Origin: Apostichopus japonicus
Taxonomy: Eukaryota > Echinodermata > Holothuroidea > Aspidochirotida > Stichopodidae
DNA: 64,000 bases
Direction of reading: 5' to 3'
NCBI RefSeq assembly: GCF_037975245.1
Contig: NC_092580.1
Location: 33,876,001-33,940,000, forward strand
In this document: piece after piece, positions 1 through 64,000 of the stretch
How positions within the stretch are numbered: position 1 is the stretch's first letter
Layout: each line of letters starts with the position of its first letter
Translations under genes and position numbers: made by a program
The notes under the pieces: model-generated
Seen by the model: only the letters and a program-made list of their open reading frames with translations
Told to the model about the DNA's origin: nothing
Databases searched by the model: none

Positions 1-640
1 TTAAATGAAACTAATCTGTACTTGAGAATTGTTTACTATGTTACTTTTATTAAATGAATTTAGTACTGCAGGAGGATTCCTTCTTTACCTTAAGGTATGG
101 TACCAACGTATGTGGTGTTATATTGTGACTTATCAGAATCTTGCATCTATGGATATGAACGAGGCCTTGACATATATCATTTGGACGAAATACCAGTTTG
201 TTCTTACATTTACTATTAGTATAAATGTTGGTGGATTCCCTCTCCTGGATCCCGCGCTATTAGTCAACTCATGTAAAAAAATGCTAATTGAACGGCTACC
301 GCTATATATATGCTACCATTGATAAAGCATGATAATGAATGTGTAATTTCACATCCGCACGTGAGCCGCTAAAGACCATTTCGTTAAAACGCTATTCTAC
401 CCCTAACAGTAATATTCTAACATTTAGTGCAGGAGTCCTGGTAGTAACCATCATCCATAAAATTAAATTCGACAGCAGTTCCACCTCCAAAAATTTAATG
501 TTCAGAAACTCCAAGGGCGGAAGATTCACCCCATCTCATCCAGAAGCTTTGACCCCTTTAAGGATTGGTTCAGTTGTCATACATGTTTATGTTATATGAA
601 AGTGGACAATAAAAGGACCACAATGGTTAAAAAACTGTTC
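1..640. other. Intergenic, no gene recognised
   Basis: AT-rich sequence with only short chance open frames. No domain, splice-consistent exon, RNA gene or repeat was recognised here. Confidence 0.5.
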
Positions 641-1055
641 AAATATCTTTTTTTTCGGTTAAAGAGATATTCAAGTGTAAAGTTTTATCAGATTGTGTAG
701 AAACTGCTGAAATCTGACTAGCTGTGCATGTCACATCCTCACATTCCTGAAAAATCTTTGTTTTTTTTCCTAAATATTTTGTGAGATTTCATGACTTTCA
801 ACTAAAAGATATATCGGAGATCTCATATTTGTCAAAGGAAGTATTTGAGATTAAACATCTGAAGAATTTTTGATTATATTATTTTCAAATGTGTTAAAAA
901 ATGTAAATAATTTTTAAAGAAATATATTCACACATGTTAAGGGAGTGAGGATGTGACATCACACCCCCACAGTAAGTCTTTCTACACCAGTCATTTTCAA
1001 AGAAGTTTTGATATCTTCAAAGTGTCATATGATAGTTTCTTCACTGTTCTTTTGA
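640..1055. repeat. Imperfect inverted repeat (foldback-like)
   Basis: The core arms are GTCACATCCTCAC at about 730-742 and its exact complement GTGAGGATGTGAC at about 945-957. Similarity continues outward with mismatches: GTGTAGAAA occurs on both arms, near 695 on the plus strand and near 980 on the minus strand. The loop is about 200 bp of AT-rich sequence. It looks like an old palindromic element; no transposase or clear target duplication is visible. Confidence 0.5.
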
Positions 1056-1148
1056 TCTTTTTATGCTCTTTCATACAAAATAGACATGTCAAACACCTGA
1101 ACAAGTCCTTTAAAATTACGGAGGCCATATATATATATATATATATAT

Positions 1149-2467
1149 TGTAACGCGCCGTCCTCGGTGGTGAGCGCAAGGAAGAGTGGAAATGCGGGAA
1201 CACAGGAATGAGGCTGTCGACAGGAGATATTAAAGTTTTACCCGTTTATTTACGATCTATATACATGTCAAGATGGTGCACAGTGGTCGTGCATTACAGA
1301 GGCAATTATTAAATACGAAACCAAGTTTTAACACATGCTCAGAAGTCGATGAAGTTAAATACAACACAGTACATTACTAATGGCGGGTCTCGACACGGAG
1401 GGCAGAACGATAGATTTCGGCGCTGAAGATTGGGCTATGGTGAACGGCGGCGCAGTTGGCGGATTGATGAACTGCGGCGCAGTTGGCGGAATGGTAAACA
1501 GCGGCGCAGTCGGCGGATTGGTGAACAGCGGCGCAGTTAGCGAATTGGTGAACGGCGGCGCGGATTGGTGATCGGCGGCGCAGTTGGCCGATTGGTGAAC
1601 TGCGGCGCGGATTGGTGATCGGCGGCGCAGTTGGCGTATTGGTGAACTGCGGCGCAGTCGGCGTATTGGTGAACTGCGGCGCAGTTGGCAGATTGGTGAA
1701 CGGCGGCGCAGTTGGCGGATTGGTGAAATGCGGCGCGGATTGGTGATCTGCGGCGCGGATTGGTGATCGGCGGCGCAGTTGGCGGATTGGTGAACTGCGG
1801 CGCAGTCGGCGGATTGGTGAACTGCGGCGCGGATTGGTGATCGGCGGCGCAGTCGAACCGAAGTGTTGAACCTGGTCTTCTAGGTTATTTTACTCGTCGT
1901 CCGATCCGACTTCCTGGGCTGTTCCACCACTGTTTTCGCCAATAGATGACTCGTTCGTCTCCTAACTCATGGTCAGAATCGTTCTACCCCTCCTATTCCG
2001 AGCCGGGAACCGCCCCTCGTCCGAGCATGGAATCCTCCTCACCAACCCCTGGTCCGAGCCCGCAGTTGCTTTTAAACAGAAACTACTTCCTATACCTATA
2101 ACGTGTGAACCTACACTTAAACCTATTAGAAACATAAACCACGCCCAGTCTACAACCATCAACCAATAAAACACAATTAAATACGACATGCGTGCTGGTT
2201 AAGATTTACCCAGACCTAACATTTTTGGCCCCCCGGAACGTAAACTAGACGTCCTACTCAGTGACCTCCAAAATCGGTCAACAAGAGAGAGTTCCCCCTT
2301 AACAGTCGTTCATAAATCAAGTAAGTGACACCCCTTATAAGATTTTATCTAACAAACAATTCCCGTAAAACGTCTAATAATGTAAAGAATCAACCCAAGT
2401 TAAAACATTTGATTGGAGAAAATACATGTTAACGCTAACGACACACAATGAGCTTTGACGTGTCGTT

Positions 2468-2470
<3 letters not shown>
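1149..2470. mobile_element. LTR-like insertion inside an AT repeat (possible solo LTR)
   Basis: A 1322-bp block starts TGTAACG and ends CGTTACA, the short TG...CA inverted ends typical of LTRs. It is flanked on both sides by (AT)n, so it seems to have inserted into an AT microsatellite; the target duplication cannot be read because of the repeat. It contains a 27-bp minisatellite (1440-1856) and, near 2220-2245, a TTTTGGCCCCCC-GGAACG stretch that resembles the region around a retroelement primer site. No gag or pol is present, so this is a solo LTR or a non-autonomous element. Confidence 0.45.
1440..1856 (+). repeat. 27-bp minisatellite
   Basis: About 15 units of a 27-bp repeat (GGCGGATTGGTGAAC followed by TGCGGCGCAGTT), some shortened to about 18 bp by internal deletion. 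Because 27 is a multiple of three, the first units stay open as a Gly-Gly-Leu-Val-Asn-Ser-Gly-Ala-Val nonapeptide repeat in the frame starting at 1380. It then stops at 1569, so I read this as a non-coding tandem array, GC-rich against an AT-rich background. Confidence 0.8.
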
Positions 2471-2529
<59 letters not shown>

Positions 2530-2534
2530 TATAT
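2471..2534. repeat. (AT)n microsatellite
   Basis: Almost pure AT dinucleotide repeat, the right-hand continuation of the AT repeat at about 1127-1148 that the 1149-2470 block interrupts. Confidence 0.95.
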
Positions 2535-2620
2535 GTTGATACTAGATGAGACTAGTGGAACACTAGTAGTTGTTACTCGGAGTTTCAAGCGTTATAGCGA
2601 TCTTCAGACAACTGGTAGCT

Positions 2621-3277
2621 TCAAGTTATGCTCCATGAATATATAGGATCCTCGTCGGGATTACCGGGGATAATGCGGTTGTTGGTGTATTGTTCTGCCG
2701 GTGTATTCTCTTTTGCGTCCGTTCTGTTGGTGGGTTTGTAAGACTTTCTTCGGTGTTCGGCTGTTGGTGTATTGTCTTTTGCGTCCGTTCTGTTGTTGGG
2801 GTTTTTTGCCTTCCTTCGGTGCTCGCTCCTTAGTTGTGTGTGGTTCTCTTGACGGTGTTTGGTGGTAGGACTGGAGTTGTTTATGTAGAACTTGTTTTCG
2901 TGGCGACACTTCGATATGAGCTCTGGGCGTTTGTTCAGGAGGGTCCGTTTGTCTGCGTTGATAATGATGAGTTTTTCAGTGAGACAGAGGTTGCACCGCT
3001 TCGACTCGTTGCTGTAGGCTTTGGCTCTGCTGGCGATCGACCAATTGATAGTGAATGGCTGGTTGTTCTTTTTCAGCTGCCAGATGTGCTTCGAGAGTTC
3101 CGTTGCGTTTTGGTGTTTTTCGTGGTTGAGCGACATCTTGTGGTTTCCGTATTCGAACCCGGGCCTCCCGCTGTATATGCGAACACCCCAACCACTATAG
3201 GCTATGGACGCTGATTGTATGTCCAGAGGTTCAAAACCGGTAAGGAAGGTCGTAATTCCACTGTAGGCGCTTGACAC
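2621..3277 (-). pseudogene. Penelope-like retroelement C-terminal GIY-YIG region (fragment)
   Basis: A 218-codon minus-strand frame contains, in order, an ATELSKHIWQLK block, a WSI..RA..YSN block, the Cys pair KRCNLCLTEKL, LLNKR.EL and SKCRHENKF. Established knowledge: this series is the back half of the GIY-YIG endonuclease region that follows the reverse transcriptase in Penelope-like and related animal retroelements. The first about 55 residues do not match that domain in the same way and look like read-in from an adjacent repeat (also found near 63,764). The tail (about 2621-2860) is low-complexity Asn/Thr/Lys-rich. No reverse transcriptase is present, so this is a 5'-truncated, inactive remnant. 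Family confidence is good; the exact clade is uncertain. Confidence 0.65.
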
Positions 3278-3375
3278 ATGGATCGAACGATACTAGTTCT
3301 GTTTTGATGACATATTTGCCTTACTCTAGATGTCAAACATGATGCTAACCAACTCGAAAATATGTACTCAAACAT
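3213..3375. repeat. Dispersed repeat, copy 1
   Basis: From CCAGAGGTTC onward this stretch matches 63764-63905 with scattered substitutions, sharing GATGCTAACCAACTCGAAA and TTGCCTTACTCTAGA. Both copies are in the same orientation. Copy 1 lies directly upstream (in minus-strand sense) of the Penelope-like fragment, so it may be another part of that element. Confidence 0.75.
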
Positions 3376-3405
3376 TACACGCGTGATAGACTTAGCAAAC
3401 CACAC

Positions 3406-5137
3406 CTATATCACCTTACCTTCAACAATTAAAAAATAAATATGTGAGACTGAAAGGAGGAATACCATGAATATCCTGTTTTCTCCATTTCAACATTTAT
3501 ACTTTCGACTGACAACAAGGACAACATTGCTTTTGCTTAATGTGTTCAACGTATACCCTTTCTAATGTTCAGCCTCTAGCGCAATAGCAAATAACGCAGT
3601 GCATGTTTAATTACGCTCACTGTTAATTATCCTTGAAGTGTTTTTATCTGTATTAATTCTAAAAATTGTTTCTCAACACTGGAATAATCAAACATGAATA
3701 GCATAATAAACGATTTTCCGTGCCGTACTGTCAATGTTTGTGTCGCAATGATACAATAGTACTGTATCTTGCCTTTCGGTAGAACATTTATTTAATATCA
3801 GAGTCATCTGCTATCAATCTTATGGAATATTTAATTCACCGCTTTTTAACATACTGTTCGTTGATTCAATGTTTATCAAGTAAATCATCGCCATCTTTCA
3901 ATGACTGTATTAGCGAGTCAAACATTGACTATTCGGGAAAGTCTGATAAGAATACAAATACTGACCTTGTGGTTACAAACAAAAAACTGACAAATATTTC
4001 AAATAGGGAAGGTTTGGTCAGATCCCCATTCAAACAGTGGTCACCATTGATGTATTCGTCACTAATTTAACAAGGAACATGAACTAAACTTTGATAAACT
4101 AAACTTTGGCTTAAGTTACTGTAAGTCAATGTAACTAATCAATTTTAAGTAAAAAACTATCGTTGACTAAAATTTTAATTATATTTTACTCATAAATTAT
4201 ACACACACCATAAATTATTTCTCAGTTCCTACATAGGAAAGGAGGAGGAACTAGTCAGAAGTCCCGTAAGAATCCCCATCGACCCGACCCCCCCCCTCCC
4301 CAAACAGTCAGGGAAAGCAATGAAAACCTGATCATGTAACATTAAAAACCCTCATTTTGAAGAGAATCCTATATCAACAAATATTGTATGTGTTTAGTTG
4401 TTGTATAATTTTATCATGCCATGAACAAGCGCCCCCCCCCAAAAAAAAAAAAAAACTTAGAGATAAAAAATAGCAAACAATATTGAAAAAGAAAAGAAGA
4501 GAGACTTAAGAACATTTCTAACAGCCTCTTTCTCGTCTTCTCATCCTTCTGTTATTGTGTAAGTACATTATTCCTGTGACTATGAAGTCTATGTTTGTGA
4601 CATAATATGTGCCATCTCAACGTTCACAACTTCACAAATAGAAATTATGGTGACGATAATAAAATGAGATATCACTAACAATAACATGGAGTAATATGCA
4701 GTTACAGCAGTAATATGAAATAAAATATCACATTGTATGGTAAAATGAAACTGATAAAACGAGAAATTTCGATGTTTGAAATTTGGTCTTTGTATTTATG
4801 AAGTGATGATGAGTGAGAAAATACTAACATACCCCGTTCGCGCATGCTCAGACACAGTTCGTTCGAAACATGCGCGCTTCAGTGCGGCCGCACTGGCGAA
4901 TTCCCCACGAAGGTTTTCTTTGTTTTGTTTTGTTTATCGTTATTTAAAGATTATGTTGAATATTCTACAGTTATAAGATCAGTGAATAATTTCTTCTAGA
5001 TACTTTTCAGCCTATAAACAACTCCCAAATGTTTGAAAACTGGCTGTTGTACGATCGCTTTTATATACGCAATATCAGGAGTAAGAAGAGTTGCCGTAAG
5101 TTTACATCCATAAATCAGGAGTTCGCACGGGTGTTAC
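3406..5137. other. Intergenic, no gene recognised
   Basis: AT-rich sequence with a C-run followed by an A-run at about 4432-4455 and a C-run near 4290. No exon or RNA gene was recognised. Confidence 0.5.
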
Positions 5138-5727
5138 TAAAACGAATGACAATTGCGATTCACATAACGAATGACAATATGTTGTACACACTAAAAAATT
5201 GCGTTGACTAAAACGAATGACAGTAATGACAGCACAGACATTTGCTTCAACAGGATATCACAGTTCAGAATTCGTGGGTATCTAGATCTAGTAAAGTACG
5301 GACAAGATAAAAACGCACCTTAAAGTGAGCGAAATTGTAAGTCTGATTTTAAAAAGTAAATTTAACGTCATTTTTCCGAGAAACTAACAATACTACAATT
5401 TTGAAACGGCTTCAGTTATATCTTTCTATATATAAATCTACAGAGGTAAAAAGCAAAGCACTCAAGCGCATTCTCACACAAAAACTTTCCCTGTGGTTTC
5501 TATCCGTAAATTACACCAAAACCCTGCAACCACGTAACATGCGATTTTCCTCAAACCTTTTTTGCGCAGAAAACCAATAACCGCATTTACTCCACTCCGT
5601 TAATCATTCTATCTCCACTCGACACTGTCATTAGTTGACAGACGATGTCATTCGCTGTCATTCGTAAATGATAAATAACCCTGTACCAAGTCAATTGTCA
5701 TTCGCTGTCATTCGTTTTAGTTTGTCC
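5138..5727. repeat. Foldback element with GAATGACA ends
   Basis: The left end carries AAAACGAATGACAATTG at about 5141 and further ACGAATGACA copies near 5168 and 5211. The right end carries the complementary CAATTGTCATTCG and TGTCATTCGTTTTAG at about 5692-5722, with extra TGTCATTCG copies near 5647-5665. Several direct copies of one short word at each end, inverted between ends, make a roughly 590-bp foldback. No coding sequence was seen. Confidence 0.6.
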
Positions 5728-6002
5728 CGTTTGCACGCATAGGTCTGGTCAAAGGCCGTTCTTAACAAACTGGTTACTAAGTTCAATGACTGAATGCGTT
5801 AGTCAGAATCTGCCCGCTAAAAATGAGAGCCAGGCATCCTTTACTCAAGTTTTTTGTAGGTCAACTTTTGATGCACCGTTGAAACCAGGGGATTTATAGG
5901 GTTATTGGTATATGCTTATGGGAATACCGATACGACCGATTGAAAGTAAACACTGTAAGATTAAGCTTTGTTTCACGGTCTGTTTTTGTTATACTTCCAC
6001 GC

Positions 6003-6012
6003 GATATAAAAT
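6003..6012 (+). promoter_or_regulatory. TATA-like box upstream of CLCA gene A
   Basis: GATATAAAAT lies about 180 bp before the ATG at 6188, a plausible core promoter position if there is a 5' UTR of about 150 nt. The region is AT-rich, so chance matches are likely. Confidence 0.25.
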
Positions 6013-6187
6013 GACGAGAGATATCCCAGCCTGTATAGTGTCATACAACGTCGTACACATTAAATGACGTTAGATTGACGAACAATATAGAAACGTATAT
6101 ACGCTCAAAGGAATATAAACAGAGAAGTTTGAACGTCACAACTCAATTTGTATCCCGTATAGTTGACTTAACCTTGATGCTAAGGAA

Positions 6188-6403
6188 ATGAAGTTATTTG
6201 TCGTTAATACAGTGATGGCTTTTCTTGTCTTTGGGAGTTTGAAAGGTTCTTTTTCCAAGTTACTTGAATTTCAAGATTTTCAGGATCCCGAAGGTCCATG
6301 GAGAAGACAACCAATTCTTATCCAAGATGGAGGCTATCAGAACCTACTGGTAGCGGTCCACGGAGAAGTCAAAGAGTCCATTGGTCTAATCGAAAACATT
6401 AAA
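6188..6403 (+). CDS. CLCA gene A exon 1: signal peptide and first strand
   Basis: 72 codons from the ATG at 6188 to a GTAAGA donor (phase 0). Residues 1-22 form a hydrophobic signal peptide (VMAFLVFG core). The following PILIQDGGYQNLLVAVHGEV is the family's N-terminal block (usual form: I.L.NGGYE.LVVAI...V). This start was chosen because the signal peptide follows immediately and no upstream in-frame exon is needed. Gene B exon 1 has the same length class, phase and block. Confidence 0.9.
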
Positions 6404-9400
6404 GTAAGATCTTCCTGGTGTCAGTGTGTTGTATTTAAGTTTTCGATGTTTAAATTAGTTGTATAAAGTCATAGCCTATTTTTAGCGAATATTCATAGAA
6501 GAATCCCACAAATACATTATGAATGTTATGACACCTACCTGTATTTTAGTATAGACAGTATTTATACGGTATAATTTAATTGTATTTAAAGCAAATACTA
6601 TTGCGTAATTAATTAACCAGTCCTTTTTATACCAACAAATAATCTTTAAAATATTGTTTGAAGTAAAACTTGAAGAAAAATAACAGATTTTAAATCGAGG
6701 AGACAAACAAATATTTAATGGTAAAGTATAGTTGCATGATGCAGTTCCCTGGTATACTGAAACGGGGAAGCCTCAAAACGTTTGAGTAAATGCGGCTAAG
6801 ACCGTTATTACGCTATCACTTCTTGTTGCACATCTAAATAATCTTGTTCAAGTTCAAGATGGAATGTATTTATATGTACTATAAGGTTGGGCCTTGTGGT
6901 GTTTAAAATGATAGTATATAGTATGATAGCGTCTTGCTGTAGGCTAGCTGTCAGTAAATATTGTATGAAAGCTTACTCCCTGACACAACATTTTGACCAA
7001 ACGCGAAATCCCAAAGTATAATCACAATAACAACCCCATAAAGTTGCGTTGATATACGTAACATTGTACAAATATACAGATCAACAGTTGATTCAGCTCA
7101 GGTCATAAGTTCCAGTATCTAAGTTTAGGGGCCAGACTAAACTAGTGAAATACTCGGAAATACTCGAAAAGAACTTAAGGACAAATGTGAGGAAATCGGA
7201 TATCGTTTTGTTGACAAGTTTATTTACTCGAATGTGTCCCGTTCCAAGCTTAGAATCTTGAACCGTGCCAAAAATGTGAACTTCCTTGATATGCTTCCAA
7301 AACATCACACGTCTACATAAATGATTTGTTGACTTATTAAACTCATGATCAACATGGTGAAAATGGCGGAATATAAGTCACTATATGTGATAGTTATCAT
7401 TACTGCAATGATTAAAACCATAGACAGCTTCGTTCATTATTCAGAAACGATAAGCGTAGAGTGACGTTCCTCAACTTTCGTATCAAGGCGATGGGGTTTT
7501 CCCTTGTTACAAAATAGACATATAAAGAATTCTGCATCAGGGCCAGAAGAGTTTAAGAGAGTGTGAACGAAGAAAAAGATGGACGATGTTTATACAACAC
7601 CGTTACAGACGATATGAAATGGAATGTCTAACCCCCCTCACCCACGCCTCCCCCAAAAGACAATGCGCAACTTCGTAGGTTTCCATCTTTAAATGACACT
7701 CACTCAGTACAGACGTATCTCTATCTGTAATACTTAACTACAGTTTTGGATGAATGTCCATGAAGTGTTCGGTTATATAAGTTACCGTAACATCAACTCT
7801 GAAATTTATCGACGGTAGGTAGGAGAGTATCTGTAACACGCGTATATCAAAGCAACAATCCAAATCGCAAAAGGTTACCTTTATATTTCAGAGTACAATC
7901 ATAATTATGATATCATCAAATGATATAGGCTAGCAGAAGAAACAAGATATCAAAGTTAACTTATATATTGCTTTTTGTAAAAGTTAACATAAAATATAAC
8001 AGGATTGTTCGCTCTGCCATTGAGTGGTGATCTATGCGACTATATCGACACCCTGTTGAGTGAGGCATTGTTTAGAAAATACTATAGCTGAATAATTATT
8101 TCCTAATCTAAAGAATCTATAGACTTTATGAGATTGGTAGTGTATTTTGATTTATAATTTAATTTATTTTTTACAATTTACGGTCTTTGGAATACAAGGA
8201 TAAATAAATCATTGAACATGATGTTTTGCAGCTGGTGGATATCCTCGGTTATCTCATAAATCTTCACTATATGATAATCATATACTAACTAGAACGTGTA
8301 AGAGACCATCCATAGTAGAACGTGTTAGGGACAGAAAGGCACAGTTATGTGTACCATTTATGTCGTGTACATCCCCAAGTACAATGCAAAAGAAATTTTC
8401 CCAGAGGAAATTAACTTTGAAATTCCGTAAATTAAATCGTGGTTAAAGTTTTGGTAATAAGATCAGAAAGTTCAAATGTCCCATGAGACAGTTTAGTGTA
8501 GCAATGGTAGCTATGAAAGGAACGAGTTTTATATCCACAACAGGGATTCTAAGTAATGTGGAGAACAAATCTAGTAATAGGGAATTCAGCATGTCTTTAC
8601 AAACACAATAACTGCAAATTTCTGCGTGTCAGAAGTTCGTTTATTTTGATTCACCTTAAATACTGATAACACCCTGTTGTTTTGGGGTTGTTCTGGGGTT
8701 GTTTTGGGGTTGTTTTGTTGTTGGTGTTGTGGAGTTCGAAGCTCGTCAACAGAGTTCAAACTGTGAAACCTTTGTCCATACAAAAACTCCAAAAGTGAAG
8801 CTTGAAAGAGCGTTGCTCTGCTGCGATCTTAAAGTTTTGTACCAGAGTAAAAACTGGATCGTGCTATAAATCGGTAGCCTGTGCTATTAGGATTACAGTA
8901 AGAACTCAGTATATGTGTTGTCCCAAAAAATCAAGTGTGATGTATTTGTTGGGATTACACATATCCTCATTTCTTACTGTAATCCTATTAGCACATACCA
9001 CCGATTTATCGGCAAGCTCCAGTTTTTACTGTGGTACATAACTTAACGACTGTACAATAGTTATTGTTGTGTACATGTCCACGGGAAATAATGTCAGCGC
9101 AAATCGCTAACGGTATGAGAATAAAGAAACTACATCCAATTCCATGACATGCTTAAATTGTAAGCAAACCACAGCCACATAAATGGAAATTATTCACTCA
9201 TGTGCTCCCTTCAGTGACTGGGGAAAAAAAGGTACATCTGTTGTTTTTTACATGATATCACAGGAATAATGCAGAAAAAAAAAACACATGAGAAAAGGAA
9301 ACATGTCAGAGAATATTGTTAGTCAAACCAAATCTTATTTAAATATTTGTTTTGATATATATTCTTAATTTCGCAGTAGGTAAAGGAACCAGTCATTTGG

Positions 9401-12400
9401 GAAATAATCTACTTAAAACGATTGTTCAGGGATTCGGCGGTAAACTTATCTCTTACTGATTGATGAACATAGATTTGCATTCTATTTATTTGGACCACTT
9501 TTGAGTTGTTTAGGACTATAAATATCACTTCAAGACAAATAGTTGTAATATAATGGCGCCGCTGTACACTAAAGCTAATTTTATGTTGCGCTAGTTTCAT
9601 TGTATATATTGATCAGACCTCGGATTGGATGAGAATGCAACTTAGTACCAGCTCAGTGTTCCTTTGCGTAAAGAGTACAGGCTCAGAATAAACATTAAAC
9701 ATGATTATGACTTCTCTTTGCTGTTTTATTGTTTGGTATTTATAACATGTTGTCTTCTTGCTCCTTTACAGGACGCCTTCACAAAAGCATCGCAAATTTT
9801 GTACGAAGCAACGAAGCAGAGAGTTTATTTTCAAGATATTTCTATTCTAGTACCCAGCCAGTGGTCCAAAAATAGTTCATATGAATCACCGCGACCAAAC
9901 GAAACGTACCATACATCACGTGTAATCCTCAGGTAAAAGCCACAATTTAATTTCAACACACCCTTTAACTTATATTTGAGGTAATCGTACTTTTTCGTGA
10001 ATATCTAATAAAGGTTATAGGCAATAGTGTTCCATGTATTGTACCTGTCTTGTCGTAGGAGTAACTAGTATGAATATGTGTACAAGTAGAATTCCCCTTG
10101 ATGTGAGTACGAGTTTAAGTATATGAGTACATCATTAGTGCGAGTACAAGGTGCATAGTGCAAGAGCGAGTACTTCACGTTGCACTATAGTATAGCTATT
10201 CCAGACTCCCACAAAATCCGAAGTAGGATTACAAGCACAAGTCAATGAGAGATTACTAGTACCGTACATGAAACTTTACGTGGATATGAGTACCGAGTAC
10301 AAGAACAAGTCGAAGAGATTACAAGTACAGGAAACATAGCTAGGATATGAGTACCGAGTACAGGCACAAGTCAATAAGAGATTACAGGAAACTATGTTTG
10401 ATACCAGCACCGAGTACGAGCACAAGTCAATGAGAGATTACAAGTACATTAAACTTTCCTTAGACATGAGTACCGAGTACAAGAACAAGTCAATGAGAGA
10501 TTACTAGTACAAGAAACTATGCTAGGATATGAGTAACTAGTACAAACACAAGTCAATGAAAGATTATTAGTACATGAAACTTAGCTAGGATATGAGTACC
10601 GAGTACAAGCACAAGTCAATGAGAGATTACTAGTACAAGAAACTATGCTAGGATATGAGTAACTAGTACAAACACAAGTCAATGAAAGATTATTAGTACA
10701 TGAAACTATGCTAGGATACGAGTAACTAGTAGGGACTCACTATATTTAGGTCTTCATGTCTTGTACAGTAGAAAATTCTTGCAACTTACACTATCGACAG
10801 CTTAATTGCAGAATCTCCACCATCTGCCGCGAGATTTCTTATATAAAATGATTCAAAGGTCATTCCACCCTCCCCACCCCACCCCTACCCCCAGCAGAAT
10901 GTAGAAAATAAACAACAATGGATAGCTACATTAAACAAAGCACTACAAACATACACACAAATATATAAGTACTTGTTATATTTCATTGATGGTTGCAGAG
11001 ATGAAGAGAGTGATGCTGCCCCTCCAGCGGTACCATTTGTTCGCCAGCCGGGAGGGTGTGGGGAGGAAGGAGAATATATGTACCTGCCAAGACGCTTGTT
11101 CGGATCTGAACATTCTATATTCGGAGATCCTGGTGAATATAACATTATTCTACATTGACCTCACAAATAATAAAGAAATTGCCTTCTTTAAGACACATTT
11201 ATCGATTTAAGTCATTTTCCTTCAGTAGATCTTATAGTGTATCAATCAAAAGCTGTGTTTTCCCCCAGAACATTAACAAACGGACACACGATGATATGCA
11301 GCCGTCATCAGTTGTCATGAATGCATGATTTTCTCGTATCCATGATTGCAATGAGTACCGTAGCAAGCCAATTTTGGATTTCTTTTTGCGATATAAATAT
11401 TAACTTGAGTAAGATAAGCGAACAAAAATTGAAATGACGATATAATGTTTCATTTACGGCATAAAAATATAACATATTACAAACCAAGTAAGAAAAAGTG
11501 GGTCAAAAAATCAAATGTTCCAGGTGTTCCATGTCTTCTTTCCAATGTCCTAAAGCAGATGTCATATCAAAATCTGCAGATCTATTACACTAATTCGGAG
11601 GATGGTTCGAAAGATTAAAACGAATGTGATATCACATACCTCTGTACCTGCGCATCAGCGTATCACGATTCCAACCAGTTGAATTCATGTCTAGTTATAT
11701 GTAGCCCATATTTAAAATATGTAGTTACCTTTCGCAACATTCATCGATGGTTAAGATCACTTTAGTATGTGAACAGCTAGTGCACCTCCCCCACCTTCTC
11801 TAGTCCCCTTACCCCCTCCCACCCCGTTTTCTCTCTTCAACGTACCCCTGTCATACGTAAATTGAAAATATTCCCGTTTAGGCAATGTGTCAGCTGTGAG
11901 AACAGACATAACAGAGGTCAAACGATCACGAGGCGAGGTCAATGTCACGTCATTTAGAACATCATTCACAAACAAGAATATTTCCTTTGGATATTAGCGA
12001 GCGAAGATGCTGAGGACAACGGTGATATTAATATGCATCTTATGCTAATTAATATATGTCTGCTTTTTTTCATTTCTAGCAAAGGTCATTGTACATCTTT
12101 GGGGTCATCTGAGATGGGGACTATTTGATGAATTTCCCACAACTCCGAATGACCAATTCTTTTTTCAGTCTAACCAAGGCAGAGTTGAACCATCATTTTG
12201 TCCTGCAGAATTAACAGGGAAAGTTTTACAGGGAAATCGGGAGGTCGCTAATTTGTCTGTTTGTACGGGCGGAGGAAACAATGTTTCTTGTGAGTTCCTT
12301 CTTACTGACAATGATGATGGTTGGCTAACACGAACACCGAATGGGAGAGGTTCATTGATGTCATCCTATCTTCAAGATTCTGTAAGTGCTATTTGCATGT

Positions 12401-15400
12401 GATACATTGTTCTAACATTAGTTGCATGTGATACATTGTTCTATTACTTCTGTCTCATCAAATATATCATTCTCGTCAAGCCACACGAACACAATGTAAT
12501 ACATAAAAAAGACGCGATTTTAATGCAATTAACTCCATGTATAATCGATTTGGGGGATGTTTTAACAGGCCAGTGTCAATCGCCAAAATCAAGTACAACA
12601 TGTTTCACAGATTCACATGAGTTTCACAATCATCTGAAGTCATGTATGTAATGAGTAGAAATATGTAATGCCAGACTGAATAGTTTGTGTAACCACATAG
12701 AGTGGAGAATACAGGTTAATCGTATAATTTGTTTGGGGTAAGCAACAACTCAGAAATAAAAGAACACACGTTGTGAGGTGAAAGAAGGCAACAACCATGC
12801 ATGATCATCTTTCTAAAAGCAAACCAGGAACGATATCACATCCAATGGTGTTCCTTGAACTTACAAGCGTGGATGAAGTGAACGCTTCTGAAAGCATTTC
12901 TAGTCACACATTTCTAGAAAGACCAAGTCCGTACTTTGTCCCATACACCTCAACAATATATGAAAGTGTAAACAAATTCTTGCACCGGGATCCAGGACTT
13001 AAAAAGATTTTTGTTCTAAGTGAATTGACCAAACAGGACTGTCTTTTGTTGTGTCGCAAACTTGGCATGGTTTTGTCTGTACGGCAAAACAGTGCGTCCT
13101 TGCGTCATTATGTCGGCGGTTTCGAATGCCAGGTTAAAATGAAAAAATCCTAAGGATATTTATACTATGTTCACTATGTAAGTAATACATTATAATAATT
13201 TAAACACCTGACGGTTGTTATACTTTCAAGCAACCATGCTAGGCATCCTGGATGTCCTTTACGGATGACCCGGTTTCATTTGTCTTAAATTTCTCGACAG
13301 GTTAAACAGTTTTGTCACAGTGAAGATGAAGGTGACGTGAATTCCCGTCATAACCACGAGGCTCCAACTCAGCAAAATCGTTTATGTTTGGGAAAGAGCT
13401 CTTGGGACGTTATCGTAGAATCTGGGGATATCATGACGTCACAAACACGTAGGCTGAACCATGCTAAACCAAACTTCCGAATAGTTCAAAAGGTTGATCA
13501 GTTATTTGTCGTTGTCTTAGATGCCAGAGAAAACATGAAGGTGAGGATAGAATTTTTTAAGATGAATCTTTAAGAGGTCAATGTTAACCTGGATTACCGT
13601 CTAGGACGGTATATGAAATTAAGGATGTTTCGGTTTGGTTTGAGGTAACAATAATCACTATACGTTTTTGTCTGCGTGTGGATTTGATTGTGAAATGTAA
13701 AATGGCAAAGGGAGCTAAACAAGAACTCCGGTGATGACAGTATAGTAAAGTGTGACTAGCAAAGCGGCGTATGTATGCTCTGTGGGACCCCATTTGTCAT
13801 GAGGTAACGTGAAACAGAAGGGCATCGGAGAAAGTGGGATAGCTAGTGGGACGGAAGGGCATCACAGCGACCGACGGACAGACTCCTTATAGTGTGCATG
13901 TTAGTCCTGAGAGGAGTATGGTGGCTAGTGGGAGGGAGGGGTATTGCAGCGACCGACGGACAGACTCCTAATCGTGTGCATGTTAGTCATGAAAGGAGTA
14001 TGATGGCTAGTGGGAGTGAGGGGTATCGCAGCGACCGATGGACAGACTCCTTATCGTGTGCATGTTAGTCCTGAGAGGAGTATGGTGGCTAGTGGGAGGG
14101 AGGGGTATTGCAGCGACCGACGGACAGACTCCTAATCGTGTGCATGTTAGTCCTGAGAGGAGTATGGTGGCTAGCGGGAGTGAGGGGTATTGCAGCGACC
14201 GACGGACAGACTCCAAATCGTGTGCATGTTAGTGCTGAGAGGAGTATGATGGCTAGTGGGAGGAGGGTATCACAGCGACAGACGGACAGACGCCAAATCG
14301 TGTGCATGTTAGTCCTAAAAGGAGTATGGTGGCTAGTGGGAGAGAGGGGTATTGCAGCGAACGACGGACAGACTCCAAATCGTGTGCATGTTAGTTCTGA
14401 GAGGAGTATGGTGGCTAGTGGGAGGGAGGGGTATTGCAGCGACCGACGGACAGACTCCTAATCGTGTGCATGTTAGTGCTGAGAGGATTATGGTGGCTAG
14501 TGGGAGTGAGGGGTTTTGCAGCGACCGACGGGCAGACTCCAAATCGTCTGCATGTTAGTCCTGAGAGGAGTATGGTGGCTAGTGGGAGGGAGGGGTATTG
14601 CAGCGACCGACGGACAGACTCCAAATCGTGTGCATGTTAGTCATGAAAGGAGTATGATGGCTAGTGGGAGGGAGGGGTATCACAGCGACCGACGGACAGA
14701 CGCCTTATCGTGTGCATGTTAGTCCTGAGAGGAGTATGGTGGCTAGCGGGAGTATGGGGTATTGCAGCGACCGACGGACAGACTCCAAATCGTGTGCATG
14801 TTAGTGCTGAGAGGAGTATGATGGCTAGTGGGAGGGAGGGGTATTGCAGCGACCGACGGACAGACTCCAAATCGTGTGCATGTTAGTGCTGAGAGGAGCA
14901 TGATGGCTAGTGGGGGTGAGGGGTATCTCAGCCACCGACGGACAGACTCCCAATCGTGTGCATGTTAGTCATGAAAGGAGTATGATGGCTAGTGGGAGTG
15001 AGGGGTATCACAGCGAACGACGGACAGACTCCTAATCGTGTGCATGTTAGTCCCGAGAGGAGTGTGATGGCTAGTGGGAGGGAGGGGTATAGCAGCGACC
15101 GACGGACAGACTCCAAATCGTGTGCATGTTAGTCCTGAGAGGAGTGTGATGGCTAGTGGGAGGGAGGGGTATCGCAGCGACCGACGGACAGACTCCCAAT
15201 CGTCTGCATGTTAGTCCTGAGAGGAGTGTGATGGCTAGTGGGAGGGAGGGGTATAACAGAGACCGACGGACAGACTCCAAATCGTGTGCATGTTAGTCCT
15301 GAGAGGAGTGTGATGGCTAGTGGGAGGGAGGGGTATCGCAGCGACCGACGGACAGACTCCAAATCGTGTGCATGTTAGTCCTGAGAGGAGTGTGATGGCT

Positions 15401-18400
15401 AGTGGGAGGGAGGGGTATCGCAGCGACCGACGGACAGACTCCAAATCGTGTGCATGTTAGTCCCGAGAGGAGTATGCTGTAAAGAAGGTTGGGAGTAATC
15501 ACATGAATGTAATATGTTGGACTGTTATGAATATACATGGAGGTTTGATTTAATAAGCACACCTGTCATTTCGTGATATGTTTCTTTCATATCCTGAAAA
15601 AATCAATTAAATTGTTGAAAACATAATTCGTCTGTTTGAATGACTGTGATAACACAGCTAAGGTACATGCATGCTATCGGTACGTTTTGTCAGTTTCCGG
15701 TATTGTAGGCACATAAAATAGGTCTAGTTATGGTAAATTATAAATATTTTCCTAGGTAGTGTATGGTATGTCGTGCTGCTAAGGGGAAAGTAAATATTAA
15801 CTGCGGAAAATGTCACAGAAGCATTTGATGCACCGCATTGCATCTATACTCCCTTAATATACAAGAGTAGACCCCTCCCCATCTTCAGACGATGGTTAAT
15901 TAGAAGGCCACATTTTCAGTAAACGCACAACCCCATAGAAACACCTGCTTACGGGCCTGAACATTTGATCAATGCACTCTTGCTAGTTAATTCTATCTTT
16001 CAGCAATGACGATCTCTTACAAAGCCTTATCATTATAGTTCCCCTCTTACCCACCATGACCCCCACCCCTCCCCTCTCATACTTACATTATTTTACAAAA
16101 GTAACCCAACTTGAATGCAATTATTCGTTTCCGCTTATTCTTTACAGGAAAATAATAAATTCCAGCGAATGATGGAAGCGTATAAGCACTATGTATACGA
16201 TTTGTTTCCACCATACAGCCATCTTGGAGTCGTTAGCGTTAATAAGACCACTGAGAAGGTTTTCCCTTGCCTGAAACTTTGGGAAACCCCAGGCTTTCGA
16301 TGGTTTATGGACAGAGATTTACCAACAGCTCCCGTGAATCATTCCAGTCTTGGCGCTTCAATACCGAAGGCAATAGAGGTAAATATTTAGATTTAATTCC
16401 TCGTACTGTTCTCTGATGACCCACCGCAAATTTTAAGCACACCTAATTCGAAGACTATTGAGCCTTAGATATGTTTCCTTCTGGCAACATGATGGTCATA
16501 TAGTGGTTTGTAAAGAGCGCCACTCGCTCGTACACCAGAGATACAATAACGATCAAGAGATAAACACATGCATGGGAGTATTCAACGATGTCCTTGTCTT
16601 TATCAAATATTTGTTTTCGTTTTCGGAAGACTAACTAACGTTCACATAGTTCTTGAAATCACTAGCAGGTTCATACAGTGTTTTAAACGTTTAACGATCA
16701 CATAGTGCTTCAAACGTCAAACGTTCATATAATGTTTCAAACGACTAACGTTATAGTTCTTCAAAATTACTAACGTTCATATAGTGCTTGAAACGACTAA
16801 CGTTTGTATAGTGTTTCAAATTCCTAACGTTTATGTATTGCTTGTAATTAACTCAATAAAGTCGATCAATTCAACATACCGCCCTCACTATATTTGTTTA
16901 CCTATCACTAAGCAATATCAGATGAATTCACCAAACCGTCCCCGCCTAACCCGGATATGTAACTTGGTAAAGCATCTTGTGTTCTATTTCAAATGAACCG
17001 AATTATGTAGTAAATTTGGGATAGTTTAGATACATCTTTGCATTGAATAGGTTATTTTTCAGTTTTGAGCCTTAAGTACGCAATGTTTAATTTTAATTTA
17101 AGAGTATTCCAATTGTCACCTTGTGTAGAGGAAAGCTTGAAATGAAAAAGAAATGGTACTATATATTTTGACAAATGCCAAACTCACATATTATATATCT
17201 TGTAAACCAAAACAAACTAGTTAATTTGTTTCTAGAGGACAAGGATATTCAATATTCAAATTATCAGTATAGATTGAATAATGTGCAGGGTAGGTCGGCC
17301 GGGTGGTCACGACTATCGGCTAATGGACCCTCAAACGGTACCCAATTAGGAAATGATGGTGGGTCGATTGGTCTTCTCGCGGGTAGGTTTGTTATCTTTA
17401 GCGGGCCGACTTGAGGATCCTTGTTATAGACTAAACGTCATAAGTAAACATGAAAACATGTCTCTACTGCTTTTAAGGAATAATTATACCTTGCTAATCA
17501 GAGTTACCAATTTAAATGAAGACTTGTAAATACTGGTACAATGATTACACTCTAAAAAGTTCGGGCGAAATATTTATCCAACACTGACTACGTTATGGGA
17601 ACATTTTGTCTAACACTGACTACGTTATGCATGTTTACAGTCCTGGTGAAATGTGCTCATTGATACGATCTTCCTTTTGGAAATTCTCAATCTATGTTTT
17701 ATTCGATAATAAAAGTGCTATAAATCTTGTTATTATCTATTTCATTTGGCAAAACTGTAATCATATTTAAATTTGGACGCATAGTCTACACACCGTGTCT
17801 TCGTAAAATGTTTTGAACAAATAAGACTAGATCCTGTGAGTTTACCTACCAAGCTTGCAAATTTAATCTAAAACCGTACACAATTACCATACTCCATCAA
17901 ATGAACATAGTCGCAAATGCTTCCCACTGTAACATTTCTCTCGCCACTTATACAGGTCTGGATGATTTCTGAAATCTGTAAGAATTATACAATGTTATGA
18001 CACATTCGTATAGGCAAAAAATTGTCATGTGGTGATGCAATTATTCTTTTATTACTGCACGCCAAGATAGAAAGTTTAAAAAAGGACTGGGTTTGTCAAG
18101 GCAAGTCATAAGTGGCATTGGAATAGCATGAGAAATGTGATGGATCTTAGAATTTCTTCCGTTTTTCAAATAATTAAGTTTCATCCCGATTGATCCCTGC
18201 ACTCATCGGATGACTGTTACACAAGAGCAAATGATATAACAATATGTTCATGTTAGTTTCCCCTCCGGCAATAGGACGCAAAGGTTGAATTGGTTCAATG
18301 TGCTCTTTCGCTTCTGCTGATTGAGAACATAACGTTTCTTAGCAGAACATAAGACGCTTGTCACCAAATTGGGTAATTTGCCTCATTATTGTTAAATTTA

Positions 18401-21400
18401 ATTTCCTCTTTCTATTATAGCTATGTGGAGCTTTACGAAAACAATTTTTTTACAATGACGTTAGAAACTAACCTGAGAGAAGAACGACCGAGGAAAATAG
18501 TTAATTTGTTTTTACGCAATCATGATAAAACCATGACATGAAAAACTAAGATGAAATATAAGCCAGTTATTCAACAAAATGAGACAGATATGTACTTACA
18601 TGTCATACTATGAACCTTAGCTGTGAATAAGTTTATTTACATTTAACGGTAAGCGTGATTTAGCAATCCTCAATATTTCTAAGCTATAAATGAAGACAAA
18701 ATGTCTTCCACAGTGTGGCATTTGATATTCCGACTACGATCACTTGATCGTAGAAAATATGAAAAGGTACAAGATTAAGTGTTATCCTGATTTATCTGTC
18801 AACCTGCCAGTGTCAACGTCAGACAGCGGTTCATGTTAGCTGTGTGGGCCAACTAAAGCAACTCAAACTTCATACACTGTTTTGCAAGTATTCCATTATT
18901 GCTTCAAATGAATTTCTAACCACAAGAATGGGAGGAGTCAATTTCAATAGGAACGTAAAGTGACGAGCACCTCCGATGAAAGATGTGTTCACACGTTGTA
19001 TTTTTTTCGTCTGGCTACTTTTTTTTCCAGTTTTTAATCACTTGGTGTGGAAGTTCTCTAAATTGCCTTGTTTCCTGTTGACAGATTCTACAGGAGCGGA
19101 GAGATAATATCAGTGGTTCTGTCATACTTATCATGAGTGACGGAACTGATGACATTACACCGACCATCGCTGATGTACAAGATGATATCGCGAGTGCGGG
19201 GGTCGTCCTGGCGTCTTTGCCATTCAGCGCAAACTTCTCGGAAAACATTATCTTACCCAACACCGTTGACGTCAAATATACAGAATTCCTTGAAAATGGC
19301 AAAATTCATCAACGGTACCAAGGAACAAGAGTGACGGATTGGACAAGATTTATAAGGGTATGACCTGATTCCCCCATCCCCCTCACCCCCCCCCCCCCCC
19401 CGCGATGAAATTGCCGGAGAAGTTATTACTCAGAGCTTTTAAATTGGTAAAAGGGGAATAATTTCCGTCTTTACTATATCAAAAGAGAGCACCCGATAAC
19501 TGGTTTCTTGATTCTTGCTGAAAGCTAATAGAATATATACGACAGTTACAGCCTGTATGTATGTTCGTGTGTGTCTGTGTTTGTATATGTGATACATCGT
19601 CTGTGTATATACTTTTGAAAAATACATGGCGCTTTAACATGGTACTTTGTATGAGATACCTTGTAAAGAGGAAAATTCCAATAGTAATGTTTCAATGCCA
19701 TCGATCGACTCCGTACAAGATTCATATTGCTTATATGTTTTGTTTGTAGAGGACAAATACCATTTGAGGTCGATAAAAGTCTTAAGATGTTGGAAAAATA
19801 GTGACTGTAAAAGTAACGGTTATCCGAACTCCATAATCAGTGTCCTTTTCTATACCATTGCGAACAACATACTCACATCATACTCACATGTCCCATAGAC
19901 AAAGTTCGAAATAATGTAAGTACGAAAGCTCCAGAAGTGTTCTACGTAATGTGGATGAACATGATACGTTGGTCAATATGATTGTAAACAGATGCTAGAT
20001 TTTGATGTAGATTGTGATCGGTGTTACTAATGGATGTATATGGAAGAGTGGCAAGGAATAACTAACCATGTTGCCTTGTTGGGGATCTTTTTCAGATAGC
20101 CAAGGAAGAAGTGTATCTCGATACAGATGATGAGTACAGATTCCATGTGACTATCGACGTTGCCTTTGACGGTCAAGAAGTATTCCTTCGCTTCTTTTGG
20201 AGGAATAGTAAACCTGAAGTTTCTGTAACCATGGAAGATGGAACGACTTTAGCCAACTATTTTAACGACTACATCGGGCGGAAAACCAATTACTCGGAAG
20301 CAGATCCAATGGTAAAACATTTTGTTGACCGATTGGCTCATGCAACCCGGTCCATTTTAAGGAACTAAATTTAAGGGTGTGCGAATGCGTGGTTCATGTG
20401 GTTACAAATATACTATTTCATAAAGGCTAACCTATAATTAGATTTCAATATAGTTGATAAATTGTTTCTGAGGGAGCCTCTGGTTAATGTTCAGCATAGG
20501 TCAGTATCTCAAGTTGATTAGCTTAAACATCTCTTTGATCTGAATCGTGACTTACTTATTTTCCTGTAAGGACTACAATGAATAAATTATGTTTTGGTAC
20601 GTTCCAAGGTAAGCATACAGAGAGCATTAGAGATCAAAGTTGAACAGCATTTTGACCAACATCGTATCATATGGCACCTGTGACAACACAAGTTCATTCA
20701 TATTTGTCATCGGTTTGTTCAACCTAATAAAAACGTATGTAATGCTTTTCGTTGATATTTTGTTCCACAGCTAATTAACAGCCAAAAGATATATGTATAT
20801 CTAAACAGCACAGAACCATCTCCACAAACTATCACTTTTGAGGTATTCACTGGTCTCTCAGTAAGAAATGACGAAGCTCTTGTAGCTGTGAGACCTGTTC
20901 GAGCTTCCCTAATGATGTATTCTTCGTTAGTCAATGTTACAAAAGAGCGAATGATTCGCATTTACGGAACTGTCTCGCAAGTAGAACGACCAATCACAGC
21001 TTGTATCGTAAAAGCAGACGTTATAAACCCGGAAGGAGGAAAAACAACTTTGCTATTTCGAGACGACGGAAAGGGTAAAAATGTTATATATTCGAAATTT
21101 CTCAGAAAGAAACTGAACTTTTGAGCACCCTCCACCCTTAATACCCTAGTGATTATAGCGTAAAAAAGGCAGCTTATTTTTATAGTGTGTTCTCTTTTTG
21201 ATGTTTGTTTTGAAGAACAAGGCAATTTCTACAATTGTTAGTTGTAAATCCCATCTGAATATATTGTTCCTAACTCAAGATATGGTTAATCGAATGTAAC
21301 CTAATTTGGTTGGCTTAACCTATACGAAGTTATTCCAGGAAGTGGGTCACAGTAGGGGGTCTGCGCTGTCGTCATCACAATTGTTGTAACAAGCTTCATA

Positions 21401-24400
21401 ATTGGTGTTGATTTATCCATGAAACCTGATACATTTGGCATGTTTCGTTAGCTCTCAATATTTTCTATAGTTAGATTTTGATGAAAACATAAAAAAACTT
21501 TCGGCTGCATTGCACTGATTACAACATTCAACCTGTTGTTGCCAGGTGCATTCACAAGATATCATCCAAAAAAAAATATCTTTGCGATACAAAGTGATAT
21601 GAAGATATGGTATTGACCTAACCGGATGCAGTTTATAACACTGTCAGCAATTTACTAAGTATATTGAAATAAATCTCTGTCACAGCCGATTGTTTTCTCT
21701 CCAGCGAAGCTTAATGTTTCTCATTTTGTCTCATCGATGCTTTATTCAAAGATATTTTTATTTAACATTTCAACTAACAAAATGCATATCAGTTCACTCC
21801 AAAACAAACAAATACATCATACATAATTCTTCATGTCACTTTCTTCATATTACGAAGCCGATTATAGTTACGTTGTAGGCGTTTTTAAAATAAGCACAAT
21901 GTATCTTTAGTGAGTGATGCATCACCTTATCTTACGTAGGGAAAACCAATACATTAACATGACTATTGTTTTGTTACCAGGAATAGACAACCACAGAGAG
22001 GATGGTATTTATTCTGCCTACTTCACTAATTTCACGTCCAATGGGGATTACCATGTCGACATGTCCGTCAAAATCAGAAAACGAGGAAAATGGAAAAGAG
22101 TTGATGATTTATTCACTAGCGGCGCCATGACACCCAAACTAAGTAAGATTCGTGCGGTAACAGTAAGGTCTCATATATCTGTTTAATTTGCAAGTACCCT
22201 TATATAGTAGATTGGGTGTTTAAGCAGTACACAACCATGGTTTACTCGTTGGTTCTTTGGAATATAACTTAAAACTGTGCAAGAAGTCAAGCTAATGTTG
22301 GCTGACAACATTATCCTAGTTCAGAGGATATCAATTGAAGGTCACGACCTGCAAATACAAGCTCCTTCCTGTACAGCGCTGGCGCGAGGTCGTGTAGGAT
22401 ACAAAGAACATCTTACAACTGTCATCAACATGTCACGAGTAAAAGTCACAATAGTCAGATAAATAAATCCTAATAACATTTTAAAATGCATATGCGAAGT
22501 GAGATAATACTTAAAGCAGCATTTTGCGTTGGGTCGCTTTTTTCCACCTTTTTAACATGTGCATCGATTTTTTTTACATGTATCAATCATAAAACAGCAA
22601 ACTAAGATACCATCCAAGTTTCATCCTGCCAAGAGCGTTAATTAGCGAGTAATTAACGATTTATATCGATAACGAGTAAAAGTGTCCTCGACAAAGTTTT
22701 CATATCTCCAAATCCACTAGTTTGAATTCCACCAATCAGTGAATAGTATGTTTATTCATGAGCATTTTGCGTTTGGTCGCCGTTTTCTACTTTTTTGACA
22801 TGTCCATCGAGTTTTTTACATACATCAAATCACAAAACAGCAAATTAAGATATTAGCCAAGTTTTTCGCTGCCAAAAACGTTAATTAGCGAGTATTCCAC
22901 AAACAAAATTAAATCGCATTCAGTTCCCAAACCCACTAGTTTGAATTCAACCAATCAGAGATGCAGGTTTAGTTATATGAGCCGTTGCTAAAAATAGATT
23001 CAAGACTTTGCGTTGGTACAACTCCCTGGTACAACTGCCATATAGACTGTACACAAATCAAGCGTGGTGTTATATTACGTATCTGTCAATGACGTTCGTA
23101 GTGTTTAAATATTCATATTATGGGCGAGGTTTATTGGGTTCCCAACGGAAAATATCTTGGAGAACAACACAGTTGAAAGTTGCAATTTTTTCGACTTTTA
23201 TGCCACCATTTGAAGTAAAATATAAATAGATAAGCTAGTTATGTATGTCGTTATGGCATAGTGGAGTCAGTGAGGTTGAGAAATACCATAGTCGAGGACG
23301 CAAAATGCTGCTTTAAAGGAATAAACAGATGGCAACAAATCATGTGATTTGAAATGGTAGGCAATGGCATGCGTGGGTGACTCAGTACTTTGAAGATATT
23401 CAATGAGTTAATATATAGATATTGTGTTTAGCACAACCAGCAGCTGTTCTTCATTCAGTACAGTGCATTTACATGAGTCATGGTAAGTCACAACTTCTTA
23501 GAAATGTATCAGCAAGTAGAAGATAAACATGTAGTACCAGCAGGGGCGGACTGGAATAAAAGCTGTCATCATGAATATTCATCATGAGGGGACCCCAATA
23601 TATCGAAAGAGCCACCTCCACCTGGCCAAAACAAAATTGCTAATAGAGAATATGTGGAACAACAAAGTATTTGACTGACAAAAATGGTTGAAGGCGAAGA
23701 TGAGAAAGTGTTTTTTTTTAGGGGGGGGGGGGTATAAAGGAGCCGAAGGAGGGTTCAGGTAGTTGAGTAAAAGTCCCTAAAACTCCTACTTTTAAGTGAA
23801 TGGATTCGGTCTCATCTTTTATATGGTCTCATATTACATACACATACCGTAGATGCTTTCTGCCGCACAATGCCCATCGCGGATGAACTTCAAACTTGGT
23901 ATGTCGATTCATCTTATATGAACCCTAATACTTTATGTGAAGTTCAATGTTCATTTAGGGTCAACAGAGGTCAAAGTCTGAAAATCTTGTAAACACGATG
24001 ACTCAAGAAGTACATTTTCTTGAAATTCATACTAAGTTTGGAGATCAAGCTTGGTGATTACAAGAGCCCTATTGAAATCGGTAGTGGTTAAAGGTCAAAT
24101 GAGGTCAAAAGGGGCTTAAGTCGGAAATCCTTTTAAACATGATAACTCAAAAAGTATAGCTACAATTAATTTGTCAATTCTCCAATTGTACGATTTTCTT
24201 TTGGTGAAACTTGTTGGTCAAATTCAGTTCAGTTCAGTTCTGTGAAGAGGCTCTATAAGTATTTAACATAACATACAGGAAAGTGGAAAGTTGATATGAA
24301 GAATTGTTTTATTCATTGTATAAACAAAGTAATATTACTTTCATTCATTCATTTTAATTATTAACCGGATATTGTAGGTGTTAGAGCTGATTTCACCGAA

Positions 24401-25616
24401 ATTTGTAAAAGACAACGTCCTTTTATTAATACATCTATGTGTTAATATTATATATAGATATTGCGATATATTTCTGGATTTTGAAATAAATATTTTCTAC
24501 TGTTCAGTCCTTACCAGGGAACTGAATGGTTAATGCCCACATGGGAGTGATACACATAAGAGCTGGAAATCTCTGATCTTTTTTGGTTTTCATTGATTTC
24601 TTAGACAAATTTAAGTAACTTGCTCTGCATTAGTCAGATAGTAGCGTGGAAGTTTGAGCCAATTATACAGCAAGGACTCACAAAGTAAACTGGCTTTCTG
24701 GTTATATCGTTGCTTTTTCTGTTTTGTTATTGTTTTTGTTTGTTTTAAAGAATATCCTATTCGTTACCGATATGGAGGTTTACCACCATTTCAAAGAGCT
24801 CCACTGCCAATAACATTTACAGCTTCGGATGTACCAAAGGATTTTCAAACTTTGGATTACTTGCCTCCTGCTATCATAACAGATCTACGTCTTGTCACGA
24901 CGGTTTTGGAAAGCATACCAACCCTTACTTTAGCTTGGACCGCACCAGGGGATGATTTCATGGAAGGTCAAGGTAAGTTATTTCTAAATTAGTAATTAAG
25001 ACGTCCATGGTTATACCTAGTTTCATCATTCCTGTGAGTGAATGGATGGAAACATTTCTCTATGTAACAATTTTCATTGTTCACCCGATTTTGTTGGAAA
25101 TATACTTCCATACCTTTTAAAGTTTTCTTCTTATTTGTAATTTTAGCTACAGGATACGAACTGATGTTTACCTCCACCAGATCAGCAATAAGAGACGACT
25201 TTGGTCAAGTCGAAAAGGTCACAGAGGATACGCTAATTTACGCTACATTAAAAAAGCCAAAGCCTGCACTAAACACCGAATACTTGAATGTTACAGTCGC
25301 ATTTTACTCTGACAGTCGAATTTATTTAGCAATTAGAGCATTTGATGAATATAATAATTTCGGTGATATTTCTAACATTTTGGAAATCAGTTTAATAAGC
25401 GGCAACACATCCGTTCCGGTGACACCCTACAGACTTCAAACTACAGGGCAAACCGAGATAAATCAAGGCAACCTTTCTAAAGTTGTATTTTCCTTAATAG
25501 TTTTAATTGGTACTTTATCTGCAACAGGGATTTTCGTTTTAGTATCAGTTTTGGTTGCAAAGAAAGTAAAATCGAGGCAAAAGGTGTCTGGGTCCATTCC
25601 GTTGGTTTTGAAATAA
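6188..25616 (+). CDS. CLCA family protein, gene A (12-exon span)
   Basis: Full gene model for a CLCA (chloride channel accessory) protein. Joining exons 6188-6403, 9772-9932, 10999-11132, 12080-12381, 13301-13540, 16148-16378, 19085-19357, 20096-20311, 20771-21074, 21981-22142, 24751-24972 and 25147-25616 gives one frame of 976 codons. All introns are GT-AG and every phase matches. Order of parts: signal peptide (about 1-22), N-terminal zinc-metalloprotease-like domain (to about 330), VWA domain (about 338-519), beta-rich region, fibronectin-III-like region (about 750-910), one transmembrane helix (about 933-957) and a short basic tail. Family members are secreted, often self-cleaving proteins of about 900-1000 residues that modulate calcium-dependent chloride conductance and mucus. 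Here the protease Glu and most of the VWA metal site are replaced (see exons 4-6), so self-cleavage and metal-dependent binding are unlikely. A paralogue starts at 43629. Confidence 0.9.
6404..9771 (+). other. Intron 1 of CLCA gene A
   Basis: 3.4 kb, GT-AG, with a CTCCTTTACAG acceptor. It contains the 8839-9037 hairpin and a small TGGGGTTGTT tandem repeat at about 8687-8720. Nothing else was recognised. Confidence 0.8.
8839..9037. repeat. 199-bp imperfect hairpin (MITE-like inverted repeat)
   Basis: Starts GTACCAGAGTAAAAACTGGA and ends with the complementary CCAGTTTTTACTGTGGTAC. The arms are about 80 bp, pair with few mismatches (they share AGGATTACAGTAAGAA and ATAAATCGGT) and enclose a loop of about 45 bp. 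This is consistent with a short palindromic MITE; transcribed as part of the intron it would fold into a long double-stranded RNA. Confidence 0.8.
9772..9932 (+). CDS. CLCA gene A exon 2
   Basis: Begins after the CTCCTTTACAG acceptor, ends before GTAAAA, phase 0 in and 2 out. It encodes residues 73-126. It carries the family signature AS..LYEATK.R.YF..ISILVPSQW, matching the CLCA block in which a 'S.yLf.AT..r.yF..v.IlIP..W' pattern precedes the protease core. Asn-Ser-Ser at NSSY is a possible glycosylation site. Confidence 0.9.
9933..10998 (+). other. Intron 2 of CLCA gene A
   Basis: 1.07 kb; about 60 percent of it is the tandem array at 10070-10735. The acceptor is GGTTGCAG. Confidence 0.8.
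10070..10735 (+). repeat. About 63-bp tandem repeat in intron 2
   Basis: Degenerate tandem units of about 63 bp containing ACAAGTCAATGAGAGATTAC, AAACTATGCTAGGATATGAG and TACCGAGTAC words. About eight recognisable units are present; those in 10540-10735 are nearly identical, and the array decays towards its left end. Confidence 0.8.
10999..11132 (+). CDS. CLCA gene A exon 3
   Basis: Phase 2 in and 1 out; encodes residues 127-170. The segment VPFVRQPGGCGEEGEYMYL matches the CLCA block 'PYTLQ.GGCGEKGEYIH', just upstream of the protease motif. The donor is G|GTGAAT. The first nucleotide completes an Arg codon begun in exon 2. Confidence 0.88.
11133..12079 (+). other. Intron 3 of CLCA gene A
   Basis: 0.95 kb, AT-rich, with a good polypyrimidine tract and CATTTCTAG acceptor. 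No other feature was recognised; a CT-rich stretch lies at about 11790-11850. Confidence 0.8.
12080..12381 (+). CDS. CLCA gene A exon 4: protease motif with Glu lost
   Basis: Phase 1 in and 0 out; encodes residues 171-271. It contains VHLWGHLRWGLFDE. In CLCA proteins this is the zincin motif HExxHxxxGxxxD/E, normally read as HEWAHLRWG.FDE. Both His (176 and 180), the Gly (184) and the Asp/Glu pair (187-188) remain, but the catalytic Glu is Leu177 (codon CTT, three base changes from either Glu codon, so not a single read error). Cysteines in SFCPAELTG, SVCTGG and NVSCEF fit the family's Cys pattern. Donor TCT|GTAAGT. Inference: zinc may still bind, but peptide hydrolysis should be lost. Confidence 0.92.
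12382..13300 (+). other. Intron 4 of CLCA gene A
   Basis: 0.92 kb; acceptor TTTCTCGACAG. It contains a short duplication of GTTGCATGTGATACATTGTT-like sequence at about 12393-12441 and the 118-codon open frame at 12797-13153. Confidence 0.8.
12797..13153 (+). CDS. Unrecognised 118-codon open frame within intron 4
   Basis: Open frame from ATG 12797 to a stop at 13151. The residue mix looks protein-like: an FVLSELTKQDCLLLCRKLG segment and a Lys-rich end. It has no CLCA similarity, its flanks do not suggest exon borders, and gene A joins in frame without it. It could be a fragment of an unrecognised transposon protein or chance. No function assigned. Confidence 0.2.
   Translation: MHDHLSKSKPGTISHPMVFLELTSVDEVNASESISSHTFLERPSPYFVPYTSTIYESVNKFLHRDPGLKKIFVLSELTKQDCLLLCRKLGMVLSVRQNSASLRHYVGGFECQVKMKKS
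13301..13540 (+). CDS. CLCA gene A exon 5: start of VWA domain, MIDAS degraded
   Basis: 80 codons (272-351), phase 0 both ends. HNHEAPTQQNRLC and SSWDVI are clear CLCA blocks (usual 'HN.EAPN.QN..C' and 'STW.VI'). The following FRIVQKVDQLFVVVLDAREN is the first VWA strand, where family members have 'VLD.SGSM'. The MIDAS motif DxSxS reads D345-A-R347-E-N349, so both metal-coordinating Ser are replaced by Arg and Asn. Donor AAG|GTGAGG. Confidence 0.92.
13541..16147 (+). other. Intron 5 of CLCA gene A
   Basis: 2.6 kb; 1.6 kb of it is the 82-bp minisatellite. Acceptor TTCTTTACAG. The rest is unremarkable, with a C/T-rich stretch near 16040-16075. Confidence 0.8.
13835..15477 (+). repeat. 82-bp minisatellite, about 20 units
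   Basis: Unit begins CAGCGACCGACGGACAGACT and continues through GTGCATGTTAG, GAGAGGAGTATGGTGGCTAG and GGGAGGGAGGGGTAT. Unit starts recur at 82-bp steps from about 13865 to 15421 (one unit about 79 bp), with a diverged partial unit before and a truncated one after. Variant positions (TATGG/TGTGA, TTGC/TCGC/TCAC, CCTAAT/CCAAAT/CCTTAT) recur in patches, suggesting turnover by unequal exchange. Because 82 is not a multiple of three, open frames appear in many frames on both strands; these are not genes. Confidence 0.97.
16148..16378 (+). CDS. CLCA gene A exon 6: VWA middle
   Basis: 77 codons (352-428), phase 0 both ends. It encodes helix and strand of the VWA fold: 'HLGVVSVNKTTEKV' corresponds to the family's 'WVGMVTFDS.A.V'. 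Near the end LGASIPKAIE aligns with the family's GGTSI..GL segment; the Thr that completes the MIDAS appears to be Ala421. NKTT and NHSS are possible N-glycosylation sites. Confidence 0.88.
16379..19084 (+). other. Intron 6 of CLCA gene A
   Basis: 2.7 kb; contains the short tandem array at 16635-16850. Acceptor CCTGTTGACAG. Nothing else was recognised. Confidence 0.8.
16635..16850 (+). repeat. About 30-bp degenerate tandem repeat
   Basis: Six to seven imperfect units built on AACGTTCATATAGTGCTTCA and AAACGACTAACG. Unit length varies by a few bases. Confidence 0.7.
19085..19357 (+). CDS. CLCA gene A exon 7: VWA last strands
   Basis: 91 codons (429-519), phase 0 both ends. GSVILIMSDGTDD matches the VWA strand 'IVLLTDGED', and this MIDAS Asp (447) is retained. 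VLASLPFSANFSENI corresponds to the following strand and helix. The start after CCTGTTGACAG was preferred over the AG at 19092 because it keeps the frame and the aligned length. Confidence 0.9.
19358..20095 (+). other. Intron 7 of CLCA gene A
   Basis: 0.74 kb with a C-run at about 19386-19401. Acceptor TCTTTTTCAG. No other feature was seen. Confidence 0.8.
20096..20311 (+). CDS. CLCA gene A exon 8
   Basis: 72 codons (520-591), phase 0 both ends. The part 'YRFHVTIDVAFDGQEVFLRF' followed by a Trp and PEVSVTMEDGT matches the CLCA region after the VWA domain ('V.STVG.DTLF..TW....P.I.L.DP.G'). The ATG|GTAAAA donor is chosen because exon 9 then continues in phase. Without splicing, the frame continues 19 codons to a stop at 20366, which would give a truncated form. 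Confidence 0.82.
20312..20770 (+). other. Intron 8 of CLCA gene A
   Basis: 459 bp with a TTGTTCCACAG acceptor; no other feature recognised. Confidence 0.75.
20771..21074 (+). CDS. CLCA gene A exon 9
   Basis: Phase 0 in and 1 out; encodes residues 592-692. After a diverged start, 'MMYSSLVNVTKERMIRIYGT' leads to ITACIVKADVINPEGGKTT and LLFRDDGKG, matching the CLCA beta-domain ending 'VTL.L.DDGAGAD'. The final split Gly codon is completed by exon 10. NVT is a possible glycosylation site. Confidence 0.88.
21075..21980 (+). other. Intron 9 of CLCA gene A
   Basis: 0.9 kb, AT-rich, acceptor TTGTTACCAG. No other feature recognised. Confidence 0.8.
21981..22142 (+). CDS. CLCA gene A exon 10
   Basis: Phase 1 in and 1 out; encodes residues 693-746. 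IDNHREDGIYSAYFTNFTSN is the strongest CLCA block in the gene (family 'D..K.DGIYSRYF..F..NGRY'). It is followed by GDYHVDMSV and a basic linker. The donor at A|GTAAGA is the one that fits exon 11's phase. Confidence 0.92.
22515..23312. mobile_element. piggyBac-type MITE with TTAA target duplication
   Basis: The element starts AGCAGCATTTTGCGT and ends with the exact complement ACGCAAAATGCTGCT, directly flanked by TTAA on both sides (22511-22514 and 23313-23316). A TTAA duplication is the hallmark of piggyBac transposition. The 798-bp interior has an imperfect direct duplication of about 250 bp (22515-22735 and 22763-22965, sharing CGTTAATTAGCGAGTA and ACTAGTTTGAATTC). There is no transposase, so it is non-autonomous. 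Confidence 0.8.
23865..24210 (+). repeat. GGTCA-rich dispersed repeat, copy 1
   Basis: Shares wording with 46660-47110: CTTGTAAACACGAT, GGGTCAACAGAGGTCAAA and GAAATTCAT-type words in the same order. It contains AGGTCA-AATG-AGGTCA at 24092-24107, a direct repeat of the nuclear-receptor half-site spaced by four bases. Confidence 0.65.
24751..24972 (+). CDS. CLCA gene A exon 11: start of Fn3-like region
   Basis: Phase 1 in and 1 out; encodes residues 747-820. ITFTASDVPKDFQ, LPPAIITDLRL and LTLAWTAPGDDF match the CLCA C-terminal part ('F.ASDVP', 'FPPG.ITDL.A', 'L.LTWTAPGDD.D.G.A'), the start of a fibronectin-III-like fold. Donor CAAG|GTAAGT. Confidence 0.92.
24973..25146 (+). other. Intron 11 of CLCA gene A
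   Basis: 174 bp, the shortest intron of the gene; acceptor TTTGTAATTTTAG. Confidence 0.85.
25147..25616 (+). CDS. CLCA gene A exon 12: Fn3 end, transmembrane helix, stop
   Basis: Phase 1 in; encodes residues 821-976 and the TAA at 25614. TGYELMFTSTRSAIRDDF and RIYLAIRAFDEYNNFGDISN match the CLCA Fn3-like region ('Y.IR.S.S...I.D.F', 'IY.AI.A.D..N..S.ISNIA'). Residues 933-957 (VVFSLIVLIGTLSATG onward) form a transmembrane helix followed by the basic stop-transfer KKVKSRQK, so this is a type I membrane-anchored CLCA, as in some vertebrate members. Confidence 0.93.
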
Positions 25617-26003
25617 ACATCCGAAGCACAAGAACAAACATACTTCAATGCGTCCTGATCCGCAACGTCTGTACTGGTCTTTGGAAATCGTGGACATCAT
25701 CAATCGATCAACTAAACCTTGGACGGGCAGTAGACATGTTACAATCGAGAGAAATGTGCTATAAACAACGGATACACCTCTTTATGTTAAGCCTTATGGA
25801 TGAAATAACTCTACATTGTAACATTGTTGATTTATTCTAAACAAGTAAGTTTTGGATTGAATGCATAAAATGATACTTATATTGACTTTTTTAAGTGTTA
25901 TAGTTGTGTGACCAGGTCCGTCGTTTTAAAGAAATTAACAACTACAAATGTGGTACTGTGCATATGTAATATTGTAATCATGTAAATAACGTTACAAAGA
26001 TAT

Positions 26004-26009
26004 AATAAA
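26004..26009 (+). terminator. Polyadenylation signal of CLCA gene A
   Basis: AATAAA about 390 bp after the stop codon, the first clean hexamer downstream in an AT-rich 3' region. Confidence 0.45.
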
Positions 26010-29000
26010 AGGAAAATTGTACAGATTACTGCAACGTAATGGCCTACCATGTCTCGATGCTGTTCCTCAAAATTACGTTATTGCAGTGGCTTTTGAGGCT
26101 TTCAATTCACGTACACATTTAGGCTACGAAAGAGGCTTATGGGATTTATGGAAAGTTAGTAATTTGTATCTGTAGATATTGTCTCAACTTTGTCTCGCCA
26201 ACCTACTATTGCCTATATGACGTAACGTGGATGTCGGAAGGCATGAGGCAGAGCATGCTTCTCCGCGAGACTTTTAACTCTTCATTTTGGCTGGTGCAAT
26301 TGAAGGGTCCTTTCGGTAAGTGGCGGAGGGCACGTAAGGTGGATACCTGTAGAAACGTATCGTTACCGATGGTTCGGAGCAGTATACTGAATGAAGGATT
26401 CCTGGACTTGAGCTTATACGTAGGCTTACCGAGAAATCTATATCCAAATAATGAAAATAGACTATGGCAAAAATCTGTTATACGTTTTTAATTAGTTTGC
26501 ATTCTTTTGTCTTTTCATCTTTTTTTCTGTATTGTTTGTATTGGGCCTGAGAAAACGTAAGAGGAGGTAACCATTTTAAGGGTTCACCATTATGATCAAA
26601 AGGGAATGGCGTTTCGTAAGTGTATTCGAAATTTAGATAAAATGTGACTGCGTATATAGCGCAGTGCTATATTGTAAACAGCAGACCACTCACCAGAGTT
26701 GACCTGACTGTCCCCGGTTTGTCTCTCCTTTTCTGATTCATCGCATCATTGAAGCATTCCTTTTCGTTACTTTGTCATGTTGAACAGTTTGGTTGCAGTC
26801 GCTTCCTTCTTGGTTTTAACGATCTACAACATTTAAATGTAACTTTGTGTCGGAGCCAAGTAGGGGTCCCGGGGAACAAGAGATAGAGGATAGTGTACTC
26901 CCATTGTTATAAACTTACTTAAGGAAGAATGAATACTTCACAATGCGGGGCCGGTGACTCAATTGTCATACTGTATTCCCATTGTTATAACTTAAGGAAG
27001 AATGAATACTTCACAATGCGGGGTCGGTGACTCAACTGTCATATTGTATTCCCATTGTTATAAATTACTTAAGGAAGAATGATTACTTCACAATGCGGGG
27101 CCGGACTAAATAGACCGTTTTAAATCAACTATTACACAGTCATATATGTAGCTTATACGTGGTTTAAGTTGTTACGCTGTTTTGACTTTTGTTTTACCTG
27201 ATCAATTTGCAACTGAAATAAAGTGCGCAAGATCTCATCATGCATGACCTTTGACCGCTGACGTTATGATGTCACCACTCACGGATAGTCATTACCTTTA
27301 TAGCTTTCCATTAATACAATAACCATTCGCAAACGCAATAACAAAACCAGCACTTCGGCTGTTTTCTTTTTCGTTTAACATCTGCATGCATCTTGGCTCT
27401 TTATGGAGTTACGTAGGCACAACATGTTGCGTCAGTGTAGATGCGTCTGCCAAACTTGAAATCAATTGGTCCTTCATGGATCTTGTGACAGATGCTGTCC
27501 TTTGTTGACTATGATTTCCCCTCCCTCCCCCCTACACTAATGCACACTCACTCATGTTGTTATTGCCATGCCGCTGTTTTCTATGATCCTACACACACAG
27601 TGAAGGTGAAGCACCTTACAGAAATGCTATATTATCTAATTTAAGAAGTATAATATTGTCGGACTAGTAATGTCAAACTTAATGATTGAGAAGAAATCAT
27701 GATCCGGCCCGTTTGATAGGTAGGCAGATCAGGTTTGAGTTCTGGGACTGTGTAATTTTGAACGTTTGAGAGGTCGAGATTGACTATCGCGAGGGGAGTG
27801 CACCAAATTTAAGAGCACCAAATTTAAGGCCGAGGAATGGCAGTCTTTTAGAAGTCCGTTTGAGATGTAAGAACTCAGTTATTGCGAATTCGGAAGCTAT
27901 TGTGCTATAAATTAGTCGAAAATCTCGCTACTTCAGGACTTCCAGATCCAACGTGGGAACAGTTATGTAACCGGATCCCGTCGTTGCACTCCTCATAACG
28001 CACTCCAAGTTGAGGGGGGACTCTGGATATGGGAACTTGCATTGGTGGGGAATGGGAACCTGCATCAGTGGGGAAGGGGAGCCTGGAAAGGAGGGGGGGG
28101 GGGAGGTGGAGGAGGCGTATATATATATTTTCTAAGAAAAATCAGTTTTTATCTGCCCTTGTTTGCATCAAGGTTTGCAATAAACTACAATAAAATAAAA
28201 AAATCACAGGCACGCCGTTGCTGTGAAAAATCTTATCACTAATATGCAAGTGGAATTTGTAAAGTCATAAAGTAAAGAACAAAACCTCTCATTGAAAGCG
28301 ACACAAGCAGTAAGCGGCTACTGCAAAATCAAAGTAACTATCTCTATATTTATCTATACAACTATTTCCAACTTACGTCATCATACGTATACCTTGTATA
28401 ACAGTCCCGTTATTCAACAAGTAGACTAATATAAAGTACCAGTTAGTCAAACAATACAGATTATCAGTCAACACGAGGCGTAGCCAGAGGGAAGGAGTAG
28501 GGGTAGGGGACACACCACTCCCCCACAGACATTTCGGCTGGGGACGGCAGAAAAATGGGCAAATAAATAAATAAACAGCAATGAATAAGATATGTACTCG
28601 ATAGGTTGCATGTTTGTAAGGCATGATGTCATCTGCTTCTCAGAAGGTTTTCCTCATTAGCCATAGACATAGTGAGCATAGAACGAGATTCGTATTACCG
28701 TTTCTGCGATGTTGGATGTCTATATTAGGTTTTATTACAATTCCAGCAAGGAAGCAGAAAGTAGAACCTATTAATCTTTGGGTACATAACTTTGTCTTTG
28801 TTTCTCCACATCACGAAGACTGGCTAATCTCCTGATTCAACAGATAAAAAAGTTCCACTGAAGAAGCAATGTTGTATCATTTCTACGATATACCTGGTGT
28901 GTTATTTCTATTCTCTACCATTTGTTTCCTTCTAAATATGGGAAAAGAGATGGGTAACAGATAACAAGTTATTGTACGATGAGGAACGGTTGACAAGTAA

Positions 29001-30310
29001 TATAGAATACCAGTCGGCTAAGTACCAGTACAACAAGTGAAAATGTGCCAACGTACAATGCAGTGACTACGCATTGCTGTTTGTGTTCTACCAACTTCAT
29101 CAATGACCAATCAACGAGTAAAAGAGTAATGGCAACAAAAGTGCTACCATTTCGTTCTCTATGTATAAATCTCTATGTATGGAACTGTAAGTAGAGAACC
29201 AGTCAACGCAACATAGATTACGAATAAACAAGAAGTATAGAATACCAGTCACAAAACAAATATAGACCACCAGCCAGCAGGTGATAGCTAGCTATTCGAG
29301 TTTCAGTCAATAGAGTACCAGTCGGTTTTACCATCTGTATTTCTAAGTATGGAATTGTAGTACGTCCAGTACTACTCCACGCGCACTAGAGTACCAAACT
29401 AGTCAACAAGTAAGTGAGTAACAATCACGAAGTATCACCGTACCACTTAACAAGTAGTTTTATCTCTGCATGCTCTATACTTAACACACCGTTTCCAATG
29501 ATAATCTGAATCACCTTCACATTACTTTTAGTGGTCGGTTTCAAGTTGTTACTATAACCATGGTGACATTACGAAATATATTCATGTGATAACCTTTGAA
29601 AGCCCTGACATTTCCGAGGGGCATTCCCTTCCAATATAAAAAGGTTTCGAAACTCAAAAAGAACAGTTGATGAATTACCCTTTCAATATCATTCCGTGTC
29701 GAAACAAGGAACCGATGGTTACAAGCGGTGTTGAAATGTAAAGAAAAGAAAGTTTGCTTGAAACTCGATCCTTCATTTTTATGTATTTGTCTTTAGCTTT
29801 TGGAACCCAAAACGTGACGGGTCAAAAGAGCTGGCAGGTCTTTAAGATCCAGATTCATAGGAAAACAACAATCGTGTCATGCACAGGTTCAGTAAAACTT
29901 CTTACTAGAAACATCATGGGATGGATGTTTGCTCCACATATAATTGTTAATCCTTCTTAAGTTCCAGCTGTTAGTTTACAACCACGACTGTTATTTAAAT
30001 GCAATTTTAATGTTGCATAATAGTACACATTCCTAGCACCGTCCCAGCACAGAAATAAATTTGATTTCGAACTGGCATTAATTTATTCGACTAAACTACA
30101 TCCGATTTCAAATTCCTTTATAAAGTGGGAGCATTAATTAAATCGAATTCATGTCAACATATTGAAATTCATGCCGTCGTTTATATCAACCATTTATGTC
30201 CTCAATGGCTTACCATAATCGAGAGGCATGAACTGTTTGTCAACGTGATCATTAAAATGATCTGATGCGTCAATCTTCGGTGTGATATGCGTGCAATTTG
30301 GTTAAAGGGT
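26010..30310. other. Intergenic, repeat-rich, no gene recognised
   Basis: It holds a short tandem repeat (26892-27106), a G-run at about 28096-28108, and a GGCGTAGCCAGAGGG-edged scrap at about 28470-28560 that resembles the ends of dispersed elements. Open frames are short and show no family signature. Confidence 0.5.
26892..27106 (+). repeat. 73-78-bp tandem repeat, about 2.7 copies
   Basis: Units contain CCCATTGTTATAA, ACTTAAGGAAGAATGA, ACTTCACAATGCGGGG and CGGTGACTCAA; neighbouring units are nearly identical. Confidence 0.9.
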
Positions 30311-31036
30311 ACGCATGTATGGCGGGCCATCAGTCTCAAATCATGGGAGATCGACTTATACCGATTTAAATCGACATATACCAGTTTCCCTCGACATATC
30401 ATCGATTTATTTTACTTATCATCGATTTAAAGCGACATATACCAGTTTACTTCGACATATCATCGATTTAAATCGACATATACCAGTTTCATTCTACATA
30501 TCATCGATTTATTTTACTTATCATCGATTTAAATCGATGATAAGTAAAATAAATCGATGATATGTAGAAGGAAACTGGTATATGTCGATTTAAATCGATG
30601 ATAAGTAAAATAAATCGATGATATGTCGAGGGAAACTGGTATATGTCGATTTAAATCGATGATATGTAGAATGAAACTGGTATATGTCAATTTAAATCGA
30701 CATATCATCGATTTATTCTACATATCATCGATTTATTTTACTTATCATCGATTTAAATCGATGATAAGTAAAATAAATCGATGATATGTAGAATGAAACT
30801 GGTATATGTCGATTTAAATCGATGATATGTCGAAGTAAACTGGTATATGTCGATTTAAATCGATGATAAGTAAAATAAATCGATGATATGTCGAGGGAAA
30901 CTGGTATATGTCGATTTAAATCGATGATAAGTAAAATAAATCGATGATATGTCGAGGGAAACTGGTATATGTCGATTTAAATCGGTATAAGTCGATCTCC
31001 CATGATTTGAGACTGATGGCCCGCCATACGCATGGA
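30311..31036. repeat. 0.73-kb palindromic foldback of ATCGAT/TTTAAA monomers
   Basis: The outer arms are the same sequence in opposite orientation: left GGCGGGCCATCAGTCTCAAA at about 30321, right TTTGAGACTGATGGCCCGCC ending at 31024. Between them about 30-bp modules repeat (CGACATATACCAGTTT; CGACATATCATCGATTTA; TTTTACTTATCATCGATTTA), running forward in the left half and mostly as complements in the right half. Smaller perfect palindromes around TCGATTTAAATCGA occur near 30528 and 30750. No ORF is credible. Confidence 0.95.
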
Positions 31037-31417
31037 GTGCGGAATATAGGGGACATCTGTTTTCGTGCATTTTGAAGGTCAATTGAGATCATTTGAGGAC
31101 GTTGTTGATGTTCAGAAAACATTTCTTATCTAGGCTCAATTGTTGATCTATAGATATTTAGCAGTTGCTGTTATAGTCTACGTACCACGGAAGCACCGAT
31201 GGGCCAAAATACGTTTATAAAAATGTGAATGCAACGTTTAAAAAGTGTGAATTTAAGATAAAATGAAAGTTTGCTTAAAAGTAAGTGGACCTGACGTTTC
31301 AATCCTAGCTTCTTCTTAATACAAGCGCAGAATACAGACAGGTTAATGAGCAGGGTGAACACAAAAGAGATAGATGTAAGAAGACAAGGGACGGAGAGAA
31401 ACCAACAGGGGAAGAGG

Positions 31418-32736
31418 CATAGGCGTAGGAGACGGGGGGGGGGGGGCTGGGGGCTGCAGCCCCCAATCAATCTTATTTTGAAATTCGGGCAATATGCTGA
31501 GAATTTCTCGGGCACCTACTAAAAGAAAAATAATGTAACGTGTTTTGCAATGGTTAAACTGATTTTATTATTATCATTATTATTGTAACGACTTCCCCAA
31601 TAATTGTAACCAATATGGAAGGGTAATAACACGCATAGCTGTATGAGGCGGGGGGGGGGGGCAGGGGGCAAGGGGCTGGGGGCAGAGTTCCCCCCAATTT
31701 CTAGAGGACAAGAAATTCGGGCAAAAGTCCTGAAAATTCGGACAGCCTTAGAGGAGAAAAGGTTTTATATATAAATATATATATAAATATGCAGTAGCTT
31801 GCCCGAATCTTTTTCACATTTTTGAACCACAATTCCGTGGAGAGCTTTTTGTGTTATTTGTTTTGTGACATTAATATTAATATAGGCCTAATGATTTTCT
31901 TTATTTAGCATCATAATGCCCGAATATTTTCGTGTAACACCACCGATTATCGACATCTTTGGCCACAGAAAAAAAACGCAGTCAACATTTTTTTCTAACT
32001 AGTCAACTGTATACCTGGACATCCCCGACATGAGTGTATATAAAAAAAAAACATTTTCTTTTTTCACGGATGGTGGGGGGGGGGGGGGGAGTACAGGTTT
32101 ATAATATTCTTTGTTATTTTTCATACTTTTTTGTGAGACAAATTGCAGTCTCACCCGACATAGCGACATTATCCTGCCTACGTGTCGTTGAACAATGTAT
32201 TTTTTTTCTGGAGGTAGCTGAGTACTGTGTTAAAATAATAAATACGGTAACTAAAAAGGAGCTTAAAAATATACTGTCCTATTTTCCCCTTGAAAGTGAT
32301 GTTACCATTTTTTCTTCTTCTAATTTACCATATTTTTGGGGAAGTGTAAATTTCTAAAACGTGTGATTATAAAAAAAAGAATGTTTAGATGCAACTTGCA
32401 AGGCCTCAGAAGTGCCATTTCCGGCAATCTGAGAGGAATTTATTGCCAAAAAAATATCTTGTATGCTACGCGCCAACTGATGGTGGCGCTCCGCTTCGAT
32501 AGGGTCACGGGAACTTTCAGGCACAAATTTTCTGGCCCCCGAACTGAAATGGTCCCGTACGCCTATGATAACACGGGATTGTATGTTATTGGCATGCGGT
32601 GTAATATCCGATACATGCCTATATGATATGCACATTAAGATGTTGAACGCGCGTGGAGCGCGCGAAAAAAATTTGGTTACATTTTTCGGGCAAGTCGTTC
32701 CAGCCCCCGAAATCAAATTGGGCTCCTACGCATATG
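31418..32736. mobile_element. G-run-edged repeat cluster with CATAGGCGTA...TACGCCTATG ends
   Basis: The left edge CATAGGCGTAGGAGAC runs into a G-run. A complementary right edge GTACGCCTATG lies at about 32557-32567 and a second similar edge (CTCCTACGCATATG) at about 32723-32736. Inside, a G-run, GGGCTGGGGGC, AATTCGGGCAA module occurs twice (about 31430-31510 and 31650-31745). A GCGCCAAC..TGGTGGCGCTCCGCTT segment near 32470 recurs near 34855. This is a nested set of non-autonomous elements; no transposase was seen. Confidence 0.55.
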
Positions 32737-32936
32737 GGAAGAGGAGAGGTAGGAGATAAACAGTAGAAGCACAGAAGCACAAAGAGAGGATTAAGGGAAG
32801 ATGGTAGAGAGTAAATTGCAGAAGGACAAAGACAGAAAGATGTGGAAAAAACAAAGGTGGAAGAGAGCTACGAGAAGAGTGGTGACAGAGGGGGAAACAA
32901 GGGGAAATGGAAGGTGGGGGGGGGGCAGAAGAAAGG

Positions 32937-33238
32937 TTAGTCATGTCCTTCCTGAATGTTGAGCCCATAAGGTTGAGTGTTGCGAAGGCGTTGCATCGGC
33001 AGTCTTTCTCTGCTGATTCGTACTAGGTCAGGAAAGGCTACCCAGGGATTCAATCCCCTGTATGAAAATGTCATTAATGGTATGGTTGGAAATGTTAGAG
33101 TGTTCTCCAACCGGGGATCTCAGTCTTCATGGGGTTGACTGTGGGTCTGTGACCATAGAATCGCTTCTTGAGGGTGGATTTGGTTTCACCAATATACTGG
33201 ATTCCACAAAATCTACAAGTGATCAGATATATATGGCA
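32937..33238 (-). pseudogene. Decayed GIY-YIG endonuclease domain of a Penelope-like element
   Basis: On the minus strand from 33238 the frame reads CHIYLITCRFCGIQYIGETK, then LKKRFYGHR, and stops at 33095. After frame changes, RLRNTQPYGLN appears near 32960-33000. Established knowledge: [GV].YLI.C..CG.QYIGET...L..R..GH is the catalytic GIY-YIG core found after the reverse transcriptase in Penelope-like elements, and a 'RLRT..PYGLN' end is typical of them. Stops and frameshifts show it is dead. It is a different fragment from the one at 2621-3277. Confidence 0.75.
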
Positions 33239-34560
33239 TTTAGGTTAATGTCATCTATCTATTGATGACATTAATGCTTTTCAGTGAGTTTTTCAGTGTT
33301 TTCTGACTTGCAAAGAGCAAACTTGTTCAATTTTGAAGACTTCCAGCAAGCTTGGTGTACCATATTGCGTGTTTCGCTGCCATTTGATCTGTCAAAGCAC
33401 TTCACTGGTGTGGGGTGATAAAAAGTTGGTAATCAGACGCAGACGTAACGTACTGGGTTGGCTTTATCAGGGTTTCGCTGCCAGAAGTTACGATCTCAAC
33501 CACCATATAGCAATGACAAACTCCTTAATTACCAGATAGTTGTCATAAGAAGTAGTAATGCGGAAATAAATAAACCTACATATCGCCATTGGCTGCTTCT
33601 TCCAATCTCGGCTTATATGAGATAACATGACCATGATACAAAAAAAAAAAACGTAAATGTGTCTTGTAATGTCGTAATTACGTAATGTCTTTTGAGCTGA
33701 TCACTGGTGCGTTCACATACAATGTGTCACAGGCCCGTAGCCAAGAGGGGCACTGCCCTCGAGTTTATATGCTCGCCCTCCTCCCCGCCCCCCCCCCAAA
33801 AGTTTTTAGAACAAAGACAATATTACCTTAAATACAAAACATAAACAGTCACACATATCCTGAGTTTTTTTCAGCCAAATGTTGCCGTTGAATGTGATGG
33901 AAGCTCTGTCCATCAATTTGGCCTTGAGACTTCAATTAGGAAAAGTCCACGGTCCATATTTATTAAAATTTCTTACAAACTGTTACTTCGAATATATGAT
34001 TCATTAATATATACCCAAACGGCGTTCTATAATATCTGTTTTATCCAAATTGTTTTTCAATTCAAATTCACAGTCCTCTTTAAGTTTGGAGATCATTCCC
34101 GGACTCTCCCCCCCCCCATCCCACCCACACCCCACACTCACCATCAAATTATTGTTACCGGCATCATGAAAAACTTCGCGATCGCAACTTTACTTTTCAT
34201 GAGGTCTATGTTGCTTTCATTGAGATTGAACACATCAGATCTAGAGACAACCTACGAGAATTATATGGACTGTAATTTTTGTTCTGTATACATTGTAATG
34301 AGCGTTGGCACCGTGACAGTGCTTGGCTAGAACTAAAATGGGTGTGCATGCATATATGACTGCGTGACGTGAGAGTTATGTTAGTTCAACAGGTCTGCGA
34401 TGCTTTACAGCCACCTCGCTTGCTCTCCGATGTCTGCGATAAGGTGGCACTGCCTGGTATTTGGTATGCCAGTCAGTTATCAAGGGAGAGATCATCCTTA
34501 CGTAAAGGCTGTGCTGAAGTCGTTTTTGTTCACTTCAAGTTGGCCGACGATACATTGGCG
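33239..34560. other. Intergenic, no gene recognised
   Basis: Includes a scrap of G/C-run-edged repeat (CCCGTAGCCAAGAGGGGCAC at about 33734 and a C-run near 33788) and an A-run near 33640. No gene signature. Confidence 0.5.
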
Positions 34561-34564
34561 GAGC

Positions 34565-34930
34565 GTCCGTACAGTCAGGGGGGCGGATGCCCCCCCCCCC
34601 CTGACGGACTCAAACGGACTGCTGGCGCCCTTTACAGCTTTTTAGTACTTTTTACTTATTCGCGATTATTGACTTTTTAATTGCGCTCTCATCTACCTAT
34701 TGACATTTGTCACATTCTGTTGGTGTAATTTTCTGACAAAATGGCGATGACACCTATTTATTCTTCGTTTATCTGCAAATTAGCAAGGCTTGGAAAGGGT
34801 CACTTCCTGCGATCTAGGGAGTATCTTTACTCAAAAATCTCTGTACGCTCCGCGCCAACCTGTGGTGGCGCTCCGCTTAGATAGTGTCGAAAGCGCCCCT
34901 ACAGACCATTCTTGGCCCCCACTGCGACGA
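34565..34930. repeat. Dispersed repeat related to 32440-32580
   Basis: Contains a C-run (about 34588-34601) and the segment CGCGCCAACCTGTGGTGGCG at about 34850, which matches CGCGCCAACTGATGGTGGCG at about 32470; both continue as CTCCGCTT.GATAG and end in a TTGGCCCCC or CTGGCCCCC tract. Confidence 0.65.
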
Positions 34931-36169
34931 TATAGTATTAAAATTAACCACACTGTGAACAATAGTTAGTCAATATGACTAAAAAAAAATAGTCACAACG
35001 ATGTCTCTATCGACCAGTTTTTTCTAGTCATTTGACTGTATAACATTAGTTTTGTGACTAATTAAATTGAGTTTTTTGACTAATTAAAATTAGTCCTACT
35101 ACGATGCCTCTATCGACCAAAGCTTAGTCCAGTGACTAAAAATATTAGTCATTGCAACTGTGACTACTTATTTAGGTCACAAGACTAGTTTAAGATTAAG
35201 TACTGATTAGTTAAGAAATGAGATAGTGACACACATTGTAAGTGTCATGGTAATTTTTATTAACATTCAGTATTAATGCAAAATGTGACAAATAAACATT
35301 CCATTTAAAAGTCATCTCATAAAGAACAGTAACAAACACTAAAGGTTAAAGAACATTTAAAACTAAAATAAATATTTATGGGAAAATTGGGAAAACTTAT
35401 TTTTACAAAATTGTCAAAATCTTTTCCCACAAAACATCTTGAGAATACTTATGGGATTACTTTGAAATGCTCCTAAGCCATTAATTTGGCAGTGTTCAAC
35501 AGTTTTCAAACAATTAGACCCCCTGATGAACCTATACCTACAATTTCTTAAAGACCCTCATTGTCCACTGACCATGCATCATTATGGGCTCTATCAGTTT
35601 CATCAAAATAGCAGCATGGAAGAGGTGTGGGCAGACAAAGGGAAAATTTGCGAGTACGCAGCTCAAATATATAAATAGAAGTTTAGCCAAATAAATTATC
35701 TTAATTAATATTTAAATATACATAACATATATTTAATATACACAAAATAATATATCATATTTATAAATTTTTTTATAAAAATAATACCCCATGTCAAATC
35801 AAATGGTATAAAAAGGCCTTGAGTAGCTCTATATGACCTTAGCTGTTAAAAAGGGCCAGCAAATATCCTTATAATCTTCATCTCGAATTAGGAACTTGGA
35901 AGTGATATTATTATCATTTTCTGACCATGGATGTGATGGTACAATATTAATGCAGAACATGTAAGTTGAATATGTTATTATCCTTGACGCAACATTAGGG
36001 TGGAACAGAAAACAAAGTAGTTAAAACATTTCTAGAAGTACTTTATCACAAACTATAAGTTATGTCTTGAATGGTAGAAACAATGCTGAGCTACAGCTAC
36101 ATGTTCCCCAGGGGACATCCCATATCATTGCAGCCATGAAGCGGTGCAAATGCTATATTTTTGAATTAC

Positions 36170-36312
36170 CTCCCAGGGTACCCTATACACCTGAGTAAAG
36201 AGCGGCAATTGAGATTAAGTGTCTTCATTAAAGATACATACGTATCGACCAGGTTGGTACATGAACCTACGATTATGGAATCATGTGTTCAGTGCCCCAA
36301 CCATTCCGCCAC
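36170..36312 (-). repeat. tRNA-derived SINE fragment, copy 2
   Basis: In minus orientation it aligns with the SINE at 60549-60930: GGTTCATGTACC in the B-box place, then CTTAATCTCAATTGCC and CTCAGGTGTATAGGG. It is more diverged and lacks the long tail. Confidence 0.55.
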
Positions 36313-36419
36313 AACTTCTCTATGTCTTTACGTACTGTGGTTATTTCAGTGATTGCATAATGCGCACTATATATCACAGATTGTTCCTTATATGTAACTT
36401 AAGGTAGCATAAGCCCATT

Positions 36420-36600
36420 TAAAGCCCCATTGACTTACACACTAAATCACAAAAGTAATGTGGTCTCTAAGTCTAGATAGAAGTTTTCACTAGTTAAATG
36501 CTACCTATCACCGGATAGCTGACAAGTTGGCCTTTCATGGCACTAACAATTTTCTGTATCATGACCATGTAGATTTTTTGCTATTCGAGCCGGAAGTTTT
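36420..36600 (+). repeat. Dispersed repeat, copy 1 (pair with 61523-61690)
   Basis: GACTTACACACTAAATCACA, AGTAATGTGGTCTCTAAGTC and GGATAGCTGACAAGTTGGCC are shared in the same order with 61523-61690, about 85 percent identity by eye. It lies inside the CACTG element, so the second copy may be a fragment of the same family. Confidence 0.8.
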
Positions 36601-39600
36601 CGTCACTTGTAAACAAACCTCTTCACTCAGAGGTAAACAATTTTCCTACGCTGCTCCTGGGAAGCCTAAAGGGGTCTAAAACTGCCTCAATTGACCCAAT
36701 TTTCTCACCACATGTACATTCATGCTCTTCAACATGCAAGCCACACAAAACTATATTATGATTGATAACGGGTTAAAAAAGATGTTCCCCGCTGCTTTTT
36801 GGCACTTTTCCTGAAGGGGAACAATCGAAGGGATGGATATAGGCTCTAATAGGAGTATGCCAACTTAAGTGAGAGATTAATTTTTTTTCATACCAAAATG
36901 ATACTTTTTATAGTCGTCACAATATAAACCACAACATATTTCAATGCAATTATCATTTTTGGTCCATAAAGATGTCTTTTCAGAGATTTCAGTATGCACT
37001 GTGCAGTGTGTAAATACACATATGAGCAATACTGTGTAAGCAGTAACCAGGTCTACGTCTGCAACAACATTTCCAGTCACCAATTTTGATAAACTTGACC
37101 AAGTTGGGTGCATTTTGATTCTTGCAGGTTTTATTGGTATCCGGATCACAGTCCACTTGGTCTGGCTTGCCATACCTGCAGCAACATCATCCAGAGAAGG
37201 GTCAGCGGGGAGGGCTTTTTCGTCTCTGGCTCTGAAATGTGATGAAATTGAAAACTACTTTTGTTTAGCTCAGTTGATTCCTCCCAAACTGACCTACAGG
37301 ATATACCCCAATATATTCCTGAACTGTTTGGAACATGTTAAACTGATATTACCTGTCACTTCAATGCAACTGTTAAGTTACTTAGAATAAGAGAATTGAA
37401 GGTGTTCTTTGCCAAAACTGGATCATTGGGATTTGTAAACCACAGCCTAACTGTAACAGTATGTACAGTAGTCTAAAGGAAAGTTTACTGAAATGCTATC
37501 TAAATACACAGTTCACCTCAATAACATATCCAGTCCATTTACAGGTTTATCCATAGGTTGTTATAATGTATTAAAGACAGGTGTAGGGGACAAGAGGTAG
37601 ATAGGGGGCATAATTTGTGATAAAACATTCAAATTTGTTGCTCGTCAAAGAACAACAACGTCAAATTACCTTATTCTCCATGGGTGGCAAGCACTGGTTC
37701 CTATAGTTACTACAGTAGATCTCCCATGGAAGTATCTGGATATCTATTTCTGCTGTCAGAGTTGTTTGAAATTTGTTGTTCCCTCATCTAACCAGTTGAG
37801 TCCATTGATACCACAACCATTCAAAGTATATAGCTGTGAATGCTGAGGACTTGGCACATCAACTTTCTCTGAAAATTGACAAACAACAGAAAATTAATGA
37901 TAGGCTGAGTAGGTTCAAAACCCCTTGATGCTCATATGCAGGAGCAGAAAATGCATACCTTTGTGGATTATTTGCTAAACAAGACTCAAAACATTCTCTA
38001 TCCAGGGTATTAGCACTCAGCAGCCACTCCACTTAGGATACAGAACCCTACAACATTGGGCTACAGCTGGTGTAGACTTGGTCTAGGAAGTAGGATACTA
38101 ACATAGCATGATAGCGCCACTATGAACCTGAGGCCTAAGCTAACAACATTATGGGTATTTCATGCATTGAAACTGAGTTTTTGTTCTTAGTTAAACACCA
38201 GGTACTCTCAACTTTATCAAAAATAACCTAAAATATGAGTACCATGTACTTTGTTCCATGTACTAGAGCAGAAGGTAAGTACCACTCCGAAGATCTTCAG
38301 TTCAGAGTGCACGAAATGCAGACCGGGTTGGTGGTCGACGAAGTGTCTAGAAACTTGACGTATGCTAGCCTACACCACAGGCGCTCGTAACATTATAGAA
38401 TATAGGCCTAGTATACTAGCTAATCATACACATTTATATAAAATATGTCATATAAGTGTGTATTACTGCTTCTATAGTACTATACATCTACGAAGTACGA
38501 GCGCATGTGGGCTACACTAGGTAGACTAAACTCCTAGCCTAGCTTCGTCCTAGCGTTAGCCACAGTTTTGCTTGCTATGGCCTAACGTTATAATTTTACC
38601 CATACTCTCCAGCCAAACATATCGCGGATATTCAAACCTTCTTTGAACATTATGTCAATTGTGTCAATTATTATTCATTAGAATTTCAGTTGTGATTGAG
38701 CTTACCTAACTGACCACATTTTGAAACTGCTTTTGACAATTTGTTAAATGATTAAGAATCTTCTTATTTTGTTGATGGCCCTGCATGTTCTATCTGCAGT
38801 TAGGTAATGGCCGCAGTGTACGACGTACGACGTACCACGTACGTGCATACAGTATACATGTAATCGCCGGCCGTCGTCTGAATTTTTGATCTCTGATCAG
38901 CTGAGTTACACGGTATTCTACGGTACGATGATTGGATAAAAATAATGACGTCATTGGTCAAAGCTGAAGGTTATAGAAAGTAAACAAACAGAAGACTAGA
39001 ATATTCTCGTCACGCTTACATACATGACATGCATAGTGAGTGTCAAAAAAGTTCGTACAAATTTATGTGACTAATTTATGTTTGTCGAACGACCATGCAA
39101 ATTGGTCTGCAACTAACGAATTGGTAATGACTAGCTTACTCTAGTCACTGTGACTAGAGTTTTGCTATTCGTGACTAACTAATGTTTACAGTGCACGTGA
39201 CTTCTCTTATGGGATTTTTAAACTTGTAACTTCTCATTACGGCAGTATTCAAGTATGTAGACATGTCCGTACAAGGTGGTCGGTTCTTGGTTTCCGAAGA
39301 ACCCCGTGACTTCCGAAATAAAATAACAAAAAATGAAAGTATGATAAGACAAATGAAACGGAAGAACAAATCACCAACTTATTTCAATTGTTAGATATTT
39401 CGATCGTTCCAAGTTTCCTTAAATTTACTTTCGGTTAAATATTTCCATTATTTGTACCACATAGTATCCTATTTAGATTACTTATCTGTAGATTCCCAAA
39501 TAAATTCTGCTGTCAGGTCGAGTGCCGATTACATGCATAAAATTGTTTCGTCACATATGAAGATTAACATCTTGCAATTACGTAATACAATCATCCCCTA

Positions 39601-39888
39601 GAGTACAGTACTAGTTTCCAGTTGTTTTTCAATTTATAAAGTGAATTTGAAATATATTTGACACAGGTATGATCAGTGGCGTTGCCATGGGGTGGCCTGG
39701 GGGGGGGGGTACGTGCCCCCCAAAATAGTGCCCAAGATGCCCCCCCAGATGCGATTGTTAGTGTTAATAAAATTACTCAAACAAAATCTTTGTTTACACA
39801 TGACGAAACGTATTGTGTGCATCAGTAAAACTTCTTTCCACCGACCAACACAATAAACAGTTGTTTTCTCACTAACAAGGTCACTGAG

Positions 39889-41282
39889 GTCCCGGCGGCG
39901 AATTTTTTCCCAAACAGGTTCTCAATTGTGTATAAATAGTCTCTCATGATTGGTCGGAAAAGTTACGTCATAACAATAAAACCCTTCACTTCGAGGTTAT
40001 CAAAATGTCTGCATCCATTCGTTGCAACGAAGATATACCCGTTCAAAATTACCCGCAGCTTTTCGTAAATATATGTAGATGTGTTTGGAATTGGTTTAGA
40101 CATAATGAACACACTAGTATTGTATGATCTACGTTGATCGAAGTTTTCTGTGAAGGCATTTATCGATAACATCGCACAGTGAAAGTTTCGTACAGGGGTA
40201 TATAACACATGCGATGTAGGCCTATATGTATTATAACTGTGTACACAGTGCAGTGACGGAAATACATCATACTGTAGCATGGTGGGCTCATAAGTGACGC
40301 ACTTAAGGATTTGATCAACGATTTCTATGAAGGAAAAATCAAAATCACTCAACTGTATGTGTTTTTCATGTGTGTGGTTCCTCAGAAATGTAATGATCTC
40401 AATATATTTATTGTTTTGTGCATATGCAACGTACAATTGAGCAGAACTTGGCCACAAAATGTCTGCAGTGTCAAGTTCTTTTCATACCCCTAAATTGACA
40501 CATTCGTCGATAAGCTAACTGTAGTGAAGGCTTTAGTATACATCCATTGACTTTAGATGCTGTTTGCTATACTTTGAGCCGCTAAGCTTAGACAGATCAG
40601 GTCCCAGAGTGTAGTGTTGTCCATGATATTGAGGAAATGTTGGTTATTTATAGGGTACAAGATTTCCAAATGCCCAAAAACTGAACGTACAAAACCGGGG
40701 GAAGTGTGTTAAAAGCTTAAAAATTCCACAATTTGGTCATCAAATAGCTGAAATGGATTCAAACTCATGAAATATGTAATTCTGCTTGACTGCATAAAGC
40801 TTAGGTGGCCTGCTCTATCGTTGCTAGTAATAATTGAAGGTGCGTCAATTACGGGGGTGCGTCAATTACGGGGGTGCGTCAATTATGAAGCCTTGACTAT
40901 ACACTAAACTGTTTTGCGTATATTCATTCAAGGCTGAACTCGCGTCGTGAAGTTGATTTTGGTGTAGGCCTACCCATTCTACGAAACGAATTCCGATTTC
41001 AATAGAACGGCTGACGAATCTTGGATGGCGTAAACACGAAACCGATAGAATGTAGCGTATGTATCATAAGTAAGGTAAACATGTTATCCAAGCATTAAAA
41101 GTAAAAGTTAGGGCGTTTGCAGGGAAACCGCGTAACAAGACTTTATTAAGTGTCAGTGTGTGACTCAGTGTATGTCTTCGAACTATCAAGCGTTTGATGC
41201 TGACGTCACGAGCAATCTGATTGGCTGAAAACTCCGTAATTGAGAACCTGTTTGGGAAAAAAAAATTCGCGGGGCGTGAACC
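39889..41282. mobile_element. Nested element with about 95-bp inverted ends and one ORF
   Basis: Left GAATTTTTTCCCAAACAGGT with TCTCAATTG after it; right AATTGAGAACCTGTTTGGGA followed by an A-run and ATTCGC, the complement. Similarity continues inward, and each end has a GATTGG (inverted CCAAT) box and an ACGTCA word (39948-39970; TGACGTCA 41201-41208 and GATTGG 41219-41224). Between them lies a 164-codon minus-strand ORF. A GTGCGTCAATTACGGGG triplet repeat lies at about 40842-40885. Confidence 0.6.
39963..40457 (-). CDS. Unrecognised 164-codon ORF in the nested element
   Basis: Intact minus-strand frame from 40457 to a stop at 39963. No family recognised. Visible features: an N-terminal SAQLYVAYAQNNKYIEIITF helix-like part, SFIEIVDQILKC, FPSLHCVHSYNTYRP and a C-terminal EKLRVILNGYIFVATN. 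Support that it is (or was) protein-coding: its N-terminal half matches a second, broken copy at 60040-60310 at the protein level (SSQLYV..., Y.IDIVHQIL), with the shared parts following codons. The start could lie further upstream in a lost exon. It could be a captured host gene fragment or an element-encoded protein. Confidence 0.4.
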   Translation of the reverse strand: MWPSSAQLYVAYAQNNKYIEIITFLRNHTHEKHIQLSDFDFSFIEIVDQILKCVTYEPTMLQYDVFPSLHCVHSYNTYRPTSHVLYTPVRNFHCAMLSINAFTENFDQRRSYNTSVFIMSKPIPNTSTYIYEKLRVILNGYIFVATNGCRHFDNLEVKGFIVMT

Positions 41283-42021
41283 GCTAGTGCTTAAACTTCA
41301 CTACTACCCTGCATGAATTTAAAATTTTAATTTCCAACACGTTGTTAACTTTCCCCAACCCTCTTGATGGGGGCTGAAGTGTGCTTCCGCTCCAACTATT
41401 CAAGCGGAAAACATGTTTTGTTCTCTCATAATGGATAATCACCAGATAGCACCAAATTGCATCTTAATAAACATTAAACATGAAAAATTATCAAAGCAGA
41501 GGTGTTAATTTCTATTTTTTGTACACTTTTTATCCACCTCATTGTGCCCCATCATTAAGTGTTGTGCCCCCCACTGTGCCCCCCCCCCCCCCTCCAAGAT
41601 TGAAACGTCTGGCGACGCCACTAGGCACGGTTACTGTTCATGAGAACTCTCAGCTTACGTTCATGGTACGCATCCTACTGATTTGTCTGTTATGGCATGG
41701 AGCCATGGTTTATAGCAACCAACTATACGGCTGGATCATGACGAACAGCCGGGAAGAATACGCATCATCAAGACCAATACTTCATATGTGGGCACTTTTA
41801 AGCTTCCGTAAATAACTCATCTGAGGTTAACGCTGTTTATAACGACGCCGGTTTTCTTCTTGTACGGTGATAAATGTTTATTATTCCGTCAAATTCAAGT
41901 TTCTAAAGCCGTTGAGAATTTAATGTCAATATTTACTAGCGTTGCCCTTGGCAGCCAATCCACTATTGGCACCTTCAGTTTTAGCTCTTCAGGAGGTACA
42001 ACTACACCAAACAAATGGAAT

Positions 42022-43628
<1,607 letters not shown>

Positions 43629-43838
43629 ATGGAAGTTCAAGCAGGCCCGAACCTTTGTACATGGATATTAATATTCACGATTGGATTCGGAGCGGGTTAC
43701 GTCAACAGTGAATATTCTAAGGATGATGAAGTGTGGGGGAGACTACCCCTGCAACTCATTAATGGACGTTATGAGAAGCTGTTAGTAGCAATACATGAAA
43801 CTGTTGACCAGGATGATGACATAATTCCAAACATAATG
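43629..43838 (+). CDS. CLCA gene B exon 1: signal peptide and first strand
   Basis: 70 codons, phase 0 at an ATG|GTGAGT donor. Residues about 10-25 (CTWILIFTIGFGAGYV) form a signal peptide. PLQLINGRYEKLLVAIHETV is the same CLCA N-terminal block as in gene A. It is the first of three exons visible; the gene continues beyond the window. As a plus-strand neighbour 18 kb after gene A with identical phases, it is best explained as a tandem duplicate. Confidence 0.88.
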
Positions 43839-44768
43839 GTGAGTAGTGCGTATTTAAAGGATATTTAAATAGCTGTTTAACATGATAGCTGGAAATGTTC
43901 TACGCTTTTAGGCAGAACCACATTCTAATGGGCTGCATTTGTATCGTGGTGATAATTTTCTTTCGAATATAATTAATTTTATAAATGCATATCTGGCACC
44001 AGCCGAGTTTAGTGATGATGTGATCATGGCAAGTTAGCTAAAGATGTCTTTGTTTTTCTTCATAATGTAAACTCATTTATCCACCGAGGAAATAGTATTC
44101 TGTGCCGCGACTGTCAAAGTGTGCAAAGAATTATTCCTTGATTGGTATAGGCCTATTGTCTCTATGAAAAACGAAGAATGAAAAGCAAAATCTTTCTTAT
44201 AAATGCTTCCCGGCTTGAAATTCATTAACAAATATGGATCAAAGTTGTCCATCTCAGGAATAAGTAGACTTTAAAACTGAAACGCCTACGGCTGTGGCTT
44301 TCACTTTATTTCGGGTACACCATGTAGTAAACTAAGTCTCTGAACTTTTCTAGCTAACATTAATAACTATTTCCAGAAAACAACTACCATATATAGGCCG
44401 ATTCAAATCTTGAGCCAAATTCATTGTTATTTTGTAAATTTACATGTTTGTGATAAAAACCTTCCAAAATTCTCGTCAACGTTTGTACACGCGAACTGAA
44501 TTTTTGTTTCTTTATATTTTATTTTTTTGTTTTTATTATTTTATTTATTACTTTTATTTATTTTTATTAATTACTGTATAGTAAAATTAATTCTAGTATA
44601 GTCTGCTTCTGAGCTTTTATTGTTTAATTTTATATATTTGTAATATATTGTTACATTTTGCATTGATTTGTTAGTTGAAATTCTACACATTTCCAACAAT
44701 TCTGTAACACTTATGCAACTTAAATGTTTATTTTTTATTTTTTTAAATGTCACTTCAACCCTTCACAG
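43839..44768 (+). other. Intron 1 of CLCA gene B
   Basis: 0.93 kb, T-rich in its second half (TTTATTTATT runs at about 44510-44575), acceptor CCCTTCACAG. Nothing else was recognised. Confidence 0.8.
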
Positions 44769-44959
44769 AAAGCTCTTACTTCTGCCTCACGTAACATGTT
44801 TGAAGCAACGAAACGGGAAATAGGAGTAAGCTTGGGGGAAGTTCTCATTGCAGTTCCTACTCATTGGGACATGCCGACCTTGACTGGAGGAAACGAAGGT
44901 CTAAATGAGAGAGTGGCTGAATGGTATGAGCTATATGATAAATCACACGTGAGAATCAG
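44769..44959 (+). CDS. CLCA gene B exon 2
   Basis: Phase 0 in and 2 out, as in gene A exon 2. KALTSASRNMFEATKREIGV and then EVLIAVPTHWD carry the same 'AS..L.EATK....' and 'ILVP..W' signatures. It is followed by a variable acidic stretch and HVRIR at the exon end, equivalent to HTSRVILR in gene A. Donor AG|GTAGGC. Confidence 0.9.
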
Positions 44960-45011
44960 GTAGGCATATAAACCATTCGCTGCTCTACCCGCCCCTCCCC
45001 ACCTCTTCAAT

Positions 45012-45600
45012 GGCGTCGCCAGATCATTTCAATCTGGGGGTCACAGGGAGGGCACAGTACTTAATTAGGGGGCACAATGTTTATTTGTAAATGCCGTTCT
45101 GGGGGAGGGTCTAAGGGGAGGGCGGGCCCCCTCCCCTTTGGGATTTTTTTTATTAATTAAGTGTCCTATGGTGCTATATTTTGCAACTTGAATTAACTTC
45201 AAAACATAGGGGAACCGACATGTACCGATTTAAATTGAAATTAACCATTTCCTTCGACTTATACCAGCTTCTAGCAGCTTAAATTGACTTATACCGATTT
45301 AAATTGGCATAACATCGATTTAAACTGGTAGGTGTCGATTTAAATTGACTTATACCAATTTAATTCGACATATCATCGATTGAAATCGACAGATGCCAAT
45401 TAAAATCAATGATATGTAAAATACATCGGTATATGTCAATTTAAATCGACATCTACTAGTTTAAATATGGGCCTATGTGAAAATACAACTGGATATTGCG
45501 ATGGTCGGTGGAAAGAAGTTTTTACTAAAGAACATCATACGTTTAATTCTTTTGTAAAGAAAGGTTTTGTTTGAGTAGGCTAATTCTTTTCAACAGTATA
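45012..45600 (+). mobile_element. AGTGGCG-ended element, copy B
   Basis: Starts ATGGCGTCGCCAGATCATTT, followed by GGGGG-TCACAGGGAGGGCACA, matching copy A read on the minus strand. Its far part (GGTCGGTGGAAAGAAGTTTT, then TTTTGTTTGAGTAG and AAAATCGCATCT) matches copy A at 39690-39850. The final CGCCACT end is missing or lost. Where copy A has the nested ORF element, copy B has an ATCGAT/TTTAAA block. Confidence 0.7.
45225..45475. repeat. ATCGAT/TTTAAA module block
   Basis: Degenerate modules such as CTTATACCGATTTAAATTG, CGACATATCATCGATTGAAA and ATGTCAATTTAAATCGACAT, clearly the same family as 30311-31036 but more diverged and without the long outer arms. Confidence 0.8.
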
Positions 45601-46659
45601 CAAAATCGCATCTCTCTATACCTTGTCTGCAAAAAATGTCGTCAACTGTGTTTGGTGCTGCATAACGTTGTAACTGATTGTCCAACATGTAATTGGTTGT
45701 ATCAGAACACATCAGCCTACCGTATCCTCAATTGCTTTTGATCCTTTCCTCAATTATCTTTGGTATATGAAGACGTTTTGGGGATTTCTTGCAAATAAAC
45801 GTCCACTAAGTAACTTTGAAAGTATATTTGTCATCTCATTTTGTGTTCGTGTAGGTGTAAGGCTATGGAGAATCCTTACGGTATTTCTTGTCAAAAAGTG
45901 TTAAGAAGTGGTCAAAACTTAAACAGTAATTATACACGACAACGTGTTTTGACAAACAAAGTCTACGTCAACAATGTGAAATATGATGTTTTTTGGGGTT
46001 TCACGTTATTTTGCTTAAGAACGCAGGTCTTGTTCATGTGACGGTTTCTCATATATTTAGTGTAAGAACAGATGTTTCTTACTCACATGCAAAACCGTGC
46101 AAACTAAAGACTTTCGTATTAAAACATAATTGGATTGCATAATCTTACAGTCTATGTATAGTCATCTCTGTGTACACTTGTACAGTAACAGATGTGAAGA
46201 ATCTTACGGTAGAACGGACACCTAAAGATATTTAACGTGTTTTACACCAATGACAGAGTTCGAATAACTAAGACGTTCTTCTTCTTAAGTAAACTTTATA
46301 TCGTATACGTTTTGTGCCTTACAATTTTAGATGCAGGAGATTTATTGACTGCAGGTTGGTGTTTTGAAAATACTCTCCAATCGCGCCGTCTCCTGCTGAG
46401 GATCCGCCATATTATGAAAATAAAAGTAATATATAGAAATTACAAAATGGTTAATAAATCTCTTTTTTACAACAATGAGTGACAAATGCATGTGCTAGGT
46501 GAATTTATAGGAATGAGGGACTTACACACGATATTTTTTGTTTCTTTTTACACACTAGTTTTCCCGAATTGCAGACTCTGTTAATCAATTTTTGGTTACT
46601 TGCCTTAGCCTGGCAAGTAACGTTTGCCGTCAGCGTATGTGTATGCCTGTTTGTGTGAA

Positions 46660-47110
46660 TGTGACGCTTGTAAACACGATACCTCAAGATAAGTCACCTC
46701 TGCAGTCCTCTTTTTTGAAATGTTGCTCCCCTTAAGTAGTATACAAGAACCCTGTTGTCTTTGGGTGGAGGTCAAAGGTCATTTGGGGTCAACAGAGGGC
46801 AAACTATGGAAATCTAAAAAACTTGAAATCCTTGTAAACATTGTTACCAGATAGGAAGCTTTATTGGCTGTCATATTTTGCAGGTGGCTTCCCTAAAATG
46901 ATTACAAGAACGCTGTTATTTTTGGTGGAGGTCAAAGGTCACTTGGGGTCATGAAAGGTCAAACTCTGTAACACTTCATAAACACGAACCTTATAAACAC
47001 GATATACCAAGATAGGTTACATCACATATAATGGGTACAAGAACTCTATTATTTAGTGTGCATGGCATTTGGGGTCTGCAGAGGTGCAAATGGGCAAAAT
47101 ATCAAAAGTA
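46660..47110 (+). repeat. GGTCA-rich dispersed repeat, copy 2
   Basis: Two internal units each contain GGAGGTCAAAGGTCA (46767-46781 and 46927-46941) followed by TTGGGGTCA. CTTGTAAACACGATACC and similar words link it to 23865-24210. Confidence 0.7.
46769..46781 (+). promoter_or_regulatory. DR1 nuclear-receptor consensus AGGTCAAAGGTCA
   Basis: An exact DR1 word (two AGGTCA half-sites spaced by one A), the consensus for RXR-type and HNF4-type receptors. A second exact copy is at 46929-46941. Both sit in a dispersed repeat inside gene B intron 2. Whether they are bound is unknown. Confidence 0.35.
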
Positions 47111-47944
47111 CTTTATCTTGAGAACTTAACCTTCCAAAGCGATTATGTATACACGGTAAATTACCCAAAGGTCAGTCTCAATGAAGATGTGAAACTTATG
47201 CTTCCTGATACTAGTAAAACCTCCTTGCTGTTTTAGGTACATGCAATATGAATACCAGCCTGGGTTAGCTTGTTAACTACTCTTGTGCTGCATATGTAAT
47301 GCATTTAACGGCAAGTACGATTTCAAGATTGTAGATAGTTGGTTTGGTAGTAGGCCAGCCAGGAATGCCAAGGACGATGTCAAGATGGGATACAGAATGA
47401 CTTAACCTTCCAAAGATTATCTGTTAAGTTCCCATTGATAAATTTAGTTTGACTTTCCAATGTGACTATACTTTACAACTTCTTCCATACAGCCAGTACC
47501 TTTCCATTTCAAGGATAGAGTATAGCTTATAGATTTATCAGAGCCAGTTTGATTGCCAAATTATCGTACGGTCGTTTACTATTTGGACGACTGAAATGAG
47601 ATCTTCATCAGTTACTTATTCAATGTTAGCTGAATAGCTACGTTTACATATCACTCGGTTTCAATCTTTAAAACTAGCAACCCATTGCAAATTTAAGTGT
47701 ACATATCTATCGGATTCAATATTTAATACTCGCCACACATTGTAAATTTCTACCAGTAAAATCCATGTTATATCCGTATATGACACTCAGTAAACAATTT
47801 TCAGTCAGCCTAAAGTGTATCAATGAAATAATTCAGTGGCCTGACTATACTCACGTGGTTTTTAGCATCAGAGATTCCTCTCTGATTTTCGCTCATCATC
47901 ATCTCAAAACACCGGCGTCATCAACACTAAACTCAACGCCGTTG

Positions 47945-48690
47945 AGTCAAAGTTGAACGTTCTGTAGAGCAAAAATACCGTACACGTAATCACATCTAAG
48001 GTTCAAAATGAAAACTGTTGCGACCTACACGGTAACAAACAACCAAAAATGCATTCTACAACGTTATTTTATGTGTTTTATTGGGTTTATGGCTCAACTA
48101 TCTTGAAGAAATCTTAACTGCAGCATATTTTTATTTTATTTGGCGTGACACGCACATAAAGAGTTTATTCAACCTGTGACGTCACTTTATATAACGGGAT
48201 AGACTTGTCAAACTAGCTGACAATGGACAACACTTTGTCGTGTAATAATCGATCGATAGCCGCGAGTATTGAATGACCTCATTGGCGACATAATATTCTT
48301 GTATATACTGTATTGAAATTTGTTTGTTGATCAGTTGTCTAGAAAACGATAAGTGAAAGTCATTTTGGACAATGATAACAATACACACAATTATCGCTGT
48401 TTGGCTCGTCTCATTAATAGTGCAGACTATGCTATACCGCATAGGAAACACATTTTATTATCTGATGGATACTACTTTCACAATTGGTCCTCTTTCAGAT
48501 ATAGCAGACCGCCTACTCAATGTTTCCTTGTCTAACGGTGTCACTTGCTTATAAAGCGTTCACAATAAAACCAACGTTGAACTTGTCAACGTTCAACTTT
48601 GTCAGACTCCAAAGGCTCTAACTTGACTTTCTGTGTATACTTGTCTGAAACCGCGTTATACACAAATAAAAAAGTATTCCTAACGTTGGA
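47945..48690 (+). repeat. 0.74-kb repeat, left member of an inverted pair
   Basis: Matches 57780-58510 in opposite orientation along its whole length: AAATCTTAACTGCAGCA, TCAGTTGTCTAGAAAACGAT, CTATACCGCATAGGAAACAC, GATATAGCAGACCGCCTACT and AAACCGCGTTATACACAAAT are shared, with small indels. A short open frame at 48372-48554 is broken in the other copy, so it is not a conserved gene. Confidence 0.9.
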
Positions 48691-48899
48691 ACGGTGTATA
48701 ACGCTAAAGCTAACGAAATGCTTTGTCTAGCGATTACATCGATGTATCATACGTGATACCACCATGGCAATACCTACTCTAGTACTTTTTGAGAATAAAT
48801 CAAAAGTCCCGACAGTTCCCCTGACTTTCATATGTGAGATATTTAGAACCATGTTAGACCCCTTAATAATATATTATATGAATACAAGTATTTAAGTAC

Positions 48900-51050
48900 C
48901 AGAGCCATGTTCGCCGTGCTCGAAAATAATGGGGCGGTACCGCCTCAGACCTACGTGGAGGTGGTGTTGGATTTCTCCGAGAGGTATGTAGAGTATGTTA
49001 AAGCCACGGCCTCGCCCTTCTGCGACGCAACGATATATTTCTCCTTCCGCTTACTGGTTGTTTTACTGAAAAACCACACAGGCGATACTTAGATATCGTG
49101 GTGAGTGGTCTGAACGCCGTTTGCTAAGACCTTCCTCTCCGGGTAAAAATAGGTAAACCCTGTTTCAACTAAGGGGAAACATTGGTTATTGTTTACTCTA
49201 AAACTTTTGTTTTCACCAGTCTTTGAGTTCTCGGTCTTGAGAACGTCTAAATTTATTTCTTTTTTTGACGTTTGCTGTTGATGCCTTTTGTTTTGTTTGA
49301 CAGCTGAACTTATCTATGTTTGTTCCATTCTATGAAATTCATCACAAATCCCGAAAGGTGGTTTCGTTATTCCGTCCGGAAACATTATCTTCAGTCACAC
49401 TGGTGACATTTCTATGGTTTCGTAATGGTTTTGTCGTATGAAGAATTTCCAATGAGGTTCATCGTATCGGCAATAATGGTCTTGGCAGGATCTCTGTCAC
49501 GTGTCACTTACAAGAGCAGGGTACAATATGGCCTGTTCGAATAGAGGCTGTCCCGACCAATATAAATACACAGTTCAAGAAATTTACCAAGACATCCAAG
49601 TATAAGCTTAATAGTTCATTTAATTCTTCAAAGATACACACAGTTTTGCCTTTCTTTAATAAATAATTGAATATAATTCCAATATCACCCTGGTATGAGC
49701 ATGGAGTTGAGGTACTACGCAAAATTGAAACCATTTGCACGAGATTAACAAATGTTAGTGTTTTTCGGCAGACATTGTGTTTTCAAACTGAACATTTACT
49801 CAATACCCCAGCGGTTCGTTTACCCTACACAAATTAGGTTATACCTCATACATCGAGGATGTTGATTTTACAACATAATATTAACAGTATTTACTTGTGA
49901 ACACAATATTAAGAGTTCAAAGTTTCCAACGCTTCTCAGTATTTTTTTAGTTTCTCTTAGCCATAGAGATGTTACAACAGTCATTGTGGATTGAGTAGGC
50001 TGAGTCCGATGAAAGTCACGAATGGGATCCAAATTAACCCCAAACGGATACACAAGTGGCTTGGCTGGTTTTCCGTTTCTTACTATATAGCCAACATCAT
50101 TGTACTATAGATCCCTGGATTAAAGTTTTAGTACACAAAGGATTGTTCACTCATGCAAAAGATGACCCAGCTTATATACCAATAGTAAAATACACTGGCC
50201 TTTCAACTCTAATGTGACATCACCTTCCCGTCTTACATCTGATACTGCTTCTCCGAATGCTTTGATGCAAGACTTTGTTGAAAATTCGAATATTTGTTTT
50301 AAACCTTTGTCAATATACCACTTGAGGTGTAGCTAACAGTATCTTCTCTCAAAAATGCTTTCTAACAGAATTCTACTTGAACTAGACCCAAAACAATATC
50401 GTCGATGAAGATTTCTGATATGTCCTTGAAAATGGGAACAATTTCCGCAAATTTAGGTTTACAGAGCTTCAGGTACTTAAATAGACCTACCACACTATCA
50501 CCTATGACACCGAATAAGTGATCATCTCTGAACACTGAGATGAAATATGGATTTCTGGGTTCTTGAAGATGGGGAAAGTTTCCGCAAATTTGGGCACATG
50601 AATAGACCATCAGACTCGATGACACCGAATAAGTGATCATCTCGAACATCACGTACAATAGTCTCCGGTGTAATTTAATAGCTGAATGGTCTGGAGGAAA
50701 TCATGGGATGGTTTGGCTCTGTCACGCATCTGATAATAATGACATTCCCAACAATTCTTTGTAATTATACGGTTAAATTATTAGGGAGTGATTGAATGAA
50801 CTATCTAATTTCCTTTGTTTTTTCTGGTCTCAAAACTTTGCAATCTGTCTCTATGTTATATTTCTTTGTTTATCAGATAGCAATCATAAGCGTGCCAACA
50901 TGCAGCTGCCTTGCAATTGGTAAATAGTGTTTGTATTCATCGGCGGGTATAAGTGTAAATCGTATTCTTTATCTTTCCAATGATGTCGAATACGAAAACA
51001 CTCTACGTTAGGGTCCCACCCCAGCCACTCGATACTCACAGGACGACTCC
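48900..51050. other. Intronic stretch, no feature recognised
   Basis: Only short chance frames. A local duplication around GACACCGAATAAGTGATCAT occurs twice (about 50506-50525 and 50621-50640), with AATATGGATTTCTGGGTT-type sequence nearby. Confidence 0.45.
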
Positions 51051-51599
51051 TTTCATTCTCGAAACCCGTTTCTTCCTAATGTATTAGATATGGAACTGTG
51101 GGCACCTTCTGCATGAGAGCCCACAAGTGAGGACGTTTGCATCAAACCAACAATTTTAGCTTTGTGAATGATCATCGTCTGTAATCGGAACTTGAAACTA
51201 CATCTAAGTCTGCCTTTCGTTTGGAATTTAATACGAATATCTAGCCAGTTTGATTGTACAGTCAATTCAAATCGTGGTTGTCGCATTGTTATGCATAGTT
51301 CATTAACACCGTCGGTCGAAAGACATGTTATCGAGAAAGCGTACCGGATCTTCGAGCTATACTTTCTCATTGGTATCACATTCAACGTTTTTGGTTGCTC
51401 CAAAGTCCAAATCACCATCACTAGATAGTTCCGGTCCCTTGCTCGTGATTCGTCGTATGTAATCTCTTTGCATCTTTCACATAGTAAACCTCATTCCTCT
51501 CAGTCTTCATCGGAACCTGATTCTCATCTTTCCGTGACCCCTTCCTGAACGTCCACATGTCCAGTTGACGAACGGTTGATGATGTTCGTGATTGCTTAG

Positions 51600-51760
51600 A
51601 GGATCGGTCGTTTTCGTAATAGATGACATATGATGCGTTTTCATGTTTCTGACTCAAGCATCCCAGCTGCTTAGGAATATCTTTTCACAAACGTTACATG
51701 CGTTGGTCTTGTCCAGTTGGGAGTCTGACCTCAATATATGACCGTTACAAGCAAATTTTC
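51600..51760 (-). pseudogene. C2H2 zinc-finger remnant
   Basis: Minus-strand NACNVCEKIFLSSWD (CxxC at 51688-51699) has the C-x2-C-x-K-x-F start of a C2H2 finger. A frame change follows directly and QKHEN/MKTH-like residues appear in the neighbouring frames, as expected for a frameshifted finger. Three minus-strand frames abut here (51878-51654, 51657-51421, 51421-51053), suggesting a formerly longer reading frame. Confidence 0.35.
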
Positions 51761-51777
51761 GAGCACAGCTACTTGAC

Positions 51778-51785
51778 CCGGAAGT
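51778..51785 (+). promoter_or_regulatory. ETS-type site CCGGAAGT
   Basis: Exact core of the ETS motif, common in TATA-less animal promoters, 53 bp before the candidate start at 51838. Confidence 0.25.
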
Positions 51786-51837
51786 AATTGTTTCGCGCAA
51801 ATCCGGTTCTACGGACTTCGGTTCGCTACTTCCATGT

Positions 51838-52011
51838 ATGGATGTAATCGGTAAAATTCGCAAACATCCCAATGTCATTCGGGTTTACGAGTATCGTAGC
51901 TCGATAAAGGATACTTTAGAGACTCAAATACGATCATTTCCGGAAAGAAACGAAGATTTTACCAATAGAACAGTGCATTTTCTTATCGACGACCAACGCA
52001 AAAACATAAAG
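51838..52011 (+). CDS. Candidate first exon of an unknown gene nested in gene B intron 2
   Basis: 58 codons from ATG 51838 to a perfect AAG|GTAAGT donor, phase 0. The peptide is charged and protein-like (KIRKHPNVIRVYEYRSS; HFLIDDQRKNIK) with no family recognised. The ETS-type site just upstream and the strong donor support a real exon; I could not find the next exon with confidence. Confidence 0.35.
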
Positions 52012-54004
52012 GTAAGTCAAATCGAGTCGACGTCTATCGTTATGTGACTTTCGCGTCTTAGACAACTTTTAACCGTAAAAATAGCATTTTTGTAATATAT
52101 AAGCTTGAATCTTACTCATATTTTTCAGAAAAGTTGTAACTCCCCCGAAAAGTGTGATTTTTTGGTCAACGAAAATGGTGCTCCTATGTGGTTTTGGTTG
52201 CCCCTAATACATGTATCCTAACGTACATAATACACATATACACGAAAGCACCGTATCCTATAACGTGCAGCCTAGCGCTATATGTCGACTATGATGTAGC
52301 TAGTGCTAGATTTGCAACGTCTCGTATTTTTCGTAATCTTTCTATTCGGCATAGATTCCCTTCATTTTTTTGCGTTAATATGGAAAAATCAGGGAGTTGA
52401 TAAGTCACGGTACTACTGATTGCTACTAAATAGTTAAAATTTAAAAATTCGAGGGCATAGCGGACAGTAATATTACTCCTAGTACAAGCCTAGGCTAGCC
52501 TATAGGCCTAGTACTTTTGTATTTACTAAAGTAATATACTACGACAAGTTTTTACCACAGGTAGGCCCTAGCCTAGTTTTAGTAATACTAGAATACCTGC
52601 ATAGTTTAGTCCAATTTTAATAATGGACTAAGGCTTATAACCTTTAGTTCTTAGCCTACGCCTTCTTGTCCTTGTGTAATATTAATAATTCTAAGGGGCC
52701 TGTTCTTGAAAAGATTTGGACTGCATAAGATACAATTTAGTATTATTATTATTATACAAAAATTATTAGTAGTACTAGTAGACTGCCTTTGTACTATGTA
52801 TAAGTTAAGATCATGGCTTATTATGAGTTTTATTAAAGCTGGACTGGGTGAAAATTTCCTCCATGCTGGGATCGGGATCCATTTCAATGTCACTTTGTTA
52901 CAAGTGTTCAAGACCGGTATTAGATCCATGACTTAAGTCTAGGCCCAATTCCCTATTCTTAATATGTAGAGCAAGATACGTAACACAGAAATAAAACTAG
53001 CTTGCTTTATACTGCTTACACTTTTTACTTATTGCTATTACAGTTAGACCTACTGCTGGTACTTGAGAACAATTGCACCTCATAGAGCCATGTAGTTGTA
53101 CATAGCTACTTATAATTCCAGGTGACTTAAAACAATATCAGGGATCATTTTGTGACAACATGTTTTGCTGTTAACGAGAGTTTACGATCTTTTTATTGTT
53201 ATGTTGTTTTCTATGATAGGTACAGTAGTAGAAGTACTTAGTTAGTCATTCACGTACAGTCTTCCCTATGTGTGTGTGTCACACACAGATTTCTCTAAGG
53301 TGCTTCCCATGTATATATGACCAAAAAAAAGTTATTCCCAAAAAGAAGAAAAGTTTCATTCACTATTAGATTTGTTTTGTTATGTATAATGACTAACATT
53401 GCAAAATGCAGTTCCACTGGTATTAAGTATTAGCCCAGAGAGCTTCCAGAGTTTATTACATCCTCATGTTTATTATCCTCATATCTGAAGTCTTCATATA
53501 AGAGTTTATTTATAGAAATCTGCTAATAAATGTAGTCTCACATTCTATTTAATACTATATATCTTTAAGTTACTAGCTCTGTTATATGTACCCGTAGTAA
53601 GAAGGAATGCAGCCTGTGGATCAGTTAAGTGCCTGTTGTTACAACTCTGCTCCAAACTATTGTTTGTTTAATCAGGTTGTATTATTAGTGTGCTACCTTT
53701 AAGCAATTTTGTTTTCTATATATATGTAATTTACATTTTTCCTCAGTTTCTGTTATACTCTTATAGAAAGAACAAGTTGTGTGCAGCAACAGGCTGTAAT
53801 ATACTCAGCAGTCTCATGCCTATTCTCTAGCTAACTCGAACAGGGTATTGGCCCAGACACATACACTGGAAGTAAACTGTGTAGAATAGATTGTTGTTTG
53901 GAATTTATGTGCTGATTTTGGAACCATTTCTTGGGAAATGTCGGTACTTAAATTGGTTGATTTAGTCGTGACAACTGACCAATGTGGCTGGAACAACAGA
54001 AGAT

Positions 54005-54450
54005 ATGACGTGGAAAATTAACAAAATGGATGGCTCGAACTGGCTGACATGGAATTTCCAGATGAGACATTTGTTTCTTGCAAAAGGCCTGTGGGCTATG
54101 AGGATGGCTCAGGAAAGTTGGGGGTTACTGTATGTGAGAAGTAGAAGAGTGCAAACTTGAAAAAGACACAACTGGCATTTTTCATCATTGTGCTTGCAAT
54201 AGCATCTAGTCAGCTGGAATTAATTACAACAAGTGACAAACCAAGTGATGCTTAGGATGCCTTGCGTACTCTGTTCGAAAAGGATTCTCTAACCAACAAA
54301 ATTCAGCTCAAGAAAAAGTACCTCAGAACTGAAATGGCAGAGGGCAAGTCAGTTGGAAATAATTTGAATTATATGAAAGGAAGTATGAATCGTTGGGATG
54401 CTATTGGTGCTCCTATTTCTGAAGAAGACCAGGTTGTTAAAGTTATATGT
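54005..54450 (+). pseudogene. Ty1/copia-type retrotransposon gag relic
   Basis: KMDGSNWLTWNFQMRHLFLA at the start, a TSDKPSDA..DALRTLFEKD middle and IGAPISEEDQVV at the end are the diagnostic blocks of copia-type gag (UBN2 family), in the right order and spacing. A frame break near 54110-54165 and in-frame stops (one at about 54253) disable it. No LTR, protease or reverse transcriptase was seen nearby, so it is an isolated fragment. Confidence 0.8.
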
Positions 54451-55129
54451 CAAGTTTGGACTTATTTATTTACTTTCTACTCTTACCTTTTACTTTTATA
54501 TATTTGTCTTTTAATTTTAATCTTATGCTATATGTCACAGGTATATCTCACCATTTCAAAGTTACAAAACTATCCATCCTGCCACCTGAACTGTTTTTGT
54601 TATGTCATGCCTTCACTATGCCACCTTGAAATACCCCTTCCAGTCATAATGCACTTGACATTGTGTGTGATTTTTTTTCAGACAATATTATTGTATGAAG
54701 TCTTCACAGTATGAAGTGAGTTTCATTTCAAGAAGTATTCAAATTTTGTTAAGCTGTTCCTTCCATTTGAACAAAGTATTTCACTTTGAAGTGATCAAAG
54801 TAATTTATATTTCATGCCCATATTTTCACAGGACATTAAAACATGTTCTTTCATGGAGAGTGTCACACCAAATGTTTTTTGTTTTCTTTTTTCTGTTGCT
54901 TAAAGTGCCTTATTGTTACAGTTATAAAATCAATAAAAGACCAGGCAACTCTATTTCCACTGTTGACTAATGTTCTACTATGCATGTGCAAAAGAAAAAG
55001 AAAACAGCCCTACTCAAAATATTTGGTCAGAGTATCCATAGAACGTAATGTATCCAAACGCGTCCTGTGTACTGACAGTCCGCTTTTAATTAAAGTCCCC
55101 ATATGTGGCAAAACCACCTCATCCCTCCA

Positions 55130-55290
55130 AAATACCCTAACTCTTCCCAAAGCTGGTGAACACCACACCCATCCCAAAGCTGGAAAACTCCAAACCCTTC
55201 CCCAAATCCGCTAAGCACCACATTTCCTCCCCAAAACCCCTAAAAACACCACACCCCTCCCCTAAACAACACACCCCTACCCAAGCCACA
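55130..55290 (+). repeat. C/A-rich simple tandem stretch
   Basis: Loose repeats of CCCAAAGCTGG, ACACCACACCC and CCCCTAAA words of about 28 bp. The open frames on both strands reflect low complexity. Confidence 0.6.
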
Positions 55291-55961
55291 GTACTTAACT
55301 TCAATATTGGCAAGTGGTTATGTAGTGTGATACATGAACCAAACAAGGATTGGTATTGACTGGAAAACTGTTAACTGATATTTATTGATGAATATAAGCA
55401 ACAGATGAGTACCCAGCTTTGCAGAATCTCACTGAGTAAGGGCTACTGTGGAATTATGGTAAGTGGGTAAGTATAAATCATTTGGTATTGTAGGTATAAA
55501 TCATTCGGAATTGTTGGAAGTTCCTTAGAAAGCAACTAGAAATAAGGTTTGGCCTAGGCCATGTTACCTTTGTATATTCGACATGTGGTATGACCCCTTC
55601 AGTTTTGACAACAGACTCTGGAAAATTTGTGTTACCTTAATAGTTACCGCCATTAATTTAGCTAGAAAGTAAACACCATCTCCCTTGCCCCCTCCCCAAT
55701 TTTGTCTCTCTTACCCCTCCCATACGCAGCTCTCAGTAATTTCACATTTTACCTAATCATATATTAGAATTTGGGACAAAATTTCTTCCAAACCTTAGCA
55801 CAACTTAAATTACTTAATTTCACGCCACAAAACCTAACATTCCTAATAGACCGTACACTAAAGGAATGGGTTCCACTACATTGAAAACGATTTGAGTGAA
55901 GTCTTGTAGGTAGTAGCCCATAGCATGAAAACGGCTTGGCGAAAGTCTACCTAATTTCAAA

Positions 55962-56144
55962 ATGGCGGCGACAGCAACAAAATCGCCGAGTCTAGGTAAT
56001 CGTTTTGTGACTGGCCGTCTTAGACAACCATTTCACCGAAACTTTACAGCATCATGTAGGAGAGTACAAGATCCACAAATGGGAGAACTTTTTTGCTGTA
56101 ACTCTCTTTCGTTGGTTCGTTTTGACCTATTTTGTGTCAGTTAG
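55962..56144 (+). CDS. Weak candidate short ORF/first exon
   Basis: AAAATGGCGGCG is a good start context and the 60-codon frame begins MAATATKSPSLGNRF; a GTAATC donor follows after 34 bases. Animal first exons often look like this, but there is no family match or downstream exon, so support is weak. Confidence 0.15.
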   Translation: MAATATKSPSLGNRFVTGRLRQPFHRNFTASCRRVQDPQMGELFCCNSLSLVRFDLFCVS

Positions 56145-56399
56145 GAATACATGTGTGAGGACGAAGTTGGATTGCAATCGTTGTTTCATAGGTTTTCGTT
56201 GATTTTTTCTCGGGTATCTTTGCCCTACCATACATTGGAATTACTTTTAATCCATTCTGTGAGGTTCCGGTAAGTTGTAAACTATCAATGTCTGTAAATT
56301 CTGTGAGTGAAATGTAGGACCGACTTTACGTTCAATGCGGGCAAATTCAAATTTAATGATATGCGTGATCGTTGATCATTCTTCGAGGTCACGGGGTCA

Positions 56400-56580
56400 G
56401 ACTTCCAACTGTTGTCCTCTACATCGTGTTTTAGGTCATATTGTATTAAGTCGTCCGTCTTGAGCAAGACCTTTGACACGTATTACACACATATTTCCTC
56501 TTTGCCACATATTACACACATATTTCCTCTTTGCCACATGTACACTCTTCAAATGTCGTTGAAGATGATGTCGGAGCTTA
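56400..56580 (-). pseudogene. C2H2 zinc-finger remnant with duplicated linker
   Basis: On the minus strand LRHHLQRHLKSVHVAKRKYV runs into a CN.C pair (CxxC at about 56476-56487). After a one-base frame change, DDLIQYDLKHD follows. This is a finger end, a linker and a second finger in which one His appears as Tyr. A 30-bp direct duplication (TTACACACATATTTCCTCTT twice) lies in the linker. Decayed. Confidence 0.4.
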
Positions 56581-57779
56581 AGCCCCTTCGGATTTGGTAA
56601 ATAACTAAGAAAGTTGCAATAAGAGATTATGGTATTAACGGTTTGAAGTCTATTGACTAGATGAATGAGCACTAATTTCCTTTATAATATGCTTAAAGAA
56701 ACAATATAAGTTACTCTCAAATAGGAATGCAACATAGGCCTATGACTTACCTGCAATCATGTTATCTCTAGTCTACTTGGCTATAGTATATTAATTAATC
56801 AGTAACAAGTGCCATGAAGAAATTTGGTTCTTTCGTTGTGGTAATGTTGATTGTAGTAAATTCTCCGCAAGGAGTGATGCTAAAACATTTTACGTGTTAA
56901 CGTTCGGTATACCAGATACATGTTACCAAAACACACTCGACGATGTACGGATATAAGTACATACCTTCACTCATACAATAGTTTATAACGGTTCAACATT
57001 TGACCCTTATTCAGATTTCTGTGGGCAAAGAAGAAATTAATTGGCCATCATTGACAAACATACTGATAACACTTAACCGTAAACTTCTTTATTTGCTAGA
57101 TACATTTAAAACAAACCAAAACAGCCATTTTGATTTATTACGAGAAGTATATATTGACATTTCAATTACCGAGATAAAAAAGTTGCCATAAATAATGTCG
57201 TTTATCAATTAACGCTTTGTATCACATTGTAGTTATTAAAGTATGTTCGACTATATTAGTATCAAGCACTAGACTTTATCTAATCTCTATGCATAAAATT
57301 TCAGTATCTTCTTGTTATACACCGTTCTAAAGTTACAGGACACTGCAGGAACGATATTACTTTGACAAAATGCAAACATTTTGTGAAGAAAAACTAATTG
57401 TAAATGAAAACGTAAAGATGCATGATAAAGCTAAGTATGAGATATAGCAACATAAATGTAAAAGATTGTTGACTCGATTGTCAAATGGAAACTCAAAATG
57501 CCAAGTCGACAAGAACTCAATTGATACAATTAGCAGCAAATAAATAAAACAAGAACATGTCGACAGATATGTTGCTCAAAAAATTTAAGAAAATATTGTA
57601 ACATAGGCAATATACACAAAACAAAAAAATAATGAATTAAAAACTAAGCTGAGAATACAAAGGACCATTTAATTATTTAATTTATTTATAACTACAAATT
57701 TGAGCCCAAAACAAGTGAATCACTAAAAAAGAAAAAGACAAATGCAAGAACGTTAAAGAAATAAAAAAGGTTAGTGCTG

Positions 57780-58510
57780 CAAAAGTTATGAAAACTTTCT
57801 TATTTGTGTATAACGCGGTTTCAGACAAGAATGAACAGCAACACAGCAAGACAATTTAGGGCCTTTGGAGTCTGACAAAGTTCAACGTTGGTTTAATTGT
57901 GAACGCTTCATAAGCAAGTGACACCGGTAGACAAGGACAAATTGAGTAGGCGGTCTGCTATATCTAAAAGAGGTCCAATTGGAAAGTAGTATGCATCATA
58001 TGAAATGTGTTTCCTATGCGGTATAGCATAGTTTGCACTATTAATGAAACGAACCAAACAGCGATAACGTGTGTCGTTATGTGTGTATTGTTATCATTGT
58101 CCAAACTGACTTCCACTTATTGTTTTCTAGACAACTGATCAAAAAACACATCTTAATACAGTATACAAGAATATTATATTAGCAATGAGGTCACTCAAAC
58201 GCGCGGCTATCGATCAATTTTACACGACAAAGTGTATATTGTCGGCTAGTTTGACAAATCCAAACCAGTTATACGTCACAGGTTTGAATACAATCTTTAT
58301 TTGTGTTTAACACCAAATAAAAAAATGTGCTGCAGTTAAGATTTCTTCAAGATACCTTAGCCATAAACCTTATATAACACATATACAGATGCTGTAGAAA
58401 TGAAGTTTTTTTTTTGTTACTGAGTAGATTGCAATAGTTTCCTTTATGTATTTCACATGTGAATACGTAAGTTTTTTTTTTTTTTGCTACAGAATGTTCA
58501 GCTTTGACCC
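57780..58510 (-). repeat. 0.74-kb repeat, right member of the inverted pair
   Basis: Reverse-complement partner of 47945-48690, about 9.1 kb apart, similarity estimated by eye at 75-80 percent. It shows a 10-bp insertion (about 58068-58077) and A/T-run differences relative to the left member. Confidence 0.9.
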
Positions 58511-58689
58511 AAACGAGACTTGTAGTAGTCAATTTGACGCTAGGGACGCGAATGTTGTGTAAACGTACATGTAGGGTTTTTTTTCTGCATAAAAGAGCAT
58601 CCAGCAATTTCCACAACAGATCTATCTACAAATTCGAAAGCACTACACTACCCTAACATTTACTCGGAAATAACTCTCTTTATACTTAG

Positions 58690-58835
58690 AAATTACCAAA
58701 TTTTGGAGGATATTAAAAGTTTTCAACAAGGCGAACCTTACGTACTTCAACCAGGAAGCTGTGGAGAAGAGGGGGTTTTCATCGGCCTCGAACCATCTGC
58801 CTTAGACGCAAACATCTCATGCTGGGGTGATATCA
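58690..58835 (+). CDS. CLCA gene B exon 3
   Basis: Phase 2 in and 1 out, matching gene A exon 3. GEPYVLQPGSCGEEGVFIGL is the CLCA block 'PYTLQ.GGCGEKGE' and is closer to the family form than gene A's version. Donor A|GTGAGT. The acceptor TATACTTAG was chosen because it gives the correct phase with a pyrimidine-rich tract before it. The protease-motif exon that should follow was not found before the window ends. Confidence 0.85.
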
Positions 58836-60039
58836 GTGAGTATTTATTATATGCGCTTGACACTTACTCTGTTTACTTATCACCATATAGACTTATACTG
58901 CAAATATGTTTATCAATGGATACAGCATGTGATGTCTATAATGATGAGCTGTTGTCAAGTCTAGTCAGTCCGAGTCTTAGACACGTCAAAGTCCCTACTA
59001 TGTATATGCACTCTATACCGATTCCACACATCTACCCCGACCCCATCATCCCAACCACACTTCTGCCCCCGCCATGCCTATATATTCTTCAAACGTGTTT
59101 GATGTATTCACAGATATATGGATAGAGGTTCGGCATATATTCTCCTTGAGATATGCTATGTAGCCATTGAATATCATATAGACAGACAATGTATGGAAGG
59201 AAAGTAAATAGTAAATATATCAGTCAGATGGCCGTTCTCCAGTATGGAAACATTCAGGTGCCCTAGAAATGTCAGTCTATCATAATTATGTAGCAACATA
59301 ATCTAGATGAATGATCCAACCATGCTTTGGAGTACATCTTTAGTTGAAAAATAGCGGAGGCAAAAACATCATCTTGCCCCATACCCCAACATGTTCTTTT
59401 TGCTTATTACTTGTTCTACCTCTAAAAAGCTGTATCCCACCCTACTCGAAGCCTAAAACAACAAGAACTGTATTTGAATGTAAATACGCAATATTTAAGT
59501 GTGTATGGAGTGCTTGCAGTATTATGAACTATTTGGTTGTTCATGGTGTTATTTTTTGGGGCGGACAACACACCAGGGAGTATATAAAATTTAAACTGCA
59601 TGAAGAGAAGGCAAGTTTAGAAGGCAAGTGTTTGGGTTATATTGAAGGAGCTTTTTTTGTTTTGTATGAATGCCTAAAGTCAACTAAAAGTAAATCAGTA
59701 TTGTTAAATGAAGCATGTAACAACATGGCAACTACCATAGTTGTGTCATTTGTTAAAACCAGTTAAATTAGTTAGGCCAATAACACACAACATGGACACA
59801 CATGTATACCCAACCATCTGATCAAGCCGAAGTGCAGGTATCACACTGGTTAATAATTTTCAGTGTCAAATAATGGATACTGTTAGTATTTTAAGCAACT
59901 GATACATAAAAAACAGACACAGTGCACCATATGCACTAATTAACAACTATGGGACTCGTGTAAAATGATTATCATGCATGATGTTTCTTTCAAACAACTG
60001 TATACTGTACCAGCTATGAATACCGGGTGCTTAGTAGCA

Positions 60040-60320
60040 CGGAGAGTTCTTAATTGACGTACTAAAGGATTTGATGGACAATATCTATTAAGTAACCCCC
60101 CCCCCCCCCCAAAAAAAAAAAACACTCACTTGTACGCGATTTCAAGATGTGTATTACCTCAGAAATAAAATAACCCCCCAAAAAGATATTCTTCTGTTCC
60201 CACAAAACGTACAGTTGAGAAGAATCTGACCCGAAGGGCTCTGCCGTGTCAAGTCCGTTGATACCCTGAAATGACAAATTTGTCTGCTTGCATTCAGTTA
60301 CTTTGTACGTTGTTTGCCAT
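60040..60320 (-). pseudogene. Broken second copy of the 39963-40457 ORF
   Basis: Minus-strand SSQLYVLWEQKNIFLGGYF and YLIDIVHQIL align with SAQLYVAYAQNNKYIEIITF and SFIEIVDQIL. At DNA level GTACTAAAGGATTTGATGGA matches GCACTTAAGGATTTGATCAA. A C-run/A-run (60098-60121) interrupts it. Confidence 0.5.
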
Positions 60321-60548
60321 GGACAGGCTAATTCACTGATGAACAACTGGGAGTCCTTTAATATGGTGATTATTGTAATTCTGGCATTTCAATCAAACTT
60401 GAATATTTGCAGGTGATATCTTCTGAAGTATGCTAGGCGTCACGTTGGGTCGCCAGCAAGTATTGTGCAAAGGTAGATGAAAGAAATCTCAGGAGAAGAT
60501 AACCTTACCTTCGCAGTTGGAAGCATGGTTCGCAACGCAATTCCGTAT

Positions 60549-60930
60549 AGTAATAATAATAATAATGAACAGTTCTTATATAGCGCAACTACGATAAAGT
60601 CTCGCCGCGCTGTACTTAACCCTGGTCATTGGTAACTTGTCACTCCTACGCACCAAACTTTGCACAATTCAAAAAATCTCTCTTGGGGCACCACAGTGCA
60701 CCACAGTGCACCACAGCCACGTGTCCCACTTCCCATAGGGTGCAGCCACAAACCGGCGGACGCAACTATATTTACAAGTCACCTCGCAAGTCCCCATTTA
60801 TACACCTGGGTGAAGAGAGGCAATGGAGATAAAGTGCCTTGCCCAAGGACACAACGCAATCATCTGGCCAGGGCTCGAACCAATAATCCTTAGTTAACAA
60901 GTTCACTGCCTTAACCACTTGACCCAACGC
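60549..60930 (-). mobile_element. tRNA-derived SINE
   Basis: In minus orientation it has an A-box-like TCAAGTGGTTAAGGCA (60907-60922), a B-box GGTTCGAGCCC (60871-60881), then a conserved body (GTCCTTGGGCAAGGCACTTT, CACCCAGGTGTATAAATGGG, GCGCTATATAAGAACTG) and an (ATT)n tail at 60551-60566. The tRNA-like head, body and short-repeat tail are in the order expected for a SINE. Confidence 0.85.
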
Positions 60931-61522
60931 ATGCATATACACACGTACTGGTGGTTGTGCTGATATATACTAAATTTGGCTAACTAGCTGCATTCTCCAG
61001 GTTAAAAGGCCGATAGCGATATTACATGTACAAACTTGCACCACTCAAATTCAAATTCATGCAAGTATTAATAGTCACACTCTTGCAAATTTCTTTTGTA
61101 GCCATATTGTAGTGAAATTACATCTAGAAGCAAGACATCATTCACCAGTAACAATTTATTCGGGTTTAAAAGCTGTTTTAAGTGATATATGAGGTGTGCC
61201 GTTGAGACTACTTTGCAAAGCGTACAAGGAGCGGTGGTGGAACGCCGTGACAGGCTCAGAATGAGTTGCCTATGCAGCTAGCCTCTGAAAGTGTTATTGT
61301 AAAGAAACTATATGAAAGTTGAAGTTTCAACGTCTAGTCATGTAGGTACCTTAGTGAGGGCGCTTGTGAGCGCCGTGACATACAGACCCTAAAAAGTTGG
61401 CTAACAAGTACAAAGCAACAAATACCGTTAGGGTACTAAAGTCTCATTAGTTCTTGTCTACAACCTCCAAAACAGTTGACCTACATCACAGCTAAATATA
61501 GCATACACCTATAGTATTAAAA

Positions 61523-61690
61523 GCCCTGTTGACTTACACACTAAATCACAGAAGTAATGTGGTCTCTAAGTCGAGATATAAGTTCTCACTAACTAAACGC
61601 TACTCATCATTGGATAGCTGACAAGTTGGCCATTCAATTTCCCGTATCATAACCATACAGATATTTATGCTATGAGAGCCTGAAGTTTTA
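61523..61690 (+). repeat. Dispersed repeat, copy 2 (pair with 36420-36600)
   Basis: Same orientation and word order as 36420-36600 (GACTTACACACTAAATCACA; GTAATGTGGTCTCTAAGTC; GGATAGCTGACAAGTTGGCC). Confidence 0.8.
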
Positions 61691-62935
61691 GCTGTCGTCT
61701 TCCCCTACGTTTTTAATATTTTATGTGGTACTTGTGTATCATTACCTAACAGTGGCATAATTTTCTTGATTCTTCGAAGTACTGCTTTTTATTATTTGTT
61801 ACTACATATAGCAGTTTCTTGATTCAAGTAATTGGGTTTGAATTAGCCAGTAAAAGTAGAAGCAGAATCACGTTTGCAATAACACAATCGTAACAAGCAA
61901 GCATCATTGATGTACAGTTCGGCATACAGGGTTAGCAGAACTGCAGTATAAGTTACGTTGCATATACTGGACCAAATGTATGGCAGGTATAATTGCTTTT
62001 AGCCTTACAATTCTGCAATAAGTCACAGTACAAATCTTGTTAAAGCAGGCATAAATAGCACGTTTGAGTCTGATGTTGTTTTCGAAGAACTTGACTATTC
62101 TGGAGCTAGTTAGTATTGTGACCGCGTCGTTTTCTTCGGGTGTACCCCTAGACCTTTCTCGGTTGATTGATTCTTGAGACAATTCAGGAGAACCCAATAT
62201 GTAACAAAGATCCTGATTACTACTGGCAATCAACAATTTCATTTGGCTGATATTGATGATGACGTATCAAGTATTTTCAGTGCTAAAACTCACCTTGAAC
62301 CCAAGTTTGAAGATTTCGTGATATTGAAAGCAGCTAAGCAGATGCTAAATCTACATGGTGTTGATAAAACGATTTTTCCTGAGCTGTTTGACTTGCTGAC
62401 CCTTTTGGCACAGGGTAACCATGAATTAAACAGAGATTTTAACATTTGTGAACATAGGCAGTGTCTACAACACTGTTGTTTGGTGAATATGTGACTTAAA
62501 CTGTTAAAGACATATGCGAAAGCATTGAAATGAGTTAAAAAGTGCCTCGTTGTGGTAAAGGTTATGGATATGTGGTAAAGGTTATGGTTTGGAACTGCAG
62601 TCATTTCAAAAGGACACACAAGGACTTTTTAATCAAACAGGTTAGATATATTTAAACTCTTATCATGTGTGCATAATATGTGGTCGTTTGAAACCAATAA
62701 CCATGCTTATAGGCAGAGATATATTGCAAACTGAGTTTGCCAATAATTTGCCTCACAAGTTCACATCATCTTTGGTGGTCATAATGTCGTTGATTGTCCT
62801 CAGTATGATTTAGAAAAAGCTGAACTGTTGAATAAAGGTGTCATTTCTACTTTATTTCTTCAGTTACCGATTATTTAGCGGAAAACTGTTCAAGTAGACT
62901 GATTCTTAATCTCAAAACATTAATGAGTCTGTCGA

Positions 62936-63027
62936 AGGCGGAGATGGGGTGTGTATCAGGAGGATTAGTTCGATATTCCCCGGAGATGGGGTATACACCG
63001 GGAGGATTAGTTCAATAAATTCCCCGA
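62936..63027 (+). repeat. About 46-bp tandem duplication
   Basis: CGGAGATGGGGTRTRYA followed by GGAGGATTAGTTC and a TTCCCCG end occurs twice in a row. Confidence 0.75.
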
Positions 63028-63763
63028 ATGATTGTTATAATGCCTCGGTTGAGCCATGCCCCCACTCCTTGTGCATGCCACTGGTCTATATTCGTAGAGT
63101 CTCCCCGTCTTTAGTACATATCAGCCCAGCTTGAATGTTAACAATCCTTACATGAGTATTTTATCTGATGGGAGGGTTATCCAAAGGATATCATAAAATC
63201 TTCTTTAATGCTTAAATCCTAAGCTTATCTCAAATACACACTAGTTGGGATCTTGGTTCTCACTATTGTACATTCTCCTCCAATTTTAAGGCGGAAAACC
63301 GCACAGTTACACCTTAAAAGTTTCCAACAAAGAGGATCCTCAGTACATTATGTAAATTCCAATATTTGAATGTTTTTTCCCCCAACGTTACCGATACTCA
63401 TAGCTGGTACAGTAACTACTGTTTATGTCCTGCAACACAAATTGCCGTGTTACGAACACAAAGTAGTAATTACTGATGCACGGTTGGGTCAATAAATCTA
63501 TACAACCGCATGTCCGATTTAGTTCATACTTGAGTTGGTGATATGACTACCGTATATGTAATATATACATTTTCTTTACAACAATAATTTTAACGTCGTT
63601 AAAATTCATGATGGTTAGAGGTTAATGGGAAATTGTCAAACACAGTTTGTAAAAATGATGTCTCAACAACCACAAGCTTTATTCGTATGATCTTGGACAT
63701 TTATGTTCATAAACTTTGTTGACATGATAACATTATGAAAAAGTGAAAAAACTTCCAACGTCC

Positions 63764-63905
63764 AGAGGTTCGAAACCAATAAGGAATGTGGTCATTTCAC
63801 TGTAGGCATTTGACTCTGTATTGAACAATGCTACTTCTGTTTTGGTGACATACTTGCCTTACTCTAGAGATCAATCATGATGCTAACCAACTCGAAATCA
63901 TTTGT
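63764..63905. repeat. Dispersed repeat, copy 2 (pair with 3213-3375)
   Basis: CCAGAGGTTCGAAACC to ATGCTAACCAACTCGAAA matches the left-edge copy in the same orientation. Confidence 0.75.
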
Positions 63906-64000
63906 GAATCATAAGGCCGGATCTCGATAGAGATACTCTGAACATATTGTTAGTACATTAATAATTTTAGTACAGAAGTGCAGAAAAAATACATATGTAC

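Follow-up and report, generated by a model that had tools for sequence, protein, structure and literature searches.

The window, that is, the whole stretch of 64,000 nucleotides of the sea cucumber Apostichopus japonicus that was analysed, lies on contig C20. It holds gene A of CLCA, a large family of animal cell-surface proteins that cut themselves, together with the start of another member of the family, gene B (Table 1). Gene A occupies 6188-25616 of the plus strand, and in our own gene model its 12 exons give a coding sequence of 2925 nt for 974 amino acids plus the stop; exons 7, 8 and 10 each had more than one candidate end, from which one was picked. Each of the 11 introns reads GT...AG, so that the 22 intact splice sites claimed in a preliminary description of this DNA were recovered in the rebuilt model. 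The open frame of that description was recovered as well, but its length of 976 residues was not, since such a length would require the acceptor at 25147.

Table 1. Coordinates of CLCA features in the window (plain numbers) and elsewhere on contig C20 (numbers of the contig)
Feature	Position	Strand	Remarks
Gene A exon 1	6188..6403	+	start codon; donor GTAAGA; hydrophobic N-terminus by eye
Gene A exon 2	9772..9932	+	CLCA_N domain; PF08434 27-94
Gene A exon 3	10999..11132	+	CLCA_N domain; apart from exon 2
Gene A exon 4	12080..12381	+	contains the altered zincin motif; Cys-rich region in part
CLCA zincin motif HLWGHLRWGLFDE	12094..12132	+	Leu for catalytic Glu
Leu177, CTT	12097..12099	+	reading of exon-4 frame
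Gene A exon 5	13301..13540	+	CLCA_N end, VWA start; ends FVVVLDARENMK; without MIDAS Ser residues
Gene A exon 6	16148..16378	+	VWA-like
Gene A exon 7	19085..19357	+	VWA-like; alternative end 19330, frame kept by both
Gene A exon 8	20096..20311	+	end less certain
Gene A exon 9	20771..21074	+	gene model
Gene A exon 10	21981..22142	+	gene model; alternatives at end
Gene A exon 11	24751..24972	+	gene model
Gene A exon 12	25153..25616	+	hydrophobic membrane-type segment, stop; alternative start 25147
Gene B exon-1-like stretch, matched part	43710..43835	+	E 0.006
Gene B exon-2-like stretch, matched part	44772..44867	+	weak match, E 0.58
Gene B exon-3-like stretch	58652..58852	+	162 bases identical to copy C near C20:34027400
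Copies C, D motif	C20:34033241, C20:34125631		codon CTG each; pattern scan
Genes Y, Z	C20, within 33806001-33824500 and 33845501-33862500	-	upstream of gene A

The N-terminal domain of the predicted protein is that of CLCA: residues 45-318 gave a nearly full-length match to Pfam PF08434 (profile 3-262 of 266) with 185.4 bits, the cut-off being 25.6. The N-terminus itself resembles a signal peptide, as judged by eye only. The match to VWA_2 is weak, with 16.4 bits and below the Pfam cut-off of 27, and both the position of this region and its exon homology to the related genes Y and Z agree with VWA. The transmembrane end that had been described as intact was found as a hydrophobic C-terminal segment at residues 936-954, with a mean Kyte-Doolittle value of 2.44. 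Exons 11-12 may resemble a fibronectin type III domain; Pfam FN3 gave no match to gene A at E up to 0.5, and no solved structure related to it by sequence was found at E 0.1. Two tandem repeats lie in introns of gene A, one of eight 63-base copies between exons 2 and 3 (10230-10731), the other of twenty 82-base copies with a 91% match between exons 5 and 6 (13838-15476). Elsewhere in the window, a GC-rich minisatellite built on a 27-base unit lies at 1438-1830 and gives rise to long repetitive frames on either strand, and nested AT-rich repeats with periods from 41 to 224 contain ATCGATTTAAATCGAT-like palindromic units (30350-30996). No Rfam family matched within the window at gathering scores.

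Gene B is the sixth CLCA gene on C20; it starts in the window, and its motif exon would fall past the window end. Beyond about 56.4 kb, the rest of the window is 98-99.5% identical to C20:34025203-34032669, so that the cluster contains a large duplication of recent date.

The catalytic position in CLCA copies of the genome

From 12094, the DNA of gene A reads CAT CTT TGG GGT CAT CTG AGA TGG GGA CTA TTT GAT GAA, which translates to HLWGHLRWGLFDE. Only the Glu of HExxHxxxGxxDE is replaced; both His, the Gly and the Asp/Glu pair are kept, in agreement with the preliminary description, and the replacing residue, read in the frame of exon 4, is residue 177 of the gene model, a Leu encoded by CTT. 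The motif had been placed at 12095..12133; it was found there, with its start one base further left (C20:33888094 minus 33876000). In established zincin chemistry, Leu is unable to serve as a general base.

A search of the entire genome (671.6 Mb, 35 contigs) for the pattern H-x-W-x-H-x-R-W-G gave 27 matches, of which three (L022, L030, L031) were non-CLCA by translation and were dropped. All 21 CLCA motifs on C1, C6, C14 and C16 carry the catalytic Glu (GAA or GAG), and all three on C20 carry Leu, encoded by CTT in gene A and by CTG in both copies C and D. Two further C20 genes, Y and Z, fall outside the scan pattern, and their motif exons were located by translation between flanking homologous exons; these exons read SLWSQ and ELWEL, in which both zinc His are gone and the Leu is kept (TTG and CTT), a retention that could be due to chance at an identity of about 50%. 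By frame listing, Z and Y are open from exon 2 to the C-terminal hydrophobic stretch. Leu thus occupies the catalytic position in 5/5 readable C20 genes (A, C, D, Y, Z) through three codons, a count that covers the motif exons read and leaves gene B aside. Copies altered at W, R or WG are missed by the pattern, which requires all of them; Y, Z, L045 and L046 were added by other means, and further eroded CLCA members may exist in the genome. Altogether, 28 motif exons were found, 21 with HExxH and 7 without.

The occurrence of Leu in five genes, and through three codons, rules out as its source a base-call error, which had already been considered unlikely. It also rules out a loss private to gene A, and on this point the preliminary description, which had treated the loss as that of one gene, is replaced by a loss belonging to the local C20 gene branch. 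The three base changes once counted from Glu hold for CTT but not for the CTG and TTG of the relatives, each of which is two changes away from GAG, so that the founding change may have needed two only.

Some individual copies deserve mention. L045 (C1:4132800-4133700; motif C1:4133190) reads REWAK, with H1 changed to R, H5 changed to K and the Glu kept. L046 (C1:19602200-19603000; motif C1:19602525) has a stop directly before WAHFRWG, and L027 has an in-frame stop in the exon preceding the motif, its own HEWGH being intact; both are possible pseudogenes. The last exon of gene Y (L041 and L043) lies in a single open frame of 548 codons between stops and is mucin-like, extended Ser/Thr-rich repeats standing ahead of the hydrophobic end.

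A tree was built from 5/5 readable C20 genes, with C and D represented by exon-3 and exon-4 pieces only, and from 12/23 other copies, those outside it being L011, L012, L014, L016, L018, L023, L026, L027, L029, L045 and L046. The C20 genes form one branch in it, with support 98/93, or 97/98 with the motif masked, and this branch is distant from the active copies in the tree, which is weakened by the long branches of Y, Z, C and D. Furthermore, A, Y and Z share a split between exons 2 and 3, a region that is one unbroken match in each of the tree's 12 Glu copies.

A second lost site, domain erosion and protein constraint

The MIDAS of the VWA domain (DxSxS) reads DTSGSM in all four Glu copies examined at that exon (L023, L024, L027, L029). 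At the same site, DARENM was found in A and Y and DARETM in Z, so that the MIDAS is lost in 3/3; the reading in gene A is LDARENM, which departs from DxSxS. In copy C, the exon with the MIDAS position ends less similar still, with MEDSNTC on a tentative reading by eye. According to the part of PMC11231702 available to us, human CLCA1 and CLCA4 depend on MIDAS Ser residues to potentiate TMEM16, and the VWA of CLCA4 acts via MIDAS, as S316A and T383A abolished potentiation. The absence of the MIDAS Ser residues argues against a TMEM16-type channel role, and the channel-regulating role suggested earlier is thereby weakened for gene A; channel regulation through MIDAS was downgraded on account of the losses in A, Y and Z. 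In addition, Y and Z retain less of the second, Cys-rich half of CLCA_N: for hand-joined pieces without exon 1, the Pfam match spans profile 33-143 (Y) and 37-119 (Z), compared with 3-262 in A.

Constraint was estimated by comparing paralogues of this one genome only. Between A and Y, second codon positions are the least changed in 7/7 blocks, fourfold sites of identical residues differ at 34/59, and omega = 1 was rejected (2dlnL 109.6, 265 codons), a result that overstates the constraint because the estimate is saturated (t 24) and the blocks were hand-picked as conserved and gapless. Between C and D, the well-supported blocks, leaving out exon 5, x17727 and x18728, gave an omega of 0.28 (2dlnL 8.2, 367 codons). 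Exon 5 has one 3-base indel with 0 silent and 2 replacement differences, block x17727 has a one-base indel, and block x18728, whose coding status is doubtful, has 0 silent and 4 replacement differences; with exon 5 and x18728 added, omega rose to 0.46 (2dlnL 3.8). Exon 4 of C and D is not significantly faster than the rest (replacement 6/9 vs 5/14 in the other four blocks, Fisher p 0.21). For B and C, four blocks gave an omega of 0.28 (2dlnL 4.3, 279 codons), and with the doubtful x17727 added neutrality was not rejected (omega 0.59, 2dlnL 1.0). As far as these paralogues can tell, protein constraint appears clear for A vs Y and moderate and block-dependent for the younger copies. Retention, as proposed earlier, agrees with the rejection of neutrality for A-Y and for the well-supported blocks of C-D and B-C, but not with the sets to which doubtful blocks were added.

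Interpretation and relation to known proteins

The view that gene A is a kept but dead protease rather than a simple pseudogene is supported by Leu in 5/5 readable C20 genes and by the 12 open exons of A. Since its neighbouring relatives share the Leu, gene A, judged from its sequence, is probably not broken but encodes a protein that was kept without the ability to cut. On balance, we favour gene A as a retained pseudoprotease in the C20 CLCA branch, most likely a non-cleaving, membrane-tethered surface scaffold or adhesion protein. A model is proposed in which Leu took the place of the catalytic Glu in the founder of the branch, a step for which two base changes starting from GAG could suffice. 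The protein kept its open frame together with the N-terminal part, CLCA_N, the VWA-like region and the membrane-type C-terminus. The self-cut that releases the N-terminal part of active CLCAs would not occur in gene A, and its product would stay one uncut, membrane-tethered ectodomain. The metal site of VWA has also gone in A, Y and Z. Y and Z have in addition lost the zinc ligands, and their CLCA_N is without much of its Cys-rich half, losses that are to be expected once cutting no longer mattered. Without the Glu and without the MIDAS Ser residues, gene A would act as an uncut tethered protein by other than the known route; the scaffold role is the most likely one by elimination. Against this reading, A, C and D retain both His, which a protein without use for the site need not do.

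More broadly, and tentatively, the CLCA branch may have passed from a self-cutting, channel-binding metalloprotease to a permanently tethered surface protein, with the Glu lost first, the MIDAS gone, and then the zinc ligands lost in two members, the stages being preserved in living paralogues. If true, a graded death of a protease would be found within one cluster (HLWGH, then SLWSQ and ELWEL), and many intact-motif paralogues would stand beside the eroded stages in the same genome. One could then test whether CLCA proteins that stay uncut serve a function by themselves, and which of cutting, zinc and MIDAS this function requires.

The main rival is that gene A folds, perhaps holds zinc, joins active CLCA paralogues and blocks their trans-cleavage as a decoy or dominant-negative protein, because the remaining motif positions, both His and Asp/Glu, are intact in A, C and D, which could still hold zinc. 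The genome offers 21 Glu copies as possible partners, one of which (L027) has the stop in the preceding exon, and in the available part of PMC10669480 human CLCA2 E165Q still joins wild-type CLCA2, with store-operated calcium entry of 0.12 in E165Q cells, below the 0.25 of vector cells and the 0.44 of wild type. Such a decoy is nevertheless unlikely for gene A, as a long distance separates the C20 branch from the active copies, the zinc ligands are lost in Y and Z, and the loss of MIDAS alters the partner surface. Ordinary decay, in which A, expressed or silent, is becoming a pseudogene, would explain why Y and Z are eroded in the same domain, why exon 4 of C-D leans to replacement, and why neutrality is not rejected for B-C once x17727 is included. 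It is quite improbable, however, since all 12 exons of A are open and its 22 splice sites are intact after a separation saturating fourfold sites, and since omega = 1 was rejected for A-Y and, on well-supported blocks, for C-D and B-C. Catalysis through another residue, or a Leu arising from assembly error, is highly improbable, given that Leu cannot be the general base of a zincin, that Y and Z are without any His pair, and that five genes share the Leu through three codons. Persisting catalysis would find a parallel in mouse CLCA4a, which with E to Q was reported as impaired only and not dead (PMC9007345, available in part).

The retained pseudoprotease favoured here would, if true, bear on whether CLCA function can be separated from self-cleavage. 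In the parts of the published work available to us, a change of the motif from E to Q abolishes self-cleavage in human CLCA2 (E165Q), human CLCA4 (E156Q) and chicken CLCA1 (PMC11231702, PMC10669480, PMC9007345), and the non-cutting human mutants lost the function assayed: uncut CLCA4 no longer raised the chloride current (PMC11231702), and uncut CLCA2 no longer supported store-operated calcium entry (PMC10669480). A search with narrow terms for a CLCA pseudoprotease, an inactive invertebrate CLCA or a CLCA expansion in molluscs returned no paper among the open-access articles covered.

Compared with the self-cleaving human CLCA1, CLCA2 and CLCA4 (PF08434), gene A has a nearly full CLCA_N, a VWA-like region and the HxxxHxxxGxxDE frame of the motif, and like CLCA2 a C-terminal membrane-type segment; unlike them, its catalytic Glu is Leu, its MIDAS Ser is lost and its VWA falls below the Pfam cut-off. 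CLCAs whose active site is substituted are already in print, most likely by five independent losses (Lenart et al. 2013, PMC3650047), and the E to L branch of C20 is a variant thereof. The part of that survey available to us names H1 to R and H5 to K for CLCA, both of which occur in the REWAK of L045, and names E to L for reprolysins. Gene A resembles the CLCAs of that survey in the natural loss of its active site, and differs in that E to L is here the hallmark of an entire local branch, three members of which have lost the MIDAS as well. A further parallel is that of the inactive ADAMs, retained membrane metalloprotease-like proteins with a substituted HExxH that are thought to be decoys or accessory proteins (PMC3650047); gene A likewise keeps its frame with a substituted HExxH, an analogy only, drawn from a different protease family.
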